Part shown: piece after piece, positions 1 to 51,578 of the stretch
How positions within the stretch are numbered: position 1 is the stretch's first letter
Layout of the letters: every line of letters starts with the position of its first letter
DNA from: a virus
IMG/VR virus record: IMGVR_UViG_3300011420_000010
Location: 1 to 51,578 of that record
Length of the DNA: 51,578 nucleotides
Direction: 5' to 3' (one strand)
Made by a program: the position numbers and the translations under genes
The notes under the pieces: generated by a model
Database searches by the model: none
What the model saw: only the letters and a program-made list of their open reading frames with translations
Told to the model about the DNA's origin: nothing

Positions 1-156
1 GATCGGATCCTGAATGTTTCCTTGAACCGTCTGGTTGTAATGGAAGGGGCTGAAGAGGCAGATGTTCGTCCGCGACTGGCATAGACCGCAGATGCGGTTG
101 ACGACAGCCAGCTCCCGCTCATTGAAGAACGGAGCGGCAAGGTACAGATCACGCAT
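1..156 (-). CDS. Nucleoside 2-deoxyribosyltransferase, N-terminal part (cut by window end)
   Basis: The first 52 codons are present, starting at the ATG at 154-156 behind a CCAGGAG Shine-Dalgarno. The N-terminus carries YLAAPFFNE (about residues 5-13), the opening beta strand and nucleotide-binding loop of the nucleoside 2-deoxyribosyltransferase family, which exchanges bases between deoxynucleosides or hydrolyses deoxynucleotides. The rest of the fold (acidic DxGT..E motif) is found at the other end of the window (51175-51578, minus), so this is one gene split by the way the molecule was opened. A direct join of the two ends would be out of frame (3n+1 bases are missing), so a small gap is inferred. 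The 98 bases upstream hold a strong hairpin terminator, so the gene seems to start its own translational unit. Confidence 0.8.
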   Translation of the reverse strand, partial: MRDLYLAAPFFNERELAVVNRICGLCQSRTNICLFSPFHYNQTVQGNIQDPI

Positions 157-170
157 GGTGATTCTCCTGG

Positions 171-236
171 AAAGTGAAAGACCGCGGGCCGGTCTTCGTC
201 GGGTCGTTTCAATCCGGCGTCGAGCCGGCCCGCGGT
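171..236 (-). terminator. Strong hairpin terminator after the ssDNA-binding protein gene
   Basis: Bases 181-192 and 225-236 form a perfect 12-bp stem (ACCGCGGGCCGG with its complement) with a 32-base loop. On the minus strand it is followed by CTTTCACTTT. It sits between the ssDNA-binding protein stop (255) and the deoxyribosyltransferase start (156). Confidence 0.65.
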
Positions 237-254
237 GAAACTAACGTAACGAAA

Positions 255-1361
255 CTAGTCGAGGACTTCGACGTCTTCGACGGGCACCTTCTTCACCTTG
301 CCCTTGAGGCTGCCCTTCGAGGTGACCTTCACCTTGCAGGACTCCTCCTTGTCGTTGGTGGAGACGATCGTGCCGGAGTAGGGCTTGTCGTCGATAGTCA
401 CTTCGACCTTCGTCCCCTTCTCCAGCTTGGCGAACTCCTCCTCGTCGTCGTCCTCGTCGCCACCGTCCTCGTCGGCCGCCAGCTCCAGCAGCTTGAGCTT
501 GACCGGCGCGTCGAGCTTCTTCCCCTTGCTGTCCTTCAGGATCGCGGTCTTCTTCTTCTCGTCGACCTTGACGACCGTGAACTCCAGCTGCTTCTTCCCC
601 TTCGGAGGCTTGTAGAGGACGGTCACTCCCTTGGAGATCTCCGCCTCCTCTTCCTCCTCTTCATCATCGTCCGAATCCTCGTCCTCGTCGTCGTCCTCTT
701 CCTCCTCCTCGTCGTCCTCGTCTTCGTCGTCCTTGCCCTTCTTGCTCTTCTTCCCTCCCTTCTTGCCGCGCTTGGGCTTCTCGTCTTCATCGTCGTCGTC
801 CTCGTCTTCGGAGTCTTCGTCCTCGTCATCGTCCGAGTCCTCGTCCTCCTCGGCATCGTCGTCGTCATCGTCGTCGTCGCCACCGCCACCGGCCTCGACG
901 AGTTCGTTGACCCAGACGTTCTGCCACTGGCCGTCGTCGGAGATGTTGACGGTCACCGCCGCGGTCGGCTGGTTGGTGGTCAGCTCCTTGAGCACCTGCT
1001 CCAGGTCGTCCGCCAGATCCAGCTCGTCGACCTCGACCTCCGGGAGCAGCGTCGCCAGGTCCTTCTTCAGGAAGCCCTGGTTCTTGTCGGACTCCAGCCC
1101 GGTGTGCACCGTGATCTGCGGTGCCTTCTTGAACTTCTTTCCGGACTCCGTCCCCTTCTTCCCCTTCAGCTCGGGGAACTCCCAGGTCCAGGCCACCATG
1201 AGCCCGCCCTTGCCGCGCTCGGTGAGCTCCGCCTTCCGCAGGATCGCCTCCTCGAAACGACCTTCGATGTCGCGGTTCACGTTCGAACCCGCGGTTGCGG
1301 CCTCGACCTTCTTCCAGTTCTTGCCCATCTTCTTCAACTTGTTGCGAAAGTTCTTCGCCAT
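255..1361 (-). CDS. ssDNA-binding protein, DUF669-like, with long acidic linkers and two SH3/KOW-like C-terminal domains
   Basis: A 368-residue protein. The N-terminal approximately 150 residues resemble the DUF669 family of phage ssDNA-binding proteins found beside Sak4 annealases: a basic start, VAWTWEFPEL, NQGFLKKDLATLLPE and NGEW-like DGQWQNVWVNE. Next comes an extreme run of Asp/Glu (about residues 155-245) broken by a Lys-rich patch. Two small beta domains rich in V/K/T follow, around ISKGVTVLYKPPKGK and KLEKGTKVEVTIDDKPYSG, which look like KOW or Tudor folds. Start chosen at 1361 (GGAAGG, spacing 9). The frame is open back to an ATG at 1496 with its own AAGGAG, so a 413-residue form is possible. 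The acidic tract probably acts like the acidic tail of SSB in partner binding (inference). Recombination neighbours support the role. Confidence 0.7.
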   Translation of the reverse strand: MAKNFRNKLKKMGKNWKKVEAATAGSNVNRDIEGRFEEAILRKAELTERGKGGLMVAWTWEFPELKGKKGTESGKKFKKAPQITVHTGLESDKNQGFLKKDLATLLPEVEVDELDLADDLEQVLKELTTNQPTAAVTVNISDDGQWQNVWVNELVEAGGGGDDDDDDDDAEEDEDSDDDEDEDSEDEDDDDEDEKPKRGKKGGKKSKKGKDDEDEDDEEEEEDDDEDEDSDDDEEEEEEAEISKGVTVLYKPPKGKKQLEFTVVKVDEKKKTAILKDSKGKKLDAPVKLKLLELAADEDGGDEDDDEEEFAKLEKGTKVEVTIDDKPYSGTIVSTNDKEESCKVKVTSKGSLKGKVKKVPVEDVEVLD

Positions 1362-1508
1362 GAAACAGTACCTTCCTAATGGAACCGGCCCGTTTGAAAA
1401 CATGTCATGAGCGGCTGGGCCGAGCTGCCGCCGATGAACTCCTTTGGGATACTCGTCGACCCAGATACCGAGGTTGGGACGACGACGCGCACGCATTCCG
1501 AATCTCCT

Positions 1509-1718
1509 TTACGTTCGGGAACGGTTGAACGGGTGCCGCTTCGACGCGAACTGCTCGATCTCCTCCTGGAGAGCATTGGCCGTTTCGAGCGGCAGCTGCA
1601 ACGCCGGGAGAATTGCACGCAAGCAGATCGTGTTGACCGAGACGTCGGTCGACTCACTCTTAGCCGCCAGCGCCGCGTGGACGTTGTCCGGCATCCGCAC
1701 TGTGATGACCCTCATCAC
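1509..1718 (-). CDS. Ribbon-helix-helix DNA-binding protein (Arc/MetJ type)
   Basis: A 69-residue protein beginning MMRVITVRMPDNVHAALAA. A short basic beta strand is followed by two helices, the ribbon-helix-helix pattern of Arc, CopG and antitoxin-like repressors, which dimerise and insert the strand into the DNA major groove. It overlaps the end of the Sak4-like gene by 4 bases and precedes the ssDNA-binding gene, so it is co-transcribed with the recombination module and may autoregulate it (inference). No toxin partner is visible nearby. Either of the two leading Met codons could be the start. Confidence 0.7.
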   Translation of the reverse strand: MMRVITVRMPDNVHAALAAKSESTDVSVNTICLRAILPALQLPLETANALQEEIEQFASKRHPFNRSRT

Positions 1719-2578
1719 TTCCTCCTTCCTTTCTTCGGGATCTTCCGCGGCTTCGGCGCGACGAGCTCGTTGCGGAAAGCCGCCATGATGTTTGCCACCG
1801 CCTCCTCTTCATCTGCTCCCATCGGAATCTTCTTGATCCGCTTCCCGTTGGTGTAGCGGAACTGCCGGGTCGGGCGGCACTTCGCTGTGGCGAAGGCGTC
1901 CGGCCGGATCTGCATGACGTTGCCGTCGCCTTCCTCATGGATGTAGCCGATGAGGTCGACCTGCGCCTGAAGCCGCTCGAAGAGTTTGTCCTTGAGGGCC
2001 GGGCGGAGTTCGTCGTACTCGATACCCTTCATCGGCTTGAAGGTCTTCTCGGAGACGTGTGAAAGGAAGATCGTCCCCTTGCCCTGGAGATCGATGGCCC
2101 GGAGCATCTGCCGCATGTACTCCGTGTAGATCTCATTCCAGGACTTGCCGTAGTCCTCGACGTCCGACGGGTCGTCGATGTGCAGGACCTCGTCGCACAT
2201 GAAATCGAAGCACAGGTCGTACGCACCTTCGGGCGTATCGATGACCGTGAACTTGAACCGGTCGTCCTTCTCCAGCTGGTCGAGGTACGCGACCCACTCC
2301 AGCCAATGGTGGACGCGGCGCTGGTGCTTCTCCAGTGCCTTTCCTCCCCGCTCCTTGAACGAGAAGAGGTGGGCGTCCGGGAACTCCATGGCGGTGGTGG
2401 TCTTACCCATGCCGGGTCGGCTGTACCACCACTGCACGTAGTTCTCGATCCGCCGCGCAGCCTTCGACACCTTCGTTGACAGCTTGACGTCGGGAAGATC
2501 AAGCTGCTTCGTCACAGACGATCGCCGATTAGGCTTCGCCTTGAACGGTTTCTTACCGACGCGCTTTGCGATTGCCAT
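1715..2578 (-). CDS. Sak4-like RecA-fold ATPase (single-strand annealing/recombination)
   Basis: A 287-residue AAA_24/Sak4-type ATPase. Walker A is RPGMGKTT (about residues 54-61) and Walker B is FKFTVIDT (about 108-115). Sensor-like segments (GTIFLSHVSEK) and a basic C-terminus, KPRKIPKKGRRK, follow. Sak4 proteins are phage RecA-like recombinases that anneal or pair single strands together with a dedicated ssDNA-binding protein. The neighbouring DUF669-like protein and PD-(D/E)XK nuclease complete the usual triad. The start at 2578 has AAAGGAGG with 7-base spacing. The gene overlaps the preceding 74-codon gene by 26 bases. Confidence 0.85.
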   Translation of the reverse strand: MAIAKRVGKKPFKAKPNRRSSVTKQLDLPDVKLSTKVSKAARRIENYVQWWYSRPGMGKTTTAMEFPDAHLFSFKERGGKALEKHQRRVHHWLEWVAYLDQLEKDDRFKFTVIDTPEGAYDLCFDFMCDEVLHIDDPSDVEDYGKSWNEIYTEYMRQMLRAIDLQGKGTIFLSHVSEKTFKPMKGIEYDELRPALKDKLFERLQAQVDLIGYIHEEGDGNVMQIRPDAFATAKCRPTRQFRYTNGKRIKKIPMGADEEEAVANIMAAFRNELVAPKPRKIPKKGRRK

Positions 2579-2777
2579 CCTTGGCCTCCTTTACGTACTC
2601 TTCCTTGATCGCGATCAGCAAATCCGTCCCGTGCTTGAGCAGGACAGTCAACGCTTCGAAGCATTCGAACTTCGCTTCGTCGAGTTCCCGGTGCCGGATC
2701 CGGCCGAGGTGCTTCTCAGCTTCAATGTCCTCTTCCGAAGGAACCTCGACCCCATAGCCTTCTTCGTCGGTCTTCAT
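2553..2777 (-). CDS. Small acidic helical protein of unknown function
   Basis: A 74-residue product with an excellent ribosome site (AAGGAGGTGGAGCG before ATG). It is mostly helical and highly charged: Glu-rich at the N-terminus and basic in the last residues (KDGNRKARR). It overlaps both neighbours, 4 bases with the nuclease stop upstream and 26 with the Sak4 gene downstream, so the three genes are translationally coupled. No family recognised. It may be an accessory factor of the nuclease-annealase pair (inference from position only). Confidence 0.6.
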   Translation of the reverse strand: MKTDEEGYGVEVPSEEDIEAEKHLGRIRHRELDEAKFECFEALTVLLKHGTDLLIAIKEEYVKEAKDGNRKARR

Positions 2778-3868
2778 CGCTCCACCTCCTTCTTCTTGAG
2801 CGGCTTGCGGTAAACGTCGCTGAAGTTGCCGCTCGTGATCGGACCGAACATGTCGGACCGACCGTACTTCCCGACGAGTGCGTTGGGGTTGGCGTAGTGC
2901 GGGCCGCCGTGAACCCAGTTCCAGATGTCAAGCAGAAGCGGCTGGAAGAACTTCTCCTCCCACTGCTCCAGCATCTCCGTCTTGAACTTCATCTTCCAGC
3001 GTTTGAAGTAATGGTCCTCGTCCTTGGCGATCGTCTCCGTCAACCGCTCCGTGAACGTCGGCAGGTCCTCGCCGCTCTTCTTCGAGGGCGTCGACTGCGG
3101 GTTGCGGATGACGTTGTAGAGGACGCCCTTCGGCCAAGCGCCAAACTCCAGCCGCATGCAGAGGGCGTACATCATGACCTGAAGGTCGAGGTGCATGCAG
3201 TCCTCGATCTCGAACTCATCGATGCGGCTCTTCGTCTTCGTCTCGAAGAGCCAGTATCGCTTCAGCCCCTTCGTTGGCTTAACGGACTTGCCGCTGTCTT
3301 CAAGGAAGACGCCGTCGAAGATGCCGTGGAGCGGGATCGGGAAGTTCAGTGGCCAGTGATCGTACTCGACGTCGAACGCATACTCGACGTCGACCCACTT
3401 GCGGGCCGTGTCTTCCTTGCCGTACTTCCGTTGATACGTCGGCCAGAGGGCCGCGGTCTTGGCGATGGAGAGATGAAGGTCCTCGACACGGCGGACCGAC
3501 GCCTGCGGGTTCTCCTCCTTGAAGACGCCGTCGTAGAAGTGGAGGACCTTCTCGATCCGCTTCTCCTTGCCGCGGTTCTGGTACTGCCTGCCCAGGAGCC
3601 AGTGCCAGAGTTCGCCGAAGTCGAGAGCGGCCGACGTCCGTGTCGACCGCCAGCCTTCCGCATACCGCAGGCGGAACTGCTCGCGACATTCCAGCCAGCG
3701 GCCGATGCTGCTGACCGAGAGGCCGTCGCGGCGCAACTGCCATCGCTGCGACTCCCGCTCCTGGGAGTGAATGCGCTTCGGCAGGTCACGCGCTTTTCCG
3801 CTGCTTCCCTTTTCCCTTGCCTCGCGGAGTCTTTGCATGAAGCTGCGCGTCCGTGCTTTGACGGCCAT
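2774..3868 (-). CDS. PD-(D/E)XK exonuclease (RecB/Cas4-like)
   Basis: A 364-residue RecB-family nuclease. The order of motifs is: LSVSSIGRWLECREQFRLRY (about 50-69), an S-x-C-x-F-Y entry segment typical of AddB/Cas4-like nucleases; DFGELWHWL with the motif I His (about H88); GIFDGVF (D185); LFETKTKSR (E209-x-K211); and LQVMMYAL (Q230...Y234). These supply the metal ligands and lysine of the PD-(D/E)XK active site. A single Cys at the start of the domain and no later Cys cluster argue against an iron-sulphur Cas4. It probably resects dsDNA ends for the Sak4/ssDNA-binding pair. Start at 3868 has AAGGGAAT; the frame is open further upstream. Confidence 0.85.
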   Translation of the reverse strand: MAVKARTRSFMQRLREAREKGSSGKARDLPKRIHSQERESQRWQLRRDGLSVSSIGRWLECREQFRLRYAEGWRSTRTSAALDFGELWHWLLGRQYQNRGKEKRIEKVLHFYDGVFKEENPQASVRRVEDLHLSIAKTAALWPTYQRKYGKEDTARKWVDVEYAFDVEYDHWPLNFPIPLHGIFDGVFLEDSGKSVKPTKGLKRYWLFETKTKSRIDEFEIEDCMHLDLQVMMYALCMRLEFGAWPKGVLYNVIRNPQSTPSKKSGEDLPTFTERLTETIAKDEDHYFKRWKMKFKTEMLEQWEEKFFQPLLLDIWNWVHGGPHYANPNALVGKYGRSDMFGPITSGNFSDVYRKPLKKKEVER

Positions 3869-4280
3869 GATATTCCCTTCTTTCAGCGTCCACGAAATCC
3901 AGAGCCGACGCCCGCGGCTGGCCCTTGTGATACTTGTAAACGATGACGACCGCTCCGGCCGCCTTCCAGAATCCGATGGCCTCTTCGACGTGTGCGCCGT
4001 CGATGAAGCCATGCCCGAGCCGATGTCGACGCCCGCCCTTCATGATGGCCAGCTCGTAGCTAATGCCGCTGAGGTTCGGCCGGTAGTCGGTGCACGTCAG
4101 GCGGAACCGCTGGCGAGTTCCCTTGCACCTCTTCCTTCGCCAGCCGTGCCGTGCCCAGTACCGCCGATCCATGTCCTTGACGTTCTCGTCCTTCGTCATG
4201 TCGACGACGGTGACGAGCTGCTCGACGGTCACGAGAGCAGCCCGCTTGACGGAGCCGGCGACTTTACGCTTCGCCTTCAT
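3786..4280 (-). CDS. Basic protein of unknown function
   Basis: A 164-residue basic protein with Lys/Arg-rich termini (MKAKRKVAGSVKRA and KTPRGKGKGKQRKSA). The middle part, FRLTCTDYRPNLSGISYELAIMKGGRRHRLGHGF then EEAIGFWKAAGAVVIVYKYHKG, looks like a small alpha/beta fold. The ATGA overlap with the upstream gene and GGAGG five bases before the ATG support the start. The last 83 bases overlap the nuclease start in another frame. The charge suggests nucleic acid contact. No family recognised. Confidence 0.6.
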   Translation of the reverse strand: MKAKRKVAGSVKRAALVTVEQLVTVVDMTKDENVKDMDRRYWARHGWRRKRCKGTRQRFRLTCTDYRPNLSGISYELAIMKGGRRHRLGHGFIDGAHVEEAIGFWKAAGAVVIVYKYHKGQPRASALDFVDAERREYHGRQSTDAQLHAKTPRGKGKGKQRKSA

Positions 4281-4471
4281 ACCGGCCTCCAGTCCGCCAG
4301 CGCCGCTTGCACGGTCCAGCCGTTCTGCCAGCAGGACTCGAAGTACTTCAGGTCGGCGGGCCGGAGCCGAGCCGCCCGCCGCTGCTCGTGGGCCTTGAGG
4401 TTCAGCCGGTCAACCCAGTCCCGCCAGGTCGGCCAGTCCATGTTCGTCTTCGTTGCGTTGAGTATGCTCAC
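4277..4471 (-). CDS. Small Trp-rich protein of unknown function
   Basis: A 64-residue protein (MSILNATKTNMDWPTWRDWV...) with five Trp residues. It overlaps the upstream gene by 4 bases (ATGA type) and the downstream gene by another ATGA. The end, WQNGWTVQAALADWRPV, is amphipathic. The tight coupling between real genes and the plausible composition support it. No function is assigned. Confidence 0.55.
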   Translation of the reverse strand: MSILNATKTNMDWPTWRDWVDRLNLKAHEQRRAARLRPADLKYFESCWQNGWTVQAALADWRPV

Positions 4472-4992
4472 GAGGCACCTCCTTGCAACAGGTCATGGCC
4501 GTTGATCCGCGGGAACGGCAACGTCTCCTCCGGGCCGGTCGAAGACTCCTCTTCCTGGTCGAAGTCGAGAACCTCCGTTGTCTCCTCGTCAGCCAGACGT
4601 TTGCGGACCTGCTCGTAGACTTTCGGCTCAAGGTTGTCTGCCATCCAACCAAGCGTCGCATAGAGCCAGTCCTCAACGGCCTCGACACGGAGCCGTAGCG
4701 ACGGCTGGTTGTGCCTCTGCGTTGCGAGTTTCCGATCGACCTCCTGCTTCCAATCTTCATCATCTCCGTCGCATTCCGGTTGCCCGTAGTTGAGAAACGC
4801 TTTCCAAGACATGCCGAGACTTTGACAACCGTTGTAGACGTGCGACGGGTTGACATCAAAGCCGAGAACTCGACTGCAGCGACGAGCGGACTCTTGCTGA
4901 GTCCACCGATTCGCCGCGATCGTCCCGCGGTGCTCAAGCAGCCAGCCGCGAACGAGACGACGCTCTTGAGGAGTAAGTACGAGACTCGCCAT
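4468..4992 (-). CDS. Unknown protein with helical N-terminus and acidic C-terminus
   Basis: A 174-residue protein with a consensus ribosome site (AAGGAGGTGTCGG before ATG). The N-terminal approximately 60 residues (LTPQERRLVRGWLLEHRGTI...TQQESARRCSRVLGFDVNPSHV) read like a helix-turn-helix domain. A coiled or helical middle and an acidic end (DEETTEVLDFDQEEESS) follow. The HTH-like segment and position between recombination genes suggest a DNA-binding regulator or replication accessory protein (inference). Confidence 0.6.
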   Translation of the reverse strand: MASLVLTPQERRLVRGWLLEHRGTIAANRWTQQESARRCSRVLGFDVNPSHVYNGCQSLGMSWKAFLNYGQPECDGDDEDWKQEVDRKLATQRHNQPSLRLRVEAVEDWLYATLGWMADNLEPKVYEQVRKRLADEETTEVLDFDQEEESSTGPEETLPFPRINGHDLLQGGAS

Positions 4993-5004
4993 CCGACACC
5001 TCCT

Positions 5005-5520
5005 TCATTTGAAAGAGAAACCCTGCGCCCATAGTCCGATGCCACAAGCATCCCAATCGTGAAGCCTCTTCGCGGAGAGGACCTCGAAAGCACGCTGCCC
5101 CAACGTCTCAATGATGCGACGCTGCATCATCTCCTTATCCATCTGCCCCTTCCACTGGTCGGCCGGTGCCGCCTCGAACGGGATCTTTCCGTGCAGCAGG
5201 GCGAGGCTCCCGACGACGCCCGCCGAGAAGGCGAGGTCGGTGAGGTCGCCGCGCACTGCAACTGCCCGGCCCGTCGCACCGTGAAACATGACCGGCGTTT
5301 CACAGACGACCCGCACCAGCTTCGCTCCGCCGGTGCCAACCTCCGCGGCCCGCTCCATGATCTGCCGGATGCACTCGTAGCGGTCGTTCTCGCCGCGGTT
5401 GGAGAAGTAGACCTCAGCCATGACGGGCGGCTTCAACTCGCGGCACCAGTGCTTGGCGTCCCACCAGCAGAAGCCCATCGCCTTCACTCCAGGATCAACG
5501 GTCAACACGTAGCTCTTCAT
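5005..5520 (-). CDS. RuvC-like Holliday junction resolvase
   Basis: A 171-residue RNase H-fold nuclease. LTVDPGVKAMGF gives the first catalytic Asp (D9), VVCETP the Glu (E74) and KRLHDWDACGIGLW the closing His/Asp pair (D155, D157), the D-E-D/D set of RuvC. PADQWKG before the last helix is also seen in phage RuvC-like proteins. The start at 5520 overlaps the helicase stop (ATGA) and has AGGAGG. It would resolve recombination or replication branch points, or debranch DNA before packaging, in the same unit as the helicase and nuclease. Confidence 0.8.
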   Translation of the reverse strand: MKSYVLTVDPGVKAMGFCWWDAKHWCRELKPPVMAEVYFSNRGENDRYECIRQIMERAAEVGTGGAKLVRVVCETPVMFHGATGRAVAVRGDLTDLAFSAGVVGSLALLHGKIPFEAAPADQWKGQMDKEMMQRRIIETLGQRAFEVLSAKRLHDWDACGIGLWAQGFSFK

Positions 5521-6854
5521 CTCGCTACCTCCTTCATCAGTTGCTGGATACGCTGCATCAATGCCCGAGCCGATCGCCGCTTCTCGTTCAGTGCCTGCAG
5601 CAGCGCCTCGTCGACGGTACCGCGGGCCACCAGATCCAGGACGAGGCTCGTCCGCTTCTTCATCGGATGCAGGATGCGGGCCGCTGCCTGCGACCGTGTC
5701 TCCCAGTCCGGATAGTTGTCGAAGAAGATGGCGACGTCCGCCTCGCTGAGATTGAGGCCGTAGCGGGCGCACCTCTCCTGGAGGAGAAGGCCGCGGCATC
5801 GACCTGCGCGCAGCCGTCGAACGCATTCATGTCGCCAGCGAAGTCGGGAGAGGCCGGTGAAGCAGTGGAGCTTGACTCCAGCTCGGCGAAGACGATCCGC
5901 CGCGAGTGCCACCTCGCGATTGAATCGGAAGAAGACGACGAACTTCTCGTTCTTGAGTTCGCCAGTCAGCAGCCGCACCAGCTCATCGAACTTGTGCGGC
6001 GAGAAGAACAGTTGATCGGATTGGAACTGCCGCGGGATGAGTCCGCTGGCGATCTGCTGGAGCCAGGAGTGGACGACCGGCGTCCACTTGGTCTCCGCCT
6101 CGCCGATGGCCCAGTCGCGGATGGCCCGGTTGTAGAGGCCTCGCACCGCGGCGGGCAGTTCGATGACGCGGCGCTGCCGCACGCACGGCATGAAGATGCC
6201 GGCTTCATCGGGCGTCATCGCGAAGCAGTGCTTGGCGAGTTCGCGGTCGAAGCGTTCCTTCGACTCGCGGCGCAGTCGCCACTCGAACCCGGCTTGGTAG
6301 GCGTGGCGGTGCCGCCACTTCCAGAAGGTGTCGCACCCCATGAAGCTTCCGTTGAGGAACAGCATCTGCGGAACAACTTCGAGGTCCGACTCCGGCCGCG
6401 GCTCCCCGGTTAGAATCGCCTTGTCCTTGACGTCCTTGAAGGCGGTGCAGCAAAGCTTCGTGATCTTCGCTGTAGGGTTCTTGATGAAGGTGGACTCGTC
6501 GAGTGCGACGACAGTCCACGGCTGATAGGCCAGCGGCCGACATGAACGCAGGCCTTCCGGGTTGAGGAGACACCAGCTGTTGGAGGGAGCGGAGTCCAGC
6601 AACTCCAGCTTTCGCTTGCTGCTCCCGACTAGAAGGACAGATGGCAGGCCTTCAGCCGCTAGCTCCTCGACCCAACCCGGAAGGACACTGAGCGGTGCGA
6701 CGACAAGCTTGCGGCCGTCGGCCGCGCGTCGCTGCGCCCATCGTATCAGGCAGAAGGACTTGCCGAGCCGCATCCGCAGCAGCAGTCCTATTGAATCTCG
6801 TTCTTGCGACCATCGCAATACCCGCCGCTGATGCGGCAGAGGTCTCCGTGCCAT
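5517..6854 (-). CDS. SNF2-family DNA helicase/translocase
   Basis: A 445-residue superfamily 2 ATPase. Motifs: HQRRVLRW (Q-like entry), LRMRLGKSF (motif I, about 27-34), VVAPLSVLPGW (Ia), VVALDEST (motif II, D-E at 119-120), AILTGEP (III, about 147-152), then a second RecA domain with FVVFFRFN, GLNLSEADVAIFFD (V) and RSQAAARILH (VI). Motif I has RMRLGKS where SNF2 proteins usually have DEMGLGKT. The start at 6854 is chosen for AAGGGAG; an in-frame ATG at 6887 is less well served. Phage SNF2-like helicases sit beside recombination or replication genes, as here, where RuvC follows by overlap. Confidence 0.85.
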   Translation of the reverse strand: MARRPLPHQRRVLRWSQERDSIGLLLRMRLGKSFCLIRWAQRRAADGRKLVVAPLSVLPGWVEELAAEGLPSVLLVGSSKRKLELLDSAPSNSWCLLNPEGLRSCRPLAYQPWTVVALDESTFIKNPTAKITKLCCTAFKDVKDKAILTGEPRPESDLEVVPQMLFLNGSFMGCDTFWKWRHRHAYQAGFEWRLRRESKERFDRELAKHCFAMTPDEAGIFMPCVRQRRVIELPAAVRGLYNRAIRDWAIGEAETKWTPVVHSWLQQIASGLIPRQFQSDQLFFSPHKFDELVRLLTGELKNEKFVVFFRFNREVALAADRLRRAGVKLHCFTGLSRLRWRHECVRRLRAGRCRGLLLQERCARYGLNLSEADVAIFFDNYPDWETRSQAAARILHPMKKRTSLVLDLVARGTVDEALLQALNEKRRSARALMQRIQQLMKEVAR

Positions 6855-7238
6855 CGTCCGCTCCCTTCGTGGGAGGTGTCGTTCCATCGCGGCCCGGTGC
6901 GACCATCACACCCGGCCGGGCCGCGGCGGCTGCTGGGCCGTGCGGCTCGAAGGCCCCAACTTGACAGCCGGACGTCTTTCTGAACTCCCCCCAATCGGGG
7001 GGACCGGCCGGAATTCGGCCTGGAGGAAGGGGGAGGGGAACCCCTTAAGGGCTGCACGGAGTGGCCGGTAGCCGGGCCGCCGCGGGCCAGCGACCCGGTT
7101 GCCGCTCGGCCCGCCCGCCGCTCGGCTGGCTGGACTACGTGCGAGGTACCAACGAAAAGGCCCCCCGCTCCCAACGAGGGAACGGGGGGATCCTTTGCGG
7201 CCCGGCCGGATGGCAAGTACGACCGAGCCTGCACAACC
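6855..7238. other. Noncoding GC-rich spacer with hairpins
   Basis: No credible gene in this 384-base spacer. Seen in it: a perfect C6/G6 hairpin at 6987-7002 with a 4-base loop; a palindrome around 7041-7051 (CCCTTAAGGG); and the terminator at 7155-7189. A plus-strand TTGACA at 6961 has no convincing -10 partner. This is probably the 5' leader of the SNF2 helicase plus the end of the upstream unit. Confidence 0.5.
7155..7189 (-). terminator. Rho-independent terminator
   Basis: Bases 7161-7172 and 7178-7189 form a 12-bp stem (CCCCCC...GGGGGG core, one G-T wobble) with a 5-base loop. On the minus strand it is followed by CCTTTT. It lies 50 bases past the stop of the gene at 7239-7577 and ahead of the helicase. 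Confidence 0.75.
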
Positions 7239-7577
7239 CTATCGGCCCGGCCGCGGCAGCCAGCCGGAGCTGGGCAAGCCGCGGGCCGTCGCCCGGCAAA
7301 CACGACCGCCATCCCGAAGGTAGCGGTGGAACTGGACTCCGCCGCGGGCACGGTTCACCCGGCCTCGCACGCGCCGCACGTCGCGGATCGCATGCGAGGC
7401 CCGCTTGGGGAACCACGCCTTCATGCGGACGACCAGCTCCTCGTCCGTCAAGATGTCGCCATAGCGGCCCGCCGACCATGCGGCCTCGTTCCGCTCGAAG
7501 AGCAACATCCAGCATTCCATCACGCCATGTCCGCTCGACTCCGAGCGGTCAACGATCTGGCCCTTCATGTTGGCCAT
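7239..7577 (-). CDS. Unknown basic protein
   Basis: A 112-residue protein, start at 7577 with GAGGAG five bases upstream. The N-terminal part, MANMKGQIVDRSESSGHGVM then YGDILTDEELVVRMKAWFPKR, looks globular. The C-terminal third is Arg/Gly-rich (RRVRGRVNRARGGVQFHRYLRDGGRV). DEELVVRMKAWFP followed by basic residues could be an HTH-like DNA-binding element (inference). Followed by a strong terminator, so it ends a transcription unit. Confidence 0.55.
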   Translation of the reverse strand: MANMKGQIVDRSESSGHGVMECWMLLFERNEAAWSAGRYGDILTDEELVVRMKAWFPKRASHAIRDVRRVRGRVNRARGGVQFHRYLRDGGRVCRATARGLPSSGWLPRPGR

Positions 7578-7618
7578 TGCGACTCCTCATCGTGGGGGTC
7601 GCCCGCCTTCCTGGCGAA

Positions 7619-7813
7619 CTACACGGTCAAAGTCGCTTTCGTTTTTGACGCATGACGCTCCGCCGCGTCGTTCATCAAATCCGTAAGCGCACCGCGGTCG
7701 GCAACACTTCGGCCGAGCCGCTTGAACATTCGCTTCAACACACCTTCAGGAATGTCGAGGGACTCCGCGAGTTCCTTCCGTAATTCCTGCCGCTCCTTCT
7801 TCGTCATCGCCAT
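7619..7813 (-). CDS. Small helical protein of unknown function
   Basis: A 64-residue protein (MAMTKKERQELRKELAESL...) that is almost wholly helical and charged. ATG at 7813 is preferred over 7816 because GGAGGT then sits five bases away. LDIPEGVLKRMFKRLGRSV resembles a short HTH. It stands alone between two structured spacers, as do most genes between 7.2 and 12.1 kb. Confidence 0.55.
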   Translation of the reverse strand: MAMTKKERQELRKELAESLDIPEGVLKRMFKRLGRSVADRGALTDLMNDAAERHASKTKATLTV

Positions 7814-7830
7814 CATCCACCTCCAGTGCT

Positions 7831-7916
7831 GGGAAAAGGAAACACCGGGACCGCGGCCCGGCCGGTTGCAAGGAGCGTCCCATGAACACTCGCCGACCGA
7901 GCCGCGGGGAACGGTG
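7831..7916 (-). terminator. Large hairpin with T-rich tail between small-gene cassettes
   Basis: CACCG (7843-7847) pairs with 7912-7916, and CCGCGGC (7851-7857) pairs with 7901-7907, giving about 12 bp with an internal loop around a long hairpin. On the minus strand it is followed by TTTCCTTTTCCC. It abuts the stop of the upstream gene. Confidence 0.5.
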
Positions 7917-8306
7917 CTACCCTCCCGTGAAGGCTTCGGCCTCCTCTCGCATCAAGCCGATCCCAGCCAGATCCACGGCCGGGTCGTCGAGCTTCGCGTA
8001 TGCGTCGAGCGCACTCAACGCTGCCTGCGCCGAGCCGGCGACCGCGATCAACTGGCCCGCGGCCTTCATCATCTCGACCACGCGATCACTGCGGTGCAGG
8101 AGTTCACGGACCGACGGAGCCTTCTTCAGCTTCGGCTCCACCGTCGAGGTCGGGCGGTTGTCTGCAGGGAACTGCCCATTGTTGATGCGTCGTTCACGCA
8201 CCACCTGCACTGCCTTCTTCCAGGGCAACCCGCTGGAGGCTGCCTCCGCTCGAACCTCCGCATTGAACTCCTTCAACGCGGTACCACGCTTCTTTGGTCT
8301 TGCCAT
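7917..8306 (-). CDS. Unknown protein, basic N-terminus
   Basis: A 129-residue protein starting MARPKKRGTALKEFNAEV. The N-terminal half is basic and helical (WKKAVQVVRERRINN). The C-terminal half (VVEMMKAAGQLIAVAGSAQAALSALDAYAKL) is a long Ala-rich helix pair followed by an acidic tail. Start chosen at 8306 because the conserved TAGGAG leader lies just upstream. No family recognised. The charge pattern suggests nucleic acid binding with oligomerisation (inference). Confidence 0.6.
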   Translation of the reverse strand: MARPKKRGTALKEFNAEVRAEAASSGLPWKKAVQVVRERRINNGQFPADNRPTSTVEPKLKKAPSVRELLHRSDRVVEMMKAAGQLIAVAGSAQAALSALDAYAKLDDPAVDLAGIGLMREEAEAFTGG

Positions 8307-8313
8307 CACAATT

Positions 8314-8328
8314 CTCCTATCTTGGGAG
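8314..8328 (-). promoter_or_regulatory. Conserved SD-masking leader, copy 1
   Basis: Minus-strand CTCCCAAGATAGGAG. The outer CTCC can pair with the Shine-Dalgarno GGAG across a 7-base loop, hiding the ribosome site of the gene at 7917-8306. Copies with one base change lie at 9989-10003 and 11231-11245. Confidence 0.55.
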
Positions 8329-8330
8329 AC

Positions 8331-8362
8331 AAAGGAAACAAAGCGGCGGAACGCCCGCCGCT
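8331..8362 (-). terminator. Rho-independent terminator
   Basis: Perfect 8-bp stem AGCGGCGG/CCGCCGCT (8342-8349 with 8355-8362), 5-base loop, then TTGTTTCCTTTG on the minus strand. It lies between the zinc-ribbon gene and the leader of the gene at 7917-8306. Confidence 0.75.
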
Positions 8363-8431
8363 CAACGACGTCGGCCGACACGGCCGATTCGCATCACGAG
8401 CCGAACAACGGTCAACGCGATGCCCAACAGA

Positions 8432-8620
8432 TCACTGAGCAGTTTCACTGGGCGGCTTCTCCTGGGTAGGTAGGTTGTTGATTCGACCACACGCCGCACA
8501 CTTGACCTGCATCCGGCCGACGACGCCCGTCAGGGCGGCATCGCAGCCTCCGCAGAAATAAACGACACGCACCTCGCTGCCAACCCGGCAGTCAACTGAC
8601 TTTGCTTCGACGCCGCTCAT
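8432..8620 (-). CDS. Small zinc-ribbon protein
   Basis: A 62-residue protein with two Cys pairs, YFCGGCDAALTG (C-x2-C) and VKCAACGRINNLP (C-x2-C), spaced as in a four-Cys zinc ribbon of the kind found in phage Com-like translational regulators and transcription-factor-like peptides. TAGGAG precedes the ATG by about ten bases. It overlaps the upstream gene by 29 bases. Nucleic acid binding is likely from the fold; its target is unknown. Confidence 0.65.
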   Translation of the reverse strand: MSGVEAKSVDCRVGSEVRVVYFCGGCDAALTGVVGRMQVKCAACGRINNLPTQEKPPSETAQ

Positions 8621-9014
8621 GGCGACACGCTCCTAACGACATCAACGCCTGGTGGACCTGGTCCGCCACGTCCGCAGGGTCGTATCCGTCATCGTGAATG
8701 GTCTTGAGTTCGAGATGCGTCAACTCCTTGACGATCTCCCGCAGCCGAGTCTCCTTCTGCCAGACGAACTGCGAGACTTGGGAGTACAGTGAACCGCGGA
8801 GCTGCGACATATCGTGGCAGACGAGGTTGCCGTTCTTCCGTCGCAGGAAGTAAAAGAACCCGTCGCCGGAGTCGAGGATCGTTCCGGCGTTGAGTGCGTC
8901 GCAGAGGCCGTTGAACACAACCTTGACGTCGGCCGCGGTGAGGTCGTAGTCTCCGCCCGCTTTGAAGATCTCCTTCGCGAGATCCTCCGCTTGCTTGTCC
9001 GTGATGGCTATCAT
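8592..9014 (-). CDS. Unknown protein
   Basis: A 140-residue protein (MIAITDKQAEDLAKEIFKAGG...). ATG at 9014 is chosen over the GTG at 9020 because AGGAGG lies at ideal distance. FNGLCDALNAGTILDSGDGFFYFLRRKNGNLVC suggests a compact alpha/beta domain, followed by helical VWQKETRLREIVKELTHLELK. No family recognised. It is followed by overlap with the zinc-ribbon gene, so the two are probably made together. Confidence 0.6.
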   Translation of the reverse strand: MIAITDKQAEDLAKEIFKAGGDYDLTAADVKVVFNGLCDALNAGTILDSGDGFFYFLRRKNGNLVCHDMSQLRGSLYSQVSQFVWQKETRLREIVKELTHLELKTIHDDGYDPADVADQVHQALMSLGACRHERRRSKVS

Positions 9015-9023
9015 GGCCACCTC

Positions 9024-9500
9024 CTATCGTGTTGCAGGGTCCGTCGGAAACGCGGCCTTGAATTCAGCGCAGCCCTTCCACAGCCGCTCATGGGTGAGGA
9101 CGAGTCCAGCCGCACGGAACTCGCCGATCCACGCCGCAAAGTCGGAGCCGCGGGCCGCGTGCTCCACCGTCACCGCCTGCCACCACAACCACCAGCCGCA
9201 GAGGTCGTCGGTCGTCGGCCACTTGACCTCGACGCGCGGCTCCCGCTTCTTCGCGGGCCGCACCTCCTTCGGCACCTGCGTCGTTGGACTCGTCTCCAAC
9301 GGAAGGAGGCCGATCTCCTTCGCACCCTGCAAGACGATCCTCTGCGTGATACCGAGCTTCTGACCTTCCGGCGTCCAGCCTAGGCTCTTCGCTTTCGCGA
9401 CCTGGCACTTCAGTGTGCAATAGCCTTCGAGCAGGTGCTCGATCGGCGTCATCGTCCCCGGCTCGTAGGCCCGGCGACATTCGCGGCATATGAACTTCAT
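9024..9500 (-). CDS. Zinc-finger protein of unknown function
   Basis: A 158-residue protein beginning MKFICRECRRAYEPG and continuing to EGYCTLKCQVAKAKSLGW. The C-x2-C...C-x3-C spacing suggests a small zinc finger of about 30 residues, followed by LGITQRIVLQGAKEIGLLP and a Trp-rich C-terminal domain (DLCGWWLWWQAVTVEHAARG). Start at 9500 has GGAGGT; it overlaps the upstream gene by 4 bases. No known family recognised. Confidence 0.6.
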   Translation of the reverse strand: MKFICRECRRAYEPGTMTPIEHLLEGYCTLKCQVAKAKSLGWTPEGQKLGITQRIVLQGAKEIGLLPLETSPTTQVPKEVRPAKKREPRVEVKWPTTDDLCGWWLWWQAVTVEHAARGSDFAAWIGEFRAAGLVLTHERLWKGCAEFKAAFPTDPATR

Positions 9501-9979
9501 GTTCGCACCTCCATCTGCTTCTCCTTCAAGATCTGCTTGACCGCGGCGAGGCCGCGTTGGTGGAACGACGCGATTGCGGACTCGAAAGCGTTCGCCGACG
9601 TCGAGCCGCAGTACTCCAGCCAGAAGGCGAGCGTCCGAATCGTCTCCGCCGACTGGAGCTGTTCGATGATCCGGACGCAACGCTCGAAGTCTTCCGCGGT
9701 CTCGACGCGGCCCGAACCCTTAAGGTCGGGGATCAGCGTCTCCTTCAGGAATCGGAGATGCGACATGGTCGAGGTCGGCGTCTCCTGACCCCAGCCGACC
9801 GGCTGCGGATCCGGCCCGCCCTTCGTCAGGTTGCCGCGGCGGTAGGTCCGAGTCTTCCCGTCGTCATGCTGGACATGGTACGGTTGAGTGCTACCCTTCC
9901 GGATCAGCGTCACTTGACCGCCACCGTACCGCTGATGCAGGACCCGGTCGCCAACCTTCAGCTTGTCAGGACTGCTCAT
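9497..9979 (-). CDS. Tudor/CarD-like N-terminal domain protein
   Basis: A 160-residue protein. Residues 5-60 (KLKVGDRVLHQRYGGGQVTLI, then YHVQHDDGKTRTYRRGNL) match the GDRVxHxxFGxGxV strand pattern of the Tudor-like domain at the end of UvrD/PcrA helicases and in CarD-type RNA polymerase binders. The rest is helical. Such domains bind RNA polymerase, so a transcription role is possible but unproven. The start has the conserved leader GGAGGATGGCAAGATG; within it lies a three-codon ATG-GCA-AGA-TGA frame overlapping the true start. Confidence 0.6.
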   Translation of the reverse strand: MSSPDKLKVGDRVLHQRYGGGQVTLIRKGSTQPYHVQHDDGKTRTYRRGNLTKGGPDPQPVGWGQETPTSTMSHLRFLKETLIPDLKGSGRVETAEDFERCVRIIEQLQSAETIRTLAFWLEYCGSTSANAFESAIASFHQRGLAAVKQILKEKQMEVRT

Positions 9980-9988
9980 CTTGCCATC

Positions 9989-10003
9989 CTCCTATCATGG
10001 GAG
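9989..10003 (-). promoter_or_regulatory. Conserved SD-masking leader, copy 2
   Basis: Minus-strand CTCCCATGATAGGAG directly before GATGGCAAGATG. CTCC and GGAG can pair around CATGATA. It is identical to the copy at 11231-11245 and one base different from 8314-8328. Confidence 0.55.
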
Positions 10004-10016
10004 ATACAGAAACGCA

Positions 10017-10066
10017 AACCAACCAGGCCGCGGTCGCAGGCACCGCGGCTAGGCAGGGCTGCGGCT
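10017..10066 (-). other. Structured intergenic spacer
   Basis: A perfect 7-bp stem CCGCGGT/ACCGCGG with a 7-base loop on the minus strand between the two cassettes (forward bases about 10029-10049). There is no T run, so it is more likely an mRNA-stabilising or processing hairpin than a terminator. Confidence 0.4.
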
Positions 10067-10414
10067 CTAGGCCTTCTTGCCCGTCAGCTTGACGTTACCT
10101 TCCTTGTCCTCCTTGACGAAGCCACGCTCCAGGGCCCAGCGGATGTGCAGCCGGACGCGCGGCTGGGGCAGCCCGGCCCGCTTCGCGATGGCCTCCGTGT
10201 CGCCGCCCTTGGCGAAGGCCTTGTTGATGGTGTGAGCCTGGGTCCCGAGCCGGGTGCCGAACTCGTCGGTCTCGATCGGCTCCGCGGCCTTCGCGGCCTT
10301 CGCGGCCTTCGCAGCTTTCGCCTTCGCGGCCTTCGCGGCCTTAGGATCGGCAGCAGCCTTCTTGGCGGAGGCAGCAGCCTTGCGGTCAGCAGCGGACTTC
10401 TTGACGATAGCCAT
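10067..10414 (-). CDS. Internal in-frame start: free H1-like winged-helix protein
   Basis: Met178 of the preceding frame is preceded by GAAGGAGAA with eight bases between GGAG and the ATG, so a 115-residue product made of only the Lys/Ala tract and winged helix is likely. It would match in size and layout the separate H1-like gene at 11778-12098. Nested in-frame starts are known from phage head genes; here the result would be a long and a short DNA-binding form. Confidence 0.5.
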   Translation of the reverse strand: MAIVKKSAADRKAAASAKKAAADPKAAKAAKAKAAKAAKAAKAAEPIETDEFGTRLGTQAHTINKAFAKGGDTEAIAKRAGLPQPRVRLHIRWALERGFVKEDKEGNVKLTGKKA

Positions 10415-10945
10415 AGTAGCTTCTCCTTCTGATGCGGCCGGAGCCGCGGTGTGGGACGGAGACGGAACATCCGCCTCTCGCAACTTACGCTTGAACTCAG
10501 CCTCCTCCGTTCGAACCCGATCCTCTTCCGCCCGGATCCGATCCTCTTCGCGTTGTTCGGCGAGGAGCCGCTTGTGCTCAGCTCGGTCGAACGCCGCGAT
10601 GTCCTTCTTCGAGCGGCCCTCGCGGGCCTGCTTGAAGCCGCCGAGCAGAAACCGATACGGCTCCGCGGGCGGCTGCCACGAGTAGAACTCCAACCGCGAC
10701 ATAGTCATGTCCGTTCCGTCGTCGAGGTAACAGCGGAACAGGCCCGACTCCGTCCGCTCAATGCGGATGACCGCGGGCAGATCGCTGACCTTCGACGCGG
10801 CCTGGATACTCCGTCGCGACGTCTTCGTGTTGATGCGGTTCGCGTCAGCCTTCCGCTGCGCGGTCTTCACCTCCTTCTGCGTTTGAGCCTCCTTGCGTGC
10901 GAACTCCAGCTTCTTCTGCTCGGCGGTCTTGCGGGTCTTAGCCAC
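10067..10945 (-). CDS. Two-domain protein with histone H1-like Lys/Ala tail and winged helix
   Basis: A 292-residue protein. The N-terminal part (1-176) is a charged coiled segment plus a small domain (PAVIRIERTESGLFRCYLDDGTDMTMSRLEFYSW) and a long Glu/Arg helix. The last 115 residues run MAIVKKSAADRKAAASAKKAAADPK with an AKAAKAAKAA tract, like bacterial H1/Hc1-type proteins, followed by a winged-helix-like domain (NKAFAKGGDTEAIAKRAGLPQPRVRLHIRWALERGFVKED). It overlaps the preceding gene by 8 bases. It probably binds phage DNA without strong sequence preference (inference). A second, internal start makes the tail domain alone. Confidence 0.65.
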   Translation of the reverse strand: MAKTRKTAEQKKLEFARKEAQTQKEVKTAQRKADANRINTKTSRRSIQAASKVSDLPAVIRIERTESGLFRCYLDDGTDMTMSRLEFYSWQPPAEPYRFLLGGFKQAREGRSKKDIAAFDRAEHKRLLAEQREEDRIRAEEDRVRTEEAEFKRKLREADVPSPSHTAAPAASEGEATMAIVKKSAADRKAAASAKKAAADPKAAKAAKAKAAKAAKAAKAAEPIETDEFGTRLGTQAHTINKAFAKGGDTEAIAKRAGLPQPRVRLHIRWALERGFVKEDKEGNVKLTGKKA

Positions 10946-11222
10946 GGGCCACCTCCCTTCGGGCCGCGATGGCGTTGCACTCCGTCACGCCGAACTGGAA
11001 GAAGCAGCTGCCTGCATCCCAGCGGTCGTTCCGCCAAGTCAAGCCGATCTGGAACAGCTCGACTCCGGTTGGCGACAGGACCGCCACCTCCATCCGCTCA
11101 CCATTCGCGGCGAGCACGCCGACGACTGAGAAGTTGAGGCCGGTCTTGCGGTGCATGTCGTCGCACCAGTGCTGAGCCAGTGCGAGCGTCGTCGGCTTCC
11201 GCTTCTTCGCTTTCTTTGCCAT
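10938..11222 (-). CDS. Unknown small protein, basic start
   Basis: A 94-residue protein starting MAKKAKKRKPTTLALAQHWCDDMHRKTG. The basic head leads into a beta-rich domain (NFSVVGVLAANGERMEVAVLSPTGVELFQIGLTWRNDRWDAG). Start at 11222 is set by the conserved leader (GGAGATGGCAAG before ATG). No family recognised. It overlaps the H1-like gene start by 8 bases, so they are coupled. Confidence 0.6.
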   Translation of the reverse strand: MAKKAKKRKPTTLALAQHWCDDMHRKTGLNFSVVGVLAANGERMEVAVLSPTGVELFQIGLTWRNDRWDAGSCFFQFGVTECNAIAARREVARG

Positions 11223-11230
11223 CTTGCCAT

Positions 11231-11245
11231 CTCCTATCATGGGAG
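11231..11245 (-). promoter_or_regulatory. Conserved SD-masking leader, copy 3
   Basis: Minus-strand CTCCCATGATAGGAG directly followed by ATGGCAAG and the start codon. Same sequence as copy 2. Confidence 0.55.
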
Positions 11246-11269
11246 CGGCCCGGCCGGAGTGGCCAAGCC

Positions 11270-11314
11270 AAAGGCCCGTCCAGGACGCGACTCCTGGAAT
11301 TGACGCTGCGGGCC
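11270..11314 (-). other. Covarying intergenic RNA element, copy A
   Basis: Outer stem GGCCCG/CGGGCC (forward 11273-11278 with 11309-11314), inner stem CCAGGA/TCCTGG (11280-11285 with 11292-11297), 6-base loop, one unpaired base on one side and eleven on the other, then TTTGG on the minus strand. Same layout as copies at 11726-11769 and 12147-12190, with different paired bases. Probably a terminator or attenuator. Confidence 0.6.
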
Positions 11315-11321
11315 GCGATAC

Positions 11322-11681
11322 TCAACCCATCATCGAGGGGAACTCGACGCTGGCCGTCTCCGCCTCTTCGAGTTGACTAATAGTATTCTCCAGCTCCTCG
11401 ATCGCGGAGGTCAGCTGTTCGCCTTTTTCGCCGCTTTGGAAGTTCTCAGGCAGGTTGTCGTACCAGTCCTGCAGCTCGTCGTGAAGGGACTCCATATCGC
11501 ACTTCGCGTCGCTGACCAGATTCTGCGCCGCGGCGAAGCGATCGGCTCGCGACTCCGGTGGCGTCGCATCGACGACGCTGACCGACGCTCCGTCGAACTG
11601 CGACTCCATCTGCTTGATCAGCTTCTCGACGGAAGCCTTGCGGAGACCTTTGCCGGTGATCGTGATCTTCCAAGTCGCCAT
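11322..11681 (-). CDS. Unknown protein with beta start and coiled coil
   Basis: A 119-residue acidic protein: MATWKITITGKGLRKASVEKLIKQMESQFDG forms a small alpha/beta start, and from about residue 55 the sequence is a long heptad-rich coil (SDAKCDMESLHDELQDWYDNLPENF... LTSAIEELENTISQLEEAE). Start at 11681 follows the GGAGGATGGCAAT leader variant. Coiled coils suggest oligomerisation. No family recognised. Confidence 0.6.
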   Translation of the reverse strand: MATWKITITGKGLRKASVEKLIKQMESQFDGASVSVVDATPPESRADRFAAAQNLVSDAKCDMESLHDELQDWYDNLPENFQSGEKGEQLTSAIEELENTISQLEEAETASVEFPSMMG

Positions 11682-11725
11682 ATTGCCATCCTCCAACAAA
11701 AGCGAACGCTGCGGAATGCAACATT

Positions 11726-11769
11726 CAAAGACCCGGCCGGAGCGTGACTCCCGGCTGACACTGCGGGTC
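11726..11769 (-). other. Covarying intergenic RNA element, copy B
   Basis: Outer stem GACCCG/CGGGTC (11730-11735 with 11764-11769), inner stem CCGGAG/CTCCCGG with one bulged base (11737-11742 with 11748-11754), 5-base loop, 9-base one-sided bulge, then TTTG on the minus strand. Relative to copy A a G-C pair in the outer stem is replaced by A-T, keeping the pairing. Confidence 0.6.
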
Positions 11770-11777
11770 GACTGAAG

Positions 11778-12098
11778 TTAAGCGGCGATCTTGACGCCGC
11801 GGCTGTTGGCGACCAGGTGACCACGGGCCACCCAGTAGCGGACATGATGCCCGACGCGGGTCACGGACAGCTTCGTCTTCGCCGCGATCTCCTTGACGTC
11901 TGCGACTCCGGCCGCGATGACGTTGTTGATCCCGAACGAGACACTGCCTTTGCGGCAGGGGTTGACGTACTTGCGAGCAGCCTTGCGGGCAGCCGAAGCG
12001 GCTTGACCCTTGTACGCGGCCTTGGCGTTCTTGCGGCGAGAGGCGACTTGCTCCGCAGCGGACTTGACGGTGCGAACGACGTTCTTGGAAGACTTCAT
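11778..12098 (-). CDS. Histone H1-like winged-helix DNA-binding protein
   Basis: A 106-residue, strongly basic protein. The N-terminal half, MKSSKNVVRTVKSAAEQVASRRKNAK to ASAARKAARKYVNPCRKG, is Lys/Arg/Ala-rich. The C-terminal half (GINNVIAAGVADVKEIAAKTKLSVTRVGHHVRYWVARGHLV) is a winged-helix pattern that aligns with the tail domain of the gene at 10067-10945, so the two are paralogues. It is the first gene after the predicted promoter at 12366-12393 and has a long structured 5' leader. An early, abundant DNA-coating protein is a reasonable guess. Confidence 0.65.
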   Translation of the reverse strand: MKSSKNVVRTVKSAAEQVASRRKNAKAAYKGQAASAARKAARKYVNPCRKGSVSFGINNVIAAGVADVKEIAAKTKLSVTRVGHHVRYWVARGHLVANSRGVKIAA

Positions 12099-12146
12099 CT
12101 TGCCATCTCCTGGAAAGAAACACAGAGGCAGCCGAAGCGGCGTCCT

Positions 12147-12190
12147 CAAGACCCTCGGCCGGGTGCGAAGCCGGCATACGCATTCGAGGG
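12147..12190 (-). other. Covarying intergenic RNA element, copy C
   Basis: Outer stem CCCTCG/CGAGGG (12152-12157 with 12185-12190), inner stem GCCGG/CCGGC (12158-12162 with 12171-12175), 8-base loop, 9-base one-sided bulge, then TCTTG on the minus strand. Same architecture as copies A and B but an independent sequence. Confidence 0.5.
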
Positions 12191-12330
12191 AAGCCAGCTT
12201 CGAGCTGGCGGTCGGAATCGCCGGGCTGAACCCGGCGTGTTGTTGCGGTGTTTGCAGGACACCTCGCGACCACTGGCCCCCTCAGGGGCTTGGCTGCCGG
12301 ACACTTCTTTCCGACGGGCCGCGTTCAGGT
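12191..12330 (-). other. Hairpin-rich 5' leader
   Basis: A row of short perfect hairpins: CCAGCT/AGCTGG (3-base loop, about 12194-12208), GCCGGG/CCCGGC (5-base loop, about 12221-12237), GGTGT/ACACC (about 12246-12264) and GCCCC/GGGGC (about 12277-12291). With the promoter upstream this would be an approximately 260-base untranslated leader for the H1-like gene. An ORF at 12146-12523 in this stretch has poor composition and is not called. Confidence 0.45.
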
Positions 12331-12365
12331 TTTCAAAGAGCCACACACCATCCGACCACACCCCT

Positions 12366-12393
12366 AATATAACAGCCTCCTGGCAAATTGCAA
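12366..12393 (-). promoter_or_regulatory. Predicted sigma70-type promoter
   Basis: Minus-strand TTGCAA (12388-12393), 16-base spacer, TATATT (12366-12371) in an AT-rich island within GC-rich DNA. It points into arc 1 (small-gene cassettes and recombination module). The best promoter match noticed in the window. Confidence 0.55.
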
Positions 12394-12692
12394 AAGGATT
12401 ATTGAAGGAAAGCCGCGGTTGAAGCCGCCGCTCTCCCGCAACCCGTGCGGCGTCTCGACTTACGGCGAAGAAATTTATTCCGGAATTCCGCAGTTTCGAG
12501 CCGCGGCCGGGCGAGCTGGTCAATTGGGAAACGGGAATTCTATCGCCGCGGCGGAGCCGTGCGAGACGAATTTAAAGTGCGACTTGAGGGGGTGAGGGTG
12601 GGCGGCTGCCACCCGGTGGGAAACAATACAAAAGAAAGCATTAGTTGAATGAAGTGAAAGGCCACCGACCCATTGGGGGTCAACCTGCACAT
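12394..12692. other. Noncoding spacer between the two genome arcs
   Basis: Lies between the last virion-arc gene and the promoter of arc 1. No gene with a ribosome site seen. AT-richer than its surroundings. It contains the repeat element R1 (12584-12649). Confidence 0.5.
12584..12649. repeat. Module-boundary element R1
   Basis: An approximately 66-base block shared with 42526-42593: TTGAGGGGGTGAGGGTGGG, a GGGTGG/CCACCC hairpin (12596-12601 with 12609-12614), CCGGTGGG-like segment, A-rich stretch, and AGCATTAGTTGAA at the far end. Both copies sit in the two long spacers that separate the virion arc from the rest. The function is unknown; boundary promoter/terminator, ncRNA or replication site are options. 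Confidence 0.65.
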
Positions 12693-13010
12693 TTAATTCG
12701 TATCGGCGAAGTGCGCCGCGATGAATTGCAGCCACGCATCGTCGTCCGAACAAGCGCAGCTGGCGTCGCCGACGGCCTCCCACTGCTTCGCGAGTTCGAG
12801 CGTCGATCGCTGGAGCAACGCGGCGTATCGCTCACCGACCGGCACCGTCGCGAGTGCGAGGCCGACGGAGTTGACCGCGACTTCATCGAGCCGGTTGCAG
12901 CGGTAGAACGCGCGGCGAGGTGGGTGCGTCGTTCGAACTTCGCGGCGGCACCGGGTGCACACCAGGAATGCGCCGCGGCGCGTGAACGTGCAGAGCGTCG
13001 GGACTTCCAT
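12693..13010 (-). CDS. Cys-rich small protein ending the virion arc
   Basis: A 105-residue protein: MEVPTLCTFTRRGAFLVCTRCRREVRT then RRAFYRCN gives four Cys in a zinc-finger-like spacing. A helical part (PVGERYAALLQRSTLELAKQWEAVG) and a short end follow. The ATG lies one base after the TAA of the preceding gene with no Shine-Dalgarno of its own, so it relies on coupled translation. Last gene before the noncoding boundary. Confidence 0.55.
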   Translation of the reverse strand: MEVPTLCTFTRRGAFLVCTRCRREVRTTHPPRRAFYRCNRLDEVAVNSVGLALATVPVGERYAALLQRSTLELAKQWEAVGDASCACSDDDAWLQFIAAHFADTN

Positions 13011-13011
13011 C

Positions 13012-13839
13012 TTACGCCGATGACAAGCATCGGACCTCGATCTTCGCGGTGTTGTTCCGAATTTGGAAGAGGTCCATCTCGCCGAGCTTCGCGAAGAACT
13101 CGTTGGTCAACGGTTCGCTCGTCTCGCAGCAAGGCCCCGCTGTGATAGAGTTGTTTTCGAACGGGCCGACCTCGCCGTAGTCCGCTTCCGTGAACGTGAT
13201 GACGTCGGGAAGGTGGCAGTTCCGCGGTTCAAGCTTCTTGCGGAAGCTCGCCCAGAATTGCGAGTCGATGAAGTACGGCTTGTCTGGACCGAACGTGATC
13301 TGCGGGAACGTCGCGATGATGTCCGGGAAATTCCAGACGACGCGGGAGACGAGGCCGAAGTGGGCGTAGATGTCGTTGTCTTCGACCTCCGGTTGGAACC
13401 ACGTCGGTCCTCGTTCGAAACCGAAGAAGAAGCCCGCGAAGACACCGACGTTGTTGTTGAAGAACGAGCGGCCCAAGGCCGGGATGAGAATCGCGGAACC
13501 GGAGACAGCATTGTAGCAGCACCAGTTGTGCTGGTCCATGAGGTTCGGCAGTCCAGGGACTCCGCCGACATGCTGCTGCGGCGATCCGAATCCGACCGAC
13601 GAGATCCGGAAGAGGCCTTTGCCGCGGCGCTTGGAGCCGTGCTGTCGGATGCCGGAGACCGTCGGCAGCTGAATCGATACCGCTGGCCCGACGCCCGCGG
13701 GGAACGTGATCGTTGTACCTTGCAACCCGAAGTCCATGATGTTTGATTCGAACGTACAACACGCACCGCCAGACGGACTGTCGTCCTCTTGAAGGCAGAC
13801 CTCCTCACAGTCGCAGCAGCAGCAGCGTCGGTGTCCCAT
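13012..13839 (-). CDS. Probable minor tail or virion protein with Cys cluster
   Basis: A 275-residue protein. The start is remarkable: RRCCCCDCEEVCLQED, five Cys within seven residues, then another CC at about 27 and CC pairs later (WCCYN, GPCCETS). The body is beta-rich and aromatic (NNNVGVFAGFFFGFERGPTWF). It follows two tail-region genes and the tape measure, so a distal tail component is inferred. The Cys cluster might bind metal or form disulphides. The Glu codons ending the preceding gene (GAGGAGTAG) serve as the Shine-Dalgarno. Confidence 0.5.
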   Translation of the reverse strand: MGHRRCCCCDCEEVCLQEDDSPSGGACCTFESNIMDFGLQGTTITFPAGVGPAVSIQLPTVSGIRQHGSKRRGKGLFRISSVGFGSPQQHVGGVPGLPNLMDQHNWCCYNAVSGSAILIPALGRSFFNNNVGVFAGFFFGFERGPTWFQPEVEDNDIYAHFGLVSRVVWNFPDIIATFPQITFGPDKPYFIDSQFWASFRKKLEPRNCHLPDVITFTEADYGEVGPFENNSITAGPCCETSEPLTNEFFAKLGEMDLFQIRNNTAKIEVRCLSSA

Positions 13840-14925
13840 CTACTCCTCTTCTTCCTCTTCCTCTTGCGGCTCGAAGCCACCGTTCTCGTCGTTGAGTTGC
13901 GTCCATTCGGGAACCGTCTGCTGGAGCGTGGTGGGGTAGCCGCTCAGGTTCTCGCCCTTGCACGTCTGATCGAGGCAGTGGTAGACGTCGGCTTCCGGTA
14001 CGTAGCAGGCGGTCACGATCGACGGGCCGTCGGAGTGGAAGAGGTTGCGAACCTTCACTCGCTTGTCGGCGAGGTCCGATTCCTGGGATACAGGACGCCG
14101 CGGGTCGATCCCTTCCCAGTACTCCAGGACCTTCAGCTCCGGGTACGGCGTTGTCCACTTGATGTTGACGACGCCCGCTTCTAATCGGCACATGACGAAG
14201 CGGGCCTTCTGCACCATGGAGATGACGCGGTTCCAACCACGCGAAGCATCCCGCGGCTCCTTGGGCGGATGGTCGTAGCAGCGTTGGTACATCCCGAAGT
14301 AGCCCGGCCCGCCATGGTGGTGTGCGGCGTCGGAGTAGACGAGAACCTTCTCGCCGCCCTTCCGCCAGATCTCGTCGGTGTTGAGTCCGAGCGTCGCAGC
14401 TGCCTCGCCCTTGCCGTCCTTCGGAAACAGTTCGTACGCGTAGGCGTTGTTGAACTCGACCAGCTTCTCGTCGAGCTCGAAGCGCCGCGGCGGATCGTAC
14501 CACGTCCACCACATCTCGTTCCATTTCCAGACGAGCATCCACGGACACTGCTGATGGATCCAGCCGCGCTCCGCCAGGTTGTAGACGTTGACCAGTCGGA
14601 GGCCTTGCTCCCACCCGGTCTTGATCGCGGACGCTTCTGTTCGATGGAACTTGAGGTGCTCGTACGCCCGCATCGGATACTGATACGGCAGCTCCTCGTC
14701 AACTTCTGGAGGTGAAGGGTACTCGATGTCGTCGCCGGGTTGACACGGTCGTGCGATGCAGATCTCGTCGACGTCGACGGAGAGGAGGTGGCCACTCGGC
14801 CCGCCCATCGACTCGCCGCCGATAATGCCCATGCGGCCGAGCCGTTCGATCTCCTCGAACGCAGCGTTGAAGTCTTCGCCGCGGATCTTCTTGTCGCCGA
14901 CCTTGAGTGGCGTGAGCTTGCGCAT
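13840..14925 (-). CDS. Probable tail protein
   Basis: A 361-residue protein in the tail region, two genes after the tape measure. It is aromatic-rich in the middle (WIHQQCPWMLVWKWNEMWWTWYDPPRRF) and ends in a run of seven Glu residues. SDVDEICIARPCQPGDDIEYPSPPE suggests a beta domain. No enzymatic motif seen. The order fits distal tail or receptor-contact proteins of siphoviruses. It has a weak ribosome site and starts two bases after the upstream stop, so coupling is likely. Confidence 0.5.
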   Translation of the reverse strand: MRKLTPLKVGDKKIRGEDFNAAFEEIERLGRMGIIGGESMGGPSGHLLSVDVDEICIARPCQPGDDIEYPSPPEVDEELPYQYPMRAYEHLKFHRTEASAIKTGWEQGLRLVNVYNLAERGWIHQQCPWMLVWKWNEMWWTWYDPPRRFELDEKLVEFNNAYAYELFPKDGKGEAAATLGLNTDEIWRKGGEKVLVYSDAAHHHGGPGYFGMYQRCYDHPPKEPRDASRGWNRVISMVQKARFVMCRLEAGVVNIKWTTPYPELKVLEYWEGIDPRRPVSQESDLADKRVKVRNLFHSDGPSIVTACYVPEADVYHCLDQTCKGENLSGYPTTLQQTVPEWTQLNDENGGFEPQEEEEEEE

Positions 14926-14926
14926 G

Positions 14927-15799
14927 CTATGGCTTCGGGATTTGTTTGAAGAGTTGCTTGAGGTCGCCGGTCTCGTACGGGTCTTGGCCGTTTGGATCGA
15001 GCGACTTGGCGGGCACCCACTTCAACGTCTCTTTGTCGAGGACGTTCTGCCAGCCGTGGCGGTTGTAGAGGAACTTCATCACGAGCTTCCAGCACGGCTC
15101 GCCGAAAGACATGACAGTGTTGCTGAGTTTCGGGCCGTCGAAGAGGACCGTCTCCGGTGCACCGCCAAAGATCTTGACGGTGTTGATCTTTCCGTTGAGG
15201 TCGTTCATCAACGCGTAGTCCGGCTTGAGGATCTTCGGCACCGTCAGCGTGTATGCGATCGTCGGAATGCGGATGTTCTTCTTGCCGTATGAATCCGTCG
15301 TGACGGACGACGGAGCGGACGAAGCGCTGCCATATGAAAGGTTCGTCGTCGTCGTCGTCGTCTTGACTGGGACCGTCAAGATCTCGCAGTGGTAGTCGAG
15401 CTCCTGCTCTGCGACGACCGACGGCTCCGGGTGTTCACGCTTGTCTTCGTCATCGTCCGGGTCGAACGGGAAGACTTTGTAGCTGACGATCATCTCCGTC
15501 TTACCGGTCAACAGTCCGTAGTCCCACGGCGTGTTGCCGGTTCGACCGATCGGCCGCGTCGAAACCTTGTGGGCGCAGAGCCGCTTCAAGCCGGGCCAAC
15601 GGTCCGGCCCGTACCAGTCCTGATCGCCGGTGATGGGGTTGATGAGGATGACGCCAAGCATCGCTCGGATGCCAGCGGCGAGTTGCGCCGTGTCGACTTC
15701 CGCACGGCGTACGCCGACGATGCCCGACTCCGTGTCGAACTCCATCTTCATCGTGTCTTCCATCTCGCGGAGGGAAGACGGAATTGGGTAGAAGCCCAT
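14927..15799 (-). CDS. Probable distal tail protein
   Basis: A 290-residue protein directly after the tape measure gene, where siphoviruses place distal tail proteins. It has a flexible Thr/Ser-rich linker in the middle (VKTTTTTTNLSYGSASSAPSS) flanked by two mixed alpha/beta parts. Strong AAGGAGGAG ribosome site. No family recognised; assignment rests on position. Confidence 0.5.
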   Translation of the reverse strand: MGFYPIPSSLREMEDTMKMEFDTESGIVGVRRAEVDTAQLAAGIRAMLGVILINPITGDQDWYGPDRWPGLKRLCAHKVSTRPIGRTGNTPWDYGLLTGKTEMIVSYKVFPFDPDDDEDKREHPEPSVVAEQELDYHCEILTVPVKTTTTTTNLSYGSASSAPSSVTTDSYGKKNIRIPTIAYTLTVPKILKPDYALMNDLNGKINTVKIFGGAPETVLFDGPKLSNTVMSFGEPCWKLVMKFLYNRHGWQNVLDKETLKWVPAKSLDPNGQDPYETGDLKQLFKQIPKP

Positions 15800-15808
15800 G
15801 ACTCCTCC

Positions 15809-18355
15809 TTAGCCTACGATTGAGCCGCCCGCACCGAGTGCGTCGACCAGTTCTTTCTTCTGCCGCTCGGCATCCTGGATCTGCTGCTTCTGTTGATCAG
15901 CGATGTTGCCGAGCTTCGCGACGGTCTGCTTGCCGGTGTCGTCCTCGTCGTCGAACTGCGCCATGATGTTCTTCTTCCACAGTCCTTCGAGGTCTTCGAA
16001 CTCGGCCTTGACTTTGACCTTCGCTTTCGACTCTGCGTTCTTCATCATCTCGTTGAGGTCGACGCCGAGATCCGTCTTCGTCTGTTCGCCGATCTTCTTC
16101 GTCGCACCGCCCATCCGCTCTTCCCACTGGCGAGCGTTCTCTTCCCACTTGTCGTTGAAGTCGGTGCCCTTGAACTCCTTCCACGCCGGGCCGTCCGGCA
16201 TCTTGACGTTCTTCCCCAGGTTAACCGGCTTGAATCCTTCGAAGGCCTTGCCCGAAGCGATGTCTTTGAACGAGGAGGTGAACAGTGTCTTGATTGCACT
16301 GCCGAAGTTCTTCAGGACCTGGACCGCTCCCTGGATAGATTGAGCCACGAACCGCGGGAAGTTCTCGAACGGAAACTTGATGGCGGTCCAGACGTTCGTC
16401 GCGAACCATTTCGTCCGCTCGAAGACGGTCGTCAACGCTTGCTCGCCCGCCAGCTTGAAGGTCGCCCAGGTCAGGTCGACGTTCATAACCGCGGCGACGA
16501 AGGCCTCGATCCAGCCGATGCCGGTCTGCGTCCACTGCGCGAGTGTCTGTCCCCAGGATGCGATCGACGACTCGTGGCTCTTCGCCCAGTTGATGGCGTC
16601 CTTGGTCTTGCCGACGATCAACGTCATCGCCGGGATCAGAGCGTTGCCGATGATCACGCCGAGATCCTTGATGCCACCCCACAGCGACTTGACCTGATTG
16701 CTGAAGGAGCCGCTCGTCTTGGTCGCGTCGCCCTGCGCGTCCTTCGTCCCCTTCATGATGAGAGCCAGGCGGGCGAGGACCTTCTGCTGTTCGGTCGCCG
16801 CTTCCGTGCCGCCCTTGACGCCCATCGCCATGAGCTGCTGCTTGAGTGTGGCTTCCGTGATGACGACACCGTAGCGTCGCATCGTCTCATGGTTGCCGAC
16901 GACTGCCGACTGCAACGCTTCCATCGCGTCGCTGTCGGAAGTGTTGTAGAAGCTGCCCATGTCGACGGCCAGCTGCGTCATTTGCTGCGACAGCTGCGAC
17001 GCTTGATCGCGTGCGAATCCGAACGGGACGAAGACCGTTTGAATGTCCGCGGCCATGCTCTTGATGTCGACGCGGGAGCGGCCGACTTGGTCGGCGAATG
17101 CTTCGAGGTTCGCCTTCGCACCCTTCGCTGAACTGCCGAATGCGGTGTCGAACTTGTTCTCCATCTCCGTCGCGTCGGCAGCGAGTTTGATCGAAGCAAC
17201 GCCCGCAGCGAGGAGGCCGGCGACTGCCCACTTCGTCGTGTTCGCGATCGTCGACATCGCACCGCCGACGCCGCTCGCTGCAGAGAGAGCCAGGCCCGGC
17301 AAGCCGCCGAGCGCACCCATCGCGACCTTGCTGAGGCCACCGAGTGCGGCACCGGCGATGCCCGCACCCTTCGAGACGAGGCCACCCAGCATCCCCATTG
17401 CACCGCCCGCTCCGCTCGCTCCGGCCTTGAGGCCGTTGAACAGCCCGCTGCCCAGCCGCGACTTGCCGGCTGCGCCCGCAATCCTGGAGAAGATGCCGGG
17501 CAGCTGCTTCAACGCGGCCGGTGCCTTGACGGTCAGCAGCGTCTTCGCGAACAGTCCTACTTCGCGGGTCGCCTTGCCGAGGTTCCTCGCGTTGATCTCG
17601 ACGTTGACCGGCTTGAACTTCGGAAGCGTCGGCATCTTGATCTTCGACAGCTTGATCGGAGTGTTTCCGATCTGTCGAAGGCGGAGACCGAGCCTGCGTG
17701 CGGCGTCGCCCGTCCGACCCATCATCGCTTGCGCCGCACCGAGCGGCCCGAGGTTCAGGACGGGTGCTGCAATCGGACTCATGCGGAGCTTTGCGGAGAG
17801 CTTCTTCTTCGCAAGCCGCATCAACGCTTCGATCTTCCGGTCAACGTCCTTCGTTCCGGACAGACCGAGAGAGAGCTTCTTCGCCGCGGTTTCGACCTTT
17901 GTTGAGATCTTGACGGGCCGCGGCGGCTTGATTCGACGGAGCAAGGCGTCCGCCCGCCCGGCTTCCTTGCCGAGCAGGCGGAGACCTGCAGTAAGTGCTG
18001 CGGCCGGTGCCGCTTTGATACCAGCGAACGGACTGCTGACGCGGGCCGCTCCCGCTTTCCGGACGTTCTGCGTCCAGGAGCGGAGGCCGGCTTGCGCCTT
18101 GAGCAGCGGAGCTGTCGAGATACCCGCGAGTGGGTTTCGTAACCGCTGGTTACCGGCCCGGCCGACTTGCCGGACCCACTCACGGGCGCTCGATGAGGCT
18201 CTGCGAAAACCAGCGGTCGTCTTGTCGGCGAACTCGTCGATCGCCGAGTCAACGTCCTTGACTTGGCTGAGACCAGCGGAGATCGTCTTCGTGAATCCGG
18301 CGTCTGCCGCCTTCATCATGAAGAGAAGATTGCCGAGATCGAATCCTTCAGCCAT
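15809..18355 (-). CDS. Tail tape measure protein
   Basis: An 848-residue protein, the longest in the tail cluster after the fibre. It begins MAEGFDLGNLLFMMKAADAGF and has a basic, Ala-rich helical N-terminal half (many K/R-A repeats). A Gly/Ala-rich hydrophobic stretch follows around 300-400 (GAGGAMGMLGGLVSKGAGIAGAALGG), with a TMP-type block (FDTAFGSSAKGAKANLEAFADQVGRSRVDIKSM...FYNTSDSDAMEALQSAVVGNHETM) typical of phage tail tape measures. It sets tail length and may form the DNA channel. The 8-base overlap with the frameshifted chaperone ORF is the standard order. Confidence 0.9.
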   Translation of the reverse strand: MAEGFDLGNLLFMMKAADAGFTKTISAGLSQVKDVDSAIDEFADKTTAGFRRASSSAREWVRQVGRAGNQRLRNPLAGISTAPLLKAQAGLRSWTQNVRKAGAARVSSPFAGIKAAPAAALTAGLRLLGKEAGRADALLRRIKPPRPVKISTKVETAAKKLSLGLSGTKDVDRKIEALMRLAKKKLSAKLRMSPIAAPVLNLGPLGAAQAMMGRTGDAARRLGLRLRQIGNTPIKLSKIKMPTLPKFKPVNVEINARNLGKATREVGLFAKTLLTVKAPAALKQLPGIFSRIAGAAGKSRLGSGLFNGLKAGASGAGGAMGMLGGLVSKGAGIAGAALGGLSKVAMGALGGLPGLALSAASGVGGAMSTIANTTKWAVAGLLAAGVASIKLAADATEMENKFDTAFGSSAKGAKANLEAFADQVGRSRVDIKSMAADIQTVFVPFGFARDQASQLSQQMTQLAVDMGSFYNTSDSDAMEALQSAVVGNHETMRRYGVVITEATLKQQLMAMGVKGGTEAATEQQKVLARLALIMKGTKDAQGDATKTSGSFSNQVKSLWGGIKDLGVIIGNALIPAMTLIVGKTKDAINWAKSHESSIASWGQTLAQWTQTGIGWIEAFVAAVMNVDLTWATFKLAGEQALTTVFERTKWFATNVWTAIKFPFENFPRFVAQSIQGAVQVLKNFGSAIKTLFTSSFKDIASGKAFEGFKPVNLGKNVKMPDGPAWKEFKGTDFNDKWEENARQWEERMGGATKKIGEQTKTDLGVDLNEMMKNAESKAKVKVKAEFEDLEGLWKKNIMAQFDDEDDTGKQTVAKLGNIADQQKQQIQDAERQKKELVDALGAGGSIVG

Positions 18356-19072
18356 GATTCTCCTTCGCTTTCGCTTCTTCCGCCTTGCGACGGGCGTTCT
18401 CTTGCAGTGCCTTTAGTCCAGCCTCGTTGACGAAGACCGTCCCGCCCGTTCCGACTCGCATCGTCGGACCTTCGCGAGGCTTCACGTCCTTGCGAAGGTA
18501 CAACTCAATCTGCGGCCAGCTTAGTCGGATGACGTCCCACGGTTTCCAGTCGTACCGCTGCGCGAAGGCCCAGAAGATGAACTCCCAGTCGACGCTCGGG
18601 AAGAGGAGCGTCGTTTCCTTGGTTTCTTCTCCGCTGGGCCCTTCACGTTTGGGAAGCCACTGACCTCTCCCATCTTCTCGACGAGCGCTTTCGCTTCTTC
18701 CTCTGTCATCTGCTTGAGCACCAGCTCGCACCACTCCTTCGTGGTCTCGGGCCGCTGCGGCTTCAGCTGTTGCCAGAGGTAGAACGCGATCCCATCGAGT
18801 GAGGTCGACCACTCTTCGAGCTGCGCCTCCGCCGCTTCCTTCTTCAGCAGGATCGCATCGCGAACGAGGCGGGCCTGCAGATCCTGGGGTAGACCTTCCA
18901 GCTCCTGCTTGACCGCAGCCACCGGATCTTCCAGGAGCAACCCCTTCAGATACTCGATGGCCGCGGCCTTCGTAGCTGGCAGGATCGGGCTAAGATGCAG
19001 CATCCGCCCGTTGATGCGGTGGTAGCCGCCGATACCGGCGACGGTCGCATAATCTTTCGACACTTCCTCCAT
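18348..19072 (-). CDS. Tail assembly chaperone, GT-type -1 frameshift product
   Basis: The G frame (from 19072) shifts -1 at the heptamer G-GGC-CCA (minus strand 18641-18635), codons 145-146, into a frame running to 18348. The product is 241 residues, with T-like extension SGEETKETTLLFPSVDWEF, then FAQRYDWKPWDVIRLSWPQIELYL. The heptamer obeys X-XXY-YYZ. Twenty-one bases later is a perfect 8-bp hairpin (18606-18613 with 18590-18597, 8-base loop). Placement between tail tube and tape measure is the standard site for this mechanism. The long spacer to the hairpin is unusual. Confidence 0.85.
18521..19072 (-). CDS. Tail assembly chaperone, G-type (unshifted)
   Basis: A 183-residue helical protein (MEEVSKDYATVAGIGGYHRINGRM...), ending in a basic Ser-rich tail (KKPRKRRSSSRASTGSSSSG). 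Homologues by position bind the tape measure during tail assembly and are not in the virion. It shares the first 146 residues with the frameshift product. Start at 19072 with GGAGGATCACATG-type spacing. Confidence 0.8.
   Translation of the reverse strand: MEEVSKDYATVAGIGGYHRINGRMLHLSPILPATKAAAIEYLKGLLLEDPVAAVKQELEGLPQDLQARLVRDAILLKKEAAEAQLEEWSTSLDGIAFYLWQQLKPQRPETTKEWCELVLKQMTEEEAKALVEKMGEVSGFPNVKGPAEKKPRKRRSSSRASTGSSSSGPSRSGTTGNRGTSSD
18635..18641 (-). promoter_or_regulatory. Programmed -1 ribosomal frameshift site GGGCCCA
   Basis: Minus-strand G-GGC-CCA in the zero frame of the G chaperone. After slipping, both tRNAs re-pair with GGG and CCC. The -1 frame joins exactly onto the open T-like frame, and an 8-bp hairpin lies downstream (18590-18613). 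Confidence 0.8.
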
Positions 19073-19100
19073 GTGATCCTCCGTGAGACGCTAGTAAAGA

Positions 19101-19502
19101 CTAGAAGTACGACCATTCGCCATCGCTGAGGAAGGCGAAGGAGTACGACTGCACAGCACCCGTCGAGGGGTCCGCCTCGAAGCCGAGGTTGTTAACGTAC
19201 GCCGACGGGATGTCGATGCCGGTGTTGCCGGCTTCGTCGAAGAAGAGCTTGAGCGGGTACTTGTTGCCGCCCGCGGCGACAACTTCGATCTTCCCACCGT
19301 CGGTGCGGCGCTTGCCTTCGACCTGCCCCTTGAGCTGGCCGTTGCCGCCTTCGACTTTCTTCTTCCCATTGGTGTGCGACGTCGCGTAGGACTCCTCGTC
19401 CCACTCTTCGTTCGCACTCCACTTGCCGAACTCCGTGTCTGCACTGTCGACATGGAGAGCAGCCTTCTTGCCCGAGAGAACCGGGCCAGCTGTCTTTGCC
19501 AT
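19101..19502 (-). CDS. Major tail (tube) protein
   Basis: A 133-residue beta-rich protein (VLSGKKAALHVDSADTEFGKW..., GKIEVVAAGGNKYPLKLFFDEAGNTG, QSYSFAFLSDGEWSYF). It is placed after the tail terminator and before the chaperone pair, the canonical site of the tube protein. Small for the family but similar to short tube proteins of some siphoviruses. Strong AGGAGG ribosome site and flanking spacers fit high expression. Confidence 0.7.
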   Translation of the reverse strand: MAKTAGPVLSGKKAALHVDSADTEFGKWSANEEWDEESYATSHTNGKKKVEGGNGQLKGQVEGKRRTDGGKIEVVAAGGNKYPLKLFFDEAGNTGIDIPSAYVNNLGFEADPSTGAVQSYSFAFLSDGEWSYF

Positions 19503-19512
19503 TTGGCTCCTC

Positions 19513-19932
19513 CTACTTGTTGGTCAACACGCTCCACTCGTCGAACGCACGACAGATGCGCCCGGTTTCTACCTTTCGATTGCCGCTCCGCTTGTTCATG
19601 CTGATCAGCCGACCTTCGTCGTGGATCAGTTTGCCTTCGCGGTTCGCGGCTCGGATCATGCGGCGGAACTCAGCTCGTGCGCGACGAGCGTCGTACGCCT
19701 TCTCAAAGAAGAAATGCACCTCGAAGATCTCTTCGTCAAACTCTCCGTGACTCGAACCTTCGACTTCGTCTTCGATGACGAGGTCCATCAACGCGAATGG
19801 CAAGTTGAGGTCCTCGTCCGAACCCTCAAGCTTGTCTTCGACGCGGCCGGACTCGAAGCGGGCCACGTCGAGTGCAGCCATCATCGCGGCGTCGTCCTTC
19901 CAGATCGCGCAGATGGATTCGAAGATTGTCAT
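19513..19932 (-). CDS. Tail terminator / tail completion protein
   Basis: A 139-residue acidic protein beginning MTIFESICAIWKDDAAMMAAL, with FALMDLVIEDEVEG and FFEKAYDARRARAEFRRMIRAANREG. The short helix, beta sheet and helix order and position between the gp10-like protein and the tube gene match tail terminators (gpU-like). The start overlaps the stop of the previous gene (ATGA). Confidence 0.65.
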   Translation of the reverse strand: MTIFESICAIWKDDAAMMAALDVARFESGRVEDKLEGSDEDLNLPFALMDLVIEDEVEGSSHGEFDEEIFEVHFFFEKAYDARRARAEFRRMIRAANREGKLIHDEGRLISMNKRSGNRKVETGRICRAFDEWSVLTNK

Positions 19933-20327
19933 GTGCTGTACTTTCTGAAGCCGCGACGTCCAGCCGCGGCGACCTGTTGCTTGATGATCTTTCGTCGAGC
20001 CAACACCATCGGCCGAACGAACGGCCTCGCTCCCATGAACCGCGTTCCCTTCTCCAGGAACTTCCAGTACGGTGCCTTGGGATCGATGATGACGTAGGCC
20101 TTCAGTGTCTGTCGATTGACCTTGTGTCGGACCGCTCGGTACAGGTTGCCACTGCGCCGGTGCGGCGGCTCGCCTTCATCGGACGCGGGCGGATACGGAG
20201 TCGAGATGGAACGACGGATGTGCCAGGCCAACGACCGGACAGCCTGCTCCATGCCGTCGGCGATGACCGTCCGCACCACCCAGGGTGCCCGGCCTCCGTT
20301 CCAGCTGAACTGCGACGCCCTTGCCAC
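19929..20327 (-). CDS. HK97 gp10-like head-tail connector protein
   Basis: A 132-residue basic protein. IIDPKAPYWKFLEKGTRFMGARPFVRPMVLARRKI is the conserved block of the HK97 gp10-like family (YxxFLEkGT..m.ArPFlrPa). Start is a GTG at 20327 behind AAAGGAG. It acts at the neck where the tail joins the head. Confidence 0.85.
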   Translation of the reverse strand: MARASQFSWNGGRAPWVVRTVIADGMEQAVRSLAWHIRRSISTPYPPASDEGEPPHRRSGNLYRAVRHKVNRQTLKAYVIIDPKAPYWKFLEKGTRFMGARPFVRPMVLARRKIIKQQVAAAGRRGFRKYST

Positions 20328-20360
20328 GTTCGACGCTCCTTTACTGAGATCAACGCTACC

Positions 20361-20393
20361 AGGCCCGGCCCGAGCCGGGTCGCCACCGGGCCT
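20361..20393 (-). other. Hairpin after connector gene
   Basis: Perfect 8-bp stem AGGCCCGG/CCGGGCCT (20361-20368 with 20386-20393) with a CCCGGCTCGGG arm inside, abutting the stop codon. There is no T run on the minus strand, so possibly an mRNA-stability hairpin. Confidence 0.45.
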
Positions 20394-21065
20394 CTAGGAC
20401 TCGGCGGGCGTCCTAGCACGCTCCGCTTCGAGGACCACCAGCCCCCCAACCGTCGTCCGGCCCGTCAAGCGGCGGATCAGCAGCCGCTCGCCGGACGCGC
20501 GGCGGACCCGCATCCCGGCGTTGACTTCCGCGGACAGACCTTCGACGAAGATCTGTGTCGTGATCTTGACGCGGCGACGGTCGACTTCGACGATAGTCTC
20601 CGACTGCATCTCTTGGATCCTCGCGACGACGTCGACCTGCAGATCGGTCCACGTCGCGGTCTTCATTCCGTCCTTGTCTTTCGTGTATGTCGGCTTCTCG
20701 ATGACGATGAACTCCGACGCTTCCGGCGCACCCTCTTCCGGTGGCGGAAGTACCGCTACCTGTTTGCACCACAATCGGAGTCGTGTCCGAGCCGCGGCCC
20801 GGTCAACGCCATTGACAGTCCATGTCTCCAACCGGTCGTCTGTCTTCACGAGCGAGCCAACTCCTGGAGGAGAGTCCAGCCGCTTCGACGCGATGTTGAA
20901 GATCGTGTCAGCGGTTGTGTACGCTCCTCCAGAAGCGGCTGCTTCGCGAACAGAAATCTGATGTCGCGATGCCGGGACTTCGACTTCGACTGCGGTTCCC
21001 ACGAATGTGAGGAACACGTCTTCGACTCCGTCGACGTCGTCCAGGTCGTCCTCGATGTCTCGCAT
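20394..21065 (-). CDS. Head-tail adaptor / head closure protein
   Basis: A 223-residue protein. The C-terminal half, TKDKDGMKTATWTDLQVDVVARIQEM, VEVDRRRVKITTQIFVEGL and GMRVRRASGERLLIRRLTG, has the beta-barrel layout of phage head-closure proteins. The N-terminal half (DDVDGVEDVFLTF...TADTIFNIASKRLDSPPG) is less clear. The order head protein, adaptor, gp10-like, terminator, tube supports the role. Confidence 0.6.
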   Translation of the reverse strand: MRDIEDDLDDVDGVEDVFLTFVGTAVEVEVPASRHQISVREAAASGGAYTTADTIFNIASKRLDSPPGVGSLVKTDDRLETWTVNGVDRAAARTRLRLWCKQVAVLPPPEEGAPEASEFIVIEKPTYTKDKDGMKTATWTDLQVDVVARIQEMQSETIVEVDRRRVKITTQIFVEGLSAEVNAGMRVRRASGERLLIRRLTGRTTVGGLVVLEAERARTPAES

Positions 21066-21072
21066 GGCTTCC

Positions 21073-21294
21073 TCAGTTGACTGCGGTGGTGTGCTCTTCG
21101 ACGATGTCGTCGTCGTCTTCTTCGTCGATCATCATCTTGAGCTCGCGGATCTTCGCGACGAGGTACTCCTGATAGCCAAGCCAGTCAAAGCTCTGACCGT
21201 CGAGGGAGTACCTCGTCTTCTTCCGCTTCGAACACTCTTCAAGCAGAGCCGCGTAGTTTTCACGTGCGGCGATCAGGTTTGCTTTGACGGACAT
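21073..21294 (-). CDS. Small acidic head-region protein
   Basis: A 73-residue protein: helical start (MSVKANLIAARENYAALLEECS), YQEYLVAKIRELKMMIDEEDDDD, acidic end. Its Shine-Dalgarno lies in the Glu codons closing the upstream gene. No family recognised; co-expressed with connector genes. Confidence 0.55.
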   Translation of the reverse strand: MSVKANLIAARENYAALLEECSKRKKTRYSLDGQSFDWLGYQEYLVAKIRELKMMIDEEDDDDIVEEHTTAVN

Positions 21295-21297
21295 TCG

Positions 21298-21663
21298 CTA
21301 CTCCTCGTCGTCGACGTCGATCTCTTCCTCTTCCAGATCCCAGTCCTCGTCATCGAGGTCGGGCTTCTTCGCCTGCGCCTTCGCAGGCATCGGGAAGTGG
21401 CGGACGATACCGTTGTCGTCCGTTTCGCAATCCTTGCCGGGCCGCTTGAAGATCGGCTGGTGCTCCGTGGAGATGATCCCGCAGAGCTCCTTGAACTTCG
21501 CCCAGGCCTCAGCCGTACTCCTGGCGTGAACCACCGCGGCTGGGCCATGCGGCAGCTCGACGAGGACGGGTCGTTCGCGGTCGCCCATGAAGCGAAGCTT
21601 CTTTCGCTTGCGTGCGACGAGTCCGCTCGACTCCGGCTTCGTCTCTTTCTTCTTCTTTCCCAT
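21298..21663 (-). CDS. Unknown head-region protein with acidic tail
   Basis: A 121-residue protein with a basic head (MGKKKKETKPESSGLVARKRKK), a middle (VVHARSTAEAWAKFKELCGI...IFKRPG) and an acidic tail (LDDEDWDLEEEEIDVDDEE). Position after the capsid gene suggests a head accessory protein. The bipolar charge may allow contact with DNA and with another protein. No family recognised. Confidence 0.55.
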   Translation of the reverse strand: MGKKKKETKPESSGLVARKRKKLRFMGDRERPVLVELPHGPAAVVHARSTAEAWAKFKELCGIISTEHQPIFKRPGKDCETDDNGIVRHFPMPAKAQAKKPDLDDEDWDLEEEEIDVDDEE

Positions 21664-21683
21664 ACTCGTCCTTCCTCCGTGAG

Positions 21684-21724
21684 AAAACGGAACGAGGCCC
21701 GGCTGCCCACCGGGCCGTGGTTCC
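21684..21724 (-). terminator. Terminator directly after the capsid gene
   Basis: Two-part stem: GGAAC/GTTCC (21689-21693 with 21720-21724) and GGCCCGG/CCGGGCC (21696-21702 with 21710-21716), 7-base loop, followed on the minus strand by GTTTTCTC. It should lower expression of connector genes relative to capsid. Confidence 0.75.
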
Positions 21725-21729
21725 TAAGG

Positions 21730-22920
21730 CTACGCGTTGTAGATGTAGGCAGCGTACCGCGGGTTCAGGACGACGAACGAGCCACGCTCGCTCGCCTTCC
21801 AACGCAGTACGATGTCCTGCTCGAATTCCGGCGTGCTGTTCGGCGGAGCCTGGACGACCGTGATCGGCCAGTTGTACTGCCAAGCGAACGCCTTCTTGAA
21901 GTCGCCGATGAGCCAAGTGAGCTTGGCGTTAGCCGCCGAGACTCCGCTAGCGATCAGGCGACGGTACGCGAACGAGCTGCTCAGGAGCTGGTAAGGATCG
22001 ACGCTGTTCGCGCCGTACCGCTCCTGGTTCGCCGAGTCCGTCTTCTGCACGAGGGTCGTGGCCCGCGTGATCTGGCGCCACAGGTGACGCTTGGCGGGCA
22101 TGTGCAGAATCTGCTTCGGCGTGATGACGATCGGTTCGCCGGTGTTCGGTTCGAGCATGTCAGCGAAGAGCTGCTCGGCCGCGTCCACCTGCTGCCAATC
22201 GGCGATGGTCACGCCGCTCAGCTTGTTGATCCACGGCGTCGCGGTCTGGTACGTGTTGTACGACGTACCACGCCACTTGTAGGTATTGGTGATACCCAAG
22301 ACGCCGTCGAGCACCATCTTCTCCTTCTTCCGACTCAGCACCTCGCCAACCTGGCCCGCCCTTGCGGCGACCTGACTGGTCCGGTCGAAGAAGATGGTCT
22401 CCTTGTTGACCGAGATGATGAAGCCACGCTTCGTGGTCTTCGGAGTCTCGATCCAATCCTCACCGAATCCGACCTCGGGATACTTCATCCCTTCGGCCAC
22501 CTCTTCGACGGCCTCCGTGATCCCGGTGATGCCGGGGATCTTCTCGCCGTTGGTGTTGGTCTGGTACTCGGTCACGAGCTGGGAGGCGATGAACTCCTCC
22601 TGCTGGTACCCTTCCATCACCGCACGGTAGATCAGGTTGCCCGTGATGTTGTTGAAGCCGGACAGGCTGACGCCCGTTGCGGCTTCCATCAAGAGGAACC
22701 CACCACGCTTGGTCGGGCCGAGTTGCTCGACCCACTCCTGGCCGACCGGCTGCTTATCGCCCTTGCCAACGATGAGGCATTCCGCGAGGTCGCGGATGCT
22801 CACGTCGCCAATGTTGATGTGCTTGTCGGCGATGGCCTCCGACAGGTGGCGGACCACCTTCCGGACACCCTGCCGCTCGACGCGGCGCTTCAGCTCACGC
22901 TTGTTGATCAGACGTCCCAT
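21730..22920 (-). CDS. Major capsid protein
   Basis: A 396-residue protein with a charged helical N-arm (MGRLINKRELKRRVERQG), a long extended part (GNLIYRAVMEGYQQEEFIASQLVTEYQTNTNG), and a C-terminal domain ending LRWKASERGSFVVLNPRYAAYIYNA, as in HK97-fold capsid proteins of the Mu gpT-like group. It follows decoration and protease genes, has GGAGGTAATCC before the ATG, and lies between two terminators, fitting separate strong expression. The fold is inferred from position, length and ends, not from a search. Confidence 0.85.
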   Translation of the reverse strand: MGRLINKRELKRRVERQGVRKVVRHLSEAIADKHINIGDVSIRDLAECLIVGKGDKQPVGQEWVEQLGPTKRGGFLLMEAATGVSLSGFNNITGNLIYRAVMEGYQQEEFIASQLVTEYQTNTNGEKIPGITGITEAVEEVAEGMKYPEVGFGEDWIETPKTTKRGFIISVNKETIFFDRTSQVAARAGQVGEVLSRKKEKMVLDGVLGITNTYKWRGTSYNTYQTATPWINKLSGVTIADWQQVDAAEQLFADMLEPNTGEPIVITPKQILHMPAKRHLWRQITRATTLVQKTDSANQERYGANSVDPYQLLSSSFAYRRLIASGVSAANAKLTWLIGDFKKAFAWQYNWPITVVQAPPNSTPEFEQDIVLRWKASERGSFVVLNPRYAAYIYNA

Positions 22921-22937
22921 TGAGGATTACCTCCAAG

Positions 22938-22978
22938 AAAAAACGAAAGAACTGCCCCAGGCGGATTACACACCGCCT
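22938..22978 (-). terminator. Terminator directly before the capsid gene
   Basis: Perfect 6-bp stem AGGCGG/CCGCCT (22959-22964 with 22973-22978), 8-base loop, and after 12 bases TTTCGTTTTTTC on the minus strand. It lies between the decoration-like gene and the capsid gene. Confidence 0.6.
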
Positions 22979-22981
22979 ACA

Positions 22982-23461
22982 CTAGGCCGTCGGTCCCTTC
23001 ATCAGACGCGAGAAGACCTCGACCTCCACTTCGGTCACAGCACTGCCGTAGCGCTTGGCGATACGGCCGATGGCCAGAGCCTCCGTGGCGACGGACGCCA
23101 CCTTCTGATTCTCCAGCAAGTTGCCCGACTGCTTCGCCGGGCCGACGAGCGCACCCAGTTCCCACGCCGCGGAGGCGCAGCTGAACTTGTGAACGCCCGA
23201 CGTGTTCGCACGAATCGGATCCACGTCGCCGGACCGCGAACGATCCAACGCGACACCCAGGAACCGGAGTGCGAAGGCGGTCTGCGTAGTCGCCAGGTCC
23301 GTATCCCAGGCCTGGTCGGCCGCGGAGTACGGGTCGCCCGGATCCGACGCAGCCTTCGTCGCAATCAAGTCACCACGTTCGATGACGGTCGCGGTCGGAA
23401 CCGCCTTCGTCTCGACCGGGTTCGGTTCTCCCCGTTGCCAGGGAGCAGCACGATCACTCAT
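22982..23461 (-). CDS. Probable capsid decoration protein
   Basis: A 159-residue protein starting MSDRAAPWQRGEPNPVETKA. VIERGDLIATKAASDPGDPYS and FALRFLGVALDRSRSGDVDPIRANTSG read like the beta barrel of DUF2190-type or head decoration proteins (a short barrel with G-V-A-L-D turn). Placed between the protease/scaffold and capsid genes, the usual site. Start at 23461 with TAGGAGG. Confidence 0.6.
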   Translation of the reverse strand: MSDRAAPWQRGEPNPVETKAVPTATVIERGDLIATKAASDPGDPYSAADQAWDTDLATTQTAFALRFLGVALDRSRSGDVDPIRANTSGVHKFSCASAAWELGALVGPAKQSGNLLENQKVASVATEALAIGRIAKRYGSAVTEVEVEVFSRLMKGPTA

Positions 23462-23536
23462 GTCAATCCTCCTAAGTATCTCAAGTAGGAATCTCAGCCC
23501 CATCGCCACTCTCCTGGAGGAGAATGCTGCGGCCGG

Positions 23537-24685
23537 TTAGTCGGTCAGGCCTTCCAACCAGGTCTTCGAGTCGCCATCGTCCTCGTCGTCCACGTCATGG
23601 GACGAACGACTGCGAGGCTTCACGCTCTTCTTCGACCCCTTCTTGGCGGGCCGCTCGAAGCGCTTGTCGCTCATCGACTCGATGAGCTCCTTGACTTCGT
23701 CCTTGGAGCCGAGACCCATCAGGGCCTTGAGCTCGGTGCGACGCGGCTTGAAGCCCACGCTCTCGCACAGGTCGAGAACGCGGCGCTCCTTCTTCATCGC
23801 CTTCAGTTCACTGGCAACGTCGGCCACGCTCTCCAAGAGGCGACCCTTCTTCTTCTTCGTGGCCACGCGGCCTCCTTTCTTCCGCGGTCGTTCGCCGCGG
23901 TCTTCAGGGACTTCCTTCTCCTTCTCGCCGGAAGGTTCGTCTCCATCGCCTTCGTCGCTGGAGACATCCTCTTCCATGTCGAGGAGCTTGTTAATCTTGT
24001 CCTTCCGCTGCTTGGCGTCCAGACTGTCGTCCATGAAGATGGCCATGACCATCTTCGCCATCGCCTCACGCGGCGTCGGCACGGACGAACCTTCCTCTTC
24101 TCCCTCCGCCGCGATGGCTTCCATCAAGCGGCGTTGGAAAATACGCTTGCGGTCCTCCCGCGAGGTGCGCCGCTTCTTTCGAGCTCGCAGCATGCTGCGT
24201 CCTCCTTTGTCTTCGAACAGACTGACGTTGGTCGCCGGATCTGCCACGAGATCCACAGAGCGCACCTTGTCGATGGACTCCACAATGACGTCGCCGTTCC
24301 GTTTCTTGGCGGAACCGCTGGCGTTGTGCGAGAGACCACAGTTCTTCGGCTCGTGTTCAACGTCGAACTCGAACTGCTTGCGCAGTCGGTGCCCACCGTT
24401 GTAGTGAAGGTCGCCGAAGAGACCTTTGCCTTCACGATACTCAACGTTCTTCAGACGACCGAACCGATCCTCGTACCGACGCGAAGTACCGAGACCCTTC
24501 GTCGGATGGTTGACGTTGACCTGTCGGCCTTCGTACAACGGGATCGCTTCGAGCATCGCCTCTTTGGCGTACTTGTGGCCGTGCGCGGATTCATGCCCGA
24601 GGATCTTGACACCACGGACACAGCAGTTTGCCTTGTCCAACCGCGGGCGACCCAAGCCACTCGACTCACGCAAACGAATCTTCAT
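23537..24685 (-). CDS. Prohead protease fused to scaffold
   Basis: A 382-residue protein. The N-terminal approximately 160 residues contain GVKILGHESAHGHKYAKEAM, VNVNHPTKGLGTSRRYEDRFGRLKNVEY, KNCGLSHNASGSAKKRNGDVIV and VRSVDLVADPATNVSLFE. His, Ser (GLSHNA) and the V-D-L-V-xxPAT segment match prohead maturation proteases. The rest is Lys/Glu-rich and helical, like a delta/scaffold domain, ending acidic. It should direct shell assembly and then be digested. Start at 24685 (GAGGTGAAC before ATG). Position between gpF-like and capsid genes is typical. Confidence 0.75.
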   Translation of the reverse strand: MKIRLRESSGLGRPRLDKANCCVRGVKILGHESAHGHKYAKEAMLEAIPLYEGRQVNVNHPTKGLGTSRRYEDRFGRLKNVEYREGKGLFGDLHYNGGHRLRKQFEFDVEHEPKNCGLSHNASGSAKKRNGDVIVESIDKVRSVDLVADPATNVSLFEDKGGRSMLRARKKRRTSREDRKRIFQRRLMEAIAAEGEEEGSSVPTPREAMAKMVMAIFMDDSLDAKQRKDKINKLLDMEEDVSSDEGDGDEPSGEKEKEVPEDRGERPRKKGGRVATKKKKGRLLESVADVASELKAMKKERRVLDLCESVGFKPRRTELKALMGLGSKDEVKELIESMSDKRFERPAKKGSKKSVKPRSRSSHDVDDEDDGDSKTWLEGLTD

Positions 24686-24687
24686 GT

Positions 24688-25899
24688 TCACCTCGATACT
24701 TTCTTGGCGGTGCGTCGCCGCTTCTGGAGAGTACGGTTGATCCGGGCACGCTTCCGCTCGATCTGCTTCCTCGTGGCGTCTTCGAGGTCATCAGTGTCTG
24801 CGAGACGGCCCGTCTTCGGATCGAGGAAGTCGGCCCAGGCGGGCCGTCCCCCCTTTTCCTTTACAGCATTCCACCTCGCTTTCCCCACCACCTTCCTCTT
24901 GACTTCCTCCGGCTGTCGCCGGAACCAGGCGGAGTAGGTACGTGTGTCAATCGCGGGTCCTCCGATGAGGTCTGCGTTGGAGAGGTCGTCAAGGACTGGC
25001 GCATAAGTGCATCGACAGTTTGGCTCGTCCGGGAGTACTGGTCGCGACGCTGCGTTAGGTCGACCTTTCTTCCAGAAGATCGTCCCATGGCGAGCCGCAT
25101 GATGCGCACGAGTAACCATGTCAAGAATAGCAACGATCTGGAAACCACGAATGACTTCACTGAACTGAGCATAGGTCCGCTCCGCCATGAGGTTGCTGAT
25201 ACGTGCCGCTTCTGTCCGAATGATCCGCCGCGCACTCGACGCGAGACTCTCGACGTGTGGTCGGATGCTCTTCGCGATCTGCTCTTGTGTCTTTCCTTTT
25301 GCGACTCCGTCTGCGATCTTCTGCGCGACGAGGTCGCGGTCGGAGATCTTCTTGCTCCACTTCTTCAGCCGCCGCTTGTATCCACCTTGGTTGATGATCG
25401 AGCGGACTTCCGCCGCGGTCGGCGGCTCCTTTGCTTTGGCGATCGTCTTCTTGCTCGGCAGCTGCTTGGCGAGCCGCGGCCGGGCGGGCGTCTTCAGTGC
25501 GCGGCGTTGCAGGAAGAGGTCGTTCGCTTCGTCGTCCTCCGCTTCGAACAGCACGATCTCCGGGTCGTCCGGGAAGGCGTGCTTCCAGTAGGCCTTCGGC
25601 AACCCGTCGACCCAGCACTGGTAGGCCGTCGCGTAGCTCGCCGTAGTGGACCGTTGCAGAGCCGAGCCGACCGCGGCCTCCAGGTCGCTGCCAAGGCGAC
25701 TGAGGATCGATTGCGCCCGCCGCTGGGCCGCGGCTGGAGTCCCGGTCGCCGCAGCCAGCAGCTGCCGCCAGGCCCGGACCACAACGTCGGTGACTCGAAC
25801 CAGCTCGTTGTCCGCCTGCAACGCCGCTTCGACGTTGCGGATGGCGAACAGAGCGGCGAGGACCGCCGATGCCTTCGCGGGTTTGACGAGAGCAACCAC
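24688..25899 (-). CDS. Minor head / head morphogenesis protein (Mu gpF, SPP1 gp7 family)
   Basis: A 403-residue protein. ARRIIRTEAARISN, ILDMVTRAHHAARHGTIFW and PVLPDEPNCRCTYAPVL are the family block (RTE...N, D-x-x-T-R-x-x-H, nCRC with P before it). It is injected or stays near the portal in relatives. Start is a GTG at 25899 immediately after the portal stop, with GGAAGG upstream. Confidence 0.85.
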   Translation of the reverse strand: MVALVKPAKASAVLAALFAIRNVEAALQADNELVRVTDVVVRAWRQLLAAATGTPAAAQRRAQSILSRLGSDLEAAVGSALQRSTTASYATAYQCWVDGLPKAYWKHAFPDDPEIVLFEAEDDEANDLFLQRRALKTPARPRLAKQLPSKKTIAKAKEPPTAAEVRSIINQGGYKRRLKKWSKKISDRDLVAQKIADGVAKGKTQEQIAKSIRPHVESLASSARRIIRTEAARISNLMAERTYAQFSEVIRGFQIVAILDMVTRAHHAARHGTIFWKKGRPNAASRPVLPDEPNCRCTYAPVLDDLSNADLIGGPAIDTRTYSAWFRRQPEEVKRKVVGKARWNAVKEKGGRPAWADFLDPKTGRLADTDDLEDATRKQIERKRARINRTLQKRRRTAKKVSR

Positions 25900-27600
25900 C
25901 TATGCAGCCTTCCGTTTCTTGCGTCGTGCTCGAAGACCTTCCATGACGGGCCGCGGCTTCGACAGTCCTTGCATGCCGACGAGCTTGATCGCCGACTCTT
26001 CCGTCAGCCGGTAGAACATCATGAACATCTGGATCGCGGACTCGCGGCTGATCGTCTGCTCCTTCACCGCCTTCATGATCTCGACCGCTCCGGTGATGCC
26101 GCCCGCCATGCTGAGCAGAGCCGCTTCCGGTTCTGCGTCCGCCGCGGTTACGGTTCCGTCGACTGCGCCGGGCATCGGCATCGCCATTGCGTCCGGGTTG
26201 CTGTCGTCGAACTCGGACCAGTTCCGCTGCTCTTGGCCAGCGTCGAGCCCAAGCTTTCCGGCAACGGTCTGCGGAGAGATGACTCGGTTCCGCATGTACA
26301 CCTCGTCGGCCTTCGACTGTTCGTCGATATTCCTGGAGATCAAGGTCGGTGCCTCGACGTTGATCTCGACGAAACGCTTGAGGTCGGCTGGGAGCAGGCC
26401 CGCGTCGATGGCGACCTGGATGCTCGTCCAGATCAACTCCAGGTCTGCTTCGATCTGCTCCGCTTGCTCTTGCTCGAAGAAACGTACTGCTGGCGACTCG
26501 GCGACCATCGTACTCGAATAGTTCGCGTTGCTGGCGTCGCTGCCAACCATGTACTCCGGCAACGCCTTCGACGCCGCGACGGCCCGAAGCTCAGCTCCAA
26601 GCACAGCGACAGGAGCAGAAGGGTTAAGACCCACCGAAGGAAACTCATGCTCGACTCCATCTTTCGAATCCAGGATCGTGCCCGGCCTCCACTTCTTGAA
26701 GTTGCGTGTCTCGCCCGTTACGGAGTTCGATGACTGGATCGTTGCGTTTCTCGTCGCGAAGCTCTTCACCGCACCGCTCGTCTTCTTGTGCTTGCGGATC
26801 ATCGCGATCGCCGACTGCGTCTGCACCAGGATGCTCATGTTCCGGAGCAGCTTCTCGCCGCGTTCAAGGTTCTGACCGACGCAGTACAACGAGGACAAGC
26901 CGCGTTTGCAGTTCATGTCGACGTTGGTTTTGCGGTGCTGAATCTCGTGCGGCTCGACTTCTTCTTCGTTGATGAAGTACCACTCGACCGTCTCGACGTC
27001 GTCCGGGTCCGTCTTGATCCCGAACGTCGCCGAATGGTCCTGCGCCCAGCGTTGCGGCGTCGTGACTTCGTGCGGTTCGACGAACCGGAAGAAGCAATAG
27101 CCGTTCTCCTGGGGAAAAATCCGAATGAAGCACTCGCCATCGCGGTGCTTGCGTCGGCAAATCTCTTGCTGCCGCCGCTGCCACTTGTTGATCTTCAGCA
27201 GGCGGTCGATGTACAGCTGCGTCTTCCGTGCGTACTCCTTCGAGGTGTGGTTTCGACGCATCGACTTCTTCGGCTCGACGCAGTACTTGTGCCCGGAGCC
27301 GACCGTGAAGGAGACAAGGTTGACGATGAGGTTCTCCGCGTAGCTGTTCCGTCGGCAGATCTGCCGCGACTTGCGGCGGATGACGCCAAGCTCTTCTTCG
27401 TCCGTGAACGGCTCCGAGTCCTCGTCGGAGAAACCCTCGAACGTCCCGACTGGACGCCATCGTTCGCCGGTCACCTCGTCCATGTACCGGTCCCGCGGAT
27501 CGACGATCGTGTCGAGCCAGTTGACTTGCGCCTCCAGGAGCTTCCGCTCCAACCGCCGCTCCATCGAACGGATGCTGCTTCGCTTGCGAGCCTTAATCAT
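25900..27600 (-). CDS. Portal protein (lambda gpB family)
   Basis: A 566-residue protein. YAENLIVNLVSFTVGSGHKYCV, EICRRKHRDGECFIRIFP, FVEPHEVTTP, VEWYFINEEEVEPHEIQH, and ALPEYMVGSDASNANYSSTMVAESPAVRFFE match the lambda-type portal core (G-E-x-F-R, S-x-x-R-A equivalents). It overlaps the terminase gene by 8 bases. Forms the dodecameric DNA entry channel. Confidence 0.9.
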   Translation of the reverse strand: MIKARKRSSIRSMERRLERKLLEAQVNWLDTIVDPRDRYMDEVTGERWRPVGTFEGFSDEDSEPFTDEEELGVIRRKSRQICRRNSYAENLIVNLVSFTVGSGHKYCVEPKKSMRRNHTSKEYARKTQLYIDRLLKINKWQRRQQEICRRKHRDGECFIRIFPQENGYCFFRFVEPHEVTTPQRWAQDHSATFGIKTDPDDVETVEWYFINEEEVEPHEIQHRKTNVDMNCKRGLSSLYCVGQNLERGEKLLRNMSILVQTQSAIAMIRKHKKTSGAVKSFATRNATIQSSNSVTGETRNFKKWRPGTILDSKDGVEHEFPSVGLNPSAPVAVLGAELRAVAASKALPEYMVGSDASNANYSSTMVAESPAVRFFEQEQAEQIEADLELIWTSIQVAIDAGLLPADLKRFVEINVEAPTLISRNIDEQSKADEVYMRNRVISPQTVAGKLGLDAGQEQRNWSEFDDSNPDAMAMPMPGAVDGTVTAADAEPEAALLSMAGGITGAVEIMKAVKEQTISRESAIQMFMMFYRLTEESAIKLVGMQGLSKPRPVMEGLRARRKKRKAA

Positions 27601-29194
27601 ATTCGAGCTCCAGTTGACCTGCTTCGTGATCGTCGTCGCCGCTCTCCATGACTTCAGCTGCGATCCTCGTCGCCATCTCCAAGGCGTCCGGCCCGTCGTC
27701 GAAGTCGCCGACTGGGAAGTCTCGCAACTGCTGGACGAGGAGGGCCGCTCCCTCGCTGCCGCGGCGGAACCGCAGACGCTTCTGCGCCAGCAGTGGCGAG
27801 AGTCGACGGATACGCATCGACTTCTTCACGCGGTTGTCCAGCTCCACGATGTCTACGTTGACGTCGCGGGCCGTCGCCTCGTCCATGAACTCTTCCGCCA
27901 GCAACGACTGAAACTGGTTGGTCTCGAATCCGATCTTCGCCGGGCGGAAGCGGCGATGATGTTCAAGTGCGTCGGTGACGATCTGATCTGTCGGTCGACG
28001 CTTGAGGTCGGCATCGACGAACCAGACGCCGCGGTGGTCGCACGCTACCTTGACGATGGCGGAGTAGTCTCCTCGCTTCGCGTCCTTGCCCTTCGACGGG
28101 TCGACGGCCATCGTCCGGATGGCGGTCTGCGCGTCCTTCGGCCAAGCGTCGAACCAGAAGTCTTCGTGCGTGAAGTACTTCTCCGGCCATTCGCACGACT
28201 CCGGGTTGATCGGACTGCCTTGCTTCTCTGCCTCGAACGCCTGGTGCCCGATCTGCGCCCGATGCTGCATCAGGTAGTAGAGCGGCTCACGGTCAGGCCA
28301 AAGGACAGAGGATCCGCGAAGCATGTCCTTGCGATTGCTGCGAAAGAACTTCGACGCCCGCTCTTCGGAACCGACTTTGACGACATCCTGGTAGACACGC
28401 TCCCATTCTTCCCAGAGATCCATCCGAGTCGGCCAGCTCGTGATCGCTTGGAACGGAGCCGGGCGTCCATGCGGCCGGTACGTTTCCCAGCCAGCAGTGT
28501 TCAACAGCTGCAGCATCAGGCACTCGCGGTGCAATGCGGTACCGAGAGCGAGGACGTTGGTGTTGGCGTCGCCCATGGACATCAGCGTCTGGTCGAACCA
28601 GGTTCGAGTCTGCTTCCGCATGCCTTCCGAACGAATGTGTTGATCGTTCTCCGGGTCGTCGAGAACGATCAACGAAGGTCGATGCTGTGCGTTGCGACGA
28701 CCACGAATCCTGGAGAGAGTACCGTGCGCTCGGATCAGGACACCGTTCCGCAGCTGGATCGCGTTGGCACGCCACAGCGGCCCTTCGCCCGTCGCATGCG
28801 GGTAGGCTTCGGCGAGTGCGTCGTTGCTCTCCAGCTCGATCTTCACGGCGCGAAGGTGGTCCCACGCCTGCGATGCGGTGTCGGAGATGATCATGATGTT
28901 CGTCTCACTACCTTCGCAGGCCCGCTTGAGGACACACGCCAAGGTGCCGATCGTTGACTTCGCTCCGCCGCGGGGACCAATGGCTGCGATCTTCTTGCCG
29001 CGGTCGTTGAAGCCTTCGTCGATCTCGTCGGCCAACCAACGATGCATCGCGCTCGGGCCGTGAACAAGGTAGTGCGGCAAGTACTCCTGCGCCCACTCAA
29101 GGAGCGGACGTTGAACGTTCGACAGGTACGAGGAGAACCTCGCGGCCATCTTCCGCTTCACGTCGAACAGGGTACAATGCCGACGCCGGATCAT
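27593..29194 (-). CDS. terL: Terminase large subunit
   Basis: A 533-residue packaging motor. Walker A GPRGGAKST (about 73-81), coupling region IMIISDTASQAWDHL, Walker B SLIVLDDPEND (about 174-184), then nuclease domain MAVDPSKGKDAKRGDYSAI (first Asp), KIGFETNQF, and FDDGPDALEMA (last Asp pair) of the RNase H-like fold. Start at 29194 shares its A with the previous TAA. Followed directly by portal. The strongest phage marker in the window. Confidence 0.95.
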   Translation of the reverse strand: MIRRRHCTLFDVKRKMAARFSSYLSNVQRPLLEWAQEYLPHYLVHGPSAMHRWLADEIDEGFNDRGKKIAAIGPRGGAKSTIGTLACVLKRACEGSETNIMIISDTASQAWDHLRAVKIELESNDALAEAYPHATGEGPLWRANAIQLRNGVLIRAHGTLSRIRGRRNAQHRPSLIVLDDPENDQHIRSEGMRKQTRTWFDQTLMSMGDANTNVLALGTALHRECLMLQLLNTAGWETYRPHGRPAPFQAITSWPTRMDLWEEWERVYQDVVKVGSEERASKFFRSNRKDMLRGSSVLWPDREPLYYLMQHRAQIGHQAFEAEKQGSPINPESCEWPEKYFTHEDFWFDAWPKDAQTAIRTMAVDPSKGKDAKRGDYSAIVKVACDHRGVWFVDADLKRRPTDQIVTDALEHHRRFRPAKIGFETNQFQSLLAEEFMDEATARDVNVDIVELDNRVKKSMRIRRLSPLLAQKRLRFRRGSEGAALLVQQLRDFPVGDFDDGPDALEMATRIAAEVMESGDDDHEAGQLELEYD

Positions 29195-29775
29195 TAGGCG
29201 ACCTTCCTCCGAGCACAGGTGATCTTGAACCGGAGCTTCGCTCCCGGCGCTACGAGCTTCAGGAGATGGTTCGAGCTATCGGCGACAGCCCAGGCACTGC
29301 TGTACCCGGTGAGGAACTGGATCGAGGAGTTCGGTTTCATGGCGAGCTTCGCGTCGTCATCGCCGTTGAAGAGTGAGTTCCAACATGCGCCGCTACCCTC
29401 GCCGCCGACGAGGAGAGTCCCGGTCAACGGTGTCTCGTCATCTTCGTCGAGCCGCTCCGTCGTAATCTGCAACGCCACCACCTCGTCGCACAGCTCCGAC
29501 GTGCCGAGGTTGTCGCGGCCCGGCCCGGCTCCGACGTCGAAGCCGCCCAGGTCGTAGAGGTCGATGACGAGCGTCTGTCCGACGAGCAGCGTCTGCGGGA
29601 CCTGCGTCGAGAAGATGTCATCGACACCGATGACGGGCGGCTCCGCGGTCGGATCCGCCACGTCGCGAACCTTCAGCGACCATTGTTCGCCGACGATCAT
29701 CTCCGCGGCACTGACCGCGTTCTTGTACTGCGCTTGGACCTTCGCGTTGAAGGTGCCGTTAACTGTCTTGCTCAT
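29194..29775 (-). CDS. Probable virion protein of unknown role
   Basis: A 193-residue beta-rich protein (MSKTVNGTFNAKVQAQYKNAVSAAEMIVGEQW..., TLLVGQTLVIDLYDLGGFDVG, LVAPGAKLRFKITCARRKVA). It lies between the small and large terminase genes. The repeated beta pattern and gentle acidic composition resemble phage structural proteins. No family recognised. Its ribosome site lies inside the acidic end of the upstream gene. Confidence 0.5.
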   Translation of the reverse strand: MSKTVNGTFNAKVQAQYKNAVSAAEMIVGEQWSLKVRDVADPTAEPPVIGVDDIFSTQVPQTLLVGQTLVIDLYDLGGFDVGAGPGRDNLGTSELCDEVVALQITTERLDEDDETPLTGTLLVGGEGSGACWNSLFNGDDDAKLAMKPNSSIQFLTGYSSAWAVADSSNHLLKLVAPGAKLRFKITCARRKVA

Positions 29776-30214
29776 CTTCGTCCTCTTCCATTGCTAGGTG
29801 AAGGTCCTTGGCAATCTTCGCCAGGACGACTGGGTCTCGAACATACTTCGCCACGATCCCGTGGAACCGATCGACGAGACCGTTGACCTGATCCTCCGTT
29901 ACCGCCTTGCTCTCCGTCTTGTCGACCAGCAGTGCTGTGAAGTTGTAGTCCCCCTTCAGGACTCGTTCGACAATCTTCTCCGCCAGTTCCTGGGCAAGAC
30001 ACCGCAACCGGACCTTCTGTGTCCCTTGAATCGAGTAGCCGTTGAGCGGCGGGCCGGCGAGCCGCTTCTTCAGCCAGCCGACCACGGACCCGGAACCGGG
30101 CGGGCGTCCTTTTGGGTTGCCCGACCGGCCCGGTTTCCATGGCTCACGGAGGTTCGCAAGCCGCCGCTGGCGTGCCGCCTCCTTGGCCGTCATCTTTTTC
30201 CGACGCGCCTTCAT
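29759..30214 (-). CDS. Probable terminase small subunit (DUF5681-like)
   Basis: A 151-residue protein. REPWKPGRSGNPKGRPPGSGS is close to the DUF5681 signature (W-kpGqSGNPkGRpkGs), common in phage genes beside terminases. The rest is helical and ends acidic. Position two genes before the large subunit supports a DNA-recognition role in packaging (inference). Confidence 0.6.
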   Translation of the reverse strand: MKARRKKMTAKEAARQRRLANLREPWKPGRSGNPKGRPPGSGSVVGWLKKRLAGPPLNGYSIQGTQKVRLRCLAQELAEKIVERVLKGDYNFTALLVDKTESKAVTEDQVNGLVDRFHGIVAKYVRDPVVLAKIAKDLHLAMEEDEDEQDS

Positions 30215-30216
30215 CG

Positions 30217-30459
30217 CTACTTTCCTTCGGGCCGCTTGTCGAGGCCTTCCTTCGCCAGCACCGCTGCGACGTCGTCAACGTGCAGGCAGTCGCACATGCA
30301 GGCGTAGTCGTTCACCGGCTGAATCGCGGCGATGTTGCCGTTGCAGTAGTCGTTGCCAGGGACGGCACTGTGAAGGACGCCGTACGAGACGACCTTCCCG
30401 CCTTCCAGCTTGACGATCTTGTCACCGTTCTTCGCTTCGCGTCCATTTCGGTAATGCAT
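30217..30459 (-). CDS. Possible internal start: free C-terminal domain
   Basis: Met170 of the SNase frame has GAAGGT four bases upstream and begins an 80-residue domain (NGREAKNGDKIVKLEGGKVV, YCNGNIAAI, DYACMCDCLHVDDVAAVL) that reads as an independent small protein. Either an SNase fusion or a nested gene; both may be made. Confidence 0.4.
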   Translation of the reverse strand: MHYRNGREAKNGDKIVKLEGGKVVSYGVLHSAVPGNDYCNGNIAAIQPVNDYACMCDCLHVDDVAAVLAKEGLDKRPEGK

Positions 30460-30966
30460 CGATACCTTCTTTCGTTGAGATGCGCGGTACGACCAAGGAG
30501 GAGTCGGCCGCGGGTCCTTCCATAGACCTCGCTTCGCACGTCGAGCATCCTTCTCGAACGCGGCCAGCTCCTCGCTCCTGGAGTACTGCTTGTAATGCCA
30601 GGCCCAGCCGTCGCGCACCATCGCCGCGTTGACTGAACCCTGGAGAATAACCACAGCGACGACGCGTCCGTAGCGGTCCTTCGTCTGCACCTTGAGGTCG
30701 ACTTCCTTGTCGGCCACCTTGGAGCGAAGATAGTCGCGGGCCGCGAGGCCGTGCGGCTGCTTCAGCTCCGGTGCATCGATCTCTGCAAGACGGACGGAGA
30801 TGGGGTCACCTCCTTCTTTCTGAACCTTGATGGTGTCTCCGTCATAAACAGACAGCACGCGATAGTCACCACCCAGCAGAGCGGAGCATGGCCAAAGGAA
30901 AGCGGCGATGACGAGCATCGCGGCGGCCCGGTGCGTTTGATATTCACGCTCGGTCTTCATGCTCAT
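30217..30966 (-). CDS. Secreted or membrane-anchored thermonuclease (SNase) with extra C-terminal domain
   Basis: A 249-residue protein. A hydrophobic segment (AAAMLVIAAFLWPCSALLGG, about 14-33) acts as signal or anchor. The SNase fold follows: VLSVYDGDTIKV (D42, D44), VRLAEIDAPELKQP (R59, D64), DRYGRVVAVV (R101) and the R-x-x-GLW ending (KRGLWKDP). From residue 170 a distinct small Cys-rich domain begins (MHYRNGREAKNGDKIV). It may degrade host or competing DNA outside the cytoplasm. Start at 30966 has only a weak Shine-Dalgarno. Confidence 0.75.
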   Translation of the reverse strand: MSMKTEREYQTHRAAAMLVIAAFLWPCSALLGGDYRVLSVYDGDTIKVQKEGGDPISVRLAEIDAPELKQPHGLAARDYLRSKVADKEVDLKVQTKDRYGRVVAVVILQGSVNAAMVRDGWAWHYKQYSRSEELAAFEKDARRAKRGLWKDPRPTPPWSYRASQRKKVSMHYRNGREAKNGDKIVKLEGGKVVSYGVLHSAVPGNDYCNGNIAAIQPVNDYACMCDCLHVDDVAAVLAKEGLDKRPEGK

Positions 30967-31003
30967 TGTCTTCTGGTTGAAGGTGGCTCTCGTAAGGGAC
31001 TGA

Positions 31004-31678
31004 CTACTGAACCGTCGGAACCGGAGTGTTGGTCTTGAACGTCGCGGCGTCTTGAGACGGCAACGTGCCACTCGGGATCCGGCTGCGGTTGACCTCGCCG
31101 CCGTGCACCTCGCAGATCGTGAAGAGCGCGTTGAGCAGCGAGTGCAGCATTGCGCCTTCGTACTTGGTGATCTGCAGAGTGTCGTGCCGCGAGTCGAGCC
31201 GCGTGGCTTGAACGAAGAAGTCGTCCAACCCGGCGACGAACACGCGGGCGTGCTCGTTCGGGAACAGATCGGACGTCGGCTGCGGGATGTCCTTATCCGT
31301 GCCGTCCAGGGTGTGGACGACCGGGCGGGATGCCGCGGCCGGAAGGACGAGGTCGTCGGCGTTCAGCGATCGCGAGTCGAACTCCTTGCGGATGTCTCGC
31401 GAAGTGTCGGCCGCTTCCTTCTCACGCTGCAGAGTGTTCTCCGGCGCAGGGCCGCTGGGGTTGTAGACGATCCGACGGATCGTGATGTCGAGCTCGTTGA
31501 GGCCCGCCATCATGAAGGCGTTCAGCTCGTTGTTCCAGCCGCTCTGCTGGCGGAACTCCGGACGCACGGTGAGCTGCTTCCGGAATTGGATCACCTGCGC
31601 CAACAGCGTGTGAATCCCGTGGTTGGGGAACCCGAGGTTCGCCCCAGTGAAAGTGTTTTGGATCGCGGGAGCCGGCAT
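31004..31678 (-). CDS. Unknown virion-arc protein
   Basis: A 224-residue protein (MPAPAIQNTFTGANLGFPNHG...). Helical blocks LLAQVIQFRKQL and NELNAFMMAGLNELDITIRRIVY and a second helical part (MLHSLLNALFTICEVHGGEV) with loops of low complexity. Good AGGAGG start. No family recognised. Lies between the SNase and protease genes. Confidence 0.5.
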   Translation of the reverse strand: MPAPAIQNTFTGANLGFPNHGIHTLLAQVIQFRKQLTVRPEFRQQSGWNNELNAFMMAGLNELDITIRRIVYNPSGPAPENTLQREKEAADTSRDIRKEFDSRSLNADDLVLPAAASRPVVHTLDGTDKDIPQPTSDLFPNEHARVFVAGLDDFFVQATRLDSRHDTLQITKYEGAMLHSLLNALFTICEVHGGEVNRSRIPSGTLPSQDAATFKTNTPVPTVQ

Positions 31679-31688
31679 AATTTACCTC

Positions 31689-33332
31689 CTAGCCAATTCG
31701 AATGTTGTGACGGACAAGGAACTCCTTCGAGACCCATCCGTCCAGCTTGTCCGCTGTCTCCTTGCCGCCAAGGCACGGAATACTTCCATCGCGGAGTAAG
31801 CCAACTGCTTCACGATATAGCGACCCGATCAAAGCTTGATGGCCGACGTTCATCCCGGCGAACTCCGCTGCCCGTTTCGCAGCGAGGGTCTCCGCGTAGC
31901 CAACGTCCAATTCGGGATAGATGTTTACGTTCTGCACTTGCGTCGGAGCAGAGATCGTCCGCTCCCCATCGCGACTTTCGTACAACGCTTCCTCCGCGGC
32001 GCAAGGGCCGTCGTGCCCTGCCTCGCGTGTGCAATACCAGCCTTCAGGTGCTTTGTCGCAGGCCCGCGGCCTAGAGAGCGGCTTCTGCCGACGCCGCTTG
32101 ACACGCTCGACGACCTTCTCCTGGATGCGATTGCCCACCTTGCGGGCGACGCGGCCCGCCAGCCAGGCCTTGATGCCGACACCACCAGCGAGGCCCGCGG
32201 CGAGTGTGCCGAGGATCGTCCCCAGGATCTGCCGCTCGTACCAAGGTTTGGTCGCCTCGATCGCGGGCGTCTCCTCTTCTTCCTGCTTCGGTTCAGCCGG
32301 CTTCGTCTCCTGCTTCGGCTCGTCCGGCCGGGCTGGTTCCTTCGGCCATGCTTCATAGCGTTGACCGCTGTTCGGTGGAGGATCGGATTCGCGGTACGTC
32401 TCCGGACCGGGCGTCGGCGAGCCTTGCTGTGGTGCCTGTTGCGGCGGTGCCTGCTGCCACCAGCCATAGCCGTTGCCTGTCGACTGCCACTTGCGGAAGC
32501 CGGCTGGCGGCTGCACGCCCGGTGGCAGGCAGTACTGCTTGCCGTCCGGCCCGAGGTAGCAGTCCGCCACCTGCTCGCCCGGTCGGACAACTGCGACGAG
32601 TGGACCGGCTGGATCGACGACGTGCTTGTCCGCCGCGGAGATCCTCCGCTCGAACCCGGCCTTGCCTTCAAAGGCGCGTGCCAGGTTCGCGATCGTCTGC
32701 GCAGTACCGGTGCCGGCTTGAGTGTTGTTCCAGGCGACGAGGCCGATGATCTTCTCCCCCTTCTCGTCGAGGAGCGGAGAGCCGCTCCGGCCCTGCGCCG
32801 GCGCAGGCGAGAAGATGACGACTCCTTCGAACGTCTTCTCGTGTGCGACCTTGACTGCGGTCGACCAGCCGCCGCTCGGGCAGCCGATCGTCACCATCGG
32901 CCGACCGTACTTCGCTTCGCCGGGTTTCGCCAACGGCACAACCCTGGGGAGGAACGCACCGAAGTGTCCGACGCTGACCTCGACAATTGCAACGTCCTGA
33001 TCCGTGGCGTCGTGCCGCCGACGGAACCGCACGCGGCCCGGGACCTTCTTCGACACAACGCCACTGACAAAGAACTCGCACTGGCACATGTCCGCGGTCG
33101 GGCCGACGACGTGTTCGTTCGTCAGGATCCGGATCGTGAACTGGTCACGATGGAAGACGGTGCCGGTGCCGCGGCCTCCGTCCAACGCCGTGATCCGACA
33201 GACCGCGTCCATTGCCTCGCTGACTCCACCGTGCACCGTCTCGCACCCGACATGGATGACAGCTGCGACCGCGATCAGAGCGATGAGCATCCACGCCGCT
33301 TCAACCGCCAACGCTTTCAGTTCTTCCTTCAT
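31689..33332 (-). CDS. Membrane-anchored trypsin-like serine protease
   Basis: A 547-residue protein. The first hydrophobic segment is at about 14-28 (WMLIALIAVAAVIHV). A chymotrypsin/DegP-like domain follows with TNEHVVG (H74), DQDVAIVEV (D113) and GRSGSPLLDEKGEKIIGLVAW (S183). A Pro/Gln/Glu-rich linker (about 270-360), a second hydrophobic Gly-rich segment (369-388) and an Arg-rich stretch lead to a C-terminal domain with Cys (DKAPEGWYCTREAGHDGPC). Predicted topology puts the protease in the periplasm. Start at 33332 with GGAGATG. Targets unknown. Confidence 0.75.
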   Translation of the reverse strand: MKEELKALAVEAAWMLIALIAVAAVIHVGCETVHGGVSEAMDAVCRITALDGGRGTGTVFHRDQFTIRILTNEHVVGPTADMCQCEFFVSGVVSKKVPGRVRFRRRHDATDQDVAIVEVSVGHFGAFLPRVVPLAKPGEAKYGRPMVTIGCPSGGWSTAVKVAHEKTFEGVVIFSPAPAQGRSGSPLLDEKGEKIIGLVAWNNTQAGTGTAQTIANLARAFEGKAGFERRISAADKHVVDPAGPLVAVVRPGEQVADCYLGPDGKQYCLPPGVQPPAGFRKWQSTGNGYGWWQQAPPQQAPQQGSPTPGPETYRESDPPPNSGQRYEAWPKEPARPDEPKQETKPAEPKQEEEETPAIEATKPWYERQILGTILGTLAAGLAGGVGIKAWLAGRVARKVGNRIQEKVVERVKRRRQKPLSRPRACDKAPEGWYCTREAGHDGPCAAEEALYESRDGERTISAPTQVQNVNIYPELDVGYAETLAAKRAAEFAGMNVGHQALIGSLYREAVGLLRDGSIPCLGGKETADKLDGWVSKEFLVRHNIRIG

Positions 33333-34039
33333 CGAATCATCTCCGATACTTCTACGCACTTGTCGTGGAACGCCGGGAGGTCGTCCATGTACGAGTGCTC
33401 GACTCCGTCAGTTAGCACTGTCTCCTGCTGCAGACGTGTGTTTTCCGAAAGGATGAATTGATGCCCACTCGGTCTGTTGGACGTCTGTCGAAACGCCCAC
33501 AGGTTCATCACGTTGTCCGGTACCTTGATACGAGGTCGGTACAATGAAGACAATGACAATGGATTGAATACGATCCATGGCGGGAGGATTGGGGAACGAT
33601 AGACCGCATCGCTTAAGACCATGCTCTCGACCTTCATCTGCCGCTTGCGACACTCGCGAGCGAACTCCATCGCGCCCCAGCCGCCTCCCCATGAGTAGGC
33701 GTAGACGTTGATTCTCTGGCCCTTCCCGTTTGAGGTTAGCCAGATCCACTCCGCGGCGGACCACATGCAGTCGTTCCATTGGAGCAGGACGACCCGACTC
33801 CGCGGGCCGTGTAAGTGGTTGAGTTTCTGCGAGACCTTCCACATGCCGCTCGGCTCGCCGATCCGTTGCCAGAAGCCGCTGATACATACGTGCCACTGCC
33901 ACGGGTCGGGCCGCAGCAGCTCCGCACCGCACACGTTGTGCCCAGTTAAGGAGCATACCACCGGAACCCGCTCCCTCGCCTGGGCGACGAGATCTGGAAC
34001 GAGCTTCGCTTCTCCGGAGAGGTCGACAAACCGCGGCAT
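33329..34039 (-). CDS. Alpha/beta hydrolase (esterase/lipase-like)
   Basis: A 236-residue protein. INVYAYSWGGGWGAMEFA gives the nucleophile elbow (S116 in S-W-G-G), VLSDAV an acid (D144), and DGVEHSYMDDLPAFHD a His (H215): the Ser-Asp-His order of the fold. No signal peptide. It overlaps the protease gene start by 4 bases. A role in lysis, as the LysB esterases of other phages, or in surface polymer deacylation, is possible. I see no peptidoglycan hydrolase elsewhere, so this is the best lysis candidate (inference). Confidence 0.65.
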   Translation of the reverse strand: MPRFVDLSGEAKLVPDLVAQARERVPVVCSLTGHNVCGAELLRPDPWQWHVCISGFWQRIGEPSGMWKVSQKLNHLHGPRSRVVLLQWNDCMWSAAEWIWLTSNGKGQRINVYAYSWGGGWGAMEFARECRKRQMKVESMVLSDAVYRSPILPPWIVFNPLSLSSLYRPRIKVPDNVMNLWAFRQTSNRPSGHQFILSENTRLQQETVLTDGVEHSYMDDLPAFHDKCVEVSEMIR

Positions 34040-34443
34040 CACTCGATCTCCAGGAGAAAGGCCACCTTGATGTTCTGATCTGACGCCACTGCTGGGGTCA
34101 ACGTGTACTCCAGCAGATAGTTTTTCCCACTCTCGCTCCAAGCCGGCTCGTCCTCGACGTCCGGTGTGTGGCTGAAGTTGTACCCGGTCTGGTCCTTCGT
34201 CCATCGGTCATCATCCGTTAAGATGTTCATCGCGTCGGCGACAGGCACGCTGATCGCCGAGTGGCCGTCGACTGGCGTCCGTACCGTGTCGTTCGACGAC
34301 AGTTTGTAGAGGCTGTACTCGACCGCATCGATGTCGGCCGCGACCAGCACCTGGTTCTGCCAGCCGACGATGCGGGCGAGGAACTCAGCCGGTTGGTTCG
34401 GCATCATCGTCAGACGATGCGGCTGTTTGGTGTTGTCAGGCAT
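34039..34443 (-). CDS. Unknown virion-arc protein
   Basis: A 134-residue protein starting MPDNTKQPHRLTMMPNQPAEFLARIVG. Beta-rich (VLVAADIDAVEYSLYKL, NYLLEYTLTPAVASDQNIKVAFLLEIE), fitting a small fibre or baseplate-like domain. AGGAGG lies twelve bases before the ATG, which is long. It shares one base with the hydrolase start. No family recognised. Confidence 0.5.
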   Translation of the reverse strand: MPDNTKQPHRLTMMPNQPAEFLARIVGWQNQVLVAADIDAVEYSLYKLSSNDTVRTPVDGHSAISVPVADAMNILTDDDRWTKDQTGYNFSHTPDVEDEPAWSESGKNYLLEYTLTPAVASDQNIKVAFLLEIE

Positions 34444-34624
34444 GGTTCTCGCAGACCTCCTGGACTTTCAAGAGGATCGGATGACTTGTCTCCGGGCACA
34501 TCGACCAGTGCGAATAGACCGGGTTCGGTTGCCCTTCAAACTTCTGGAAGAACAAGTCGTGACGACCACCGCATCGAGCACAGTTGTTGACCGTCAATTG
34601 CAGTGTTCGATTAAGGACTTGCAT
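34436..34624 (-). CDS. Small zinc-finger-like protein
   Basis: A 62-residue protein. NNCARCGGRHDLFFQKF then WSMCPETSHP contain C-x2-C and a third Cys with His partners, compatible with a small zinc site. The C-terminus is a helix (ILLKVQEVCENHA). ATG at 34624 chosen for GGAGG. Overlaps both neighbours. Confidence 0.55.
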   Translation of the reverse strand: MQVLNRTLQLTVNNCARCGGRHDLFFQKFEGQPNPVYSHWSMCPETSHPILLKVQEVCENHA

Positions 34625-35651
34625 ACGCACCTCCGCCGACTCGTTGGACAGCGACCGCTCCTGGAGTGAACACCTGCGCCGCTTCGATGACGAACGGGCC
34701 GCGGGCGACCGCCATCTTCAAGTCGCCTTCCGCCGAGGATTGGGCGACGCTTGCGCCGGCGAGGGGCCGGACCAGGTTGAGAGCCGCGGCTCCCGTGCTC
34801 AGGCCGCCGCAGACGCCCGCCAGCTGCTGCTTGCGTGCGACGTTGAGGCCGCCCGCCAGCGAGGCCACTCCGCCTGCGACGCCGCGGAGGCCGCGAGTCA
34901 TCCTGGCGTTGCCCGCGGCTGTGGACATCGTCTCAACAAGTGGCGTGAAGTAGATCTCCCCGACGCAGTTCGACTGTCCGGCGACGATGCCCTGCATGTC
35001 TTGGAAGTTGAACCACTCGTCAAGCGGCAGGGCATCGCCATCATTCCAGATCTGATCCTGTTCATCTTCCAACAGGATACGCTTCCAAAAAGCAACTTCG
35101 TCGATCCGACCGTCGATGCCGTTGCCGCCCATGAAGGAGCCAAGGCAGAAGGGTCCGGCGGTATCGCTGTTGACGATAGAGCCGGTGCTTGCTTCAGCGA
35201 TCGTTCCGTTGTCGATTCGAAGGTAAAGTTTTCCGTCGGCAATAGATCGCCAGCCGAGGACGTGATGCCAGGAGCTGAGTACTCCGAGCGGAGTCGATAC
35301 CGACGGAAAAGTTCCACCGTTTTTGAAGTAGAGTCGAATGTTCGGATAGATTATATCGAAGACGTAGTCTTCCTGTCCGCCTTTCGTCAAAGGTTCGCCT
35401 GCGAAGCTCCAGGCGTTGAGCCACATCCAGAACGAGAATGTAAAGTCTCCGGTCCCGACCCGCCAGAGAGCGGAGTCGACAGCAGACAAGACGTCTGAAC
35501 CAGCGAAGGTTCGACTGCCGTTGATCTTCCCAGCAGCCGAACCGACGCCTGGTCCATTTGCGACGAGCGTAACTCCACCGACGGACGGAGGGGCATCACC
35601 CGACGCTTCGTCGAGTTTGTAGTACGCCTGCAGTAGGGAAGTCAGCGACAT
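34611..35651 (-). CDS. LamG/concanavalin-like protein with 20-residue fibre repeats
   Basis: A 346-residue protein. Residues 1-220 form a LamG-like jelly roll: LLQAYYKLDEASG, FTFSFWMWLNAWSF, SSWHHVLGWRSIADGKLYLRIDNG, GRIDEVAFWKRIL, the signature of concanavalin A-like lectin domains. The remainder (about 225-330) carries about five copies of the same repeat seen in the big fibre gene (G-x-x-A-x-x-S-x-x-x-G-x-L, about 20 residues). Probably a virion adhesin binding sugars on the host surface. Its ribosome site is weak. Confidence 0.75.
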   Translation of the reverse strand: MSLTSLLQAYYKLDEASGDAPPSVGGVTLVANGPGVGSAAGKINGSRTFAGSDVLSAVDSALWRVGTGDFTFSFWMWLNAWSFAGEPLTKGGQEDYVFDIIYPNIRLYFKNGGTFPSVSTPLGVLSSWHHVLGWRSIADGKLYLRIDNGTIAEASTGSIVNSDTAGPFCLGSFMGGNGIDGRIDEVAFWKRILLEDEQDQIWNDGDALPLDEWFNFQDMQGIVAGQSNCVGEIYFTPLVETMSTAAGNARMTRGLRGVAGGVASLAGGLNVARKQQLAGVCGGLSTGAAALNLVRPLAGASVAQSSAEGDLKMAVARGPFVIEAAQVFTPGAVAVQRVGGGAYASP

Positions 35652-35654
35652 CTT

Positions 35655-35969
35655 CTATCCGCGGAGTTTGGCGTAGAGTTGATCACGGGCGGCCTTCACG
35701 TTCGCCACGCTTCCGTTGCCGCTGGTCTTCGAGTAGGCGGAGTCGAGTTCCTCGAACGCGGCCCGTGCCTTGGCGTCGGAGACGAAACCGAATCGCGTCG
35801 TGACCTCCGCGTAATGCGCGTCCTGGCTGCCGTCTCCGTCCCGCATCTGGAGCATGCAGTCGCGGACGTCGGTCATCGCGTCGTCGCCTTCTTCGTTGAG
35901 GTCCAGCATGCGGCGGAGCTTCCGCCCGTACGAAGTTGTCTGGTCGTTGAAGTGAATGTGATTGAACAT
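35655..35969 (-). CDS. Unknown small protein
   Basis: A 104-residue protein, helical and charged (GRKLRRMLDLNEEGDDAMTDVRDCMLQMRD, DAKARAAFEELDSAYSKT, VKAARDQLYAKLRG). AGGAGG start. It lies between the two repeat-fibre genes, so it could be a fibre chaperone (inference from position). Confidence 0.5.
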   Translation of the reverse strand: MFNHIHFNDQTTSYGRKLRRMLDLNEEGDDAMTDVRDCMLQMRDGDGSQDAHYAEVTTRFGFVSDAKARAAFEELDSAYSKTSGNGSVANVKAARDQLYAKLRG

Positions 35970-35978
35970 CGTTGCCTC

Positions 35979-38900
35979 CTAGTAAAGGGATACGTACCGA
36001 GTCAAGCTACCTGCCGCTCCCGAGACCGCTGCGCTTGAGCCGGCGTGTTCGACATCTCGACGGACGAGACCCTGAACCGCGGCGGACGTCACGAAGATCG
36101 ATGCCGCGAAGGCCCGGTCCCTACTCAAGGAGGCCGCGGTCGATGTCGTCGATGCGCATGTCCCGCTGAACCCGGCGTGCTTCAGCACTGAACCGGACAC
36201 CGAGCTCAGTGCAGAGACGGTACCGACGAGGTCGACATTCTTTCGTAGGATGGCAGATGCCCCAGTTGAAGAAGCGATTGCACCCTGCAATCCCCATGTC
36301 GAGTTCAGGCGGCCCGTCGAGGTCGTCGTCGACGCCACCGTCCCCGTCAATGCGCGGTCGTTGCCAAGCGTACCGCCGCTCGTCGTCTGGCATGTGATCG
36401 CTCCAGAGAGTTCGACGTCTTCGCGAAGGATGCCTGCCGTGGAGGCCGCGGCCGTGCAGGTTCCCGCCAGACGCAATGGACGCTGGAAGTTGCCGGTCGC
36501 CGCGGACTGGGCCGACACCGTCTCCGACATCAGCTTGGTCGCCCGCAGGATGGCCGGCGCAGCGGACTGCACCGCGACGGTTCCGACGAGCAGACGATCG
36601 ACGTGGAGAGCAGCCGCGGCTGCGGACTGTGCGGTGACCGTTCCGACGAACGGCGGCTCTCGTCGCAGTAAGCCGGTCACATCGGCGACAGCCGCAACCG
36701 CGGCGCTCAATCCACGCTCCCGACGAGCATCCGCGGCCGCAGACGTTGTGCATGCAACCGCCCCTTCCAGACCGCTGGCACGGTCAAGCTCCGCGGTGGC
36801 GTTGCTTGCGGCCGACACGTTGCCTGCGACTTGGCGATCGACGCGAAGGTGCGCGGTCGCAGAGGAGGTGGCAGCGACTGCGCCGCTCATGGGAGTGTAT
36901 CGAGAGAGCAGACCCGCGGCAGTCGTCGTCGCCGCCAGGGCACCGACGAGTTCGCGATCCGCGTGCATATGTCCGGACACCGTCGCGGTGAATCCGGTCA
37001 CGGTCTGCAATGTATCGGTCGACTTGAGGAACCCGACTGCAGTTGTCTGCGCGTTGACCGTTCCGACCAGCTCCTTGTCTGCTGCCAGGATACCGGCCAT
37101 CGTGGAGGCCGCCGTGACCGTGCCACGCAAGGCCGGTTCCTGGAGCAGATTGGCGGTAATGGAAACCACCGCGGCGATCTCGCCTTGCAGCTCCACGTAT
37201 CGTGAGAGCAGGGCAGTGGACGTTGATGCCGCGGCGGATGTACCCGCAAGCTTACGGTCGATGGACAGTGCACCGACCGGCGTGCACACCGCAGCGACGG
37301 AGCCTTGCGACGTGCCCAGTTCGACGCTGAGGATGCTCGGCCCGACGACCGAGATCATGTCGATGCGGTCCGTCTCCATGTTCATGCCAGGTCCGTCGAC
37401 CGAGAGGCTGGCCTCGCTGAACGACTGCGCCGCGACACCGTCGGTGGGCGGGCTGGAGAGCGAGGCCTCCAGCTCGACGAAGGTTGGCGTCCACAGCGGT
37501 GTATCGTGCACGACCGACAGGACGTTGACGCCGGTGTCCTCCTCTTCGTCCCACTTGAAGAAGAGGTTCGGCATGCCGAGACCGGAGTCGAGCGATGCGA
37601 ACTGCAGCGTGCCGGTTCCGGCGTCGGTCGCCTTGATGAAGAAGACGATCTTCGTGCCGACCCATCCGGCACGGTCGACCAGCTCCTGGATGAGTGACGT
37701 GACGTCGTAGTTGAGGATCTCCGGGTCCATGCCGAAGGCACGCGACTCGATCGTCTCGGCCGTGGTCAACGCCATGCCATCGGCAGAAGCTACCGATGTC
37801 GGAGCGGCCGGATCGTCGGCATCGACCGCCTTAATGACGATGTCGACGGTGTCGGTGTTGCCGCCGACAAGCTTGAGTTGAAGGTTCGCACCGCTGATCG
37901 TCTGGCCTTGCGGCACCGCGACACCGTCAAATGTGACGAACGCATGAGTTCCCGAGCCAGTCGAATTGAGGTTGAGAGTCGAGCCAGCGACGTCGAACGT
38001 AGCTCCACCTTCAGTCCAGTAGCCATCCTCGGCAGAGGCATCGACATGGTCGTTGTAGGCATAGTATCGATTCGATTCGAGGGAGACGAAGCGGCCGTAC
38101 AGCAGGTCGCTTGGACCGACGGTCGAGACCGCGGCGACGGTGCCAGCCAATGGCATGTCTCGGCCAAGCGTTCCGTTGACCGTCGACTGCGCGGCGACCT
38201 CGCCCAGGAGCCGCTCCGGGAGTTCGAGGCCCGGTCCACTGTCCGCCACCGTCGACACAGCCGCGACGGTGCCGATCAAGGAGACGATGCGCGTCGCATG
38301 GCCCGCAGCCGTGGACACCGCGGCGACGGTTCCGTCAATGCAGTAGGGCGAGACGCTGAGTCGAGCCGCGGTGCCGCCGCTCTGCGCCGCGACCGTGCCA
38401 GAGAGTGCGCTGTTCCAGTTCATCGTGCCGCTTGCGGCGGACACGGCGTCGACTGTACCCTCCATCTTCTTCAGCGTGGTGAAGTACCCGACGCACGTCG
38501 ACACAGCGGCGACGGTTCCCGCCAACGCCTGGTAGACGGTGTAGTACGCAGTCAGCTCGCCGATGACGTCGACGAACATCGTGTCGCCGCCACCACCGGA
38601 CCATTGATGATGCACGCCAAAGCCTGCATCGTTGAGATGGACGCCTAGCAGCGTCATCGCCCAAGGGTCCGTCGGGCCGCCGTAGACCTTCGTCGTATCG
38701 CTGCCAGTCCAGGTGCCCTCGTCGCCGGCTTTGTCTTCGCTGCTGCCCGCGGCGTTCTCGATGAGGTTGACGTTCTCGTCTTGGACTCCGCCCGACTGCC
38801 GACCTTCGACCGTGTACTCCAAGCCGAGGAGCGTTGCGTCGGCGGGCAGGCTGAACCCGTAGTCGAGCATCTCCAGGGTACAGTTCGTATCACCGCCACC

Positions 38901-39011
38901 GAACAACGCAGACGCGTACGCGTCGTCGGACGCTTCGGCATTCGCGAGGTCCACGAACGCAGCTTCGCCGACGGAGTTGATCGTTCCCGGTGTTCGTGTC
39001 TGTTGCGACAT
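35979..39011 (-). CDS. Giant fibre protein with 29 twenty-residue repeats
   Basis: A 1010-residue protein. An N-terminal domain (1-160) is followed by about seven repeats of the form GTVAAVSTxxGxL (about 165-305). A globular insertion of about 260 residues (FVSLESNRYYAYNDHVDASAED, carbohydrate-binding-like beta) comes next. From about residue 570 to the end, 22 consecutive repeats keep an exact 20-residue period without insertion or deletion (G-[TAS]-[VI]-x-A-x-[ST] then G-x-L). The pattern fits a beta-solenoid or triple beta fibre shaft. ATG at 39011 is inside TGATG of the upstream peptide gene. Probably the main tail fibre. Confidence 0.75.
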   Translation of the reverse strand: MSQQTRTPGTINSVGEAAFVDLANAEASDDAYASALFGGGDTNCTLEMLDYGFSLPADATLLGLEYTVEGRQSGGVQDENVNLIENAAGSSEDKAGDEGTWTGSDTTKVYGGPTDPWAMTLLGVHLNDAGFGVHHQWSGGGGDTMFVDVIGELTAYYTVYQALAGTVAAVSTCVGYFTTLKKMEGTVDAVSAASGTMNWNSALSGTVAAQSGGTAARLSVSPYCIDGTVAAVSTAAGHATRIVSLIGTVAAVSTVADSGPGLELPERLLGEVAAQSTVNGTLGRDMPLAGTVAAVSTVGPSDLLYGRFVSLESNRYYAYNDHVDASAEDGYWTEGGATFDVAGSTLNLNSTGSGTHAFVTFDGVAVPQGQTISGANLQLKLVGGNTDTVDIVIKAVDADDPAAPTSVASADGMALTTAETIESRAFGMDPEILNYDVTSLIQELVDRAGWVGTKIVFFIKATDAGTGTLQFASLDSGLGMPNLFFKWDEEEDTGVNVLSVVHDTPLWTPTFVELEASLSSPPTDGVAAQSFSEASLSVDGPGMNMETDRIDMISVVGPSILSVELGTSQGSVAAVCTPVGALSIDRKLAGTSAAASTSTALLSRYVELQGEIAAVVSITANLLQEPALRGTVTAASTMAGILAADKELVGTVNAQTTAVGFLKSTDTLQTVTGFTATVSGHMHADRELVGALAATTTAAGLLSRYTPMSGAVAATSSATAHLRVDRQVAGNVSAASNATAELDRASGLEGAVACTTSAAADARRERGLSAAVAAVADVTGLLRREPPFVGTVTAQSAAAAALHVDRLLVGTVAVQSAAPAILRATKLMSETVSAQSAATGNFQRPLRLAGTCTAAASTAGILREDVELSGAITCQTTSGGTLGNDRALTGTVASTTTSTGRLNSTWGLQGAIASSTGASAILRKNVDLVGTVSALSSVSGSVLKHAGFSGTCASTTSTAASLSRDRAFAASIFVTSAAVQGLVRRDVEHAGSSAAVSGAAGSLTRYVSLY

Positions 39012-39082
39012 CAGCGGTTCCGCGGGAAGTAGATGAGGAAGCAGGTGACCAGCACGACGCACACACCGAACAGCACGAGCAT
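39011..39082 (-). CDS. Tiny single-pass membrane peptide
   Basis: 23 codons: MLVLFGVCVVLVTCFLIY then PRNR. A single hydrophobic helix with positive tail. It starts in TGATG after the upstream peptide and ends in TGATG of the fibre gene, so all three are coupled. Holin- or spanin-like size, but the function is unknown. Confidence 0.55.
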   Translation of the reverse strand: MLVLFGVCVVLVTCFLIYFPRNR

Positions 39083-39177
39083 CACTTCATCTTCTCCGCA
39101 TGCTTGAGGATCCAGGCGGTCGCGGCCTTGATCAGGTCGACCACCGCACAGAGGAGCATCTTTACTTCCTTGTCCAT
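39082..39177 (-). CDS. Tiny amphipathic peptide
   Basis: 31 codons: MDKEVKMLLCAVVDLIKAAT then AWILKHAEKMK. Amphipathic helix with a hydrophobic centre. AGGAG six bases before the ATG. First of a three-gene chain with TGATG overlaps. It may be membrane-active. Confidence 0.55.
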   Translation of the reverse strand: MDKEVKMLLCAVVDLIKAATAWILKHAEKMK

Positions 39178-39195
39178 GACGTTCTCCTGGAGTGA

Positions 39196-39236
39196 GAGAG
39201 CAGCGGGCCGCGGATTTGTCGGTCCGAGACCCGCTG
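39196..39236 (-). other. Hairpin before the peptide genes
   Basis: CAGCGGG/CCCGCTG (39201-39207 with 39230-39236), 7 bp, with a 22-base loop, followed on the minus strand by CTCTCTCACTCC. A weak terminator or processing hairpin after the gene at 39269-39661. Confidence 0.4.
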
Positions 39237-39268
39237 TGCTTCTCCCTATGACGGTCCAGACGCGCCTA

Positions 39269-39661
39269 CTAGTCGAGTGTGACGTCGAGCTCGCCGGTGT
39301 TGAACCGGGGAGTGTCGCCCGTCGTGATCGCCTTCGCGGTCGTCAGCGTGCCGTGGAACAACATGTTGCCCGCGGTCGAAGCGTCGAACGCAGCAAAGTG
39401 CGTGATCGTCCCCCAGGAGCCAGTGGCTTCCGGGAAGGTGATCTGCGCGGAGTTGCTAGTCGCACCGCCCGAGGCCGCGGCCCAGCTGTTCGCTTGGGTC
39501 CGGGCGTACGCGTTGCCCGAAGGCTCGGCGATACCGGCACCCGTGTCCAGCGGATCCGCGGTCGAGAGGGCGATGTAGATGTTCGTGGGCACCGTGAAGG
39601 CGGCGACCTTGAACACGTGGTCAAGCAGCTTGTTCTCCAAGTAGTTCGAGAACGAACCCAT
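39269..39661 (-). CDS. Conserved tail fibre-type protein
   Basis: A 130-residue protein: MGSFSNYLENKLLDHVF, PTNIYIALSTADP, GNAYARTQANSWAAASG, ITFPEATGSWGTITHFAAFD, MLFHGTLTTAKAITTGDTPRF. This is a widespread phage tail fibre-like family (GNxYARxx, ITFPxATGxWGTVTHFALFD, GDTxxF). Good GGAG start. A paralogue of the Tat-exported protein at 41165-41575. Confidence 0.75.
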   Translation of the reverse strand: MGSFSNYLENKLLDHVFKVAAFTVPTNIYIALSTADPLDTGAGIAEPSGNAYARTQANSWAAASGGATSNSAQITFPEATGSWGTITHFAAFDASTAGNMLFHGTLTTAKAITTGDTPRFNTGELDVTLD

Positions 39662-39744
39662 GCGAGTCTCCTACGTAGGGGAATAGAACGGACACAACTC
39701 GCGAGGCCTGACCACCTTCACGCAACCGGGCCGCGCACCATGGT

Positions 39745-40305
39745 TTACGAAGAGGCGGAACCCGACTTATGCGTACGCTGCCGCTGGCCCAGCTTGAGGG
39801 ACTCGTTCGGCGTGGCAGCGTACTCCACCGGAGCTGCCTCGTCCTCTGGCGTCCGGTGCTCGCGGTGCTGACGCAGCCACGACGTGACACCCCAGCTCTT
39901 CCGTTCGCCGGTGTCCTTGTCGATCTCGCCGTAGATCTCTTCCTGCGACGGTAGGTACTTCGGCCGACCGTTGCTGCCATAGCCGCCGCAGTTCGCCACT
40001 GCGGTTTGTTGGACAGGGCCGGTCTCGTAGGTCTGAACGGAGATGGGGTGCAGGCGGCTGAACGTTCCGTCCGGCGTGCGGCGGAGGGGGTGGATCCGCG
40101 GGCGTCCTTGCTTGGCGGTCGGTGCAGACGCAGGAGACGTCGGTGCCGCAGTGGGCGCAGTAGGCGGAGCCGCGGCCTCCGATGGGCGGTGGGAGCAGCC
40201 AGTTTCCAGGAGGGCAACATACGGAGTCAGCGTCTCGATCGTTAGCCGCCTTCTCTCCGCACGAACAACAAGCTTCCGACGCACTGCATCCATCGACGTT
40301 GACAT
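39745..40305 (-). CDS. Unknown protein with Pro/Ala-rich linker
   Basis: A 186-residue protein starting MSTSMDAVRRKLVVRAERRR. A Pro/Ala/Thr linker (about 45-70) leads to a folded C-terminal part (RPKYLPSQEEIYGEIDKDTGERKSWGVTSWLRQHREHR). AAGGAG and spacing are good. The gene almost wholly overlaps, in the +1 frame, the C-terminal half of the gene at 39767-40810. The C-terminal part has ordinary gene-like composition. Confidence 0.6.
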   Translation of the reverse strand: MSTSMDAVRRKLVVRAERRRLTIETLTPYVALLETGCSHRPSEAAAPPTAPTAAPTSPASAPTAKQGRPRIHPLRRTPDGTFSRLHPISVQTYETGPVQQTAVANCGGYGSNGRPKYLPSQEEIYGEIDKDTGERKSWGVTSWLRQHREHRTPEDEAAPVEYAATPNESLKLGQRQRTHKSGSASS

Positions 40306-40810
40306 CGAACGCTCCTTCCTGGATGGTGAAGGAGCAGCCGGTGCACGCCAATACGAGCATGAGAATGGAACCGACCAACGCCTTCTGTGGTTTCGCTGTG
40401 AACGCTTCGAGGAACGCTCGGTTCCTTCGCTCCGCATACTCGCGGCCGATCTTCTCGCCGACCTCTTTGAACGCCTGCTCGACGCGGGCTGGTTCGAACT
40501 CGCCGCGGCCGAAGACCCAGTCCTTCATGTTGACTGCGACGGTCTTCGTATTCGCACGCCGCTCCGCCATCACCGCCTCGCGACGACCTCTGTCGAGTTC
40601 GCTGTCCTCGTCCTCGTCTTCGTCCTCTTCGTCCTCTTCGTCCTCCAGGTCGGAGTCGAGTTCGTCCTCGTCTTCGTCGTCCCAGTCCTCGTCGTCTTCG
40701 TCTTCCGCCCGGAGCCAGTCGATGAGCTTCGACCACCAGGCCCAGACGAAGATAGCCACCGCCGCAATACCTCCGCCCCACAGGATCCAAGCCGCCAGAT
40801 TGTCTCGCAT
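39767..40810 (-). CDS. Membrane protein with acidic stretch and second hydrophobic/lipobox-like segment
   Basis: An open frame of 347 codons. The N-terminal transmembrane helix (AAWILWGGGIAAVAIFVWAWW) is followed by approximately 40 Asp/Glu residues and a helical part (VEQAFKEVGEKIGREYAERRNRAFLEAF). SILMLVLACTGCSF comes next, which looks like a second hydrophobic segment or a lipobox, then a Cys-rich part (GCSASEACCSCGEK, YCAHCGTDVSCVC). From 40305 down it overlaps the gene at 39745-40305 in another frame. The far C-terminus is low-complexity and may be only an open frame. The true end of this gene is uncertain; a spanin-like overlapping pair is one reading. Confidence 0.5.
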   Translation of the reverse strand: MRDNLAAWILWGGGIAAVAIFVWAWWSKLIDWLRAEDEDDEDWDDEDEDELDSDLEDEEDEEDEDEDEDSELDRGRREAVMAERRANTKTVAVNMKDWVFGRGEFEPARVEQAFKEVGEKIGREYAERRNRAFLEAFTAKPQKALVGSILMLVLACTGCSFTIQEGAFDVNVDGCSASEACCSCGEKAANDRDADSVCCPPGNWLLPPPIGGRGSAYCAHCGTDVSCVCTDRQARTPADPPPPPHAGRNVQPPAPHLRSDLRDRPCPTNRSGELRRLWQQRSAEVPTVAGRDLRRDRQGHRRTEELGCHVVAASAPRAPDARGRGSSGGVRCHAERVPQAGPAAAYA

Positions 40811-41164
40811 ACAAACCTCCGTGTTGAACTCGGTCCTCTCTTATATCGGCCCCACCCTTGCGAGGGGTGCTCAGGCGGGCCCTCGGTTTCAGGGGTCCTA
40901 GTTTAACCGCTAGTGGGCAAGGGGCCTTTCGGAATTTGAAGCCCGCCGATGGAAGTCCGACTGGCCACTGGCCTTATCAAATGCCACTAGGGCACTTGCT
41001 AGGACCCATTGGGCCGCGGGCAGGCCGGCTCCTCGGCCGTTCGAGTGGCCCGGTGGGAACGCGGCGGAGGCGCAAGAAGAAGGCCCGGTCGCCGCGAAGG
41101 ACGACCGAGCCAACGGCCGGGTGACAGAGGCCGGATGCGTTTAGTAGGGTATGCCTCCTTTGGG
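40811..41164. other. Noncoding spacer with structured element
   Basis: No gene with a ribosome site in these 354 bases. It contains the nested-stem element at 40893-41007 and a CACCC/GGGTG hairpin near 40855. No tRNA cloverleaf was found. Confidence 0.5.
40893..41007. ncRNA. Candidate structured RNA (nested stems)
   Basis: Outer stem of 9 perfect pairs, GGGTCCTAG (40893-40901) with CTAGGACCC (40999-41007). Inner stem of 7 pairs, CTAGTGG (40910-40916) with CCACTAG (40984-40990). A GGCC-ACT-GGCC hairpin (40963-40973) lies in the middle. The element is 115 bases and sits alone in a noncoding spacer. Strand and function are unknown. Confidence 0.45.
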
Positions 41165-41575
41165 TTAGGGGTTGATTACCACTGCCTCCGCCATGAAGCA
41201 GATTGTATCGCCCGCGATCGGACTCCGCGGGTTCGCGACAGCGGCTTGCCCGACGAGCCGCCCGTCGTGCTTGAACAACGCGTAGCCGTGGACCGCAGGC
41301 CACGTTTGCGTCGCCTCCGGGAAGGAGATCCGTTGCGCGTTGACGAGGTGGTCGTCCTGCCATCGCCATGTACTGCACACGGCTCGACCGTATCCGGGCA
41401 CAGACAGTTCACGACCGAACACGTCGAGCAACCCGATGGACAGCTGCTGCACCGATACGTGCGGCATCTCCACCTTCGGCTTGAGGTCGGCGTCCGGTGC
41501 CGCTTGAAACACAATGCCGAACGGGATCGCCGCCGCGGCAGTCGTCTTGAGGAAGTTGCGTCGACTCGGATTCAT
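41165..41575 (-). CDS. Tat-exported paralogue of the tail fibre protein
   Basis: A 136-residue protein. The N-terminus MNPSRRNFLKTTAAAAIPFG is a textbook twin-arginine signal (S-R-R-x-F-L-K, then hydrophobic Ala-rich core), with cleavage expected near residue 26. The body, NAQRISFPEATQTWPAVHGYALFKHDGRLVGQAAV...PIAGDTICF, aligns with the phage fibre family at 39269-39661 (ITFPEATGSWGTITHFAAFD, GDTPRF). A fibre-type domain sent out of the infected cell is unusual. Start at 41575 with CAGGAG. Confidence 0.75.
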   Translation of the reverse strand: MNPSRRNFLKTTAAAAIPFGIVFQAAPDADLKPKVEMPHVSVQQLSIGLLDVFGRELSVPGYGRAVCSTWRWQDDHLVNAQRISFPEATQTWPAVHGYALFKHDGRLVGQAAVANPRSPIAGDTICFMAEAVVINP

Positions 41576-41609
41576 TGGTCATCTCCTGGAGGTGAAGAGC
41601 CTCGGCCGC

Positions 41610-42494
41610 TCAGTTGGTGGAACCGCCGTTGGGAACGTTGACGAGGATGCGCGGGTTCAGCCGCAGCTGGTCGTTGGTCCAGTCCTGCGCCCGCTTCAGC
41701 TGCTCCTCGTATCCGCCGTTGATGTCGCCGGTCGCCGCGAACAGCATGCCGAGCAGGCCGGAGTGCACCTGCTTCAGCCGCTTCTCCGCCGCGATGCGGT
41801 CGAGCTTCTCCCGCAAGGCCGCGGGCGTCTCTGCCTTCTCCTCGCACGTCTCCGGCTCGTCGACCAGCCGCGGCTGCCACGCACAGACGGCGTCCGTCGG
41901 AAGGTTCTCCGACCACGACGACCGCCAGTTCACGCCGTCGTACTCCGCGTCGCAGATCATCCCGTACGGTGGCATGCAGAGGACCTTGACGCGATACATC
42001 CCCGGCTCCGACGGTCGGTACTCCCTCGTTGAGACGAAGCCATCCTCATCGGCAACGCCGCGGAGAAGGACAAGGTGCGTGTCGAGGCCTTGCTGGATCA
42101 CCGCATAGGACGAAGCATCCGGGTCCGCGACGAGCGTCGGCCGCGGGTCGACGCAGCAGCCGACCTGCTTCGCATGCTCCAGCTCCTGGCGAGAACGCGG
42201 CGTCGCCACGAAGTGGGCGACGTCCGCTGCTGTCTTCGGCGGATCGGCCGCCGCACGGACGTTGTTGGCGATGCAGGCCTGAGGCTCGCCGCCCTTCGGC
42301 CATAGCGTCAGCGCCGGCCAGAAGTCTTCGTTGCCGTCGACGATGACGAACTCGTCTTCCGAATGCAGCAACGTGAACGTGTCATCGACCTCCGTTCGTG
42401 TCGGCATGCAAACCGTTTCAGAGGCCTCCTGGAAGATGCGAAGCTCGTCGAGTTCATCGGTCCGAACCAGTATCGCGAATCGTGGGTAAATCAT
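41610..42494 (-). CDS. First gene of the virion arc, unknown function
   Basis: A 294-residue protein: MIYPRFAILVRTDELDELRIF..., FTLLHSEDEFVIVDGNEDFWPALTLWPKG, MYRVKVLCMPPYGMICDAEYDG and a helical C-terminus (ALREKLDRIAAEKRLKQVHSGLLGMLFAATGDINGGYEEQL). No motifs recognised. AGGAA before the ATG. It lies directly after the R2 element. Confidence 0.55.
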   Translation of the reverse strand: MIYPRFAILVRTDELDELRIFQEASETVCMPTRTEVDDTFTLLHSEDEFVIVDGNEDFWPALTLWPKGGEPQACIANNVRAAADPPKTAADVAHFVATPRSRQELEHAKQVGCCVDPRPTLVADPDASSYAVIQQGLDTHLVLLRGVADEDGFVSTREYRPSEPGMYRVKVLCMPPYGMICDAEYDGVNWRSSWSENLPTDAVCAWQPRLVDEPETCEEKAETPAALREKLDRIAAEKRLKQVHSGLLGMLFAATGDINGGYEEQLKRAQDWTNDQLRLNPRILVNVPNGGSTN

Positions 42495-42525
42495 GTCGGG
42501 ATTCCTAATTAATAAAAGGTGCAGG

Positions 42526-42593
42526 TTGAGGGGGTAAGGGTGGGTGGAAAACCACCGGGTAGCAGAATTAGAAGAAACGAAGCATTAGTTGAA
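42526..42593. repeat. Module-boundary element R2
   Basis: Second copy of the element at 12584-12649: TTGAGGGGGTAAGGGTGGG, hairpin GGTGG-AAAA-CCACC (42543-42556), then CGGGTAGC, A-rich stretch, GAAGCATTAGTTGAA. The arms and loop differ from R1 but the hairpin is kept, suggesting conserved structure. Confidence 0.65.
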
Positions 42594-42724
42594 CATTGTA
42601 AACTCTACTCAACGCACGCGAACTCGCTGTCCGGGCGGGCCGCGGGCACCCACCCTCCACCCCTGGTTGACGCATTTTATTCGATTCACAGTCCACCTCG
42701 TAGTTTCTAGGATGGATTGAGGTT
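42594..42724. other. Noncoding spacer upstream of R2
   Basis: Spacer between the CsrA-like gene stop and R2. AT-rich patch (CATTTTATTCGATT) near 42671. No gene or sure promoter seen. Confidence 0.4.
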
Positions 42725-43102
42725 TTAGCCCAATAGGAGTGGGTCCGTCTGGGAATTTGCACGGGCTGTTTTTGTCGCATTTCGGGCCAGCTCGGCAATG
42801 CAGACTGCCAGCTTCTGGACGTCCGCATGGGTGTCACTGGTGTGGGATCGGAGTGCTATCTCCATCGCCATCGACTCGATCTGTTCAAGCGAAACGTGCA
42901 TTTCGGCTCCCTTCAAATTCCCAGTACAGGTCAGTTGTATGCGATCGTCGAGACGATCCTCACGCAAGAAACGAAACGATTGCGGCCCCTGGAAACCTAA
43001 CCGAACAACACTCGGCGTGAGCCGCCCCACGCCGATCGTGTATCGCTCATCGCCGTGCACGACGAGGATGGACTGCCCGAGCTTGCGGTCGACGGCGTAC
43101 AT
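42725..43102 (-). CDS. CsrA-like RNA-binding translational regulator with C-terminal extension
   Basis: A 125-residue protein. Residues 1-52 align with CsrA: MYAVDRKLGQSILVV (R6 kept), YTIGVGRLTPSVVRLGFQGPQ, and FRFLREDR (R47, equivalent of CsrA R44). These strands form the intertwined dimer that binds GGA in RNA hairpin loops, typically at Shine-Dalgarno sequences. Residues 53-125 are an added helical domain (MHVSLEQIESMAMEIALRSH...). TGATG overlap with the primase-helicase gene. Last gene of arc 1, just before R2. Confidence 0.75.
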   Translation of the reverse strand: MYAVDRKLGQSILVVHGDERYTIGVGRLTPSVVRLGFQGPQSFRFLREDRLDDRIQLTCTGNLKGAEMHVSLEQIESMAMEIALRSHTSDTHADVQKLAVCIAELARNATKTARANSQTDPLLLG

Positions 43103-45243
43103 CAAGGCTTCTCCCTTCCGGCCGCGGCCGAGTCGAGGTGCAGGTCGAAGGGCTTCGCGATGCTCCACAGCTGTCGCATCGTCCGTGATACACGCCACTC
43201 GTCGCCCGGTCGGCCCGGCCCGGCCGCGCGTCGAGCTGCCTTGGTGGGTGCCACCACCCCCAACAGAGCCAAGTCGCGGAGCCGCCGCTTCAACATGTCG
43301 ACGGACATGGACGACTGCTGCGCGATGTCAACGTTCCGCAAGTCCGAGCCGCCCATCTCCATCATGGCAGCCACCACATCGAGGTTGAACCCGATCGCGG
43401 TATCGAAGGCCACGCGCTCCACGAGCCGATAGACTTCATGGTCGACCTTCTTCTTGCCGCGAACCACTGCCGCGGCCATGGCCAGCTTGCTGAACTGGGC
43501 ACAGAGCCGAGTCCCGATCTCACTGACCGGGCGGTAGACAAGGTCCTCTCCGCCACTGCTGGACCAGCTCCGCTTCCACTCCACCTCGTGACGGAGCGTG
43601 GCCACGATCTCGGCGAGGCCTCCGAGTCGCAGTGCAGCCCACTCGGGCATCATCTCACGAGCCTCGCATGCGGAGACGTCGCGGTCGAGGAAGGCCAACG
43701 ACGCGGCCTTCATCCGCTTGGCCTTCTCCAGCTCATGCCCGGCCCCCATGATGATGGCGTAGTACAGCGACTGCCGCTGGCTGAAGCCCATGTCCTTCAG
43801 CTGGAACTTGAGGAAGCGTTCACCCATCGTCGCGTTGGACTCGCCGTGGATCCGGTTGGTGACGCCCGCCAAGATGTTGAAGAAGCCGCGGTACTCGCGG
43901 TACTCCCCATTGCCGAACTTTCGTTGGATGAGGCCGTCGTACGCACCACGGAAGACGCCATGGACCTGCTGCGCGTCGAAGGGGTTGAGGCCCAGGATCT
44001 CGGTCCAGTCCTTGTAGACGCAGCACATCCCGAGCATGTTGGGGATGTCCGATGGGTCCTCGCCGTTGGCTCCGAGCTTGAACCCGGAGACCAGGTTCTT
44101 CGCAGTGACCGAGCTGCGGTAGAACACCTCCTGCACCTCCTCCAATGAGAGGAGGATCTCCGTCTTCCCCGAGCCGGGCGGTCCGACGAGGAAGACCCAG
44201 AGCGGCACGCCTGGCATCTGCGTGGAGAGCGTGATGGCGTACGTCAACCAGAGCGCCTCGACGAGGTCGGGCCGCATCTTGAACTCGGCCTTCTCGAACG
44301 CGGCCACCGTCTTCTCGAACGTTGGGTTGGACTTGGGCCGCGGCCTCTTCTCCTTCTTCCGCATGTCCTCCGGTGCCGCTTGATCCGCCCGCCTGTGCTG
44401 GCGTTTGATCATCTCCTTGAACTCAGCGTACACCGTTGCGGTCGAAGCCTCCTCGTCGATGCATCGCTTCACGATATGGTCGCGGACGTCCCACTTCTCT
44501 GGGTAGGTTTCGGGCCAGCATTGGAACCGCTGCTTGAACACGACACCGTTCAAGGTCTTGACCGAGTGCTTCAAGCTGTAGGTGTCGCCATCCGCGTCGT
44601 TGTCATACCGCCAGATGACGGTGCGGTTGCGGAAGTACGGTGCCCATTCCGGCTTGAAGATGCGGGCACCCGGAACTGCGACGACGATGGCCTTGCGTTT
44701 GATGCGGCGGTTGAGCCATCGCATGGCGCCTCCATCGAACTCGCCTTCGCAGATGTCGACGGGCCAGTCCTTCTTCTTGGGGTCCAGCAGCTCGGGCAGG
44801 TTCCAGAGCGAGACCTGGCAGTCCGACGTCGACCGCGGCTTGCCGCCCGGTCGCCAGCGCCGCAGGTCGCAGACGCGGCCCTTGGCGTTGAAGTGCGGGA
44901 TGAGCCAGTCGCCCGTCAACTCGTTGAAGGCCATGCCCATGCCCTTGAAGCAGGACGCTGGCATGCCGCCGCGGGCCTTCGAGAGAGCCGCCCAGTGGCG
45001 GTCCTCCGTCTCTCCGCGGCAGTGCTCCAGCCACTGCTCAAGGAAGGTCACGAGGTTACCTGACCGTCCGCACGTGTCCGGACTCGACGAACACACCCAC
45101 TGCGTTGACTCCGGCTTCACATGGAACGACCGCGTCTTCCCGCAGAAGGGACAGTCCGACTGCATGGACTGCCCACTCCTGGAGGTGAACTCAACGCCGT
45201 GCTCCTTGAAGGGCCGGAGAGGATCCTTCTCCTTATCCGGCAT
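43102..45243 (-). CDS. Primase-helicase (TOPRIM and AAA/SF helicase)
   Basis: A 713-residue protein. Zinc-binding CPFCGKTRSF (C31, C34) with WVCSSSPDTCG (C51, C58) as in DnaG; TOPRIM DICEGEFDGG (Glu) and VIWRYDNDADGD (Asp-x-Asp). A linker rich in basic residues follows, then helicase Walker A VFLVGPPGSGKTEILLSL and the VYKDWTEI segment. The C-terminal helical domain contains a winged-helix-like part. Start at 45243 chosen as the first sensible Met; overlaps the upstream gene by 11 bases. With the polymerase it forms the replisome core. Confidence 0.85.
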   Translation of the reverse strand: MPDKEKDPLRPFKEHGVEFTSRSGQSMQSDCPFCGKTRSFHVKPESTQWVCSSSPDTCGRSGNLVTFLEQWLEHCRGETEDRHWAALSKARGGMPASCFKGMGMAFNELTGDWLIPHFNAKGRVCDLRRWRPGGKPRSTSDCQVSLWNLPELLDPKKKDWPVDICEGEFDGGAMRWLNRRIKRKAIVVAVPGARIFKPEWAPYFRNRTVIWRYDNDADGDTYSLKHSVKTLNGVVFKQRFQCWPETYPEKWDVRDHIVKRCIDEEASTATVYAEFKEMIKRQHRRADQAAPEDMRKKEKRPRPKSNPTFEKTVAAFEKAEFKMRPDLVEALWLTYAITLSTQMPGVPLWVFLVGPPGSGKTEILLSLEEVQEVFYRSSVTAKNLVSGFKLGANGEDPSDIPNMLGMCCVYKDWTEILGLNPFDAQQVHGVFRGAYDGLIQRKFGNGEYREYRGFFNILAGVTNRIHGESNATMGERFLKFQLKDMGFSQRQSLYYAIIMGAGHELEKAKRMKAASLAFLDRDVSACEAREMMPEWAALRLGGLAEIVATLRHEVEWKRSWSSSGGEDLVYRPVSEIGTRLCAQFSKLAMAAAVVRGKKKVDHEVYRLVERVAFDTAIGFNLDVVAAMMEMGGSDLRNVDIAQQSSMSVDMLKRRLRDLALLGVVAPTKAARRAAGPGRPGDEWRVSRTMRQLWSIAKPFDLHLDSAAAGREKP

Positions 45244-45487
45244 ACCGGGTGCCTCCGTTCTTGCGGTACAACCCCTCGTACACGTAGATGAGGTGGCGGT
45301 CTTCATTGCCGCCGCTCCACCCACCGATGCTGTACACGTGCTGCCATTCGTTGCAGTACGTCCGTTCGCATGCGATGGTCTCCAGTGGCGGCTCCGCCAT
45401 CTGCATCTCGATGAGCTCACATAGCCCGTCGAGTGGTCCGCGATAGTAGCGAACGTACACCATACCGACTTCGGTTTGACCGTTCAT
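45233..45487 (-). CDS. Small conserved phage protein
   Basis: An 84-residue protein: GMVYVRYYRGPLDGLCELIEM..., DRHLIYVYEGLYRKNGGTRYAG. The YYRGPLDG opening is common in small phage proteins of unknown role that lie near replication genes. GGAGGACCT before the ATG at 45487. Confidence 0.6.
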   Translation of the reverse strand: MNGQTEVGMVYVRYYRGPLDGLCELIEMQMAEPPLETIACERTYCNEWQHVYSIGGWSGGNEDRHLIYVYEGLYRKNGGTRYAG

Positions 45488-45501
45488 AGGTCCTCCGTTG
45501 G

Positions 45502-47619
45502 TTAAGCTGCCGTAGCCCAATGGCACTTCCGTTTGTCAACCCAACGCTTGTCGACCGCCTCGCACGTCGTCAGCATGGGGATGCTGAAGACTCCACCGTC
45601 GTCCTCCATCAAGCGGCAGAGGTTCTTGACGTGCTCCATCCGCGGCTGCCCACGTTCGAACTCGAAGATGATCTCGTCGTGGATCGTCATGACTATCCAT
45701 CCGCGGACATCGTTGTCGCGGAGGTACGCTTCGCAAAGCCGCAGCGCCCGCTTCATCAGGTCTGCTGCCGAGCCTTGCACACGGTAGTTCACGCCGCGGT
45801 AGGCGAACTCCGGGTCGACCGCGATGCGTCGCCCGAAGGCCGTCCAGACGCAGCCTTCGCGCCGACCGTCCGCAGTGGTCCGTCGCATGAACGGCTCCAT
45901 GTCTGGGAAGGCCAGCGTGTACTCCTTCAGGAACTGGGCCGCGTAGTCGCGGCTGCACTTCATGAGGTTCATGATCGCAGGGATTCCGCCACCGAAGATC
46001 TTGGTGAAGATGGCGAGTTTCCCCTTGTTCATAGTGTTCTTCTTCTTGCAGTCCTCCTCCGCCTTGACGATGTCGAAGTCGTAGGCTTCGAGCCAGTTCT
46101 TGGCGGTGTGCCAGTCGGTCTTGCCCTTGTACTTCGCACGCATCTTCGCCATCAACATCGAGGCCTCTGAGTCCTGGGCCTTGTCGTCCACTCGCCGCAT
46201 GCCGAGGGCGTCGATGGCGTTGTCGATGGCGACGTCCGTGTTGCCGCCCCACACGTGGTTGGCGCAAGCAGAGTGGACGTGCACGCCGCTGTTGATGATG
46301 CGGAGCAGCTCCCGCTCCTGTGCCAAGTCGGCGAAGATCCGCACCTCCAGCTGGCTGTAGTCCGGACAATACCAGATGCAGCCGGGCGCTGGACCGAAGG
46401 GTGCACGGACATCGATGGGGTTCTTGGCACGGCCCGCCGACTTCGAGGCCACCTGGTGGAGTGCTGGGGTCCGGCAACTGTAGCGGCCGGTGCGAGGGCC
46501 CACCTGGTTGAAGTCGGCGTGGAGCTTCCAGTAGTGCAGCTCCTCATCGTCCACCATGTACGACCGGTACGACGCGAGGAACTGCCGAGCCTTCACTGCG
46601 CCGCGGTGCTTGAGGATGTGGTCGGGCAGCTCGCTCGACGCCGACAACTCCAGGAGAGCGTCGGCGTTGGTGGGCCGGGCGGCTTGGCTCTTGCCTCGCT
46701 GCGCGGGTGGCTTGAGCTTGAGGTGGTCGTAGATGACGGACGCCAGCTGGGGGTGGCTGTTGGGATTGAACGCGGCCAGCCGCTCGCCCTTCTTGTTGCG
46801 AAGGACGCCCGCCTTCAACGCGGCCCGGCCCGCTTCCTGGATGAAGTGGTCGTGCTGCTCCTCGTCGATGCGGTACGCCTTGTCCAGCTTCTTCAGTTCG
46901 TCCGGGTCGATGCGGACGCCACGCTCCTCCATGGCGTAGGTGGTGGGCCAGAGCCGCATCTCCTGTCGGTACGTCTTGCGGACGCCAAGCTCCTTCATCT
47001 TCTCGTTGAAGAAGATCCAGAGCAGCATCGTCCGCTCAGCGTCGCCGACCGCGTACTTGCGGCAGAGCCGCAGGATCCGGTGGGCCTCCTCGCAGTCGCC
47101 CAGGAGTTCGACCGCGTACATGCATAGCCAGTAGTCCTCCGAGACCTTTGTACCGATCTTCCAGCCCAGCTTCTTGGCTTTGCGGCGGAGCTTGACGATG
47201 GCCGACTGCAACTCCTTCTGGTCCTTGTCCGGGTAGTCGGCGTACTTCTTCGCCAGCGGCTTGAGGCCGAGGTTCAGCTCGCCGCTGTTGCAGCAGTGCA
47301 CCGCGAACATCGTCTCTTCGAGCTGGCAGCGGAAGACGCCGACGTTGTACCGGATGTGCCGCACGTCGAACTTCGCGTTGTGCATGACGATCGTCACGTT
47401 CGGATCAGCATGCAACCGACGGAGCGCTCGCCACTCCGCCGGTCGCTTGCTGTACTGGACCGTCCGCGTCCATGGGTCCACCGGGAACTCGAAGTACTCC
47501 GTATCCCCTTCGTCATTGCAGAAGCTGAAGGCGAACGGCGCAGCACCTCGCCAGACACTGAGGCCGGTGGTCTCAGTGTCTTCCGCGATGTACTTCCCGG
47601 TGATGAAGTGCTTCTTCAC
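45502..47619 (-). CDS. polA: DNA polymerase, family A, with 3'-5' exonuclease
   Basis: A 705-residue PolA. Exonuclease: AEDTETTGL (D14, E16), HNAKFDVRHI, with the later tyrosine motif. Polymerase: motif A PDYSQLEVRIFADL, motif B GKLAIFTKIFGGG, motif C MTIHDEIIFE. In motif B the Phe matching E. coli F762 is kept, and the Tyr766 equivalent is Phe. Start chosen at GTG 47619, which makes GTGA overlap with the upstream stop and has GGAGG at spacing 9; an ATG at 47637 lacks a Shine-Dalgarno. Confidence 0.9.
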   Translation of the reverse strand: MKKHFITGKYIAEDTETTGLSVWRGAAPFAFSFCNDEGDTEYFEFPVDPWTRTVQYSKRPAEWRALRRLHADPNVTIVMHNAKFDVRHIRYNVGVFRCQLEETMFAVHCCNSGELNLGLKPLAKKYADYPDKDQKELQSAIVKLRRKAKKLGWKIGTKVSEDYWLCMYAVELLGDCEEAHRILRLCRKYAVGDAERTMLLWIFFNEKMKELGVRKTYRQEMRLWPTTYAMEERGVRIDPDELKKLDKAYRIDEEQHDHFIQEAGRAALKAGVLRNKKGERLAAFNPNSHPQLASVIYDHLKLKPPAQRGKSQAARPTNADALLELSASSELPDHILKHRGAVKARQFLASYRSYMVDDEELHYWKLHADFNQVGPRTGRYSCRTPALHQVASKSAGRAKNPIDVRAPFGPAPGCIWYCPDYSQLEVRIFADLAQERELLRIINSGVHVHSACANHVWGGNTDVAIDNAIDALGMRRVDDKAQDSEASMLMAKMRAKYKGKTDWHTAKNWLEAYDFDIVKAEEDCKKKNTMNKGKLAIFTKIFGGGIPAIMNLMKCSRDYAAQFLKEYTLAFPDMEPFMRRTTADGRREGCVWTAFGRRIAVDPEFAYRGVNYRVQGSAADLMKRALRLCEAYLRDNDVRGWIVMTIHDEIIFEFERGQPRMEHVKNLCRLMEDDGGVFSIPMLTTCEAVDKRWVDKRKCHWATAA

Positions 47620-47996
47620 TTCTTGTGTCCTCCGCATCCGACGTGTCCACACTTAGGGCAGCAGACGCCATGGACGACGTCGCCAACCGTCACAGCTTCG
47701 AGATGCCGACCGTGGCATCGAGCCGCTCGCATCTCGAACAGCAGAAGTGCGGTGTTCAACAGACCAATCGCCGCTTCCGTTTCCGGACAAGGCGTCTGCT
47801 TATTGACGTACTTCGCTCGGTCGATCAAAGCCCGCAGTACCTCCTGCGAGGTCGTTCCGCTGTGGGCACCGGTGTTGCCAGGGTACTTCGAACCCTCCCG
47901 CTTGACGAACATGAGGATCGACTGCGGCTCCTGATCAACATACGGCCAGTCGAGGACCCGCAATCCATACGAGTGGCCAGGGTCTAATACCTTCAT
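47616..47996 (-). CDS. Conserved phage protein of unknown function with C-terminal zinc knuckle
   Basis: A 126-residue protein: KVLDPGHSYGLRVLDWP, ILMFVKREGSKYPGNTGAHSGTTSQEVLRALIDRAKYVNKQTPCPET, LLLFEMRAARCHGR. This sequence pattern recurs in many phages beside replication genes but has no assigned role. The end, VCCPKCGHVGCGGHKK, adds a Cys/His zinc site. It overlaps ThyX-like and polymerase genes by 4 bases each. Confidence 0.7.
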   Translation of the reverse strand: MKVLDPGHSYGLRVLDWPYVDQEPQSILMFVKREGSKYPGNTGAHSGTTSQEVLRALIDRAKYVNKQTPCPETEAAIGLLNTALLLFEMRAARCHGRHLEAVTVGDVVHGVCCPKCGHVGCGGHKK

Positions 47997-49057
47997 GGGT
48001 TCATCCTCAAACCGGTCCAAACGTTGCGGTCCCACAGTGACTCGTACGCTTCCTGGAGTTCAGCGAAGCGCTGCCGATCGGCCGCGGCCTCCGTGTCCCA
48101 GGTCTGGTGCGTGCGGTCCGCTGGGAAGTACTTGACGAGGTTGGCGTCCGGCACCGCGGCCATCTCCTCCGCACCGTGGTGGTGGAGGAAGAGCGGGCAA
48201 GGCGGCTCCGGGTCCTTGCCGAGCATCCGCTGAACATTGTCCGGGATGAACGGGCACCCGGCGAACCGCTCGTTGTGGATGCACGGTGGGTTGATGAGCG
48301 AGCGGAAGCAACCGTCGACGTGCTCGCAGAGCTCGTTCACGATGTCGGTGATGATCGGCCTCCACATGCCGAGCTGCGCGATCCAACAGCCGCGGCGTCG
48401 GACGATGTGCTTGAGAGCCTGGTAGTTCATCTTCCAGGTCAGCCGGCTGGACGCAGCCAGCGGCAGCACCTGCCGCGCGTCCTCCGGTGGGACGCCCGCC
48501 TTCACCAGCATCTGGTAGGCCCGCTGGCTGATAAGCATGAACTGGCTGTAGAGCTCCTCCGCCTTCATCAGCACGCCACCGTCGGCGTTGTCGACCGCCC
48601 GGTCGTCGATGCTGTCCGGCTTGAAGTAGTCGCCGTTGACTGCGAACTGGCCCATGTCCAGGACACGCATCGACTGCGACCACCAGCTGGACTGTACGTC
48701 GCCCGGCACGATGTCGACCGCGTAGTTCTCGCCGAACCGGTGGCCGATGCGGTGCCGAACGATCTGCTCCCGGAGGGAGACCGGAACGTTCTCCAACAGG
48801 AAGATGAAGTCGAGGTTCTCGGCGACCGGGATGTCCGACTCGATGACCTGCGAGAAGACCTCTCGGATCTCGTCGGCCAACGCAAGGTCGCAGAGAGCCG
48901 CTTCGTGGTACTGCTCCGGTGTCATGATCGTGTCGCGTGAACGACTCGCATGCCACAGTGCATAGATCGTCTCCACCGGGTATCCGATGGTGGAGAGGAG
49001 CCGAGCCGTCGGACGCCGCGGTCCGACCATTCGTTCGGTGATGCTGAACTCTTGCAT
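47993..49057 (-). CDS. Divergent ThyX-like flavin-dependent thymidylate synthase
   Basis: A 354-residue protein, longer than common ThyX (about 220-250). LREQIVRHRIGHRFGENYAVD (RHR at 101-103) occupies the place of the RHRxxSxNExSxRY signature but lacks its Ser and Glu order. WWSQSMRVLDMG and PEDARQVLPLAASSRLTWKMNYQALKHIVRRR match the C-terminal ThyX block. Likely a dUMP methyltransferase using FAD, or a relative acting on a modified base; the variant signature leaves the reaction open. The extra C-terminal region has His/Cys-rich segments. Start at 49057. Confidence 0.75.
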   Translation of the reverse strand: MQEFSITERMVGPRRPTARLLSTIGYPVETIYALWHASRSRDTIMTPEQYHEAALCDLALADEIREVFSQVIESDIPVAENLDFIFLLENVPVSLREQIVRHRIGHRFGENYAVDIVPGDVQSSWWSQSMRVLDMGQFAVNGDYFKPDSIDDRAVDNADGGVLMKAEELYSQFMLISQRAYQMLVKAGVPPEDARQVLPLAASSRLTWKMNYQALKHIVRRRGCWIAQLGMWRPIITDIVNELCEHVDGCFRSLINPPCIHNERFAGCPFIPDNVQRMLGKDPEPPCPLFLHHHGAEEMAAVPDANLVKYFPADRTHQTWDTEAAADRQRFAELQEAYESLWDRNVWTGLRMNP

Positions 49058-49065
49058 TGGAACTC

Positions 49066-50118
49066 CTAGGGCATTGAGAGGGTTGAAGTGGAAGCGGCGT
49101 GCGCCGCAAGGTTGACCTGCAGTTGCTTGTACTGGCAGATCTCCGAACACGGCATGTCCGCCTTGCCGTAGTGGCAATGCGGACGATAGCGGTCAAGCAA
49201 CCGCCGAGCTGCACTCATCGCAGGGGAGTGGGCGACTTCCTGGAAGTAGTTCCCGATGCGAAGCTGCGGGTACGTCGTGATGGCCTCGCCGCCCGCCAAG
49301 CAGCACGGGTACCAGTCGCCGTTGGCCTTCGCGTGGAAGCTGATGTTGCCCGCGTAGCAGGGCACCGACTTCGCAGCGTCGGACTCGCAGAACTGCCGCG
49401 TCTCCCAGACGTCGTCGGCGAAGGACGTTGGCACACTCCAGGACTTCGCGTCCTTGGCCAGCTCCCGGTACCGACTCCAGAACCCGTCGTCGCGGCCGAC
49501 CCGCGGCCCGATGCCTGCCATGAAGACGGCTTTGCGGATTGGCGTCTGCCGATGCAGCACCTCCAGCGCGTCGAGGATGGCGTAGCAGTGGCCGAGGTTC
49601 TCGGGCATGACGGTCGTCCGAGTGGCGAGGCCGCGGTGCCCGAGGTGCTTCATCCGGCGAAGCACCTCATGCGGGTCGGTCTGCTTGTCGCCGCGGATCT
49701 TCGCGTAGATCTCAGGTTGCACGGCGTCGAGCGAAACGCAGACGTCGTCGAAGATCTGCCACTGCGCCGGGTCCGGGTCCTGCGTAAGAGCCGTGTTGAT
49801 CTGCAGCTTGAAGCGGCTGTAGGTCGTCTCGCCCGCCCACCAGTTGAGGAAGGCGTCGAGGTACGGCCAAGCCTGCGGGTCGCCGCCCGTCAAGGTGAGG
49901 TGCTCGAATGGATGCGTCCGCATCAGCTCGACGCAGAGCGCCTGCAAGGTCGGCAGCTCCCACATGCCACGAACGACGCCGCTCAGATCGTCACGCCAAG
50001 ACTCGCAGGCCCGGCAATGCTGGAAGCACTTCGAGCTGACCTCGACCTGCCCGGAGACGTACCCGGTGCGAAGCAAGGCCAGCTTCGCGTACTGCTGGAT
50101 GTCGGATCGGATCTCCAT
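49066..50118 (-). CDS. Radical SAM protein with SPASM-like C-terminus
   Basis: A 350-residue protein. SSKCFQHCRACES (C31, C35, C38) is the CX3CX2C cluster site, HLTLTGGDPQ the SAM-binding GGxP motif. The end has many Cys: VPCYAGNISFHAKANGDWYPCC and HCHYGKADMPCSEICQ, like a SPASM or twitch auxiliary cluster domain. Substrate not evident. Placement between ThyX and the nucleotide phosphohydrolase suggests nucleotide or base modification, but peptide substrates are typical of SPASM proteins. Confidence 0.8.
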   Translation of the reverse strand: MEIRSDIQQYAKLALLRTGYVSGQVEVSSKCFQHCRACESWRDDLSGVVRGMWELPTLQALCVELMRTHPFEHLTLTGGDPQAWPYLDAFLNWWAGETTYSRFKLQINTALTQDPDPAQWQIFDDVCVSLDAVQPEIYAKIRGDKQTDPHEVLRRMKHLGHRGLATRTTVMPENLGHCYAILDALEVLHRQTPIRKAVFMAGIGPRVGRDDGFWSRYRELAKDAKSWSVPTSFADDVWETRQFCESDAAKSVPCYAGNISFHAKANGDWYPCCLAGGEAITTYPQLRIGNYFQEVAHSPAMSAARRLLDRYRPHCHYGKADMPCSEICQYKQLQVNLAAHAASTSTLSMP

Positions 50119-50571
50119 CTACTCTTCCTCCTCTACCGCGACTGCTCCCGCGGCCTCTTCAGCCATCGCGAAGTACGCCCGACCATCGACGTAATGGTCG
50201 AGTCCCTGTGGGTCGACGGCCACCCGGTTCGCCTTGTTAAGGGCCATCATGATCTCGACGAGGTGCGCCGGGATCGGATGAGCGAGCTGGATGCCGTAGT
50301 GGTTCTGCAACAACCCGGTCCACATGAGGCCGAGGTTGCCGTGCCCAGCTTTGTGGTCCGGGCCGTACCGCAATGACCGCACCTCGCGGATGTGGTCCTC
50401 CGCCGCGGGCCGCGTCGAAGGGTCGACGAGAAGTTCCGACATGAACTTCGAGTCGTCTTGATGCGGTTCGACTTCGACCTTCCTCTTCTGTCCGTGCCCT
50501 CGCCGCGTCCGAGTCAATGGCTCTTCGTCCGCGGTGAGCTTCTTACCAGAGACGCCTCTGCTTCTCTTCAT
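50119..50571 (-). CDS. DUF6378-like protein
   Basis: A 150-residue protein. The N-terminus is basic (MKRSRGVSGKKLTADEEPLTRTRRG). Residues 60-135, REVRSLRYGPDHKAGHGNLGLMW, then EIMMALNKANRVAVDPQGLDHYVDGRAYFAMAEE, match the phage DUF6378 pattern (YG..., M-x-x-x-K-x-x-R, D-x-x-x-D-x-x-x-Y). Role unknown. Overlaps the HD gene by 29 bases. Confidence 0.6.
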   Translation of the reverse strand: MKRSRGVSGKKLTADEEPLTRTRRGHGQKRKVEVEPHQDDSKFMSELLVDPSTRPAAEDHIREVRSLRYGPDHKAGHGNLGLMWTGLLQNHYGIQLAHPIPAHLVEIMMALNKANRVAVDPQGLDHYVDGRAYFAMAEEAAGAVAVEEEE

Positions 50572-51178
50572 TGCAGATCTCCTTCATGATGCGGGCCGCT
50601 TGCGTAACGAGCGGCCGGATGAAATCGCACTTGGACTGTTCGAACTCGCCGAAGTATGCGTCGAGCTTCTCGATGTGCTCGACTGCGTTTCGGTTGCCGC
50701 TCTCGATCTCCTGGATAACGTACGAGAGCACGCTGAGGAAGTCGGCGAAGGAAACGACGAGGCCTTCCGGCGAGTTGTCCTTCGCTGTCTTCCAGGAATC
50801 GGCCAGCTCCACCTGCCACTGACCTTCAACCAGGTTGTCGGCCAGCTGCCGCATGGCAGTCGCGGCCACCCGGTCCAGCTCCGCCCGCAGCGTCGGGTCG
50901 GAGTGCTTGAAGTTGCGCGGCCAGTCGCCCGATCGCGACTCCTCGACATCGTGGATGACGGTCTTCGACATGAGCTTCCGCCAGTTGAGCGGCGTTCCAT
51001 GCCAGAACTCGTACCACTGGCCGATGAGCGTCGCGTACAAGGCGACGAAGAAGCTGTGCTCCGCGACGGTCTCACGGTGGTTGACGCGGCACGTCGAGTA
51101 GCGGTCGACGTATCGAAGTCGAACGAGGTCGCCGCGCAGCATCTCGCGGATGTTCAGCTCGTGCTTCGGCAACGTCAT
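50543..51178 (-). CDS. HD-domain 5'-deoxynucleotidase (YfbR-like)
   Basis: A 211-residue HD protein. ETVAEHSFFVALYA (H41), VIHDVEESRSGDWP (H76-D77) and VSFADFLSVLSYV (D146) are the metal ligands in YfbR-like spacing. Would remove phosphate from deoxynucleoside monophosphates, supplying deoxynucleosides to the neighbouring deoxyribosyltransferase. ATGA overlap with that gene's stop. Confidence 0.75.
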   Translation of the reverse strand: MTLPKHELNIREMLRGDLVRLRYVDRYSTCRVNHRETVAEHSFFVALYATLIGQWYEFWHGTPLNWRKLMSKTVIHDVEESRSGDWPRNFKHSDPTLRAELDRVAATAMRQLADNLVEGQWQVELADSWKTAKDNSPEGLVVSFADFLSVLSYVIQEIESGNRNAVEHIEKLDAYFGEFEQSKCDFIRPLVTQAARIMKEICNEEKQRRLW

Positions 51179-51578
51179 TCAACACCCCCTGTCCAGCCGG
51201 CTCCGACGAGCGGCATCTCGTGGGCCTTGCGGTTGAGGTAGTCTTCGAGCTGCTCCCAGCCGTGGATCACCTCGACCGCGGCTTCCGTCAACATGAGGTT
51301 GAGGTTGCCGGGCGGCTCCAACGTGAAGAGGGCCGTCCGCTTCTGGAGTGCGTACCCGTAGCCCAGCTCCCACACCGTGCCGAGATCCGGCTGGCAAAGC
51401 GGCCCCTTGATCGGCTCAAGGTTGCGGGCGGAGATCTGCCCTTCCCCAGTCGGCCGCAGCAGCCGCGGGTTCAAGCCTGGCGTCGTGATCTGGCAGTCCT
51501 TCTCTTCGCAGAGATAGACTCCGATCTCGTTCGACGGCTGCAGTCGGTCGATCCACGCCAGGATCTCGGTGCAGTCGC
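51175..51578 (-). CDS. Nucleoside 2-deoxyribosyltransferase, C-terminal part (cut by window end)
   Basis: Open to the window end without a start. DCTEILAWIDR, then PDLGTVWELGYGYALQKRT and NLNLMLTEAAVEVI give the acidic D-x-G-T-x-x-E-x-G active site and following strand of the family. About 50 extra residues lie between AWIDR and PDLGT. This is the continuation of the N-terminal piece at 1-156. The stop overlaps the HD phosphohydrolase start, pairing two nucleoside enzymes. Confidence 0.8.
   Translation of the reverse strand, partial: DCTEILAWIDRLQPSNEIGVYLCEEKDCQITTPGLNPRLLRPTGEGQISARNLEPIKGPLCQPDLGTVWELGYGYALQKRTALFTLEPPGNLNLMLTEAAVEVIHGWEQLEDYLNRKAHEMPLVGAGWTGGVE

Follow-up and report, generated by a model that had tools for sequence, protein, structure and literature searches.

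The documented place of Gp80-type proteins (Pfam Gp80, PF23140) is fibre I of podophage GP4 (PDB 8jou) and, by fold, the phage neck, and no receptor-binding role is documented for them. The Sf14 neck (9C39) bears two sets of whiskers, gp30 and gp31, in a description that concerns the whole neck and not chain K specifically (PMC11821841). Chain 9c39_K of this neck and chain 9mt4_K of the JohannRWettstein connector are both virion parts. Some phage proteins act in the host envelope, and superinfection exclusion by proteins of the inner membrane is a well-established strategy. According to PMC10883804, SieA of phage P22 blocks injection at the inner membrane, and gp15 of HK97 is predicted to be located there. 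In phage T4, the periplasmic antiholin RI has a signal peptide and acts on the holin (PMC8385771).

The protein described here, P2, has a beta domain homologous to that of Gp80 and GP4 fibre I. The latter have an N-terminal helix, whereas P2 lacks it and has a twin-arginine (Tat) signal instead. Its predicted fold is like those of 9c39_K and 9mt4_K, but P2 is apparently targeted for export. The location and use proposed for P2 would be analogous to those of the inner-membrane exclusion proteins (P22 SieA, HK97 gp15 and those of Tuc2009 and TP-J34), which are also products of accessory phage genes. However, P2 has no sequence match to these proteins, and its combination of a Tat signal with a virion-derived domain is not described for SieA-type exclusion proteins in the excerpts of PMC10883804. 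Like T4 RI, P2 would be a phage protein with an N-terminal export signal, but the signal peptide of RI drives a Sec substrate as well (PMC8385771), and the RI domain is unrelated to that of P2.

The window, i.e. the whole stretch of DNA analysed, is 51,578 nt long. This 51.6-kb record comes from a genuine tailed phage, as it carries terminase, portal, Mu-F-like head protein, capsid and tape-measure genes, together with DNA polymerase A and ThyX. No integrase was found among the window genes scanned with Pfam, and the phage may therefore be virulent. The features of the P2 region are listed in Table 1. The conventional Gp80 protein of this phage, P1, matched Pfam Gp80 with an E-value of 8.4e-48 and GP4 fibre I (8jou chain a) both by sequence (E 1.9e-19) and by fold (TM 0.80, E 1.6e-8). 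P1 was found at 77% in the related locus L070, and also in L073 and L057. Phage CcrBL9 (L062) has two Gp80 genes, and in L073 a single 261-aa protein (8001-8786, plus strand) is a tandem fusion of two Gp80 domains.

Table 1. Coordinates of P2, P1 and neighbouring features in the window.
Feature	Position	Strand	Description
P1	39269..39661	-	Conventional Gp80 protein (fibre I/whisker type), 130 aa; conserved in relatives
Intergenic gap, 354 nt	40811..41164		Between P2 cassette and lysis/virion module
Intrinsic terminator	41082..41111	-	Directly after P2; 12-bp stem, -22.7 kcal/mol, then TTCTTCTT
P2	41165..41575	-	136 aa; Tat-type N-terminus 1-27, linker 28-42, Gp80/whisker-type beta domain 43-136
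Gp80-type domain of P2	41168..41449	-	Residues 43-136; predicted: seven strands ordered as in P1, N-terminal helix absent
Putative Tat signal of P2	41495..41575	-	PF10518 and TIGR01409 above cut-offs; hydropathy
294-aa protein	41610..42494	-	First gene of two-gene cassette; no relative found
Intergenic gap, 230 nt	42495..42724		Upstream of cassette, after CsrA-like gene

The P2 ORF, which the first-pass annotation had given without a strand, is real and was found on the minus strand; the plus-strand frame over the same positions contains no relevant protein. Read from stop to stop, the frame has a single residue ahead of the ATG (PMNPSRRNFLK...). As the upstream stop lies so close, the gene cannot start any earlier and SRRNFLK is truly N-terminal. 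The gene has an AGGAG ribosome-binding site 7 nt 5' of the ATG, and its GC content by codon position is of the coding type.

The N-terminus of P2 is MNPSRRNFLKTTAAAAIPFGIVFQAAPDADLKPK, in which the n-region MNPSRRNFLK is followed by an uncharged h-region, TTAAAAIPFGIVFQAAP. There is no charge in the 17 residues that follow SRRNFLK (residues 11-27), and P2 has both the S/T-R-R-x-F-L-K motif and the uncharged h-region of Tat substrates. The twin-arginine signal read earlier from S-R-R-N-F-L-K passed both curated Tat models, with 23.4 bits for Pfam TAT_signal PF10518 (cut-off 22.7) and 18.6 bits for NCBIfam TIGR01409 (cut-off 16.7). A compact beta domain preceded by such a signal would suit the Tat pathway, whose substrates are exported in the folded state. 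When the sequence was read by eye, no good signal-peptidase site obeying the (-3,-1) rule for small residues was seen, the candidates being QAA and PDA. Some Tat signals are known to stay uncleaved; for lack of a good (-3,-1) site that of P2 may do so as well, leaving the domain tethered. Neither a lipobox nor an outer-surface anchor was seen in the sequence. A C67-C126 disulphide was weighed as a possible mark of export and dropped, as two cysteines also occur in 3 of the 96 Gp80 domains collected.

A relaxed scan for Tat-like signals covered 12,924 ORFs in 168 loci. Besides P2, it gave one genuine-looking N-terminal Tat signal, that of a chromosomal Tat protein (L060), the few other matches being internal or off-consensus. 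No Tat-like start was present in any of the 96 Gp80 domains, and the ten relatives detected by the P2 alignment search of viral contigs all had ordinary or non-Tat starts. The earlier remark that virion proteins normally lack Tat signals is thus borne out for Gp80.

The main rival explanation is that P2 is a second virion whisker or fibre protein that is never exported, the Tat-like start being the product of chance drift from MG-SFSNYLENK to MNPSRRNFLKTT. Phages with two Gp80 copies do exist, as seen above in CcrBL9 and in the L073 fusion, and in the alignment P2 shares M1, S4, N7 and L9 with P1-type N-termini. Moreover, SRRNFL of P2 aligns onto S-x-S-N-Y-L, which is conserved at the N-terminus of ordinary Gp80s, so that the motif could have arisen by drift. 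However, this explanation is unlikely in view of the two curated models passed and the great rarity of genuine-looking Tat starts among the ORFs scanned. It also has to account for the loss of the charged helix, since the conserved N-terminal helix of Gp80 (SNYLENKLLDH) is absent in P2, which has an uncharged hydrophobic stretch instead, and for the position of P2 outside the virion operon, ahead of a strong terminator.

The matches between the P2 body and P1 that had been pointed out before (SFPEAT/TFPEAT, ALF/AAF and IAGDTICF/TTGDTPRF) are present, and both Pfam Gp80 and hhalign indicate homology beyond chance. P2 residues 54-134 matched the Gp80 profile, starting at profile position 41, with an E-value of 4.4e-5 and 24.2 bits, slightly below the gathering cut-off of 27. 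Comparison of P2 with the P1-family profile gave an hhalign probability of 91% (E 1e-6), and tblastn against the Gp80s of other phages gave E-values of 1e-8 (L188) and 7e-6 (L072). By these sequence comparisons the P2 body is homologous to Gp80 despite its sub-cut-off Pfam score. The family residues G-Y-x-R, FPEAT, W and GDT are retained.

The AlphaFold model of P2 was confident over about residues 43-129, whereas residues 1-42 were unstructured (pLDDT mostly below 50). Strands were predicted at 45-50, 65-67, 70-73, 76-79, 95-101, 107-117 and 123-127 in P2, and at 28-33, 55-57, 60-62, 67-70, 84-93, 99-112 and 126-128 in P1, whose helix 6-18 has no counterpart in the P2 model. The best two PDB matches of P2 were the phage-neck proteins 9c39_K and 9mt4_K (TM by target 0.59 and 0.56, probability 1.00), which were also among the best fold matches of P1 (0.66-0.70). 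8jou, the top fold match of P1, was not among the best 50 matches listed for P2. The first-pass annotation had named non-matching folds as grounds for rejecting its reading of P2. On this point it was not refuted by the models, which share their strand order and the two phage-neck matches, on which the comparison was based rather than on superposition, and the predicted beta-domain fold of P2 is the same as that of P1.

P2 is nevertheless very diverged, with a branch length of 2.76, and the tree does not place it, the branch being long and the support weak. Within the motif R-x-x-C-x-x-W, the C and W of P2 are common to L070 and L073, which hints at an origin by duplication of P1 rather than by acquisition. 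The very long branch, together with the lack of relatives and the absence from syntenic phages, would also be expected of a duplicated gene fragment that is drifting without function. This is quite improbable, as the ORF is intact, with coding-type GC and a good ribosome-binding site, and as the predicted fold is confident and the family residues listed above are kept.

P2 and the 294-aa gene upstream form a two-gene cassette. Both are absent from the syntenic relatives L070, L073 and L057, which carry P1, and no relative of the 294-aa protein was found in any database searched. Neither gene matched a known defence or exclusion family in PADLOC. When the gap was dinucleotide-shuffled 400 times, no shuffle gave a terminator-type stem as long as the 12-bp one after P2, although across the wider region terminator-like sites were no more frequent than expected by chance. 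On the cassette strand, a scan for promoters of the sigma-70 type only found none; the terminator and the gaps are present. From the gaps and the terminator, P2 probably ends a transcript separate from the P1/virion unit. Absence of an accessory cassette from syntenic relatives is a mark of morons and superinfection-exclusion genes, and P2 and its neighbour have, on the sequence, the anatomy of a moron-like cassette.

The next gene downstream of P2 (39767-40810) encodes a protein that has a membrane segment at its N-terminus and weakly matches holins (phrog_20, E 0.0047). By analogy with T4 RI, P2 might accordingly be an envelope or lysis-timing factor whose exported domain touches the adjacent holin/spanin system. 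This seems very unlikely, since the terminator and 354 nt separate the two genes, no connection between Gp80 domains and lysis is known, and a membrane-segment gene is kept at the same place in L070, which lacks P2.

A second protein combining a Tat signal and a Gp80 domain was not found in viral contigs (searched with P2 alone and with an alignment query), phages, plasmids or bacterial genomes, nor in 297 genomes of the phylum of L060, most of these searches being sensitive to fairly close relatives only. The phage search with P2 gave only weak matches to jumbo phages of Caulobacter and Brevundimonas, over residues 79-132, and the two matches in bacterial genomes covered the signal alone (residues 1-50). 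P2 is in these searches a lineage-specific orphan. At the sequence level, a Tat-signalled whisker paralogue is real, and it is unusual.

The first-pass annotation had interpreted P2 as a possible exported decoy that could mask receptors on the cell surface. This interpretation is partly supported: the Tat signal, the homology, the predicted fold and the rarity within Gp80 stand, but the receptor decoy goes further than the data. A fibre-type domain would indeed be exported, and prophage proteins that hinder the accessibility of outer-membrane receptors are known, as noted in PMC10883804. However, Gp80-type proteins sit in fibre I or in the neck, away from any documented receptor binding. In diderm cells, the Tat pathway alone takes proteins as far as the periplasm or the outer side of the inner membrane, not to the cell surface, and P2 has no visible surface anchor to take it further. 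A surface decoy would be easier in a monoderm; it is the least natural reading if the host is diderm, and we hold it to be highly improbable.

Our preferred reading, to which we give a probability of roughly 40%, is that P2 is a whisker paralogue of moron-like character that is targeted to the Tat pathway, perhaps stays anchored in the membrane and interferes with superinfection. P2 would be a diverged Gp80 member whose virion-type N-terminal helix was replaced by, or evolved into, a twin-arginine signal. Its domain would fold in the cytoplasm, and the Tat machinery of the host would then move it to the outer side of the inner membrane. As no good signal-peptidase I site was seen, it may remain tethered there, facing the periplasm. 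The most plausible use of the exported domain would be superinfection exclusion, in which it could behave as a dominant version of a virion component and hinder related virions that enter or compete. Export, tethering and function are what we infer, and a piece of virion-like protein probably reaches the host cell envelope in this way. Several points count against the preferred reading. P2 is a single example, so there is no conservation to show selection on the signal; the motif could be drift, as discussed above; the domain is diverged, there is no canonical cleavage site and no exclusion or defence family is matched.

If the signal works, the phage uses the folded-protein export of its host to place a virion-derived domain in the envelope, for which no description was found in the literature searched. 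This would suggest a general route from virion parts to superinfection-exclusion factors, and the combination of a Tat signal with a virion domain would become a simple search rule for further cases.

Viral contigs were also scanned for the pattern of a strong ribosome-binding site, an ATG and S/T-RRxFLK. This gave 14 stretches, including about ten in-frame Tat-like starts on predicted ORFs, two of which look cellular. In L202, an ORF of 149 aa (8441-8890) on a 225-kb contig scored 25.6 bits, above the Pfam Tat cut-off. In L201, a 156-aa ORF (2572-3042, minus strand) with the Tat-like N-terminus MLDLSRRGFLKAFGAAVTVP scored 17.8 bits, below that cut-off. It is flanked by head closure Hc1 (3219-3545) and tail terminator (2189-2575) genes, and the same module contains a Gp77 fibre-tail adaptor gene of the GP4 type (4451-4720). 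The L201 ORF is unrelated to P2. With two unrelated Tat-like ORFs located within or next to virion modules, a systematic survey of the phenomenon would be worthwhile. One might go further and see in P2 a virion neck-whisker domain turned into a Tat-exported anti-phage factor of the envelope, belonging to a wider unrecognised class of Tat-signalled virion-module proteins with the L201 ORF as second, unrelated case; we consider this broader proposal doubtful. Further small ORFs with Tat-like N-termini were seen on the viral contigs L199, L202, L205, L207 and L208.

Several other genes of the phage were recorded. The protein at 42725-43198 (minus strand) is CsrA-like (Pfam 15.1 bits, below the cut-off), is conserved in L070 at 914-1183 and is a candidate phage-encoded translational regulator. 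The region 39745-40810 (minus strand) encodes the acidic protein with the N-terminal membrane segment and weak holin match, which contains an internal lipobox-like LACTGC, and a proline-rich ORF (39745-40437) overlaps its gene out of frame; this is perhaps a spanin-type arrangement. A trypsin-like protease (31689-33359, minus strand) has a strongly hydrophobic segment close to its start and a staphylococcal-type nuclease (30217-31071, minus strand) has one beyond residue 45, and both may be further envelope-acting phage proteins. The 1027-aa protein at 35979-39062 (minus strand) has repeated units of the L-x-GTVAAxSxxxGxL type, and similar repeats adjoin the Gp80 gene in L057, L070 and L073. 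Finally, the protein at 249-977 (plus strand) of L070 has a C-terminal domain like the CTD of the RNA polymerase alpha subunit (25.0 bits, above the Pfam cut-off).

Follow-up and report, generated by a model that had tools for sequence, protein, structure and literature searches.

The window analysed here, a stretch of viral DNA of 51,578 nucleotides, ends in a row of nucleotide-metabolism genes beside a DNA polymerase and raises the question of whether these genes together make a modified deoxynucleotide for the phage genome, as the original prediction had proposed. The predicted arrangement of a protein of the nucleoside 2-deoxyribosyltransferase (NDT) family, an HD phosphohydrolase, a radical SAM protein and a ThyX in a single minus-strand row next to a family A polymerase agreed with the profile matches. 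The row reads NDT, YfbR-like HD, DUF6378, radical SAM/SPASM, ThyX, a small ORF and PolA, and most of the genes overlap or abut (Table 1). From NDT to ThyX the intergenic gaps are, in order, -4, -29, 0 and +8 nt. For the two following genes internal starts were used. The ATG overlapping the ThyX stop (ATGA) was taken as the start of the small ORF, which the ORF finder listed at 47616-48035 from a GTG, and PolA likely starts at the GTG at 47619, which overlaps the small ORF (GTGA; listed from 47652). The DUF6378 gene and the small ORF are members of the row that had not been listed before.

Table 1. Features of the gene row at the end of the window, in order of position.
Feature	Position	Strand	Remarks
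Primase/helicase-like protein	43102..45420	-	phrog_47 DNA primase 5.9e-11; downstream of PolA
Family A DNA polymerase (PolA) with 3'-5' exonuclease domain	45502..47619	-	PF00476 3e-51, PF01612 1.6e-11
Small ORF between ThyX and PolA, 126 aa	47616..47996	-	phrog_2428 5.8e-5
Split-signature ThyX, 354 aa	47993..49057	-	ATG start at 49057, AGGAG upstream; PF02511 8.7e-20
ThyX insert, residues 106-123	approx. 48673..48744	-	18 residues, from alignments
Radical SAM protein with SPASM-like C-terminal cysteines, 350 aa	49066..50118	-	CX3CX2C = CFQHCRAC
DUF6378 protein, 150 aa	50119..50571	-	PF19905 6.3e-9; conserved in relatives
YfbR/DatZ-like HD phosphohydrolase, 211 aa	50543..51178	-	PF12917 8.8e-24; 4-nt overlap with NDT gene
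NDT-family protein, C-terminal 133 aa	51175..51578	-	start beyond contig end; catalytic-type motif GTVWELGYGYAL

The NDT copy of the window, which is cut by the contig end, matched phrog_7995 (2e-8) and scored 21.3 bits against PF05014 (3.2e-4; cut-off 28.8 bits), a shortfall put down to the truncation, and its complete syntenic relatives in contigs L009 and L012 scored 51.5 and 59.3 bits. The HD protein scored 84.6 bits for PF12917 (cut-off 25.9) and had a dATP triphosphohydrolase, phrog_7076, as its best PHROG (4.6e-19). It stayed below the model of the 5'-deoxynucleotidase YfbR equivalog (NF003009; 48.3 vs 122 bits).

The ThyX had been described as lacking its signature, which proved to be wrong. 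The motif RHRxxSxNxxSxR is split by an insert and reads RHRIG-[HRFGENYAVDIVPGDVQS]-SWWSQSMR; the stretch RHRIGHRFGENY is its first half continuing into the insert. The idea of a lost signature was dropped for that of a split one; both halves of the motif are there and the dUMP-binding positions are kept. The contiguous form RHRxxSxNxxS was not found in the split ThyX proteins, where 18-24 residues intervene and the N and E are replaced. Residues Q98, R101, H102, R103, E192, R195, N211 and R222 align with Q75, R78, H79, R80, E144, R147, N163 and R174 of T. maritima ThyX, which are dUMP/FAD positions, and judged by this alignment the split ThyX should still bind a deoxyuridylate. The window protein scored 71.7 bits for Pfam Thy1 (PF02511; cut-off 24.8), and fell below the cut-off of the FAD-dependent thymidylate synthase equivalog TIGR02170 (60.7 vs 87.9 bits), as did a group B member (61.2 bits). 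With 354 aa against roughly 210-245 aa in most solved ThyX it is indeed about 100 residues longer, as had been noted; the extra length lies mainly in a C-terminal extension, in which C259, C268 and C287 are invariant in the family alignment. The AlphaFold2 model had an overall pLDDT of 82.9 and confirmed the ThyX fold, with Z 13.2 to M. tuberculosis ThyX (3hzg) and 12.6 to T. maritima ThyX. Residues 104-128 had a pLDDT below 50, and the insert is predicted to be disordered.

The radical SAM protein of the window scored below both Pfam cut-offs, with 24 (vs 29.5) and 18.6 bits, and the corresponding protein of relative L013 scored above both (45.5 and 30.9 bits). The window protein was assigned to the radical SAM superfamily on the basis of the CX3CX2C motif, the profile score of this relative and the fold. 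The additional cysteines that had been pointed out were recovered in the alignment, where C254, C272, C273, C324 and C328 are invariant in six relatives. Matches to the fold included BlsE (Z 21.6), MoaA (Z 20.4) and viperin-like enzymes (Z 18.6), and the best of them were tied across many radical SAM types. BlsE, MoaA and viperin, which act on nucleosides or nucleotides, thus resemble the window protein in overall fold, but at a low identity of 10-14% and tied with the peptide-modifying SkfB and SuiB. A sequence search of cultured phages returned no relative of this protein.

A scan of viral contigs with the window ThyX alone returned no relative; the relatives were found with a two-row alignment (A4) as the query. 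The split ThyX family comprises 24 distinct sequences, the window counted, every one from uncultured virus contigs, and in 24/24 an insert of 18-24 residues occupies the same site. It was not found in cultured phages, where a probe peptide from the insert gave only partial matches at chance level, and the ThyX proteins of LIS04, PB1, Madi and VA-RY-3 are without the insert. GTDB genomes scanned with alignment A6 held no split ThyX, and therefore no host or prophage link emerged. The pattern RHR[IV]G, insert, [ST][WF]WxQSMR offers a sequence handle for finding such phages in metagenomes.

Thirteen relatives, at roughly 30-60% identity, have the genes of the cassette in the same order. Eleven of them carry the radical SAM gene, which in all relatives having it lies between the nucleotide genes and PolA. 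The HD gene was found in every group A relative whose contig was long enough to include its position, and the primase/helicase-like gene likewise keeps its place downstream of PolA. The nearest relatives by ThyX, L009 and L010, are short contigs with no radical SAM gene on them. Five relatives encode a second, differently diverged ThyX. The split ThyX is spread over two or more phage lineages; in the second (B; contigs of up to 107 kb) its partners are a class III aminotransferase, a thymidylate-kinase-like protein and a MazG-nucleotidase fusion. That divergent contigs share the row shows that the cassette is more than a chance arrangement; the group A contigs come from phages related to one another, and their synteny is therefore not fully independent. 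The ThyX tree sets the split ThyX on one side of a branch, and the same holds for the second ThyX, but neither the root of the tree, nor many of its inner forks, nor the long branches leading to SP-15 and LIS04 are firmly placed. Covariation of PolA O-helix residues with the split ThyX was checked and found no support.

Among named systems, Bacillus phage SP-15, whose thymine is hypermodified to 5-(4',5'-dihydroxypentyl)uracil, encodes an NDT, an HD hydrolase and two ThyX homologues, of which gp130 was proposed by the authors as the modifying synthase (PMC5977210). SP-15 and Listeria phage LIS04 share with the window ThyX homologues, an NDT-family gene near ThyX, a YfbR-like HD and a family A polymerase. 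Among named proteins the ThyX of LIS04 matches that of the window best, but its motif has no insert; SP-15 gp130 is very divergent, and the similarity to both phages is distant. In Z-DNA (2-aminoadenine) phages the HD enzyme DatZ (PF12917) and the NDT-family DmtZ shape the nucleotide pool beside PolA (PMC12884076). The window unites the same three families, but its row includes ThyX and radical SAM, a PurZ/PurA homologue (PF00709) was found in 0/21 records, which may be fragments (controls 14/14 positive), and its PolA scored 141 bits against the 500 of the DpoZ model NF038380. Membership of the Z-DNA pathway was rejected on these two results. Pelagiphages also carry a thymidylate-synthase-type enzyme, a 5'-deoxynucleotidase and PolA close together (PMC9599517). 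ThyA-based thymidine modification (the SPO1 hydroxymethylase and the M6-like pathway) shows a similar gene grouping, but with ThyA-type synthases; as ThyA (PF00303) was found in 0/28 records with positive controls, a ThyA-type dUMP hydroxymethylase pathway was rejected. The phage M6 pathway includes a radical SAM step, which we did not count as evidence. PolB, a UMP/dUMP methylase of nucleoside antibiotic biosynthesis, is an example of the ThyX fold outside dTMP supply, but with Z 11.9 it is no closer to the split ThyX than ordinary ThyX are (Z 12-13), and it is not known to have a split motif.

On the comparative evidence the locus is best read as a nucleotide-modification cassette, although the original argument from a missing ThyX signature fell away. 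We give an even chance to the reading that the genes of the cassette together produce a non-canonical deoxynucleotide, a C5-modified dUMP being the likeliest, which replaces some or all thymine in the phage DNA. The catalytic steps, the nature of the product and its occurrence in phage DNA are inferred from what was observed: the protein families, the gene order, the conserved dUMP-site residues, the insert and the recurrence. The split ThyX would bind dUMP and FAD and add a one-carbon unit at C5. Its remodelled loop may let the exocyclic methylene end other than as a plain methyl, for example caught by water or an amine, or may prepare the substrate for the radical SAM step. The radical SAM/SPASM protein would then elaborate the nucleotide, a part that the aminotransferase and kinase-like protein would take in lineage B. 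A competing canonical nucleotide would be depleted by the HD phosphohydrolase together with the NDT-family enzyme, which may be a dNMP N-glycosidase, and PolA would incorporate the product, made before replication, into the DNA. Less likely than not, though well within reach, is a new pre-replicative hypermodification pathway of uncultured phages, in which the split ThyX would divert folate/FAD methylene chemistry on dUMP, and HD and NDT would purge the competitor. The C5-modified thymidine analogue, one not described before, would be completed by the radical SAM protein in one lineage and by the class III aminotransferase in the other.

This modification reading draws on the fact that split ThyX, radical SAM, HD and NDT stay linked to PolA, on the second diverged ThyX of five relatives, which dTMP supply alone would hardly explain, and on the partners of the split ThyX in lineage B. 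The parts common to SP-15 and Z-DNA phages also speak for it, as does an intermediate of ThyX catalysis that has been trapped in the form of 5-hydroxymethyl-dUMP (PMC3498832). Against it count the distance to SP-15 and LIS04, the radical SAM gene missing from the short L009 and L010 contigs and the shared ancestry behind the group A synteny. Other ThyX, from cultured phages, likewise lack the canonical N and E, so these changes are not specific, and the predicted-disordered insert might be a harmless loop.

The intact dUMP site also allows plain dTMP synthesis, and the main rival is an ordinary supply of nucleotides, in which the split ThyX is a true thymidylate synthase of unusual structure, the HD and NDT enzymes serve to recycle or balance the nucleotides of the host, the radical SAM protein has some other role and the DNA is unmodified. 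We regard this as possible, with the balance against it. In most records the split ThyX is the sole thymidylate synthase homologue found, with no ThyA, ThyX lies near replication genes in many phages, and a TS or a ThyX is present in most jumbo phages, where it has been interpreted as a producer of thymidylate or of a modified pyrimidine (PMC7824862). Ordinary supply nevertheless leaves unexplained why five relatives have a second ThyX, why the radical SAM gene is a conserved neighbour, why lineage B pairs the split ThyX with an aminotransferase and why the row includes nucleotide-destroying enzymes.

Those enzymes could instead serve a modified purine, with HD and NDT acting on dATP or dAMP as they do in Z-DNA phages, the radical SAM protein on a purine nucleotide, and ThyX merely supplying dTMP. 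The best PHROG of the HD protein fits this, as does the activity of the NDT-family DmtZ on dAMP (PMC12884076); the weak cross-match of PolA to the DpoZ model is one that any family A polymerase may give. We consider a modified purine improbable, as no PurZ/PurA homologue was found in the 21 records, the polymerase misses the DpoZ cut-off and the duplicated, remodelled ThyX is left unexplained. More improbable still is that the radical SAM protein yields, rather than a DNA building block, a small molecule or an altered nucleotide that is turned on the host or its defences. The viperin-like enzymes among the fold matches suggest such a product, but they stand beside MoaA and BlsE in a tie across many types, and the site of the gene between the nucleotide genes and PolA points to DNA precursors.

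If the modification reading is true, the known phage routes for rewriting thymine would gain one that builds on ThyX chemistry and on partner enzymes of the radical SAM or aminotransferase type, and the remodelling and occasional duplication of ThyX in these phages would be explained. It would also open to testing the proposal that in SP-15 the synthesis of the hypermodified base begins with ThyX paralogues.

The minus strand of the window carried, from 51578 to 45502 and in transcription order, genes for a nucleoside 2-deoxyribosyltransferase (NDT) family protein, an HD phosphohydrolase (HD), a DUF6378 protein, a radical SAM protein, a ThyX, a small ORF and a family A DNA polymerase (PolA). 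Intergenic distances from NDT through ThyX were -4, -29, 0 and +8 nt, and with internal starts for the small ORF and PolA the overlaps were ATGA and GTGA. For ThyX, the ATG with AGGAG ahead was preferred over the TTG of the mechanical ORF. The window, an IMG/VR virus record, has 51,578 bases and may be incomplete. In the rest of it (255-43198) Pfam identified the ordinary genes of a tailed phage (lambda-type portal, capsid, head completion and fibre), together with a homologue of staphylococcal nuclease and a trypsin-like peptidase; at E 1e-5 there was no glycosyltransferase match.

Features of the window cassette and of related loci (window positions unless a locus is named)
Feature	Location	Strand	Remark
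NDT-family gene	from 51578, 5'-most in row	minus	cut by contig end
YfbR-like HD phosphohydrolase	second in row, after NDT	minus	
DUF6378 protein	third in row, after HD	minus	
Radical SAM protein	fourth in row, after DUF6378	minus	SPASM-like cysteines
Thy1 (ThyX) protein	start ATG 49057	minus	354 aa
Small ORF	between ThyX and PolA	minus	internal start 47996
Family A DNA polymerase (PolA)	45502-47619	minus	internal start 47619
Primase/helicase-like gene	directly after PolA in transcription order	minus	
Second ThyX	L013:7811-8650; L017:421-1227; L039:6277-7089; L040:7878-8759; L042:1759-2643		group A relatives
NADAR-domain and active-type DUF488 proteins	L040:8879-9334 and L040:10707-11072		in cassette, flanking radical SAM gene
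Group B row	L018:7343-17179		equivalents L014, L019, L022, L024, L025, L027-L030, L032, L034

According to the original prediction, RHRIGHRFGENY takes the place of the ThyX signature RHRxxSxNxxSxR. The motif is altered, but alignment with the cultured-phage ThyX of LIS04 (RSKFASYWTQTSR), Madi, PB1 and VA-RY-3 (RNRTGSYAQQTMR) showed that it is not replaced and consists of RHRIG, an 18-residue insert and SWWSQSMR. In the HMMER alignment to T. maritima ThyX, Q98, R101, H102, R103, E192, R195, N211 and R222 paired with Q75, R78, H79, R80, E144, R147, N163 and R174, residues which we take to have dUMP and FAD binding roles and several of which appear as mutants in PDB titles. By motif, S129 and R131 paired with S88 and R90; residue numbers were derived by us from chain numbering. 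By this pairing the nucleotide site is kept and the change is in the motif interior, where N85 and E86 (T. maritima numbering) are substituted by W and S. Loss of this N and E was common to several cultured-phage ThyX, which the insert was not. The ThyX of Madi, PB1 and VA-RY-3 (L003, L004 and L037) have neither residue and read SYAQESMR, AYQQETSR and SYAQQTMR in this part of the motif.

The AlphaFold2 model had a confident ThyX fold (pLDDT 82.9), with the insert predicted to be disordered (residues 104-128 below 50). VIA-align of the model gave Z scores of 13.2 for M. tuberculosis ThyX, 12.6 for T. maritima ThyX and 11.9 for the UMP/dUMP methylase PolB. C224 and, in the C-terminal extension, C259, C268 and C287 were invariant across 21 ThyX sequences.

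A viral-contig scan with the window ThyX and that of locus L005 gave 27 loci. Together with later loci, it yielded 24 distinct full-length ThyX with the signature interrupted (split ThyX, window included), all 24 with an insert of 18-24 residues at the same position. No split ThyX was found in cultured phages by probe peptide search or in GTDB genomes. The window PolA had an O-helix deviating from the usual pattern (KLAIFTKIFGGG); O-helix variation among relatives did not track with split ThyX.

The order NDT, HD, DUF6378, radical SAM, ThyX, PolA was kept in 13 relatives at ~30-60% identity (tblastn). Contigs of all groups are fragments, and these relatives (group A) are related phages; gene calls in relatives were mechanical and family names are annotations. 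HD was present in all group A records except L011 and L017, whose contigs start inside the cassette. Besides the window, 11 relatives had a radical SAM of the window kind; no record of a second lineage (group B) did. It was lacking on the short contigs of L009 and L010, whose ThyX are the closest. In five relatives a second ThyX lay between the DUF6378 and radical SAM genes. It had the motif R[VT]HRHxSFFSxSHQL, no counterparts of T. maritima R78 and R90, extra cysteines in some and a terminal CCxxxCxxC-type cluster in L013, L017 and L039. A maximum-likelihood tree placed split ThyX on one side of a branch and this group on the other, with root and long branches uncertain. A NADAR-type protein was added in L040 and L042, with the Pfam match tested in L040; L040 also encoded an active-type DUF488, and its two additional proteins are possible further base-handling enzymes. 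In L015 the place of DUF6378 was taken by a protein with a P-loop region that is a weak match to phage thymidylate kinase, L043 had one ThyX, without insert, and in L046 ThyX was located elsewhere in the contig. An N6/N4-type DNA methylase gene lay between ThyX and PolA in L011 (1678-2628; PF01555, 2.2e-51).

Group B comprised 12 loci on contigs of up to 107 kb, with split ThyX near a DnaE polymerase. Encoded around it were a fusion of MazG and NT5C, a Thi4/NAD-binding-like protein, a kinase-like protein with a match to phage thymidylate kinase (phrog_761, 1.2e-9) and, in 11 loci, a class III aminotransferase (PF00202, 4.6e-64; argD-like, below family cut-offs). The aminotransferase gene of L018 overlapped both ThyX and the kinase-like gene, by 4 nt in each case. 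Most records in the searched set had a single Thy1 gene, and none had ThyA.

A grouping of enzymes destroying canonical nucleotides (HD, NDT family) with a nucleotide-building enzyme and the polymerase is the pattern of base-replacing phages. In 2-aminoadenine (Z-DNA) phages the pool is shaped by DatZ (PF12917) or the NDT-family DmtZ, and DpoZ incorporates (PMC12884076); unlike in these phages, no PurZ was found here in 21 records. In SP-15, about half of the thymine is hypermodified, and the study's authors suggested one of its two ThyX as the synthase responsible (PMC5977210); like the window cassette, SP-15 also has NDT and HD genes. ThyX chemistry goes via a species that has been trapped in the form of 5-hydroxymethyl-dUMP (PMC3498832), and MnmEG, enzymes that use FAD and CH2-THF, put aminomethyl-type groups on uridine C5 (PMC9626948), so that diversion of the ThyX methylene is chemically plausible. 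Hydroxymethylated nucleotides are substrates for the NDT-family proteins DNPH1 and MilB (PMC10603095, PMC4081090). As the radical SAM fold matches BlsE, MoaA, viperin-type and peptide-modifying enzymes equally, it assigns no substrate.

The cassette might instead serve ordinary nucleotide supply, an explanation that stands because the dUMP site is intact and no activity is known, and that we consider somewhat unlikely. Our favoured reading, to which we give about even odds, is that the cassette encodes a pathway making a C5-modified deoxyuridylate ahead of replication, in which the radical SAM, HD, NDT and DUF6378 proteins would have putative roles.
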